Made by a program: the position numbers and the translations under genes. From Hadesarchaea archaeon (GTDB lineage: Archaea > Hadarchaeota > Hadarchaeia > Hadarchaeales > Hadarchaeaceae), in assembly GCA_030616305.1 (NCBI GenBank), contig JAUWXQ010000004.1:1-32638 (forward strand): a stretch of DNA of 32,638 nt, in the 5' to 3' direction. How positions within the stretch are numbered: the stretch's first letter is position 1; each line of letters opens with the position of its first letter. Of the stretch, positions 1-32,638 are shown one piece after another. The notes under the pieces are model-generated. The model did not search any database and had not been told where the DNA came from. It was given only the letters and a program-made list of their open reading frames with translations.

Positions 1-366
<366 letters not shown>

Positions 367-680
367 ACTTCAACCACAAAGCATAGAAATTGGCTTGGGT
401 ACCGAACCTATCTCAGACCCGAGCTCTTCCAGTAGCCTGGTTTGTTCGGATCCACATTTTTGAATCCACACCAAGAGTACGATCTCTCATTGCGGGACTC
501 GCGTGGTCCCATACTCCGATCGACGCCGTTCACACCGCGGTGTGGACCATTAGTTACTTTGGTATTTTTCCTACTTAAGACTTACTTAAAAAACAAAACG
601 ACACGAACATTAGAAAAGCCGCGAGTTTTTTCCTATCGAAAGAACTAAAAAGCCGACACACAAATTAATGGAGAGGTGAC

Positions 681-911
681 ATGATGAAGAAATTATCAGA
701 ACTTAATGGTATGCGGATCTACAGCGACCGAGCGCGTTATGTGGGTTCTGTCATGGACACCATAATAGACGACAAAGAGGGAACGGTACTCGGGCTCGTC
801 TTCGGACAGAGGGAAGGCAAGTCTTTGTCAGTTCCCTACAACAGCATTATGGCCATTAACGACATCGTGCTTGTCTACAGCAAGAAGACAGAGGCAGGCA
901 CTCCGGCATGA
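681..911 (+). CDS. PRC-barrel domain protein
   Basis: 76 aa; LSELNGMRIYSDRARYVGSVMDTIIDDKEGTVLGLVF resembles archaeal PRC-barrel proteins; preceded by gagaggtgac SD. Confidence 0.8.
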   Translation: MMKKLSELNGMRIYSDRARYVGSVMDTIIDDKEGTVLGLVFGQREGKSLSVPYNSIMAINDIVLVYSKKTEAGTPA

Positions 912-1435
912 TTGAGGCATTTCGAGGAAAGAAACCCCGCATCCACAAAACAGCTTTCGTGCACCCATCCGCTACTATAATTGGGGATGTGGTGATTGGG
1001 GAACACTCAAGCGTTTGGCCTGGAGCCGTCGTTCGTGGGGATTTTGGGAGCATTCGTATCGGCCGTTATACCTGCATTCAAGATAACGCAGTAGTGCATG
1101 CTGGCGACCTCTACCGCGGAAAAAAGCCCAACTATTATCCGGCCCGAATAGGCAACTATGTGATCGTCGGACATCACGCGCTCGTCCACGGCTGCACGGT
1201 CGAGGACGAATGTATCATTGGAGGGGGTTCAATCGTCTTTAACGGTGCAAGAGTCAGAAAGGGCTCGCTGGTTGGGTTAGGTGCAGTAGTGTTGCGGGAT
1301 ATGAAGGTACCGCCTCGTACAGTCATGGTGGGTATCCCGGCTAGGCCACTACGAACACTCACCGATAAAGAGTTCAAACGTATCCGAGTACAGGCAAAGA
1401 ACTACGCTGAACTCGCGAAAGAATATCGCGTGTGA
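908..1435 (+). CDS. Gamma-carbonic anhydrase-like hexapeptide-repeat protein
   Basis: Left-handed beta-helix hexapeptide pattern; VVHAG...VGHHALVHG matches the His metal ligands of the gamma-CA family; overlaps the previous stop (ATGA). Confidence 0.88.
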   Translation: MIEAFRGKKPRIHKTAFVHPSATIIGDVVIGEHSSVWPGAVVRGDFGSIRIGRYTCIQDNAVVHAGDLYRGKKPNYYPARIGNYVIVGHHALVHGCTVEDECIIGGGSIVFNGARVRKGSLVGLGAVVLRDMKVPPRTVMVGIPARPLRTLTDKEFKRIRVQAKNYAELAKEYRV

Positions 1436-1436
1436 G

Positions 1437-2528
1437 CTATCGTGAGAGCGGTATCAGTGTTGTTTCAAGTCGGTCGTAAGTTGGATATTCTTCTACCAAC
1501 GCAAATTTTAGTTCGGGTTCAAGCTTAGCTAATTTTTCCGCGACAAACCAGTGGAGCTCTATCCTGCGTTTTTGTCTGTCAATGACGATGAACTCAGCCG
1601 GAATCCCATGCTTGAGCATGAGGCGTCTGCGGACGAGGACGAGTTTCTCTGGTGGCAAGTCCTGAACCACCCCCTTGACCAAAAGCCCCTCCTCTGTGAT
1701 AACCTCGTGGGGGCTCACGACGTTTTTGGCCCTGCGTTTCAGTCGGTTGCGGAGCTGAACGGCATCCTTGAGTGCACTGGGACAGTAGTGGATGTTAAGC
1801 GCGGTGTTCGCGGCGGCCCACTTAAGAGCCCTAACAGCGGTTTCCTCGCTTCCTTTGACTGCCATTGACTCGTCCGACTTGATCTCGAAACCGTGGGCCT
1901 TGAGCTGCGACAGGTTCGTGTCCGAAAATTCCAGCTCATTCAAGTTGATGAAACTGCAGTTGATCCGGTTTAGGTCTCGAAAAAGCGATATGATTCTCGT
2001 GTATCCGTTTGGAATTGCCGGAATTTCCACGCCCGCTTGAAGCCCGGCCCGCAAAGCCCGCTCGACTGGATTCACTGACCAAGTATGAAACCTGACCTCA
2101 TCGAGTCCCGCCTGTTTCAATTTGCGCAGCTGTTCTCGCGAAAGCTCACCGCCGCAATACATATGGATGTGGTGTCGTCTACCAAACTTACGCTTGAGCA
2201 GCCGTATGTAACGCAAAGTGCGCCTGAAGCGTAGTGATGGGTCACCCCCGGTTATGCCCGTGCCCAGGGCGTCCATGAGCTTGGCTTCCTCGACGATATC
2301 CTGCGTAGACTTCACGGGACGTTCGTTCGCATATACCACATCGCGGCCCCTCCGTTTCTCAGAGAGAGGGCAATAGTAGCACGCCTGCGCACACAATCCC
2401 GTAAGAAACAGCACAAGCTTGGTCCCTCTAATGCAGAGCTTGCAGCCGCGGGGCATCTCGCCGAGCAACAAGGAGTTCGCCGGTGTTCTGACTATTTTAC
2501 GGCGGTTGTTTTTCTTAATGGATCTCAT
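1437..2528 (-). CDS. Radical SAM protein (PFL-activase-like, probably the COG2108 type)
   Basis: CAQACYYCP (CX3CX2C cluster), upstream GCKLCIRGTKLVLFLTG, GTGITGGDPSLRFRRTLRYIRLLK. Confidence 0.85.
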   Translation of the reverse strand: MRSIKKNNRRKIVRTPANSLLLGEMPRGCKLCIRGTKLVLFLTGLCAQACYYCPLSEKRRGRDVVYANERPVKSTQDIVEEAKLMDALGTGITGGDPSLRFRRTLRYIRLLKRKFGRRHHIHMYCGGELSREQLRKLKQAGLDEVRFHTWSVNPVERALRAGLQAGVEIPAIPNGYTRIISLFRDLNRINCSFINLNELEFSDTNLSQLKAHGFEIKSDESMAVKGSEETAVRALKWAAANTALNIHYCPSALKDAVQLRNRLKRRAKNVVSPHEVITEEGLLVKGVVQDLPPEKLVLVRRRLMLKHGIPAEFIVIDRQKRRIELHWFVAEKLAKLEPELKFALVEEYPTYDRLETTLIPLSR

Positions 2529-2943
2529 GGACCCAGTACTCTCTATTCTCAGTTACTTCCTTCTTCCAGATCGGGATTTCTGTCTTAACCCTGTCCATGA
2601 TTTCCGGGAGGGCCTTGAAAACATCCTCCCGTTTTTTACCCGCCACCAAGACGTAGACGACATCCTCCCCTGGCGCAAGTTGGTCAACGATGTGGTGTAT
2701 CATCACTCGTTTTATATTGGGCTTCCGCTCGATTTCAGATGCAATTTCTTGGAGTTTTTTTGCCGCATCCTCAGCTGCCTCATACGATAAGAGCTTGACC
2801 TTCTCCCCTTCACTCGAAACGGCCCTCACGACGCCTATGAAACAACCAATGGCCCCGACTTCTTCACCAAGGCCTCCTCTTAGCCGTCTCAGCAGGTCTG
2901 GCAGGTCCACTTCACCCTTCAAATGAACGCCGACATCTGGCAT
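2515..2943 (-). CDS. moaE: Molybdopterin synthase catalytic subunit MoaE family
   Basis: GAIGCFIGVVR...LSYEAAEDAA...IHHIVDQLAPGEDVVYVLVAGKKREDVFKA...DRVKTEIPIWKKE; lysines of the C-terminal K...PIWKKE motif retained. Confidence 0.82.
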   Translation of the reverse strand: MPDVGVHLKGEVDLPDLLRRLRGGLGEEVGAIGCFIGVVRAVSSEGEKVKLLSYEAAEDAAKKLQEIASEIERKPNIKRVMIHHIVDQLAPGEDVVYVLVAGKKREDVFKALPEIMDRVKTEIPIWKKEVTENREYWVHEIH

Positions 2944-3050
2944 TATATCACCTCAATGTACTAGAATGTCAAGAGAAGTTTTCCCTCCAACTTAAAAGAG
3001 TGAGGCCTCAACCTTTTTATGTGGATGTGTAAAGGTAGCTTGAGGCGGAT

Positions 3051-3593
3051 TTGGTGGTCGGTGTAAAAACTCAGGTCCAGAATATCGTCTTATCTGTTAC
3101 ATACGAAGATGTCAAGTTCAATCTGGAGCGGCTGGCCAGATCTCTGGATGAGGCGCGCTACGACCCAGAGGTCTTCCCAGGGATTGCTTACAAATCAATG
3201 GATCCCAAGGCCTCCTTTCTTATCTTCTCCTCTGGCAAGATGAACTGCGTCGGCGCGAAGAGCATGAACGATGCAAAACTGGCGATCAAGAAGTTGACGA
3301 GAAAGCTCAAAAAGGTCGGGGTGAAGATAAAATCAGAACCCCAAGTCAAAGTCCAGAACATCGTCGCGTCGTTCGATTTTGGGCGCGAGTTCGACCTAGA
3401 GCGAATCGCACGAACTTTCGACAACACAGAGTACGAGCCTGAGGTGTTCCCTGGTCTCGTGTTCAGATTAGAGGAACCAAAAGTAGTCGTGCTGCTTTTC
3501 GTTTCGGGTAAGGGAGTCTGCGCGGGCGCGAAGAGCATGGCTGATATCAAGAGAGCGGGCGCCAAGATAATAAAACTATTGAAACGACACTGA
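3051..3593 (+). CDS. tbp: TATA-box-binding protein (divergent), TTG start
   Basis: Two TBP repeats: VQNIVLSV...FPGIAYKSMDPKASFLIFSSGKMNCVGAKS and VQNIVASFDFGREFDLERIARTFDNTEYEPEVFPGLVFRLEEPKVVVLLFVSGKGVCAGAKS. Confidence 0.92.
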   Translation: MVVGVKTQVQNIVLSVTYEDVKFNLERLARSLDEARYDPEVFPGIAYKSMDPKASFLIFSSGKMNCVGAKSMNDAKLAIKKLTRKLKKVGVKIKSEPQVKVQNIVASFDFGREFDLERIARTFDNTEYEPEVFPGLVFRLEEPKVVVLLFVSGKGVCAGAKSMADIKRAGAKIIKLLKRH

Positions 3594-3648
3594 ACGCCAA
3601 ATCCGCTTGTAATTTTTAACCTATGCTACGATAAAACTAGTCGATGCC

Positions 3649-4782
3649 ATGGCGAAAACCGTTATTGTTCGCTACGGTGAGTTGGCCCTGAAAAGCGAGC
3701 CCGTGCGCAGGCGTTTCGAGTGGCGCCTTATCTCTGCCATAAATTTGGCGCTGAAGGGTTTGGAATACGCAATCGAGAGAGAGCGCGGCAGGATCTTTGT
3801 CTATACAGAATCCCCGACCTCGGTGACCAAACGCCTATCGCGGGTTCCCGGAATAGTATCGGTCAGCTCGGCCACCAAAGTCGAAGCGAACATGAATGAA
3901 ATCCGCAAGTCCGCGTTAAGAGTAGCTAAAAAAGTCCTCGGCCCGGGTAGGAGTTTTGCTGTCCGTACCTCGAGAGTCGGAAAACACCCGTTCTCCAGCA
4001 CGGACGTGAACGTTGAAGTTGGCTCAGCTATTCTATCTAAAGTCAAAGGCGTTCACGTGAATTTGTCCTCTCCTGATCGCAAGATTTTCATAGAAGTGCG
4101 CGGAAAAAACGCCTACGTGTTCACAGAAACTGCGGAGGGAGTTGGGGGGCTCCCTGTGGGTACCCAAGGTAGTGTTGTGGCTCTTTTCTCTGGAAGCCGA
4201 AACGATACCGCTGCTGCATATTTGATGATGAAACGAGGTAGCACCGTTTTTCTGGTGTCCCCGGACCTGCGCACCCATAATAACGGTAAGGCGCAGAGGA
4301 TTGTGACAGCCCCAGCGAAGAAACTCTCCGATTTTGACTCCAAACTCGAATTGCGGGTATTCTCCTTCGGCAAAGTGCTAAACGGATTGAGGACGGTAGC
4401 TATGGGCAGGTATGCCTACTACATTTGTAAACGAAGCGCCCTGCGGGCGGCCGATGCCATAGCCGAGCAGGTGGGGGCGGGAGCCATCGTAGTGAGTGAT
4501 GATGCCAAACAAATTGCCGCCCAGAAACTGGCTAATCTCAGCGTGATAGATGAAGCTTGTAAGCTGCCGGTCCTGAGGCCCCTTGCGGGGATTAGCAGCG
4601 CCGAGATAGAGCGACTTAAATTTAAAGTAAAGCTGCCTCCGCGAGCCAAAGAGGTATGTCCTTTTCCACCCCCCCGAGATGTCATGAGTTTAGAGAAAAT
4701 ACATGAGTTGGAGGAGGGCATGAAAATCGGCGCCCTCGTCGAAGAATCCCTTTCAAAGGTCAGAGCCATCAAACTGAGGTGA
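3649..4782 (+). CDS. ThiI-like THUMP protein with degenerate PP-loop
   Basis: THUMP region FAVRTSRVGKHPFSSTDVNVEVGSAIL...EGVGGLPVGTQGSVVALFSG then SGSRND instead of SGGxDS; ThiI C-terminal pattern LPVLRPLAG retained. Confidence 0.88.
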   Translation: MAKTVIVRYGELALKSEPVRRRFEWRLISAINLALKGLEYAIERERGRIFVYTESPTSVTKRLSRVPGIVSVSSATKVEANMNEIRKSALRVAKKVLGPGRSFAVRTSRVGKHPFSSTDVNVEVGSAILSKVKGVHVNLSSPDRKIFIEVRGKNAYVFTETAEGVGGLPVGTQGSVVALFSGSRNDTAAAYLMMKRGSTVFLVSPDLRTHNNGKAQRIVTAPAKKLSDFDSKLELRVFSFGKVLNGLRTVAMGRYAYYICKRSALRAADAIAEQVGAGAIVVSDDAKQIAAQKLANLSVIDEACKLPVLRPLAGISSAEIERLKFKVKLPPRAKEVCPFPPPRDVMSLEKIHELEEGMKIGALVEESLSKVRAIKLR

Positions 4783-6065
4783 AGTCAGTGAATTTGGTCG
4801 TCCAGCCAGCTACCTCTCTTTCGGGAGAAATCGAGCTACCTCCATCGAAACTTCACACACAGATCGCTTGTGCACTAGCCATACTGGCCGAGGGCAAGAG
4901 CACGATCGAGTTCCCGCTCCGGGTGAAGGACACCAACGTGATGCTGAAGGCTGCGGAGATCATAGGGGCCACGGTGAAGCGGACACAGGAAAGATGGTCC
5001 ATATGGGGGGTCGGGAGGGATTTGAAACCCGCCCAAAATGTCATCGATGCAAAGAACTCTGGCACGGCTCTAAGTCTGCTCACGTCAATCGCGACCCTCG
5101 CACCAACTTCAACCATACTAAACGGAGACATCCAACTGCGCTCGCGCCCCATGCCTACCTTGTTGCGGGCGCTCCGTCGTCTAGGTGCTGATGTCCACTC
5201 CACGAAACCCGATGACAGCCCGCCATTTGTCGTTTTTGGCGGGGGGCTTAACGGGGGAAAAGTACGACTCAACGATGCTGAGGCGCGATATCTACCTGCC
5301 GTGTTTCTGTCTGCCCCCTACGCAAAAAAGAAAGTCGAGTTCTCGATCCACCCGAGCGAAAAAAAGTTCCAACTTGAATCAACACTCGGACTGATGAAAA
5401 TTGCGCGCGCGAAAATAACTGAGCACAGCGGCGGGGTTTCAATTCTAAACCACCCATATCGTGCATTTAATTACAGGGTACGGCGGGAAGTGGTGGGAGC
5501 GGCACCGTTTATCGTGGCGGCCGGCTTGACGAAATCAGAGCTCAAACTTCGTGGATCAAGGGAAATTTCTTTCCGGGATACCGCGTTCCTCCAAGCCCTC
5601 AAATCCTTTGGGCTGAGGGTGCACTTCTCGAGGAAGAGCATCGAGATTGGAGGGCGACATAGACTTCGAGCAGCGCGGTTGGACCTCTCTTGTGTGCCAG
5701 AACTCCTGCCGTTGATGGCGGTACTCGCGTGCGGGGTTCGGGGCAAGACACTCATCCGAAACGCAGAGGAGGCTAGGACGATGAAGTCTGACCGCATCTC
5801 TGCTATCGCACAGGAGCTACGCAGGATGCAGGCAAGGGTACTAGAGCAGAACGACGGGCTGATCGTTCAGGGGGCAGCCAAGCTCAGGGGATGCGAGGTA
5901 GATGGTCACGACGATTACGCGGTTGTGTCTGCCCTAGCCGTGGCTGGCCTAGTGGCGGAGGGAAAAACCGTGATAAAAAACGGCGCCGATGCGCTTGGGA
6001 CATCTTATTCTCGCTTTGTCTCCACTTTCCAAAGCTTGGGGGCCGATGTGAGCTACTCTTCTTAG
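4779..6065 (+). CDS. EPSP synthase (AroA)-family protein with degenerate active site
   Basis: Full-length EPSP-synthase-like pattern (LPPSK, NSGTALSLLTSIA, RSRPMPTLLRALRRLGA, ALAVAGLVAEGKTVI, FQSLGA), but hallmark substrate-binding motifs are altered; GTGA overlap with the upstream gene. Confidence 0.85.
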   Translation: MKSVNLVVQPATSLSGEIELPPSKLHTQIACALAILAEGKSTIEFPLRVKDTNVMLKAAEIIGATVKRTQERWSIWGVGRDLKPAQNVIDAKNSGTALSLLTSIATLAPTSTILNGDIQLRSRPMPTLLRALRRLGADVHSTKPDDSPPFVVFGGGLNGGKVRLNDAEARYLPAVFLSAPYAKKKVEFSIHPSEKKFQLESTLGLMKIARAKITEHSGGVSILNHPYRAFNYRVRREVVGAAPFIVAAGLTKSELKLRGSREISFRDTAFLQALKSFGLRVHFSRKSIEIGGRHRLRAARLDLSCVPELLPLMAVLACGVRGKTLIRNAEEARTMKSDRISAIAQELRRMQARVLEQNDGLIVQGAAKLRGCEVDGHDDYAVVSALAVAGLVAEGKTVIKNGADALGTSYSRFVSTFQSLGADVSYSS

Positions 6066-6115
6066 CAGCACAAGATTTTAACTTCTGCATTCAGTGCTTA
6101 GTATGGTGTGGTAGG

Positions 6116-6574
6116 TTGAGGGGCCAGCTGAGTATTGAGTTCCTGATCGTGTTAACCGGCATGCTCCTAATCCTAGCCGCAGTTACGATGCCCCTTTCTG
6201 ACCAAGCTCGCGCGGACGCTGAGAAGATAACCAAGCTTGCTGACGCTCGTGAGGCTGCGAACACGATAGCGAATGCCCTCAACACAGTTTACGCTGGCGG
6301 CGTTGGGTCGAAGCAGACGGTTGAGTACTGGCTCCCTGCAGATATCCTTTCGATCTCTTTTGACAATGGAGCGGAGAATCGTTTGGATGTTAAAATAGAA
6401 TTGAACCTCGAAAGCGATAACGTGGTACGGGTTAGCACAATTCTATCGAGTAGGGAGGATGAAAATCGCGTAATTGTTGGTAACGAAAACTTCGAAGTTA
6501 GCTCTGGTCTCCATCGAATGACTTTCACATACGAGTACACCTATAATAGGCGTATTGAAATCAAGGTGGCTTGA
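6116..6574 (+). CDS. Class III signal peptide (prepilin-like) protein
   Basis: TTG start at 6116 gives MRGQLSIEFLIVLTGMLLILAAVTM, cleavage motif RG|Q; the ORF track start at 5891 lies inside the upstream gene. ANALNTVYAGG motif. Confidence 0.85.
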   Translation: MRGQLSIEFLIVLTGMLLILAAVTMPLSDQARADAEKITKLADAREAANTIANALNTVYAGGVGSKQTVEYWLPADILSISFDNGAENRLDVKIELNLESDNVVRVSTILSSREDENRVIVGNENFEVSSGLHRMTFTYEYTYNRRIEIKVA

Positions 6575-6575
6575 G

Positions 6576-7055
6576 ATGCGGGGACAATCAGCCATCGAAT
6601 ATCTGCTGATCTTCTCGACCGTGCTTGTGTTGTTTGCAACGGTTACCCTCGGACAGATGATAAATCCCGGGCAGGAGGCCGCTAAGGACGCCCTCTACCT
6701 TTCCCAAGCTAGGTCAGCTGTGGATGCCATCGGTGGAGCGATAAACACCGTCTACAGCGATGGGCAGGGAGCGGTGAAGAGCGTCAGCTTCCAGATTGAT
6801 CAGAGCTGGGGCCTGCAGCTCGATAATGCAGAAAATAAACTCAGGATACAAATCCAAACCTCTCAGAGAAGCGAGAACGTGGAAGACAACCTACGGTACG
6901 AAATCGATAATTACCACTCGCTTTTGAACATCTCCTCCGGCACCTACACGGTAATTGTGGAATGGCCAGAGGACGGCAGCATATCGGAAAGCATAGACAG
7001 CGGCGCCCTCACCGACAAGAAAATCTACATCTATATCAGGCCGCGCGGGAGGTAG
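6576..7055 (+). CDS. Class III signal peptide (prepilin-like) protein
   Basis: MRGQSAIEYLLIFSTVLVLFATVTL; GAINTVYSDG motif; start adjusted from 6555 to ATG 6576. Confidence 0.88.
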   Translation: MRGQSAIEYLLIFSTVLVLFATVTLGQMINPGQEAAKDALYLSQARSAVDAIGGAINTVYSDGQGAVKSVSFQIDQSWGLQLDNAENKLRIQIQTSQRSENVEDNLRYEIDNYHSLLNISSGTYTVIVEWPEDGSISESIDSGALTDKKIYIYIRPRGR

Positions 7056-7056
7056 G

Positions 7057-7485
7057 ATGATGAGGAACGAAAAAAGAGGATTTTTCTCAATCGATGCGCT
7101 GTTTGCGGTCACCCTCCTCCTGATCATCTCGACATCATTCTTGAACATTTACGAAGGACGAAAGGTCGGGGCCGAGCTGATGGGCGCTAGGTTGGAGGCA
7201 AAGCTCGTCGGTGAAAAGCTCGCGGCAGCCATAAACACCGTCTACGCAAACGGGTCGAACTTCGAGCTCTACGTAGACCTACATGAGGGCATAGGGAGCT
7301 ATTTCTACCAAATTACTTTCGATAACACCACACGACAAATCTCAGTTGAAAACTTGGCTTGGGGAGCTGTTAGTGTAGGGGTTGTCTGCAAAAATGTCCA
7401 GAATTTCGTGCTTGGATTGGATAACTTGGAGAACACGATTCGAGTGTACTGGGTGGGGAACCAGATAAGGGTCGTGAACGCATGA
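7057..7485 (+). CDS. Prepilin-like protein
   Basis: KRGFFSIDALFAVTLLLIISTSFLNIYE signal/helix; AAINTVYANG motif shared with the two upstream proteins. Confidence 0.75.
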   Translation: MMRNEKRGFFSIDALFAVTLLLIISTSFLNIYEGRKVGAELMGARLEAKLVGEKLAAAINTVYANGSNFELYVDLHEGIGSYFYQITFDNTTRQISVENLAWGAVSVGVVCKNVQNFVLGLDNLENTIRVYWVGNQIRVVNA

Positions 7486-7889
7486 GGGGCCAGTCCAGCG
7501 CTGAGATGTTGATCTTGATCTCGGCAATCCTGATAGCAGTCGCATCGATGCTCTACTTGGGCATAGGAGGCAACGAGTCGGCGGTCGTCATGCGGGCCGC
7601 GCGAGATGGGGCCGAGAACGCGATCGCAGCATTGGACGCCGAATATGGGTGTTCAATCAACATCGAGGAAGTCGGGTTCGATGCGGGCATGATTACAATA
7701 ACCGTTTCAGTCCGTGATATCCCAACGGTAGACAATTTTGACAACATGATAAAGGAAAACATTAGGGAGGGAGCTCTTAAGCACATCCAGAATGCTGTGG
7801 GTGGTTCCTTCCCCTTGACCGCAGGGCCTGTCAAGACCTCATACTACACCTACGATGTGACAGTCGAAGTGAGGAGGGTGACAAAATGA
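7482..7889 (+). CDS. Class III signal peptide (prepilin-like) protein
   Basis: MRGQSSAEMLILISAILIAVASMLYLGIG; ATGA overlap with the upstream gene. Confidence 0.85.
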   Translation: MRGQSSAEMLILISAILIAVASMLYLGIGGNESAVVMRAARDGAENAIAALDAEYGCSINIEEVGFDAGMITITVSVRDIPTVDNFDNMIKENIREGALKHIQNAVGGSFPLTAGPVKTSYYTYDVTVEVRRVTK

Positions 7890-8842
7890 ACGAGCGAGGG
7901 CAAGTCTTCACGCTAGACATGTTTTTCGCGCTGGCACTGACCGCGCTGATCGTGAGCTACTCTGGGCTAGCTCTAGAGCAGGCGCGCAGGCAGGCTGAAA
8001 GCTACGCACTGCGGTATTCCCTCGAGCGTACCGCAAACGATGCCGCAGATGTGCTCGTGAAGACGGCCGGCGACCCCCAAAACTGGTCGCAAAATTTTGA
8101 AACTCTCGAAACGCTGGGGCTGGCTGAAAACGATTCCGCAGGTAACCCCATCCCAAACAGCCTTTCGGTGGGGAAGTTCGAAAATCTCAGACAGCTGTGC
8201 GCGAGTGCAAACTGGGACGCTAACCCAGACGCGGCACAGGCGGTGAGGGCTCTTTTTGGCGACTCCGAAAACTTTGAGATACGATTGATTGACGAAAACA
8301 CCGGCGAAAACTTGTGGCCCCCCATTTACCCACGGTGGGATGTCAAAGCTACCTCTGGAGTTGAAAACTCTCTCGAAGTGGTGATCGTAAAACGCTTAAT
8401 CTCTACACAGGTGGAGGTCGAAAACAAAATAGAAAACATACGGCACATCAAACAACCCGAGCTACTCCAGATGTACTTCACGGTGGGGACAAATGAACTT
8501 AACACCCGCGACTGGTACATAGTTGTAAAACGGTACCTCGCACCCCTGAGCCAACCTGTAGTTTGGATTACGGTAAATCGCGATATGGATACTGGTAACC
8601 CCGACTGGAAATTCCCTCCTGACGATCCTCCATTTAAAATGTGGTGGCATGGTAACCCTCAAGACCCCCCCAGCAATGACTTGCAGGAGGGCCAGAACTA
8701 CATATGGGTTCGGGTCGCTGGTAGGGGGAAAAGTAAGGGTAATCCGGTTGATGTATCTATCGTTTCGATGCCGTTTTGTTCATCGTCCAGATTTGTGGAG
8801 CTTCCCCCAGTTGCCACGCTCGAGGTGAGGGTATGGAGGTAA
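7886..8842 (+). CDS. Large prepilin-like protein
   Basis: MNERGQVFTLDMFFALALTALIVSYSGLALEQARRQAES; RG|Q-type signal followed by a hydrophobic helix; ATGA overlap. Confidence 0.7.
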   Translation: MNERGQVFTLDMFFALALTALIVSYSGLALEQARRQAESYALRYSLERTANDAADVLVKTAGDPQNWSQNFETLETLGLAENDSAGNPIPNSLSVGKFENLRQLCASANWDANPDAAQAVRALFGDSENFEIRLIDENTGENLWPPIYPRWDVKATSGVENSLEVVIVKRLISTQVEVENKIENIRHIKQPELLQMYFTVGTNELNTRDWYIVVKRYLAPLSQPVVWITVNRDMDTGNPDWKFPPDDPPFKMWWHGNPQDPPSNDLQEGQNYIWVRVAGRGKSKGNPVDVSIVSMPFCSSSRFVELPPVATLEVRVWR

Positions 8843-8846
8843 GGCA

Positions 8847-9977
8847 ATGAGATTTCAAAGGGACCAAAGAGGATTCATCTTCAGCCTCGACGCGACGCTG
8901 GCGATGCTAGTTGTACTGATAGTGATGGCGGGGGTAGCGCGTGTGACAGGGGGCGAGCTGGTCTATGGGCAGCACGGCTACTTGCGTTTAGAGCGATACG
9001 CAAATGACACGCTGGAGGTATTACAGCTCACAGGCACGATGGATATCATCATAAGTTTAGTTGAGTACGGAGCGAACGAGAATGCCGAAAATATGGCAAG
9101 GGAGGAGCTCCGAAAGATGCTGCCGGCGGAGATACAGTTCAAGCTCATGATTAGAGATAATAGGCTGACGGTTTATCCGAGCGATGCTGCCGGCTGGGAC
9201 ACGGCGTTTGCAAATGCAGAGGAAATAGCTACAGCAACCCGTATATCGATCTTTGAGGGAGTCGGTGATACCACAGTCGCATTGTGGCACTTCGATGAGG
9301 GTATAGATAATAAAGTTTATGACGAAACTCAAAACAACAACGATGGCACGATTTACGGAAACGTGAGCTGGACCACCGGCAAGTACGGCTATGCGCTGGA
9401 CTTCCCAGGTACCTCCGGCAACTACGTTTCCGTCCCACATTCCGAGAGTTTGGCACCATCGGGGGGTCTGCCTAATCTGAGTGTCGAGGGTTGGGCATAT
9501 GTGGACGGATCTCAGATATCAACTTTCGCTCAAAAGGATTATGTTTGGGTAACACGCGGGTGGTTGATGAAAATTGAGCCTGCGAGTGATCCGAGCATGT
9601 TCAAGTACACAGTACTCTTGTACGCCGGCGGCCAGTATGGAGTTGCCATCAACGATGCTGCTCCACTTAACACGTGGGTGCATCTCGCTTTCACCTACGA
9701 GGGTTCGAGTGGTACTATTAAGGTTTATGTGAACGGGACTGACCGGACGGCCGATGATAGCTGGAACTGGAGGGGCGTCGGCGGTAACGTGGCAACTGGT
9801 ACGGATAATTTGTTCATCGGTTGGGGTGATGCAGGATACTTCAAGGGAAAAATTGACGAGATTCGAATCGAGAACCAGGCTTTGACTGCGGAGGAAATAG
9901 CAACCGATGTAGTGAGTGCTATGCGGGAGTTCGGGCCGGTAACCCTCTACCTTTGGCGAGGGGCATCAGTGGGGTGA
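8847..9977 (+). CDS. Prepilin-like protein with internal LamG/concanavalin A-like domain
   Basis: RGFIFSLDATLAMLVVLIVMAGV signal/helix; VALWHFDEGIDNKVYDETQNNNDGTIYGNVSWTTGKYGYALDFPG...SVEGWAY...NTWVHLAFTYEG...IKVYVNG...IDEIRIENQALTAEEI is a LamG-like signature. Confidence 0.85.
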   Translation: MRFQRDQRGFIFSLDATLAMLVVLIVMAGVARVTGGELVYGQHGYLRLERYANDTLEVLQLTGTMDIIISLVEYGANENAENMAREELRKMLPAEIQFKLMIRDNRLTVYPSDAAGWDTAFANAEEIATATRISIFEGVGDTTVALWHFDEGIDNKVYDETQNNNDGTIYGNVSWTTGKYGYALDFPGTSGNYVSVPHSESLAPSGGLPNLSVEGWAYVDGSQISTFAQKDYVWVTRGWLMKIEPASDPSMFKYTVLLYAGGQYGVAINDAAPLNTWVHLAFTYEGSSGTIKVYVNGTDRTADDSWNWRGVGGNVATGTDNLFIGWGDAGYFKGKIDEIRIENQALTAEEIATDVVSAMREFGPVTLYLWRGASVG

Positions 9978-10993
9978 TGACATTGAAATTACGTAACGAT
10001 CAACGTGGGTTTGTTATGAGCGGGATCGCACTCCTGCTCGTGTTGCCGGCGATGTTGTTAGCATCTTCATGCCTTAGGATTATCGAAACAGGGGGGGAAA
10101 CCACCTCACTTCAAGCCCTCTCGGATAAGGTGAGCTATACTGGGCACGACATCGAGCGCATGATCGAATACATGTCAAACAATAGGCTGCCAATCAATGA
10201 CAATACCCTTAATGAACTCGCTGAAAATTACCGGGCCGTTACGGGATTACTTGTAAACCTTAGCTTAAAGCTACCTGAACTCAGCGTCGACGATAACACG
10301 ATTGCGCTGTATCACTTCAACGAGGGGTCAGGAAACACGGCTCATGACAGTACGGGAAGAAACGATGGCACAATCATCGGCGCGACTTGGGTTACTGGAA
10401 AATTTGGTACCTGGCTTCACTTTAGCGATAGTCAATACGTTACGGTCCCTGACTCTCCAAGTTTGAGCCCTTCAGGGGGGCTGGAGGAGCTAACCGTGGA
10501 GTACTGGATCTATCCAATCCAGTTGCCGGTTGAAAGTTTGGGAAATTACCCCAAACCAACGAATAAAGCAGTGGCATCTCCAGAGTCGTGGTTTACCGCG
10601 ATTTGTAGGAACAATGAGGATGACGACTTTGATTATTGCGCGTGGGTGGGATCTGAGGGGGGGGTTTCTTTGGGTTGGCTCAGGAACGCAGCACCGATAG
10701 GTCAGTGGACCCATCTTGCTATGACCTATGATGGGCACGCTCTCACTTGGTATGTCAACGGGGAAAACAGGAAGAGCGTTGTCAATGATTTTGGAAACAT
10801 AGTGAATAACACAGGGAGTCTTTATATTGGGTGTTATTGGGCTAATGGCGAATTCAGGATGGACGAACTCCGAATCGAGAACCGCGCCCTGACCGCCAGC
10901 GAGATTCAAACGGATTATCATAACGACGTGAGTGTCGATGTCAAGGATCCTAGGGATGTGGCACGTTTCTCTGAAAACATCGTGCTGACCTAA
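9977..10993 (+). CDS. Prepilin-like protein with LamG/concanavalin A-like domain
   Basis: DQRGFVMSGIALLLVLPAMLLAS signal/helix; IALYHFNEGSGNTAHDSTGRNDGTIIGATWVTGKFG...GQWTHLAMTYDGHALTWYVNGE...MDELRIENRALTASEIQTDY; TGATG overlap with the upstream gene. Confidence 0.82.
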   Translation: MTLKLRNDQRGFVMSGIALLLVLPAMLLASSCLRIIETGGETTSLQALSDKVSYTGHDIERMIEYMSNNRLPINDNTLNELAENYRAVTGLLVNLSLKLPELSVDDNTIALYHFNEGSGNTAHDSTGRNDGTIIGATWVTGKFGTWLHFSDSQYVTVPDSPSLSPSGGLEELTVEYWIYPIQLPVESLGNYPKPTNKAVASPESWFTAICRNNEDDDFDYCAWVGSEGGVSLGWLRNAAPIGQWTHLAMTYDGHALTWYVNGENRKSVVNDFGNIVNNTGSLYIGCYWANGEFRMDELRIENRALTASEIQTDYHNDVSVDVKDPRDVARFSENIVLT

Positions 10994-11024
10994 GCGTTTA
11001 TCCAAACTGGAGAACTACTTCATT

Positions 11025-11801
11025 GTGCGAGGCAAGATAATGGCGCGAAAAAGTTCCAAAACGACCGATTTCTTCCGCAGGGTCGGCGATGCGGTCCTAG
11101 GTGTGGGAAAGCTCCCGAACAAAATCAAACGAAGGGCACGAAAACCAAAAGTGAAACCACACCGAACGCCAAAACGGGAGATCCCCCGAAAACTGCAAGA
11201 CTTCTTCGAGCGGCGCCACGCAGGATGGCCCGAATATGTCATGCTTAAGGTGCAACTGGCGATTCTCGCGCTGTTCGTAACAGCGGTAGTTTATATGGTG
11301 TTCCTTCCCGCGGAAACCCTCATCTTCATCCCCCTGTTGCTCGCCTTCAGCACCTATCTGGTCTACCTCGCGGCGACCCAGCTCAGACACGCCTTCGAGC
11401 GAGACTATCCTGCCTACCGGAGCTTCGTGGGCATGTGCATAGCGATCGCATGGGTCTTTGTGCTCGCGCTCCGACACTCGCCCATCGAGTTCTCGCTTGA
11501 GTCGATCTACCTCTCCCTCATCCCCCCGTTGGCAGCGATCGGGTTCGTGTTCATCGCCTTCTTGACATTCAGGCTCAAGTACGGACGGAACTTCACATAT
11601 GGCAGGGTCGAGCAGGTCCAAGGACGCCGGGCAGCAGTCCGCGTGGGCTATGATATCTGCAGCAACGTGAAGGCGGGCCTTTACACGGTCGAAAGTTTCG
11701 TCAAGGTCAAGCAAGGAGACCAAGTGAGGCTGAGCGTGGAGCGCCCCCTGCTGGGTTTACGGGGAGCCAAGGTTAGCGCAGTTTTGGGCAAGGCTAAGTA
11801 G
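11025..11801 (+). CDS. Archaeal multi-spanning membrane protein, possibly DUF2101-like
   Basis: Basic N-terminus, about 4-5 hydrophobic segments, C-terminal small beta-rich region; family assignment from memory only. Confidence 0.55.
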   Translation: MRGKIMARKSSKTTDFFRRVGDAVLGVGKLPNKIKRRARKPKVKPHRTPKREIPRKLQDFFERRHAGWPEYVMLKVQLAILALFVTAVVYMVFLPAETLIFIPLLLAFSTYLVYLAATQLRHAFERDYPAYRSFVGMCIAIAWVFVLALRHSPIEFSLESIYLSLIPPLAAIGFVFIAFLTFRLKYGRNFTYGRVEQVQGRRAAVRVGYDICSNVKAGLYTVESFVKVKQGDQVRLSVERPLLGLRGAKVSAVLGKAK

Positions 11802-11802
11802 T

Positions 11803-12570
11803 CTATCCACCTTGTAGCGCCAACACGAACCGCCAATACAAGTCCCCATACAACACCGCTATGAAGACACCGGCGCCGAGGGCTGGAGCAAAAGGAATCC
11901 CCTTCTTGATCTTTATCTCGTTTTTGAGTTTCCGCTCGCGGACAAGACGTTTGAGCACTCCCACCTGATATCGTGTGAGGCCCGCGGCCCTGCGGGGGTT
12001 CGTGAAGGTGCGGTCCCATTGGGGTTTTCGTCCAAACCTCGCGCTCCACCGCCCGACCTCCCCACCCTTTTCGTAAATCGTCTCCGCCGGGATCATGCCC
12101 TCCTTTAACCCGGTGATTTTTACGTGCTCGTAAAGCGCACCACGACCCCTGATGCGACAGATTACTGCGTACACGAGAAGTATCGGTATGGCTACGAGGA
12201 CGCTGTTGAGCAGAATTGTGAGTGGAAAAAGCGGATAAGTGCTTGAGTACGGTGCTGGAGAATAAGCAGGAACAAAAACCGGGAGCAATGCACCGAGCGC
12301 TGTAAAGAGTTTGACGTCGCCGCCAGCCCAGCCGCCCGTCAGCCACATCGCGTAGCCAATGGCGAAGGCTATCGCGGCCCCCAGCGCTCCAGATGCCACC
12401 ATTAAGAGGTTCCCTCGGAAGAGCCCCAACAAGAAGTAGAAGAGGATGCCCCCCGCGATGAGCGGAAAATTCAACTTGTTCGGGATTATGCGCCACCGGA
12501 GGTCGGTATAAACAGCTATGCACACCGCTCCAAGGGCGATTGCGGCGGGTATGTGCTCGGGTTCGAACAA
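11803..12570 (-). CDS. Class III prepilin peptidase (A24 family, FlaK/EppA/PibD-like)
   Basis: YTDLRWRIIPN and GGWAGGDVKLFTALGALLP carry the two catalytic aspartate motifs. Confidence 0.92.
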   Translation of the reverse strand: MFEPEHIPAAIALGAVCIAVYTDLRWRIIPNKLNFPLIAGGILFYFLLGLFRGNLLMVASGALGAAIAFAIGYAMWLTGGWAGGDVKLFTALGALLPVFVPAYSPAPYSSTYPLFPLTILLNSVLVAIPILLVYAVICRIRGRGALYEHVKITGLKEGMIPAETIYEKGGEVGRWSARFGRKPQWDRTFTNPRRAAGLTRYQVGVLKRLVRERKLKNEIKIKKGIPFAPALGAGVFIAVLYGDLYWRFVLALQGG

Positions 12571-12622
12571 GCGATCACGCGTATTACTTTGATTCGAAGT
12601 TTAAGAGCTCTTGGCACGCAGC

Positions 12623-12811
12623 TCAGACCAGAAGCATTCCAACCAAGCCAGGGATGATGATGTTGTCCATCACGTTATCGATTTCGCCCCCAACGCTTGA
12701 GCCGAGACCTGTGGAAGCTACATAAATTGATAAAACTATGGCCCCCACGATCACCATCACTGCTGCCAACAGCATCAGATACTCAGTAGCTCCTTGGGAG
12801 CGTCTTTCCAT
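12623..12811 (-). CDS. Very small type IV pilin (62 aa)
   Basis: RRSQGATEYLMLLAAVMVIVGAIVLSIYV class III signal peptide and helix. Confidence 0.85.
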   Translation of the reverse strand: MERRSQGATEYLMLLAAVMVIVGAIVLSIYVASTGLGSSVGGEIDNVMDNIIIPGLVGMLLV

Positions 12812-12870
12812 GTGGGCACCGACCCCATCAACATATGTTGTGGGGAGGAATAAAAACTGCTATTCCACAG

Positions 12871-13245
12871 TCACCGCTTGTCGAAGTACTCGTGCCCACT
12901 TGCTTTGTGCCTCAAACTCACGTACCATGTGCCCGATGTTGTAGCTTTGTTTTCTAGATTAACATTTGGCATAGCTAACGCTACATCCCCAGTCACCCAA
13001 GTGCCGGTGCCTTGGGTCTGGGTTAAGCTGTACTCCCACTCATTTGCCGGAACCGAGCCAGAGTAGACCTCAATTATAATAATATCTCCAGTAGAATCGA
13101 CTGCAGCTTTTGCAGACATGGGTGGAGATGCTGGGGCCCTGTGCAAGTAATAAACAGTTAAAGCAGCGACTATTAGCACCGCCGTCAGTGTCAACAAATA
13201 CTCGGCTGAACCTTGTGAATGTTTGTTTATGTTCCCATCCATCAC
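12871..13245 (-). CDS. Type IV pilin
   Basis: HSQGSAEYLLTLTAVLIVAALTVYYL; C-terminal GTWYVSLRHKASGHEYF is paralogous to the next pilin. Confidence 0.87.
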   Translation of the reverse strand: MMDGNINKHSQGSAEYLLTLTAVLIVAALTVYYLHRAPASPPMSAKAAVDSTGDIIIIEVYSGSVPANEWEYSLTQTQGTGTWVTGDVALAMPNVNLENKATTSGTWYVSLRHKASGHEYFDKR

Positions 13246-13256
13246 TGTTTAATGTT

Positions 13257-13305
13257 ATAAAAAAGAAAAAATAAAAATTGTGGTCAGCCCCACTCGGCTG
13301 ACCAC
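13257..13305 (-). terminator. Intrinsic-terminator-like hairpin plus T-tract between pilin genes
   Basis: Perfect 10-bp stem gtggtcagcc (13280-13289)/ggctgaccac (13296-13305), 6-nt loop, followed on the minus strand by CAATTTTTATTTTTTCTTTTTT. Confidence 0.75.
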
Positions 13306-13323
13306 CGCACTTATCCAGAGCGC

Positions 13324-13719
13324 TTAACTGCCTAATGTTACTACTTGGTCAGAGAAGTATATGTGGCCAGTAGATTTGTGTTTGAGGCTCACGTAGTATG
13401 TGCCAGAACTGACCGTATACGTTGCTCCGCTCTCAGTTGGGTCCAAGACCACATACGGTGCTTTCAATTCACTGTCGCTGTCTACCCAAGAGGAGGAACC
13501 TGTGGAAGTTTGTACCGAATACTGCCACTGCCCTGATGCAATCGATCCGGAGCTGACTTCGAGTCTGATGTGAGAATCGTTCTCAGCGGTAGTCACAGCT
13601 ACTGCAGGATACCCTCCAGTACTCGTCACATAATACACAGCAATCGCAACGATGACTAATACTGCGGCCAACATCAACAGGTACTCGGTAGCGCCTTGAC
13701 CCTTCTTAAACAAATTCAT
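13324..13719 (-). CDS. Type IV pilin
   Basis: FKKGQGATEYLLMLAAVLVIVAIAVYYV; GTYYVSLKHKSTGHIYF. Confidence 0.9.
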   Translation of the reverse strand: MNLFKKGQGATEYLLMLAAVLVIVAIAVYYVTSTGGYPAVAVTTAENDSHIRLEVSSGSIASGQWQYSVQTSTGSSSWVDSDSELKAPYVVLDPTESGATYTVSSGTYYVSLKHKSTGHIYFSDQVVTLGS

Positions 13720-13757
13720 TTATTTTCTACCTCCATTAGACCCCTCTCAAATACGGA

Positions 13758-13770
13758 GGTTATAAAGGTG
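13758..13770 (-). promoter_or_regulatory. Putative TATA box for the 13719 pilin
   Basis: Minus strand ACACCTTTATAACCTCC about 40-50 nt upstream of the pilin ATG. Confidence 0.55.
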
Positions 13771-13849
13771 TCCCCGCATCCCTGCGCAAAAGTCGACATT
13801 TTTGTAGGCAGGCTTAAATTGTCCCTGTTTGATTGTCTTTGGGTGAAAT

Positions 13850-14404
13850 TTGCAGGTTTTGAGTTGCGTCCGGCACGGGAGAAGTGTGCGGAAAGCCCTT
13901 GGACGAGTTGCTACCGAGCTTAATGAGATGCTTGCAAGCACGCAGGGGTGCATAACAAAGCTGGACGCAAACATCGACTCGGGTATATCGGGAGCAACCG
14001 CACGCATAGTTGCCGTCGTGGACGAAAGTGACCTCAGACCTAAATGTATTCTCTGGGCGAACGAGGCCGGCGGCAACGATAGAACAGCACTTCGCCGCGC
14101 TCAAGAGAAGATAAACGTCCAGCTAGCAAAGTTGCGGGGGGAGATTGCCGGGTTTTACCTAAAGTTTATCACACCTCCGCTGCCCAAGCGCACCTACGCT
14201 ACACTTATCGTGGCGGTGAATGAGGAAATGCCTAAAAAAGTTGGTAAGCTTAGCTTGGAAGAACGTCGAGAGCGCCTAGCAGCGATGCTTCGATTGCTTG
14301 GTAATGATCCGAGGGCTATCAACCTCGCACAGGTGGCCAAAATCTTCGGTGTCTCGCGCGATACTATTTACAAGGATCTACAGGACCTCGGCACCAAGCG
14401 CTAA
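13850..14404 (+). CDS. HTH-domain protein divergent from the pilin genes (putative regulator)
   Basis: C-terminal LAQVAKIFGVSRDTIYKDLQDLG helix-turn-helix pattern; N-terminal ~130 aa not recognised; start uncertain (TTG 13850 or GTG 13886). Confidence 0.65.
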   Translation: MQVLSCVRHGRSVRKALGRVATELNEMLASTQGCITKLDANIDSGISGATARIVAVVDESDLRPKCILWANEAGGNDRTALRRAQEKINVQLAKLRGEIAGFYLKFITPPLPKRTYATLIVAVNEEMPKKVGKLSLEERRERLAAMLRLLGNDPRAINLAQVAKIFGVSRDTIYKDLQDLGTKR

Positions 14405-15336
14405 GCGGGTGCCATGCCCCCGATAATCACTTGAGCAATGGAAAAGACGATGAGTGATGCTATCATAAACGGGATCGAGTAACCTATCCCTTTTGACATT
14501 TGGCCGTAGCGGATTACACCCACCGCCAACCCACAGATGAAGGCTTGAATCGCGATGTAAGCCATGGCGATCGTGCCCATCTCTGGTGGCAGCCCACCGC
14601 CCGTTACCGGCCCGGCGCCGATGGTGACCCCACCGACCCCCACGGTGAGGCCGATTATAAATGGGGCCGCGAAGAGCGCCACAGCGAACAGAAACATCAC
14701 CTGCTGTGTCGTTGACGACCGTCGCTCGCGCTGGATTGCATGGATCTCTTTGATATCTCCGGCGACCGCGTCGAGCACGCTGGCGAGGGCAGCACCGCGT
14801 TCGATCCCCTCAACGATCAGACGAAAGGCCCGCTCGTAGAGGGGCGAGCTCGACCTCCGCGCTAGAGCCAGCAGGGCGCTTTCAAGCGTTCTCCCTCGCT
14901 TCACCTCAGTCATGACCTGAGCAAACTCTTTCGAGAGCTCGCCGTATTTAGATTTCACGATGTCGTCGAGTGTCGCGTCTATCCCCACCCCTGCCCTTAG
15001 GGTGCTCGCCATTTGACGGAGAGCATCGGGCAGCACGCGCTCCAGCTCGGCCGCTCTGCGCTGGGCCAAGTACTTGGGTACCCACAGCGTCAACGCCGGA
15101 AATGCGATAACCGCCGCGAGGGGCGCTAACAGGAAGGGGGGGAGCGGAAGCCTGAAAAGCACGCCAATGAAACCCACCACGATACACAAAACTATCGTCG
15201 CAAGCAGGGTTATGCCGACATATTCCTCCGCGGCGAGCGCAATCTTGGTGGACTCAAGCCTCCGGTCAAGGTTATGCAGAAACTTTTCCGGGAACACGCG
15301 CTTAGCGAAAGCTGCCATACGAGAAACCATGCTCAC
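14401..15336 (-). CDS. Type II secretion F-domain (TadC/GspF-like) pilus membrane protein
   Basis: LPDALRQMASTLRAGVGIDATLDDIV...YGELSKEFAQVMTEVKRGRTLESALLAL; C-terminal TM helices. Confidence 0.88.
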   Translation of the reverse strand: MSMVSRMAAFAKRVFPEKFLHNLDRRLESTKIALAAEEYVGITLLATIVLCIVVGFIGVLFRLPLPPFLLAPLAAVIAFPALTLWVPKYLAQRRAAELERVLPDALRQMASTLRAGVGIDATLDDIVKSKYGELSKEFAQVMTEVKRGRTLESALLALARRSSSPLYERAFRLIVEGIERGAALASVLDAVAGDIKEIHAIQRERRSSTTQQVMFLFAVALFAAPFIIGLTVGVGGVTIGAGPVTGGGLPPEMGTIAMAYIAIQAFICGLAVGVIRYGQMSKGIGYSIPFMIASLIVFSIAQVIIGGMAPA

Positions 15337-16436
15337 AACCTCGGCTCGAACCTCTTTATCATCATCACGAAGTACATCAGCATGAACGGGATGAGGATGA
15401 GGTAAAGGACAGCTGCAGTCTGCGATGTAATTCCCCCGCCCCCTCTCCCAGCCGATATCATTATCACCACCATGAGCATCGCCGGGATGACAGCGGAGGC
15501 GAACATGTAAATCATCGTGAGAAGGTTGAGCGACTGGGTGTAGTCTCGGAGTTTCATGCGCATCTCGAAAGCCGTTTCGTCGGCCAGGCTGCTCAGCGTG
15601 CGGGAGAGGTCACCCCCTGTCCGCAGAGTGCGCTGGATTTGGCGAGTAGCGCGGCGGAGGGGCTCGGAGTCCACCCGTTCGTTCATTGACGTTAAGGCCT
15701 CCTCCGTGCTCATGCCCGCATGCATATCTCTGATCACTCTCCCGAACTCCTCCGACATGGTGCCATAATCCGCTTGGCTGACCGAGGTCATCGTTTCGGG
15801 GAGGCCTATCCCTGAGGAAAGCTGCGTGGCCATGTGCCGCAAGGCATATGGAATTAGCTGATTTACCTCACCAGCGCGCGCCTTGGCCCTGCGCTTTGGC
15901 TGTGTCCTAATAAACATGAGTGAAAACAAGAACGCGACAATACCCCCCACCGGGACAAAGAGAAGCGGCATTCGCAACAAAACCATCACTACTACAGCAA
16001 ATACGGCCACGATGATGCTGACGCCTATCATCATTGCAGCGTAGCGTTCTGGGGTGGTTTTCAAATTGGCCTTGTACAGATCCTTATCCATGCCCTTGAA
16101 GAACCTTGCCAAACGTGCAGCTGGCCGCTTAAGCGGACCGTAGAATATTCCCGCGAGGCGCTCGGAAAGGGGCCTCCTAAGCTCGGCCCTTTCCTCAAAC
16201 TTTTTTTCCTCAAGTAACTTTCTCTCTTCCTTTAACTCCTTCTCGCGAACCGCCTCGAGGCGCTTTATTTCCTGTAATCTCTGCGAAACCTCATCGCCTT
16301 TTTTGGGTGGCGGTCTCGAGATTTTGATAGACGCTCCCACCCGCTGTGCTGCTTCGCCAGTTTTAACCACGCCTCCGCCAACTCTGGAAAAAAATCGTTT
16401 CAGAGTGCCCCGTTTTCGAGCTCTCGTTTTAGGCAT
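15333..16436 (-). CDS. Type II secretion F-domain (TadB/TadC-like) pilus membrane protein
   Basis: LIPYALRHMATQLSSGIGLPETMTSVSQADYGTMSEEFGRVIRDMHAGMSTEEALTSM; overlaps the downstream gene by 4 nt. Confidence 0.88.
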   Translation of the reverse strand: MPKTRARKRGTLKRFFSRVGGGVVKTGEAAQRVGASIKISRPPPKKGDEVSQRLQEIKRLEAVREKELKEERKLLEEKKFEERAELRRPLSERLAGIFYGPLKRPAARLARFFKGMDKDLYKANLKTTPERYAAMMIGVSIIVAVFAVVVMVLLRMPLLFVPVGGIVAFLFSLMFIRTQPKRRAKARAGEVNQLIPYALRHMATQLSSGIGLPETMTSVSQADYGTMSEEFGRVIRDMHAGMSTEEALTSMNERVDSEPLRRATRQIQRTLRTGGDLSRTLSSLADETAFEMRMKLRDYTQSLNLLTMIYMFASAVIPAMLMVVIMISAGRGGGGITSQTAAVLYLILIPFMLMYFVMMIKRFEPRL

Positions 16437-16443
16437 GAAATCA

Positions 16444-18144
16444 CTAATGATGTTTCGTGCCCTTATCCGCGCGCACTCGTTTCATGGTTGCCTCTGGGTC
16501 ACGGTAGTATTCTTGAATTACCCGCCCGACTTCGAAGATATTTCTGACTTCACGTTTCCTCATCCAATCGAGCACCGCCGCGCGCTTCTCAAGCTCTATC
16601 TCAATGTCGGTGCCGCGCAACCCGCTGAATTCAGCTATCTTGCGTTTAATCCTGCTCGGCACTCCCGTAGGCTCGACCACATCGGTGCGGGGGTTCCACT
16701 TGAAGATGCGGCTGAGCTGGGGCTTGCCACCCTCCAAACCCGTTACCTCTGCCACCTCCGTTACCCTCCGGATTTGTCCCTTTTGGCGGTGATAGATGCG
16801 CTGCTGCATCACGATCACATCGAGCGCCGGTATCATCATGTCCGGGACAGACATGGGGGCCTCTGTCAAACGGGTGATGGTCTCAGCCGCGCTGTTTGAG
16901 TGAACGGTGCCCGCGCATCCCTCATGACCTGTATTCATGGCCGTGAACATCGTGCGAGCTTCTGGACCTCGAACTTCACCAACGATCAAACGGTCGGGCC
17001 TCATCCTAAGGGCGTTCTTGACTAAGTCATCCATGGTGATCTCTCCGCGTCCCTCCACGTTTGGCGGTCTCGTCTCAAGTCTAATCCAGTGCTTGTGGGG
17101 GAGCTGGAGTTCGGCCGTGTCCTCGATCGAAATGATACGCTCCCGCGCGGGGACAAAGGTCGTAGCTGCGTTGAGGGAGGTCGTTTTTCCGCAGCCGGTC
17201 CCCCCTGCGAAAAGTATGTTGGCGGGCTTGATGCCGAGACCGTCCACGATCAACCACAGGAAGGCCGCGACATCCGTAGGTAGGGTGTCGTAGTTTAGGA
17301 TATCGATTATCGTGAGCGGGTCCTTTCGGAATTTTCGTATGGAGATCGTCGGCCCTTCCAGGGAGACCGGAGGGATGGTAGCGTTCACCCTGCTCCCATC
17401 TGGCAACCGCGCGTCTAGCAGAGGCGTCTGCTGGTCGATTCGCCTGCCCACCACACGGGCCATTTTGTCTATGAGGTACTTGATCGAATCCTCGCTCTCA
17501 AATACCACGTTTGTGGAGCACATTCCGTGATTTCGATGGTAGACGTAAACGGGCTTGCCCACAGCCGTCACCATTATGTCCTCGAGATTGTCGTCAGCTA
17601 TCATGGGATCGAGCGGGCCGAACCCCAACATGTCCCGCACCGCCGACTCACCGAGCTCCTTTATGCGCCCAGGGGGGAGGCGGGTGCCCTTGCTCTCCTT
17701 TTCGATTATCTTGAGAATCTCGTGCATGAAAACGCGTTTACGTTCGGCTAGGTCCGGGATTCGGTCCGGGTCGATTTTTATCTCCTCTGCGGCCTTTTCC
17801 TTCGTTGCGGTGAGGAGTTTTTGCTCCTCTTCGGTCAGCTTGGACATTTTCAGCTTGTAAAACGGGATGACCTCGCCCTCGACCGACAGGATCTCAACTT
17901 GGCCGTATTTGTCCAGCACCTTTCCAGTTGTGGGGATTATCTCCACCTTTGGACCGGGGGGCAACGCCATCTCGGGCGTCGGCTTGGGTGCCTCCTTGGT
18001 TGGTATTGGTATCTCAGGGAGAACCTTTGAGATGATTTCGGATAAATCTACTCCACCACCTCTAGACCTACGCCCGGCCGGTTTGGGGGCCCTAACAGCC
18101 CTTTTTCTCGATCGAACGGCTGATTTTTTCCGTTTCTTTGACAC
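16444..18144 (-). CDS. tadA: Type II/IV secretion ATPase (TadA/CpaF/VirB11-like)
   Basis: Walker A FAGGTGCGKTTSLNA; RIISIEDTAELQLPHKHWIRLETRPPN; MRPDRLIVGEVRGPEARTMFTAMNTGHEGCAGTVHSNSA. Confidence 0.95.
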   Translation of the reverse strand: MSKKRKKSAVRSRKRAVRAPKPAGRRSRGGGVDLSEIISKVLPEIPIPTKEAPKPTPEMALPPGPKVEIIPTTGKVLDKYGQVEILSVEGEVIPFYKLKMSKLTEEEQKLLTATKEKAAEEIKIDPDRIPDLAERKRVFMHEILKIIEKESKGTRLPPGRIKELGESAVRDMLGFGPLDPMIADDNLEDIMVTAVGKPVYVYHRNHGMCSTNVVFESEDSIKYLIDKMARVVGRRIDQQTPLLDARLPDGSRVNATIPPVSLEGPTISIRKFRKDPLTIIDILNYDTLPTDVAAFLWLIVDGLGIKPANILFAGGTGCGKTTSLNAATTFVPARERIISIEDTAELQLPHKHWIRLETRPPNVEGRGEITMDDLVKNALRMRPDRLIVGEVRGPEARTMFTAMNTGHEGCAGTVHSNSAAETITRLTEAPMSVPDMMIPALDVIVMQQRIYHRQKGQIRRVTEVAEVTGLEGGKPQLSRIFKWNPRTDVVEPTGVPSRIKRKIAEFSGLRGTDIEIELEKRAAVLDWMRKREVRNIFEVGRVIQEYYRDPEATMKRVRADKGTKHH

Positions 18145-18305
18145 GGGGCTACCAAGATTATGTATCTTTTGAATGGTAAAAAGATTGGTGACCTACTCCA
18201 CCACGAACGGCAGAACTTCCTTCCCTGTTTCTTATCAAACCCCCCGCCCGCCACAAGAGTTAAATATCGAATCGGTGCTATTTCCATAACTGATGAGGAG
18301 TCAGA

Positions 18306-19952
18306 ATGAGCGCGTTAACTGGTAAACAAGTACTTGTGTTGCCCGAAGGCACCCGAAGGATGATCGGCCGGGATGCCCAGCGGATGAATATTCTAGCGGG
18401 CCGCGTCATCAGCGAGGCCGTCCGCACGACCCTCGGGCCGCGCGGCATGGATAAAATGCTAGTCGATAGTTTGGGTGATGTCGTCATAACAAACGATGGG
18501 GTAACAATCCTCAAGGAGATGGAAGTCGAGCACCCTGCGGCTAAGATGTTGGTCGAGGTAGCGAAAACGCAGGACGACGAAGTCGGGGATGGCACGACCA
18601 CCGCGGTGGTGATCGCCGGAGCTTTGCTGCACGAGGCCGAACGCCTTCTAGATCAGACTATCCATCCGACCGTGATTGCCAGCGGTTACAGGATGGCTGC
18701 TGAAAAAACACAAGAGTTCCTGAACAAGATTGCGGAACCAATAAAGATAGACGATGAAGCGCTCCTGAAGAAGCTAGCGATAACTGCGATGACTGGAAAG
18801 AAAGCTGAAAGCTCGAGAGAAAAACTGGCCGACCTTGCCGTGGAGGCTGTTAAACTAATAGTGGACAAGACTGAGGGTGGGTACATTGTGGACATCGATT
18901 ATATAGGAATAGAGAAAAAGCCCGGCGAGAGCACCGATGACTCTCAGCTGATTAGAGGAGTGATATTGGACAAAGAGCGTGTTCACCCCGGAATGCCGAA
19001 ACACGTGAAAAATGCGAAGATCGTCCTCCTTGACTGCGCCCTTGAGATCAAGAAAACTGAAACCGATGCGGAAATCCGAGTCACGAGTCCCGACCAGCTA
19101 CGCGCATTTCTGGATGAAGAAGAGAGCATGCTGAAAAAGATGGTCGATCAGGTGGTCGCAACTGGCGCGAACGTGGTCATCTGCCAGAAGGGCATAGACG
19201 ACATGGCCCAGCACTACTTCGCCAAAGCTGGGATCTACGCTGTCCGACGCGCGAAGAAATCCGACATGGAGAAGCTCGCGCGCGCCACGGGTGGGAAAGT
19301 GGTCACGAACCTAGAGGACATCTCTCCTAAAGATCTCGGGAATGCAGGTCTAGTCGAGGAGCAGAAGATAGGCGAGGACAAGCTGACGTTTGTCAAAGAG
19401 TGCAAGAATCCGAAGGCTGTGAGTATACTGATACGAGGCGGCACCGAGCACGTGATAGATGAGGTCGAGCGAGCGGTTCATGATGCTCTGTCCGTTGTTG
19501 GTGCTGCGATCGAGGACGGGAAAATCATCGTTGGTGGCGGTGCACCTGATATTGAACTTGCGAAGCAAATACGTGAGTATGCGGGGACGGTGGGTGGGCG
19601 TGAGGCGCTTGCCGTGAACGCATTTGCAAACGCGATTGAATCGATCCCGCGAACCCTGGCTGAGAACGCGGGTTTGGATACCATAGACATCCTCGTGGAC
19701 CTCCGAGCCAAGCATGAAAAACCTGGCGGGAAGGATTTCGGAGTCAATGTTTACAATGGAAAAACCTCCGACATGGCGAAGGAAGGCGTCATAGAACCGC
19801 TGCGCATCAAGGCCCAGGCCATCAAGTCCGCAAGCGCAGCAGCGATAATGATATTGCGGATCGATGACGTAATAGCTTCTTCCAAGGGGGGAATCACTCC
19901 ACCAGGAGGGCCGGGTGGACCTGGTGGATACGGTGGAATGGAAGAGGAATAA
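18306..19952 (+). CDS. Thermosome subunit (group II chaperonin)
   Basis: [48 protein letters not shown] tail. Confidence 0.98.
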
Positions 19953-20026
19953 TCTAGCAGCCGAAAGCAAATCCACTCAATCAAAAAATTTTTAACGCAA
20001 CATTAAGAAAAGAAAAAGGCGGCAAA

Positions 20027-20572
20027 ATGAATCTCATCCCAAGATACATGTTCCTTACACGTGGAGTCGGACATCACCGGGAAAAGTTAAGGTCATTCGA
20101 ATATGCTCTGGAAGACGCGGGAGTTGCAAAATTTAACTTAGTTTCGGTCTCAAGCATCATACCTCCTCAGTGCAAGCTCATACCTTGGGAAAAAGGATTG
20201 AAGCTTCTGCAGGATGGACAAATACTCTTTGGCGTGTTCGCGAAATGCGACAGCAACGAGAAGAGAAGGCTTATCACCGCAAGCATAGGTTGCGCTCTTC
20301 CCGCGGACAAGAAAACCTATGGATACATCAGCGAGCATCATACCTACGGGCAGACGGCAGAAGAAGCTGGCGACTATGCGGAAGATTTAGCGGCTTCCAT
20401 GCTTGCAAGCGCCTTGGGTTTGCGATTCGATCCAGATAAGAGTTGGAACGAGAGAAAACAAGCATGGAAAATTTCTGGGAAGATCGTGCGAACCACAAAC
20501 ATGACTCAGACGGCCCTGGTAAAGGAAGGGTTATGGTCGACTGTCTTCGCAGCTGCCATTTTCGTTTTATAG
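20027..20572 (+). CDS. pdaD: Pyruvoyl-dependent arginine decarboxylase
   Basis: LVSVSSIIPPQCKLIP self-cleavage region; GVGHHREKLRSFEYALEDAGV. Confidence 0.9.
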   Translation: MNLIPRYMFLTRGVGHHREKLRSFEYALEDAGVAKFNLVSVSSIIPPQCKLIPWEKGLKLLQDGQILFGVFAKCDSNEKRRLITASIGCALPADKKTYGYISEHHTYGQTAEEAGDYAEDLAASMLASALGLRFDPDKSWNERKQAWKISGKIVRTTNMTQTALVKEGLWSTVFAAAIFVL

Positions 20573-20597
20573 CGCCAAAATTGAACTCTTTTTAGAA

Positions 20598-22130
20598 CTA
20601 TCCGATTCGCGGACGACCGGTCATCTTCTCGAGCAACATCCCCTCAATTTTCACTGGTGGATTTTGTTTTGCCATCCTCAGGGCCTCGCCTAGCTTTGTT
20701 TCATGCTCAGCATAAATTTCAAGAAGCGGTTCTCCTTTACCAATCTTACGTCCCTCCTTCAAAAGTATTCTTAGCCCCGCACCCTTGCCACGTGGAGCAC
20801 CTGCCGCACGGACTATCGCGTTAATGCGTTTGTTGTAAATTTGGGTCACATAGCCAGAACGAGGCGCCGGTATTGTTTCCCTTTTGTCGCCGATAGGGAT
20901 ATCATCGGGCTTGATGTCTGGGTTGCCGCCTTGGGCTTCGATTATCTCGCGCATTTTCTGGTATGCCTTTCCAGATTTTAATAACTCCATTGCTGTTTGT
21001 CTGCCCAGACCAGTAGCCGATGCCCCCCCTAGCTCAAGCATTATCCCGGCCAAGCTAGTCGCCTTCTCAATCAGGCTGCCCGGCCCGTTGCCGCGCAAGG
21101 TCTCAAGCGCTTCCCTCGCCTCAAGCGCCGGACCAACGGCATATCCAACCGGTTGGCCTCCATAAGTCACAGCTGCTTCCGCCTGTATGTTCAGCTTATG
21201 CCCCAGGTCTATGAAATCGTGCGCCAAGCTACGCGCATCCTCCATGTGCTCGACCTTTGCTCCTGGTCCGGCCGGGATATCGATAAGGATGCGGTCAGCG
21301 CCGACTGCGAGTTTCTTTGCCATCACGCTGGCCAATAACTGGCAGCGCGGGTCTACGCCAAGCATTCGCTCGGTGCGGATGATGACATCGTCCGCCGGTG
21401 CGAGCCTGACCGCGCCACCCCATGCCAAGATCCCCCCGACCTTTCTGACTATTCGCTTGATCTCATCCAAACTGAACGTCACGTTTGCCAGAACCTCCAT
21501 CACGTCCGCCGTTCCCGCTCCGCTGGTTATCGCCCGACTGCTGGTTTTGGGGATTGTCAGACCTGCCGCTGCCACGGTGGGGACAACGATCAAAGCGTAC
21601 TTGTTACCTGGAACACCACCTATGCTGTGAACGTCCAAAACTGGCTTTACTTCGAGATCGAGCTTATCACCTGTTCTAACCATGTGCTGGGTTAAAGCGA
21701 CGATCTCACTCGTGGTCATCCCTTTGATATGCTCGGCCACGACGAAGGCGGTCATCTCTGTGACGGTGAGGTTCTCTGCGGCTATGTCCTTGACGATGGC
21801 GCCAATCTCATCTGAGGAGAGCTGCTGCCCATCCATCTTCTTTTTGATGGCGGCGATGGACTTCGGGCGGGGGGCCAGCGAGACTTCCACCAAATCGCCC
21901 GGCTTTAGCCCAAAACTTTCGGTAACCTCGACAAATGTACCAAGTTCGCCTTGTTGAACCATTCGCCTCGTGGCATTTGCTATGGCTACTACCTTGGTTT
22001 TGGGAGTCGATAGTTTCACTCGGTCGCCCGCGAAGTGCCCGAGTTCCTCAGCATCGTCCTCGTGCAACACGACGATGTTCCGCCCGGTTTCCATGTCCAG
22101 AGGTTTTGTCTTTAGTTTTAGAAATTTCAT
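20598..22130 (-). CDS. deoA: AMP phosphorylase (archaeal DeoA family)
   Basis: MKFLKLKTKPLDMETGRNIVVLHEDDAEELG...DVHSIGGVPGNKYALIVVPTVAAAGLTIPKTSSRAITSGAGTADVMEVLANV; start moved from 22229 to ATG 22130, so it no longer overlaps the upstream gene. Confidence 0.93.
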   Translation of the reverse strand: MKFLKLKTKPLDMETGRNIVVLHEDDAEELGHFAGDRVKLSTPKTKVVAIANATRRMVQQGELGTFVEVTESFGLKPGDLVEVSLAPRPKSIAAIKKKMDGQQLSSDEIGAIVKDIAAENLTVTEMTAFVVAEHIKGMTTSEIVALTQHMVRTGDKLDLEVKPVLDVHSIGGVPGNKYALIVVPTVAAAGLTIPKTSSRAITSGAGTADVMEVLANVTFSLDEIKRIVRKVGGILAWGGAVRLAPADDVIIRTERMLGVDPRCQLLASVMAKKLAVGADRILIDIPAGPGAKVEHMEDARSLAHDFIDLGHKLNIQAEAAVTYGGQPVGYAVGPALEAREALETLRGNGPGSLIEKATSLAGIMLELGGASATGLGRQTAMELLKSGKAYQKMREIIEAQGGNPDIKPDDIPIGDKRETIPAPRSGYVTQIYNKRINAIVRAAGAPRGKGAGLRILLKEGRKIGKGEPLLEIYAEHETKLGEALRMAKQNPPVKIEGMLLEKMTGRPRIG

Positions 22131-22185
22131 TTTATCAAGTAATTTTAATTGAAACTGATTTGATTTAAACATTCTTGGGTTCTGG

Positions 22186-22641
22186 CTAAAGTCGAACCAA
22201 ACTAGTTTCTTTCTCCGTTTTAAGCACAACCAAGGTGCGGCTGCTGTTAACCCCGGGAATCCGATCCATCTCGTGCAGTATCTCGTTAAGCTTGAGGGTA
22301 TCGTCTGTGATGATCTTCACAAATAGGTCGTGTTCTCCCGCGACCTCATTGATTTCAAGCACCTCGGGTCGTTTGTTTAGTTGAGCTATTACCTCACCGC
22401 ATGTGCCTGGCGCGGTAGAAATGCCTATGAACGCCTTTAGTTTTTTGCCCAAGAGCTGGGGATCGATAATCGCGACGAATTTTTTGATTACTCCCTCGTC
22501 GACCAATCGCTTGACGCGCTTGTGGACGCCAGAGGAGCTGATGCCAAGTCGCTTGGCGAGCTTGGCGTAGGGCACTTTCGCGTCCTCCTGTAGCAGGTTG
22601 AGAAGCTTCCGATCGATTGCATCCAGTTCCATTTTCTCCAC
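22186..22641 (-). CDS. Lrp/AsnC family transcriptional regulator
   Basis: LDAIDRKLLNLLQEDAKVPYAKLAKRLGISSSGVHKRVKRLVDEGVIKKF; GEHDLFVKIITDD. Confidence 0.95.
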   Translation of the reverse strand: MEKMELDAIDRKLLNLLQEDAKVPYAKLAKRLGISSSGVHKRVKRLVDEGVIKKFVAIIDPQLLGKKLKAFIGISTAPGTCGEVIAQLNKRPEVLEINEVAGEHDLFVKIITDDTLKLNEILHEMDRIPGVNSSRTLVVLKTEKETSLVRL

Positions 22642-22732
22642 TTTCCGAGGGCCTTGAACCCCTCCGAACCACCATTTGTGTGTATAATTTATAAGTTTTT
22701 CGGTTTATAGTAAATAATCTCCACTTTTTCAA

Positions 22733-22770
22733 TAAATTGGTAAACTTTATATACAAAAATGACCAATTTA
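22733..22770. promoter_or_regulatory. his operon TATA box flanked by a perfect 9-bp inverted repeat
   Basis: taaattggt (22733-22741) and accaattta (22762-22770) flank AAACTTTATATAC (22742-22754). Confidence 0.65.
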
Positions 22771-22784
22771 GGGTGGGATATGCT

Positions 22785-22952
22785 ATGCGGAAGTCCCTAG
22801 AAGTGCTGGTGAAGGAATCGGGCTGTGCGTTAGTCCTGGGTATAGACGGAGAGGGTGAGGTAGTGGAAACTATACTGACCTCACGCTTCGAGCGGAATTA
22901 CAAGTGGAAGCGATATACGGGCAGCGACCGACTTTCGGAGGGTAAAAAATGA
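22785..22952 (+). CDS. Small protein (55 aa), first gene of the his operon
   Basis: ATG at 22785 about 30 nt downstream of the TATA box; stop overlaps the hisC ATG. Confidence 0.6.
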   Translation: MRKSLEVLVKESGCALVLGIDGEGEVVETILTSRFERNYKWKRYTGSDRLSEGKK

Positions 22953-24019
22953 TTTCGAAACGCGTTAGGGAGATGCTTCGGTCAAGGGCTTCGTACCCGC
23001 TCGCCCGTAAGTACGATGTAAGGGGAGAGGTCATCAACCTGGCCTCTAACGAAAGTCCCTACGGCCCATCGCCACGCGTGCTTCAAGCACTCAGGCGTGA
23101 GATGGACAGAGTTGGCTTGTATCCTGACCCACGTGCCACCAAGCTCAAAACAGCGATAGCCGATTACGTGGGCGTGAGGACCGAGTGTATCACAATCGGG
23201 AACGGTTCCGACGAGCTCATGGACCTCTCCTGCAAGGCTTTTTTGGACCCAAGAGATCGGGCGCTCATCCCCTTACCGACGTTTGCGATGTACGAGCTGG
23301 CTTGCAGAAGTAACGGGGGGGTACCGAGATTTTTCAAGCTGCCGAATTTCGAGTGGCGCACGGGAGATCTCAAACGCGCCTTGGGTGGAGCGAAGTTGGC
23401 GTTTTTGGGGAGGCCTAACAACCCCACAGGTAACGGCGTAAGCCTAGAGGGGCTGCGGTATCTCCTCAAAAGCGGGAAGCTCATCATCGTGGACGAGGCA
23501 TATGTGGAGTTCGCTGGATATTCTGTCGCGAAGCTGGCACCGAAGTTCAAGAATCTGATCGTGCTTAGAACTTTTTCAAAGGCTTTCGGGCTCGCGGGTC
23601 TAAGAGTTGGCTACGCTGTTGGAAACCCCAAGTTGATCGAAGTGCTTGAGAGCATCCGCGCACCGTTCAACGTCAACCGCATAGCCCAAGTTGCGGCGGT
23701 TGTAGCTCTGAGCGACAGAGGCTATCTGCGCAAAGTCGTGGGCGCAACGCGGAAGAACCGCACGTACTTGCGCCGAGAACTCTTGAAGCTGGGCCTGCGC
23801 GTGTTGCCATCGGACGCGAATTTCTTAATGGTAAACGTGACGCCTCTCAAGACAAATGCACCAAAACTATGTGATTATCTAGCGCGAAAGGGGATCTTAA
23901 TCCGTGAGTTATCGAACTTCAGGGGCGCTGGGCCACGTTGGGTTAGAATCAGCGTCGGTAAACCCGAGCAAAACGAGAGGCTTGTAAACGCGATAAAACA
24001 ATTCAAAGGAGGTGTTTAA
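22949..24019 (+). CDS. hisC: Histidinol-phosphate aminotransferase
   Basis: NLASNESPYGPSP, GNGSDELMDL, FLGRPNNPTGN, VDEAYVEF, RTFSKAFGLAGLRVGYAV. Confidence 0.96.
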   Translation: MISKRVREMLRSRASYPLARKYDVRGEVINLASNESPYGPSPRVLQALRREMDRVGLYPDPRATKLKTAIADYVGVRTECITIGNGSDELMDLSCKAFLDPRDRALIPLPTFAMYELACRSNGGVPRFFKLPNFEWRTGDLKRALGGAKLAFLGRPNNPTGNGVSLEGLRYLLKSGKLIIVDEAYVEFAGYSVAKLAPKFKNLIVLRTFSKAFGLAGLRVGYAVGNPKLIEVLESIRAPFNVNRIAQVAAVVALSDRGYLRKVVGATRKNRTYLRRELLKLGLRVLPSDANFLMVNVTPLKTNAPKLCDYLARKGILIRELSNFRGAGPRWVRISVGKPEQNERLVNAIKQFKGGV

Positions 24020-24020
24020 A

Positions 24021-24884
24021 GTGATGGTCAAAATTGCCGTGCCGAAAGGACACCTAGAGGAAACGACCGTCAAGTTGCTCCAAGACGCGGGGATTGGAGT
24101 AATCGGCAGAGACGGACGCCAGCTCTTCGCCAGAACGAACGACCCGGAGATAGAACTGGTATTCGTGCGGGCGGAAGACATCCCAGATTTCGTCGCCAGA
24201 GGATCGACTGACTTGGGCATCACTGGCTACGACCTGATGCGCGAAAGTGGCGATGTAGATGTTGCAGAATTGCTGGACCTAAGTTATGGTTACACTCGTC
24301 TGGTGGTGGCAGCAAGCGAGAAATCCGGCATCAAATCAGTACGCGACATAAAACCGGGCGCGAGGGTGGCGACTGAATTTCCAACGAACACCAAACGGTA
24401 TTTCGCAGAAAAGGGAATCAAGATCGAACTCGTCGACATCACGGGAGCCGCTGAGATATCGCCGCTGATAGGATTGGCGGACTTGATCGTTGATGTAACG
24501 AGCACAGGCACAACTCTGCGCGCACACGGACTGAAGATAATCGACACGATCTTGGAAAGCACATCGAGGTTGATAGCCAACCGCCGAAGTTTGAAGGAGA
24601 AGAAGGCCAAGATCGACGACATAGTTACGGCCATCAACAGCGTGGTCAAGGCGAGAGGAAAGAAGTTGGTATTGATGAACGTGCCCGAAGCAAAGCTTGA
24701 AAAAATCAAGCGGGTGATGCCGGGGATGGCAGGACCAACAGTCTCCCGTGTCGAAGGTGCAAAAGGGATGCTAGCGGTTCAAGCGGTGGTCGATGAAGCC
24801 GAGGTCTACAAAGTCGTGAAACGCGCCAAGCAGGCGGGGGCCAAGGACATCCTCGTCATACCAATCGAAAGAGTGCTACCGTGA
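24021..24884 (+). CDS. hisG: ATP phosphoribosyltransferase (long form)
   Basis: IAVPKGHLEETTVKLLQDAG, STDLGITGYDLMRESG, DVTSTGTTLRAHGLK; start chosen after AAAGGAGGTG. Confidence 0.95.
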   Translation: MMVKIAVPKGHLEETTVKLLQDAGIGVIGRDGRQLFARTNDPEIELVFVRAEDIPDFVARGSTDLGITGYDLMRESGDVDVAELLDLSYGYTRLVVAASEKSGIKSVRDIKPGARVATEFPTNTKRYFAEKGIKIELVDITGAAEISPLIGLADLIVDVTSTGTTLRAHGLKIIDTILESTSRLIANRRSLKEKKAKIDDIVTAINSVVKARGKKLVLMNVPEAKLEKIKRVMPGMAGPTVSRVEGAKGMLAVQAVVDEAEVYKVVKRAKQAGAKDILVIPIERVLP

Positions 24885-25633
24885 AAATTCAGAGGGGTGT
24901 AGGCGTGTTGGTTGTTCCGAGCGTGGATATCATGCGGGGACGTTGCGTCCAGCTGGTGGGAGGAAAGCCAGATACCGAGCGGGTTTACGGTGACCCAGTT
25001 GAGCTAGCACAACGATGGGTGGCTGAAGGAGCAAAGTACCTACATGTGATTGACCTCGATGCCGCGATGGGCACGGGGGACAACTTCCAGAAGGTCGCTG
25101 ATGTCATATCGAACGTGAGGGTCGGCGTAGAGGTAGGGGGTGGAATCCGAACGCTTGAACGGGCGAACGAACTCTTGGGGATAGGGGCTGACAGGGTAAT
25201 CTTAGGTACGGCCGCGGTCAAGAACCCTAATCTCGTCGCGAAACTCGTCGAACTGGCAGGCGGTGCACGGGTCATGGTCGCGCTTGACTCTCGCGCAGGT
25301 AAGGTAACCATAGAGGGCTGGCGCTCTCAGACCGAAAAAACAGCACTCCAGTTGGCGAAAGAGTTTGAAAGGATGGGTGTGGGCTCATTGTTGTATACGA
25401 GCGTCAACGTTGAGGGGAGCATGCGTGGCGTGGCTGCACGTGAAATCCGAGAGCTCGTGAGCGCCGTCAAGATACCGGTGTTCGCTTCCGGAGGAGTGGG
25501 AACACTAGAAGACGTGCGCATAGCGCGGGAGGCGGGGGCAGCGGGGCTGGTTCTCGGGATGGCGTTATACGAGCGCAAGTTCACGTTAAGAGAGGCAATG
25601 GAGGTGGCGAGAGATGCGGGTCGGAAAGGTTGA
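24881..25633 (+). CDS. hisA: ProFAR isomerase
   Basis: VVPSVDIMRGRCVQLVGGKP, LHVIDLDAAMG, VEVGGGIRT, FASGGVGTLEDV. Confidence 0.95.
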   Translation: MKIQRGVGVLVVPSVDIMRGRCVQLVGGKPDTERVYGDPVELAQRWVAEGAKYLHVIDLDAAMGTGDNFQKVADVISNVRVGVEVGGGIRTLERANELLGIGADRVILGTAAVKNPNLVAKLVELAGGARVMVALDSRAGKVTIEGWRSQTEKTALQLAKEFERMGVGSLLYTSVNVEGSMRGVAAREIRELVSAVKIPVFASGGVGTLEDVRIAREAGAAGLVLGMALYERKFTLREAMEVARDAGRKG

Positions 25634-26189
25634 GCGAAAAACGAAGGAAACAAAAGTTGGGGTTAGGATCAACCTGGACGGGAGCGGCAAGGCAAGAGTT
25701 GACACCACGATCAAGTTCTTCGACCACCTACTCTCGAGCTTCGCCAAGCACGGCTGTTTCGACCTCGACCTCAAAGCTCGTGGCGACTTCGAACACCACA
25801 TCGCCGAGGACACGATGATCGCATTAGGAGAGGCAATCGAGCGGGCATTGGGTAAGAAAGTCGGAATCGAGCGCATGGGTGACGCGATAGTGCCGATGGA
25901 CGATGCACTGGTTATGGCCGCTGTGGACCTGGGTGGGAGAGCCTTCCCCGACATAGAGGCCAAGTTTGCGAAGCGGAAGTTGGACGACCTCAGCAGTGAC
26001 TTGGTAGCCCACCTGTTGCAGGCGCTGGCGACGAACGGAAGGTTCAACCTGCACGTGAAGGTCATGCGCGGCAAGAACGACCACCACAAGGCGGAAGCTA
26101 TCTTCAAGGCACTAGGGGTAGCGTTAGCCAGGGCAGTGAGCAAGACATCTCGGAGACGAGGTGTGCCGAGTACCAAGGGAGTGATCTAA
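25614..26189 (+). CDS. hisB: Imidazoleglycerol-phosphate dehydratase
   Basis: TTIKFFDHLLSSFAKHGCFDL, EHHIAEDTMIALGEA, KNDHHKAEAIFKALG. Confidence 0.97.
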   Translation: MRVGKVERKTKETKVGVRINLDGSGKARVDTTIKFFDHLLSSFAKHGCFDLDLKARGDFEHHIAEDTMIALGEAIERALGKKVGIERMGDAIVPMDDALVMAAVDLGGRAFPDIEAKFAKRKLDDLSSDLVAHLLQALATNGRFNLHVKVMRGKNDHHKAEAIFKALGVALARAVSKTSRRRGVPSTKGVI

Positions 26190-26941
26190 CGTACAAGCGA
26201 ATTATTCCTTGCCTCGACACAAAATATGGGCAACTTGTCAAAGGAGTGCGCTTCAGGAACGTGAAAGAAGTCGGTGACCCAGCTGAGTTTGCCAAGCGTT
26301 ACGAGAAGGACGGGGCGGACGAGTTGGTGCTTCTCGACATCACGGCGACTCCAGAGAACAAGCCAACGTTGCTCGAAGTGGTCCGAAGAGTGTCGAGTGT
26401 GATATCGATCCCGCTAGCAGTTGGTGGAGGCATACGTAGTGTTGACGACGCCAGAGCAGTTTTGGATGCCGGGGCCAGTAAGGTCTCGGTGAATACAGCC
26501 GCTGTCAGGAGACCAGAGCTTATGAGCGAACTCTCCCGCGAATTCGGAAAGGAGAAGACGGTGTGCGCCATCGACGGGAAGAAAATCGGAGAAAACAAGT
26601 GGGAAGTCTGCATCAACGGCGGAATGAAACCCACCGGCATCGACATGATCGAGTGGGCCAAACGCGTTGAATCTCTTGGCGCGGGCGAGATTCTCTACAC
26701 GGGAGTACACACCGACGGAACGCAGGATGGATACGATATCGAAGGCACTCGCGCAATAGCTAAAGCAGTGAGTATTCCAGTAATAGCCTCGGGTGGCGCT
26801 GGCAAACTCGAGCACATTTATGATACATTGACCGCTGGCCGAGCCGATGCTGCTCTTGCTGCAAGCGTCTTCCACTTTGGTACCTACACGGTGAAACAGG
26901 TCAAAGACTATCTTCGTGAGCGAGGAGTGGAGGTGCGATAG
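26189..26941 (+). CDS. hisF: Imidazole glycerol phosphate synthase cyclase subunit (ACG start proposed)
   Basis: In-frame sequence upstream of GTG 26246 encodes (T)YKRIIPCLDTKYGQLVKG, the conserved HisF N-terminus with its catalytic Asp; no ATG/GTG/TTG in frame near it. Confidence 0.88.
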   Translation, partial: TYKRIIPCLDTKYGQLVKGVRFRNVKEVGDPAEFAKRYEKDGADELVLLDITATPENKPTLLEVVRRVSSVISIPLAVGGGIRSVDDARAVLDAGASKVSVNTAAVRRPELMSELSREFGKEKTVCAIDGKKIGENKWEVCINGGMKPTGIDMIEWAKRVESLGAGEILYTGVHTDGTQDGYDIEGTRAIAKAVSIPVIASGGAGKLEHIYDTLTAGRADAALAASVFHFGTYTVKQVKDYLRERGVEVR

Positions 26942-28243
26942 TTGGGGCCATTCAAAATAGTGAAGTTGGGCGATTATCTCCAGAGAGAGTGGGAGTTCCT
27001 GCTAAAACGCTCAGAGCTGGACGTGGATTCCGTCCTACTGCGCGTGGTGAAGATAGTTTCAGACGTTAGAAGGGATGGCGACCGGGCTCTGCTGGACTAC
27101 ACCGCGAGCCTCGATGAGGTAAAACTCAGCGTTGACGAGCTCCGGGTGAGTGAGGCAGAGTTCCGCTCGGCTTACAAGCAACTCGACGCGACGACGGTGA
27201 AGGCGATCAAGGGTGCGGCCGCGGCGATAAAGAAGTTTCACCTCAAGCAGCTACCGCGGGGATGGATGACGCAACTCGGTCCGGGTGTAAAGGCTGGGCA
27301 GCTCGTGCGGCCGCTTGAGAGCGTGGGCGTCTACGTTCCTGGAGGGCTCGCGAGATATCCATCGAGCCTGCTGATGGCGGTGGTTCCGGCGAGGGTGGCA
27401 GGCGTGGAGCGAGTCATCGTCTGCACGCCACCGGGTAAGGACGGGAAAATCGATGCCGCAGTGCTCGTGGCCGCCAAAGTAGCGGGTGTAGATGCGGTGT
27501 TCAAGGTGGGCGGGGCTCAAGCGATAGCGGCAATGGCGTACGGAACAGAGACTGTGCCCAAAGTGGACAAAATTGTTGGCCCCGGAAACGTTTACGTAGC
27601 CTCAGCGAAGCAGTTGGTAGCCCCAAACGTCAACATAGACTTCATTGCTGGTCCAAGTGAGGTTCTCATCATCGCAGACAACTCGGCAGAACCGAGGTTC
27701 GTCACGGCGGACCTCGTCTCACAAGTTGAGCACGACACTAATGCCGCGGCTGTGCTAGTGACAACTTCGGATGAGCTAGCGTCAAAGGTTCAGGGACTCG
27801 CGGAGAAGATGATGGAGGAGAACCCGCGCAGACAAGTGGTGCGCAAGGCGCTGCAGAAGTACGGTCGGATAGTTGTGGTGCGGAACTTGGACGAAGCAAT
27901 CAAATTCGCCAATGCCTATGCCCCCGAGCACCTTGAGCTTATGGTGAAACAACCAAAAGGGGTGCTGAAGCGGATAAAGAACGCGGGAAGCATCTTCGTC
28001 GGTGCTTACTCCCCTGTGGCTGCAGGAGATTTCGCAGTAGGGCCAAACCACATCCTGCCCACCGGTGGCGCGGCCAAGAGGCGTTCCGGCCTTTCAGTGC
28101 TCGATTTTGTCAAGCTCCCAACCGTACAGGAACTCTCCAAACAGGGACTGAAGCGGGTGGCCAAGGTAGCGGAGCGACTGGCGGAGATAGAAGGCCTGCC
28201 GGGGCACGCCCGGAGCATCAAGGAAAGGATGAAGGAGGCGTGA
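26942..28243 (+). CDS. hisD: Histidinol dehydrogenase (TTG start)
   Basis: VGVYVPGGLARYPSSLLMAVVPARVAGV, KIVGPGNVYVASAKQLV, FIAGPSEVLIIAD, SQVEHDTNAAAVLVT. Confidence 0.97.
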   Translation: MGPFKIVKLGDYLQREWEFLLKRSELDVDSVLLRVVKIVSDVRRDGDRALLDYTASLDEVKLSVDELRVSEAEFRSAYKQLDATTVKAIKGAAAAIKKFHLKQLPRGWMTQLGPGVKAGQLVRPLESVGVYVPGGLARYPSSLLMAVVPARVAGVERVIVCTPPGKDGKIDAAVLVAAKVAGVDAVFKVGGAQAIAAMAYGTETVPKVDKIVGPGNVYVASAKQLVAPNVNIDFIAGPSEVLIIADNSAEPRFVTADLVSQVEHDTNAAAVLVTTSDELASKVQGLAEKMMEENPRRQVVRKALQKYGRIVVVRNLDEAIKFANAYAPEHLELMVKQPKGVLKRIKNAGSIFVGAYSPVAAGDFAVGPNHILPTGGAAKRRSGLSVLDFVKLPTVQELSKQGLKRVAKVAERLAEIEGLPGHARSIKERMKEA

Positions 28244-28524
28244 AAATGGGAACGGAGATACTTGACGAAGTGTTTGCCGTCATCGAGGACCGACGCGATA
28301 GACCAAAAGAAGGCTCCTACGTTTCCGGCCTACTCGCGAGCGGCAAGGTGCCGGAGAAGATCGAGGAAGAGGCTGGAGAGCTCATCGAGGCCGGGAAAGG
28401 CGGGAACAGGCAAGCGATAGCGCACGAGGCGGCCGACTTGATCTTCCACGCGATGGTTCTGCTCGCGGCGAAAGGAGTAAAGCTGGAGGAAGTTATGGAG
28501 GAGCTCAGACGGAGACGAGGGTGA
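28240..28524 (+). CDS. hisE: Phosphoribosyl-ATP pyrophosphohydrolase
   Basis: EEEAGELIEAGKGGNRQAIAHEAADLIFHAMVLLA. Confidence 0.93.
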   Translation: MKMGTEILDEVFAVIEDRRDRPKEGSYVSGLLASGKVPEKIEEEAGELIEAGKGGNRQAIAHEAADLIFHAMVLLAAKGVKLEEVMEELRRRRG

Positions 28525-28528
28525 TTGG

Positions 28529-28927
28529 TTGAAACTGGCCCAAGCTAAAGCTCAAGCGATCGTGAAGGCGCTGAAGTTCAAAGATGGTTTTGTCACAGCT
28601 GTGGCTCGTGACTTCAAGACGAAGGAAGTGCTGATGGTAGCGTTGCAAAACGAGCAGGCAGTGCTTAAAACTCTGACCACCGGCCTGATGCACTACTGGA
28701 GCCGATCTCGCCAAAAGCTATGGTTGAAAGGTGAGCAGTCGAGGCACTATCAACGCGTGAAAAGAGTCTGGGTAGATTGCGACGGGGATGCCTTACTGTT
28801 CGATGTCGAGCAGGTGGGCGCCGCTTGTCACGAGGGATACCGCTCATGTTTCTACCGCAAGGTCAAGAGGGGGAAGCTGGTCCGTATTCTAAAGCAGAAG
28901 TTCAGACCAAAAGACGTCTATGGATAG
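28529..28927 (+). CDS. hisI: Phosphoribosyl-AMP cyclohydrolase
   Basis: MHYWSRSRQKLWLKGEQSRHYQRVKRVWVDCDGDALLFDVEQVGAACHEGYRSCFYRK. Confidence 0.96.
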   Translation: MKLAQAKAQAIVKALKFKDGFVTAVARDFKTKEVLMVALQNEQAVLKTLTTGLMHYWSRSRQKLWLKGEQSRHYQRVKRVWVDCDGDALLFDVEQVGAACHEGYRSCFYRKVKRGKLVRILKQKFRPKDVYG

Positions 28928-29828
28928 TGTAGGCGTGGTGAATCTCAGAACGACGGTTTCAGGTGCCTTCAGGCGGAGTTCATCAGCGATCGGCATAGTG
29001 ATCGTGGTGGCCTTCACGGTAATGATACTAAGCACAGCATACCATATGCTGGCGTTCTCTCCAACCGAGTTCGTTGAAAAGCCCGATGTCCAGGAGTACG
29101 AAAACGCGCTAGAAAATATCTCAGTAATGGACGACTGGACGAGAACCCAGTACTATTGGTCACACAACCTAAGAGTCGCTGGAATCTGTGCGGTTGGGAC
29201 ACCTGCGTACTTCGGGTTCAACTCAGTGGTGGCAACTAACTACATGATCGGCATGTCCCTCACTTACTACTACCACCTCTATGGGTCAACGAGCATGTTG
29301 GCGGTCTCGGCCATGTTTTTCATGCACGGCCTGCTTGAGCTTACGGGAATTTACATCATCGCGGCAGTTTCGCTGCGCGTGGCTTGGAACTTATGGAAAG
29401 GCTTGGGGGGCCTGGTGGCAATCACGGGCAAGGAGGGAAAACACTGGTCATGGAAGTTGACAAAATGGGAAAAGCGAGAAATTTGCAAGCACAAGGGCAC
29501 GATAAAACTGTTGTTGAGCGATTTCATCACGCTTTTCGCAATCGGGGCGTTTTTCATATTCCTCGCGGCACCGATAGAGGCATACATCTCCCCAGAGATG
29601 GGGGCCATTTTCTTTGCAACACCGGTACTTGCTGTGGCCTTCCTAGCGGTTGTTGGGCTCATATATGCATACATTGCAGCGCGGGGTTTCAACGCGATGC
29701 GTAGGGATCTGAAGTTTGTCTGGAAGGAGATGAGATTAGCATTCAAGGGGAAATGGCGGCCAGCTCAGCTCTCGTTTTTGATATTCATGATATTCTTTGT
29801 GATGATGTTGCTCCGCATCATGCTTTGA
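28920..29828 (+). CDS. SpoIIM/DUF95-like integral membrane protein
   Basis: FMHGLLELTGIYIIAAVSLRVAWNL motif and multiple TM helices; overlaps hisI by 8 nt. Confidence 0.68.
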   Translation: MDSVGVVNLRTTVSGAFRRSSSAIGIVIVVAFTVMILSTAYHMLAFSPTEFVEKPDVQEYENALENISVMDDWTRTQYYWSHNLRVAGICAVGTPAYFGFNSVVATNYMIGMSLTYYYHLYGSTSMLAVSAMFFMHGLLELTGIYIIAAVSLRVAWNLWKGLGGLVAITGKEGKHWSWKLTKWEKREICKHKGTIKLLLSDFITLFAIGAFFIFLAAPIEAYISPEMGAIFFATPVLAVAFLAVVGLIYAYIAARGFNAMRRDLKFVWKEMRLAFKGKWRPAQLSFLIFMIFFVMMLLRIML

Positions 29829-30900
29829 CTGGGCGCTCAGGGTGGAGTCCTAGCCCTTTCACTCGTATCCGCCCAGGCTGTCCCTGCTGACCCTGAACCT
29901 CGAACTTGACACCTAGAATCTGCTCGACCAGCGCGATATTAGTCAGTGTGTGCGAGGTGAGTTCCGCGCTCGTTATTTCGGAGACGCCTTCGGCCAGCGC
30001 GAGGTAGGGTACGAGCTGGTCGGTGAGGTGGCGGTCGACCGCGCAGCCTGTTTTTAATTGCGCAATCAGACTCTCTGCCGCTTCGCGCCCGACCTGTTCG
30101 GCTGGCTTTCCCAGTTTACCAAGCGAACTCGAACCTAAAATTGCACCGCCCTCTGTTTCGGCCCAGAGTGTTATCCCTGCCCCGGGGCCGAGGTGCGGAT
30201 CTTGGGTCGGTGGGTAGGATTCGGTCTTGATGTGAACCTTGGAATACCCTGCCTTGACCAACGCCATGCTTGCAACGTGCGCCATCCGGGTTGCAATATG
30301 GTCTGGAAGGCGGACGCAGTGGGCCAAGCCAGAGATGCGGACCACCTTTCCGGGTTCGGTGAGCGTGAGCGCATGTAGTTTTTCTATGGGCTCGATGTGG
30401 GCGCGCACAACTCCCCCGCCCTTAGGATAGTGGCCTCTCTGAACACATTCGACCTCCCCTCGGTAGCCCATCTTGCGGAGCGTGGGTAGCGTGACGTTTT
30501 TGAGGAAGTCGATGGGGGGGGCCATTGGATTGTCGGTGCCTCCACGGATTTCGACCTCAACAGGCTTGCGCGCGAAGGCCGCTGCAGGCATCAGAATTTG
30601 TAGGACGAGAGTGGTGCTACCCGCAGTGCCTATGTCGATGTGGTACCTACCCCCCTCTATTATCGTGGGCTCGAATGTCAGCTCGGTTGAGTTGAGCTTT
30701 GCTCCCTCAACTCTGGCGTTCGTGAGTTTTGCAAGCCCCTCGACCCCTCGGAGATGTTGGGGTTGTAAGCCGGGTCTTGCCCTCTTTGCTCGGATGTTAT
30801 AGATATGGATAGGACGCTGGCTGACCGCACCTAGTGCTAGCGCTGTTCGTAATACAGCACCGCCACCTTCACCAACCGCGCCATCTATTTCTATCATCAC
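29818..30900 (-). CDS. rtcA: RNA 3'-terminal phosphate cyclase
   Basis: IDGAVGEGGGAVLRTALALG, NIRAKRARPGLQPQHLRGV, TDQLVPYLALAEG, TSHTLTNIALVEQILG. Confidence 0.96.
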   Translation of the reverse strand: MMIEIDGAVGEGGGAVLRTALALGAVSQRPIHIYNIRAKRARPGLQPQHLRGVEGLAKLTNARVEGAKLNSTELTFEPTIIEGGRYHIDIGTAGSTTLVLQILMPAAAFARKPVEVEIRGGTDNPMAPPIDFLKNVTLPTLRKMGYRGEVECVQRGHYPKGGGVVRAHIEPIEKLHALTLTEPGKVVRISGLAHCVRLPDHIATRMAHVASMALVKAGYSKVHIKTESYPPTQDPHLGPGAGITLWAETEGGAILGSSSLGKLGKPAEQVGREAAESLIAQLKTGCAVDRHLTDQLVPYLALAEGVSEITSAELTSHTLTNIALVEQILGVKFEVQGQQGQPGRIRVKGLGLHPERPVKA

Positions 30901-30953
30901 TGAAGGTTTGACTCCAAGATTAATAAGAATTGGAATGATTATCGTTCGGTACT

Positions 30954-31253
30954 ATGACCGAGTTTCAGTCCCGCGTCCTGAAGCTTGTCTCGACAATTCC
31001 AGTGGGCAATGTTACAACTTACAAAGAGCTTGCCCGAGCTTTGGGCAGACCGCGTGCTCATAGGGCGGTTGCGAACGCTCTGGCCAAAAATCCTCACCTT
31101 GTAAAAATACCCTGCCATCGCGTTGTACGGTCGGACGGTAGGATCGGAGGTTACAAGCTAGGTATCCTGCAGAAGGCAAGACTGCTGGCTGCGGAGAGCG
31201 TCGAGGTCAGAAATAAAAAAGTTGATCTAGCAAGATACATGTTTCACTTCTAA
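30954..31253 (+). CDS. Methylated-DNA-protein cysteine methyltransferase, minimal form
   Basis: VGNVTTYKELARALGRPRAHRAVANALAKNPHLVKIPCHRVVRSDGRIGGY; PCHR active-site Cys present. Confidence 0.92.
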   Translation: MTEFQSRVLKLVSTIPVGNVTTYKELARALGRPRAHRAVANALAKNPHLVKIPCHRVVRSDGRIGGYKLGILQKARLLAAESVEVRNKKVDLARYMFHF

Positions 31254-31262
31254 AAGAGTAAA

Positions 31263-31781
31263 TCATTTGTTTTTTGATAAATTCTTCAACCGCTCAACTG
31301 CCTTGATTTCTCGCATGACCTCAAGCACCACCTTCGGCACTAGATCCTCCCATCTCTCACCTTTGAGCATCCGATTTCGAATTTCCTCCCCCTGGTACTC
31401 TTTGCGTTTGTACGGCGGGGGGGTTCGGACCTCGTACCCTGCTTCCTTGAACAGCCGTTGAACCCAAGGGTTACGCGAATAGACCACTGAAAATTGTGGC
31501 GTTAACGAGACCGCATGAGAAACCCAGGTCGCGTCGTTGTGAACGTCCGGAATCTTCACTATGTGCGTGTGTGAACGGTCTATTCCTACTTCCTCTAATG
31601 CCTTCTCGATCATGAGCACGCGCTCGGCTGCGGTGAAAAGGTTCTCAAGCGTGTGGCCCTCTTGGGAGCTTCCTATCCCTATGATCAGCTCATCGACTTC
31701 TTGGAGGACTTGCTTGATAACCTCGATGTGACCTTTATGAATGGGCTGAAAACGACCAATCATTATCGCCCGCGCCACCAA
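31263..31781 (-). CDS. nadM: Nicotinamide-nucleotide adenylyltransferase
   Basis: ARAIMIGRFQPIHKGHIEVIKQVL; start TTG 31781 (or GTG 31778) preferred over 31928, which lies in the upstream gene. Confidence 0.88.
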   Translation of the reverse strand: MVARAIMIGRFQPIHKGHIEVIKQVLQEVDELIIGIGSSQEGHTLENLFTAAERVLMIEKALEEVGIDRSHTHIVKIPDVHNDATWVSHAVSLTPQFSVVYSRNPWVQRLFKEAGYEVRTPPPYKRKEYQGEEIRNRMLKGERWEDLVPKVVLEVMREIKAVERLKNLSKNK

Positions 31782-31876
31782 ATCACTTCCAAATTGAGAT
31801 GCCTGTTTCAACTTTAAAATAACTCTAGGGTCTATCTTATCCCATCGCCGTCTAAGTTTTCGTCCTGCGCAGGAGG

Positions 31877-32131
31877 CTACTTTTTCTGTCCCTTGCTCTG
31901 TTCGTATTTCTCCCAGCTCTGTCTCCACTCGGGCCTTACCCTACCGAGACGGTCCAAAACCAGCACTCGGATTTCACTCGTAGGCATTTGGTCGCGCGCG
32001 GATTTTTCGATATCGTCAGCGATGCTTGCGGCGACATCGGCGGGCGCTCCAGCTTTTGTGCAGGAGTCAACTATCTTTTGGCGCTGGAAAGGTTCAGCCT
32101 TCCCACTTTTTTTAACGACTTGAATTGCCAC
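31877..32131 (-). CDS. Stand-alone ATP-cone domain protein
   Basis: IQVVKKSGKAEPFQRQKIVDSCTKAGAPADVAASIADDIEK...SEIRVLVLDRLG matches the ATP-cone pattern. Confidence 0.8.
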   Translation of the reverse strand: MAIQVVKKSGKAEPFQRQKIVDSCTKAGAPADVAASIADDIEKSARDQMPTSEIRVLVLDRLGRVRPEWRQSWEKYEQSKGQKK

Positions 32132-32214
32132 TCAACTCCCCAATATCTTAAACTTTCGAACTTAAAAATGAAAACTTTTTCAGCGGAGGCAGTATAGTAG
32201 GGTGGGTGCGTAGC

Positions 32215-32638
32215 ATGCAGATGTCAGATGCCAGACGGGGGAAGGCAACGCCGGAAATGAAAGCTGTTGCGAAAGCTGAGAAAAAGCCAATTAAATTCAT
32301 TTTAAACAGCGTCTTGGCGGGCAGGCTGATCATCCCGCGGAATGTCAAACGAAAAAACGTTGAGGTCAGGGGGATAGGCGAGGGTCTATCCACAAAGGTC
32401 AATGCTAACGTTGGAACATCCCCTGATTACGTGAACTTGAAGGAGGAACTCAAGAAGGCAAAAATTGCCGTGGAGTATGGTGCGGATGCGGTGATGGACC
32501 TCAGCGTTGGGGGTGATATCAACGAGATAAGGCGCCGGATTCTCCGTGCTGTAAGGGTTCCGGTTGGTACAGTGCCGATTTATCAAGCTGGAATCAAAGC
32601 CACGAAACGCGGCAGTGTGGTGGACATGACAACCGACG
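32215..32638 (+). CDS. thiC: Phosphomethylpyrimidine synthase ThiC, N-terminal part (runs off the right edge)
   Basis: Open frame from ATG 32215: KVNANVGTSPDYVNLKEELKKAKIAVEYGADAVMDLSVGGDINEIRRRILRAVRVPVGTVPIYQA. Confidence 0.95.
   Translation, partial: MQMSDARRGKATPEMKAVAKAEKKPIKFILNSVLAGRLIIPRNVKRKNVEVRGIGEGLSTKVNANVGTSPDYVNLKEELKKAKIAVEYGADAVMDLSVGGDINEIRRRILRAVRVPVGTVPIYQAGIKATKRGSVVDMTTD

Follow-up and report, generated by a model that had tools for sequence, protein, structure and literature searches.

The aroA2 locus and its predicted product

The window, that is, the whole 32,638-nucleotide stretch of DNA analysed here, is contig C39 in a Hadarchaeota genome (G000) of 877 kb and about 90% completeness. 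The named relatives of the AroA2 protein all belong to Hadesarchaea/Hodarchaeaceae, in line with a host from Hadarchaeota. The gene aroA2, which encodes a divergent paralogue with the EPSP-synthase fold, occupies positions 4779..6065 on the forward strand, and its frame of 428 codons is uninterrupted. The product is 428 residues long when read from GTG 4779 and 425 residues long when read from GTG 4788. The latter is the more likely start, because a Shine-Dalgarno-like GAGGTGA, read directly from the forward strand at 4776..4782, lies 5 nt upstream of it and because it agrees with the starts of relatives. This GAGGTGA overlaps the stop codon TGA (4780-4782) of a thiI-like gene (3649..4782, forward strand), which codes for a ferredoxin-like domain, a THUMP domain and a PP-loop domain. 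This gene lies directly upstream of aroA2 and either overlaps it or is 5 nt away from it, depending on the start chosen. The other conserved upstream neighbour is the gene for the TATA-binding protein (TBP; 3051..3593, forward strand).

Several further genes of the window were recorded. A radical-SAM-like protein (1437-2528, reverse strand; best NCBIfam score 26 bits) is conserved beside TBP in both AroA2-bearing families. Directly downstream of aroA2, the run at 5891-10993 encodes small proteins with class-III-signal-like N termini (e.g. RGQSSAEMLILI), which are conserved in many relatives of family f1, and two later small proteins of this run have LamG-like regions by eye. A prepilin-peptidase-like gene is found at 11803-12570, a long histidine cluster, by eye hisC-hisG-hisA-hisB-hisF-hisD-hisE-hisI with no obvious hisH, at 22949-28927, and a gene for RNA 3'-terminal phosphate cyclase (RtcA) at 29818-30900.

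An earlier note on this DNA, made from the letters alone, had taken the product for a full-length EPSP-synthase-fold protein with an intact frame. In agreement with this, Pfam EPSP_synthase (PF00275) matches AroA2 with 230 bits over residues 9-415, essentially its whole length. The top-scoring family is still aroA (TIGR01356 of NCBIfam), but the score of 263.5 bits is about 24 bits short of the cut-off of 287.25; two AroA2 relatives score 270 and 183, both below 287, and the canonical paralogue scores 463. Descent from MurA is ruled out by a score of 82.9 bits to the murA equivalog, the cut-off of which is 392.7. The structure prediction that the note had proposed gives a confident EPSP-synthase fold, the AlphaFold2 model built from a 17-row alignment having a mean pLDDT of 92.1. 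Foldseek superposes this model on closed-form AroA with a TM score of 0.92 to AroA of C. burnetii (3slh) and with lower scores to open forms, the closed form being a property of the predicted model and no sign of a bound ligand.

Distribution, descent and selection of AroA2

A canonical AroA with its catalytic residues (405 Pfam bits) is encoded on a contig of the same genome other than that of aroA2 (G000:C46:17472-18704), and chorismate synthase AroC adjoins it at G000:C46:18831-19862. The second canonical aroA that the earlier note had suggested looking for is thus present, and so are both of the shikimate pathway genes examined, namely those for AroA and AroC. Since the canonical AroA and the adjacent AroC are both in this genome, the EPSP synthase step is covered without AroA2. 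Two canonical AroA–AroC pairs occur in one other genome bin (G020:C7 and G020:C28), perhaps a mixed bin.

AroA2, whole or partial, is carried by 23 of the 28 Hadarchaeota genomes, the genome of the window included; among the same 28 it was not found in G001, G004, G017 and G022, nor in G027, which has no AroA of any kind. An AroA2 profile gives the full-length copies 548-735 bits and every other protein, canonical AroA included, 355 bits or less. No AroA2-like score was found outside Hadarchaeota among 397 relatives (Hadarchaeota included; about 370 from other archaea) and 29 genomes of one other phylum. A PMSF mixture tree unites the AroA2 proteins in a single clade (100/100), the stem of which measures 1.13 changes per site, and puts the canonical Hadarchaeota AroA (AroA1) into a separate clade. 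Constraining AroA1 and AroA2 to one clade gives p 0.41 in the AU test, by which a duplication from Hadarchaeota AroA1 is neither established nor rejected.

Pairwise dN/dS, near-identical pairs with too few changes left out, is about 0.12-0.23 among AroA2 and about 0.07-0.16 among AroA1. AroA2 is under purifying selection, which answers the question of dN/dS raised earlier. A dN/dS about twice that of AroA1 and the lack of AroA2 in some genomes would fit a slowly decaying relic that has been retained by chance alone. However, the complete copies have intact full-length frames, dN/dS is far below 1, the fold is predicted with confidence, and new residues have become invariant at cleft positions, so that this reading, already disfavoured, is highly improbable.

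The coexistence of two paralogues also brings up the idea that AroA2, devoid of catalysis itself, serves canonical AroA as a regulator or partner subunit, a prozyme. EPSP synthase acts as a monomer, which counts against this idea. As a rule the AroA1 and AroA2 genes lie on separate contigs, and no aroA–aroC cluster was seen to include aroA2. Moreover, AroA2 is the sole AroA match in G008, G012 and G021, where AroA1 and AroC are both absent, though these genomes are incomplete. What speaks for a prozyme is that AroA1 and AroA2 occur together in most genomes and that an enzyme-activating dead paralogue has a precedent in trypanosomatid deoxyhypusine synthase (PMC3663545). On this evidence a prozyme of AroA is very unlikely.

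Replaced and conserved residues of the cleft

AroA2 was compared with E. coli AroA (the reference being checked against 1g6s), 17 canonical Hadarchaeota AroA proteins and other archaeal AroA proteins. The motif changes listed in the earlier note are real in this alignment. In E. coli numbering, the replacements are S23L, R27I, R100S, S169-S170-Q171 to E-A-R, Y200Q, D313E, K340M, E341K, H385Y and R386A. Since nearly all of them are common to the whole AroA2 clade, they are neither chance nor sequencing error. The claim that nearly every shikimate- and PEP-binding residue has been lost was too strong, because K22, N94, G96, R124, R338, D343, R344 and D384 are kept. The absence of the C-terminal Lys (E. 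coli K411), which had been taken as a further sign, is uninformative, most of the canonical archaeal AroA proteins sampled having Val or Ile instead of Lys there as well.

All of the shikimate-3-phosphate (S3P) binding residues S23, R27, S169, S170, Q171, Y200 and K340 are replaced in the AroA2 of the window, most of them clade-wide. SKLHTQ (residues 23-28; 4845..4862, forward strand, as are all codons given below) stands in place of SKSxTxR, so that Lys24, the equivalent of E. coli K22, is retained, whereas Leu takes the place of S23 and Ile, in the next codon, that of R27. E168-A169-R170 (5280..5288), at the Ser-Ser-Gln of EPSP synthase, varies inside the AroA2 clade. On the PEP side, Arg123 (5145..5147; E. 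coli R124) is invariant across AroA2. As for the catalytic set K22, D313 and E341, K22 is kept, D313 corresponds to Glu308 (5700..5702), a Glu in 15 of 16 AroA2 proteins, and E341 is a Lys in all of them. The latter lies in M335-K336-S-D-R339 (5781..5795), which aligns with K340-E341-T-D-R344, so that the charge of the catalytic Glu is reversed in an invariant Lys and the Arg is kept. D379-Y380-A381 (5913..5921) replaces D384-H385-R386, Tyr and Ala each being present in 15 of 16.

The PEP/catalytic shell is thus conserved in a new form, consisting of K24, N93, R123, E308, M335, K336, R339, D379, Y380 and A381, of which K24, R123, K336 and R339 are invariant across AroA2. The mean conservation rank of the ten PEP/catalytic columns is 0.76 in AroA2 and 0.85 in canonical AroA, whereas that of the ranked S3P columns is 0.45 in AroA2 and 0.83 in canonical AroA. 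Since random columns are expected to have a rank of 0.5, the PEP/catalytic columns are constrained within AroA2 and the S3P columns are not. Some columns are conserved within each clade yet hold a different residue in the two, among them E341 (Lys), K340 (Met), D313 (Glu), H385 (Tyr), R386 (Ala) and W337 (Ala), and Phe153 is an invariant insertion in AroA2. The residue pattern of the cleft is that of a site that was changed and then fixed, not that of decay. Because the PEP/catalytic shell has been rewired yet conserved and the S3P subsite has eroded, the pattern speaks for a working ligand pocket over a dead cleft.

These data bear on whether AroA2 might still be an EPSP synthase, one whose active site has been remodelled. 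The signature patterns applied were those of PROSITE PS00104 and PS00885 for EPSP synthase. No AroA2 protein matches either pattern; all 17 canonical Hadarchaeota AroA proteins match the second, the first, in the form applied, being too strict even for many canonical proteins. The acid/base groups proposed for EPSP synthase are Glu341 and Asp313 (PMC12256929); both are replaced, and therefore ordinary EPSP synthase chemistry is unlikely for AroA2. That aroA remains its highest-scoring family and that its predicted closed fold is the same as that of AroA can be cited for a remodelled EPSP synthase. However, all three AroA2 proteins scored fall below the aroA cut-off, the S3P-binding residues vary within the clade, and a canonical AroA is present in the same genome, leaving this reading very little chance of being right. 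AroA2 is almost certainly an old AroA paralogue of Hadarchaeota that no longer makes EPSP. The proposal that it is not an EPSP synthase but a repurposed protein is well supported by the canonical AroA in the same genome, the clade-wide changes, the purifying selection and the conservation of many of the replacing residues. AroA2 is neofunctionalised, not decaying, because it is under purifying selection, has a confidently predicted fold and conserves the old PEP/catalytic shell in a new form.

A serious rival to the reading developed below is that AroA2 is an active small-molecule enzyme, namely a transferase (enolpyruvyl or related) that depends on PEP and has gained a new acceptor. PEP-side K22, N94, R124 and R344 are kept, with the rest of the shell conserved in its new form, and enolpyruvyl transfer to a nucleotide has a precedent in NikO and PolA, which convert PEP and UMP to 3'-enolpyruvyl-UMP (PMC5365060). 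However, E341, one of the two proposed acid/base groups along with D313 (PMC12256929), is a Lys in every copy, R386 has become Ala, the positions that once held the acceptor lack conservation, and no metabolic genes adjoin aroA2. A small-molecule transferase is rather unlikely.

Genomic association with ThiI and comparison with known systems

The genes around aroA2 in family f1 recur, with variations, in the order gCA - rSAM - MoaE - TBP - ThiI - AroA2 - pilin cluster, and thiI is directly upstream of aroA2 in those f1 genomes whose contig covers the position. In family f3, AroA2 comes after TBP on the contigs that cover the place (G023 and G025), and ThiI is encoded elsewhere. In G004, which is 92% complete, gCA-rSAM-MoaE-TBP are on one contig, thiI and aroA2 are both gone from the block, and no copy of either turned up in the rest of the genome. 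Among the 27 Hadarchaeota genomes with any AroA, 23 have the long THUMP-type ThiI together with AroA2, four (G001, G004, G017 and G022) lack the two, and none has one alone, a joint presence that extends to family f3, where the genes are unlinked; its weight is limited by gaps in metagenome-assembled genomes, by the linkage in f1, where joint loss may be one deletion, and by the unlinked cases being a few incomplete genomes. Counting against a tie to ThiI, G027, a member of another family, encodes ThiI but no AroA, family f3 has AroA2 beside TBP with ThiI not nearby, and aroA2 keeps TBP and further unrelated genes next to it just as stably.

The ThiI of the window has a degraded PP-loop (4189..4209, forward strand), SGSRNDT vs SGGIDSP in intact ThiI. 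The PP-loop (SGGxDS) is lost in all f1 ThiI proteins with a readable motif except those of G008 and G011. The fold of the window ThiI is predicted with confidence (pLDDT 88), and its N-terminal ferredoxin-like (NFLD)/THUMP part is better conserved than the C-terminal PP-loop domain in most pairs. In T. maritima ThiI, the N-terminal NFLD/THUMP part binds the acceptor stem and CCA end of tRNA, the PP-loop being the part that binds ATP (PMC4041423). A separate PP-loop-only protein (NF006222/ThiI C-terminal type, SGGIDSP) is present in 11 of the 15 genomes with a degraded ThiI PP-loop, the other four being 56-82% complete, and in two of the six genomes with intact ThiI. The loci concerned, besides the thiI-like gene of the window, include G000:C50:8806-9378. 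The simplest reading is that degraded ThiI and the separate PP-loop protein possibly make up a split tRNA 4-thiouridine synthase.

All 18 complete copies of AroA2 are basic (pI about 10, net charge +14 to +26), canonical AroA being nearly neutral (pI about 7.9), and about 25 columns have turned basic in AroA2, many of which hold acidic residues in AroA1. The case for RNA binding from strong positive charge is weakened, however, by HisC of the window, which at +31 is more basic than AroA2, and by about a third of the compared window genes being as basic as AroA2. Covariation of evolutionary rates between AroA2 and ThiI (partial r 0.44-0.54) did not single out ThiI; the genes for prepilin peptidase (PPP), a pilin (pilB) and AroA1 correlate with AroA2 about equally or better.

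The two-lobed fold of AroA2 is intact, with the S3P half of the cleft released from constraint and the PEP/catalytic half rewired (E341K, K340M, H385Y, R386A and D313E) and then conserved in its new form. On the likeliest working, though more doubtful than not, K24, R123, K336 and R339 would hold a group that is anionic or bears phosphate, and the lobes would still close on it. In place of a small sugar acid, the partner would be a molecule that ThiI brings or that is bound along with ThiI, tRNA being the simplest candidate. This would make AroA2 a partner of the THUMP-containing ThiI in binding or modification. This link is suggested by the coupling of the genes, by their joint presence and absence, including unlinked f3, by the conservation of the NFLD/THUMP part of ThiI and by the basic character of AroA2. 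The best explanation overall may be put with modest confidence, somewhat short of probable: AroA2 would be an anion-binding protein other than EPSP synthase that works with tRNA-binding ThiI. Quite unlikely is the further step that the EPSP-synthase fold now serves as a subunit acting on tRNA with a ThiI that is losing its own catalytic domain, the former PEP pocket perhaps accommodating a phosphate or enolpyruvyl group of RNA.

Few enzymes have been studied as thoroughly as EPSP synthase, and still most of one phylum carries a conserved non-EPSP-synthase paralogue; the papers searched held nothing on an archaeal EPSP synthase pseudoenzyme or on AroA of Hadesarchaea. Genomes that have both the canonical and the rewired copy form a clean natural series on the re-use of an active site. 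In reconstructions of the shikimate pathway of Hadarchaeota, AroA2 should not be counted as EPSP synthase. If the link with ThiI is functional, it would place the EPSP-synthase fold in tRNA biology.

Among known systems, prozymes such as that of trypanosomatid deoxyhypusine synthase resemble AroA2 in that an altered paralogue is kept beside an active one, but contact between AroA2 and AroA1 is unsupported by the evidence here. RtcA is built from a related repeated fold unit and exemplifies a fold class able to act on RNA; the sequence of AroA2 matches only the AroA and MurA families, and no descent from RtcA is claimed. MurA, which uses UDP-GlcNAc as its acceptor, shares the superfamily with AroA2 and, like NikO and PolA, provides a precedent for an acceptor other than S3P, but AroA2 scores 83 bits to MurA vs 263 to AroA. 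EPSP synthase (AroA, 3-phosphoshikimate 1-carboxyvinyltransferase, TIGR01356/PF00275) has full-length homology, the two-lobed fold (TM about 0.9) and K22, N94, R124, R338, D343, R344 and D384 in common with AroA2, which differs from it in S3P residues that are gone and variable, in E341K, K340M, H385Y, R386A and D313E, and in a score below the aroA equivalog cut-off.
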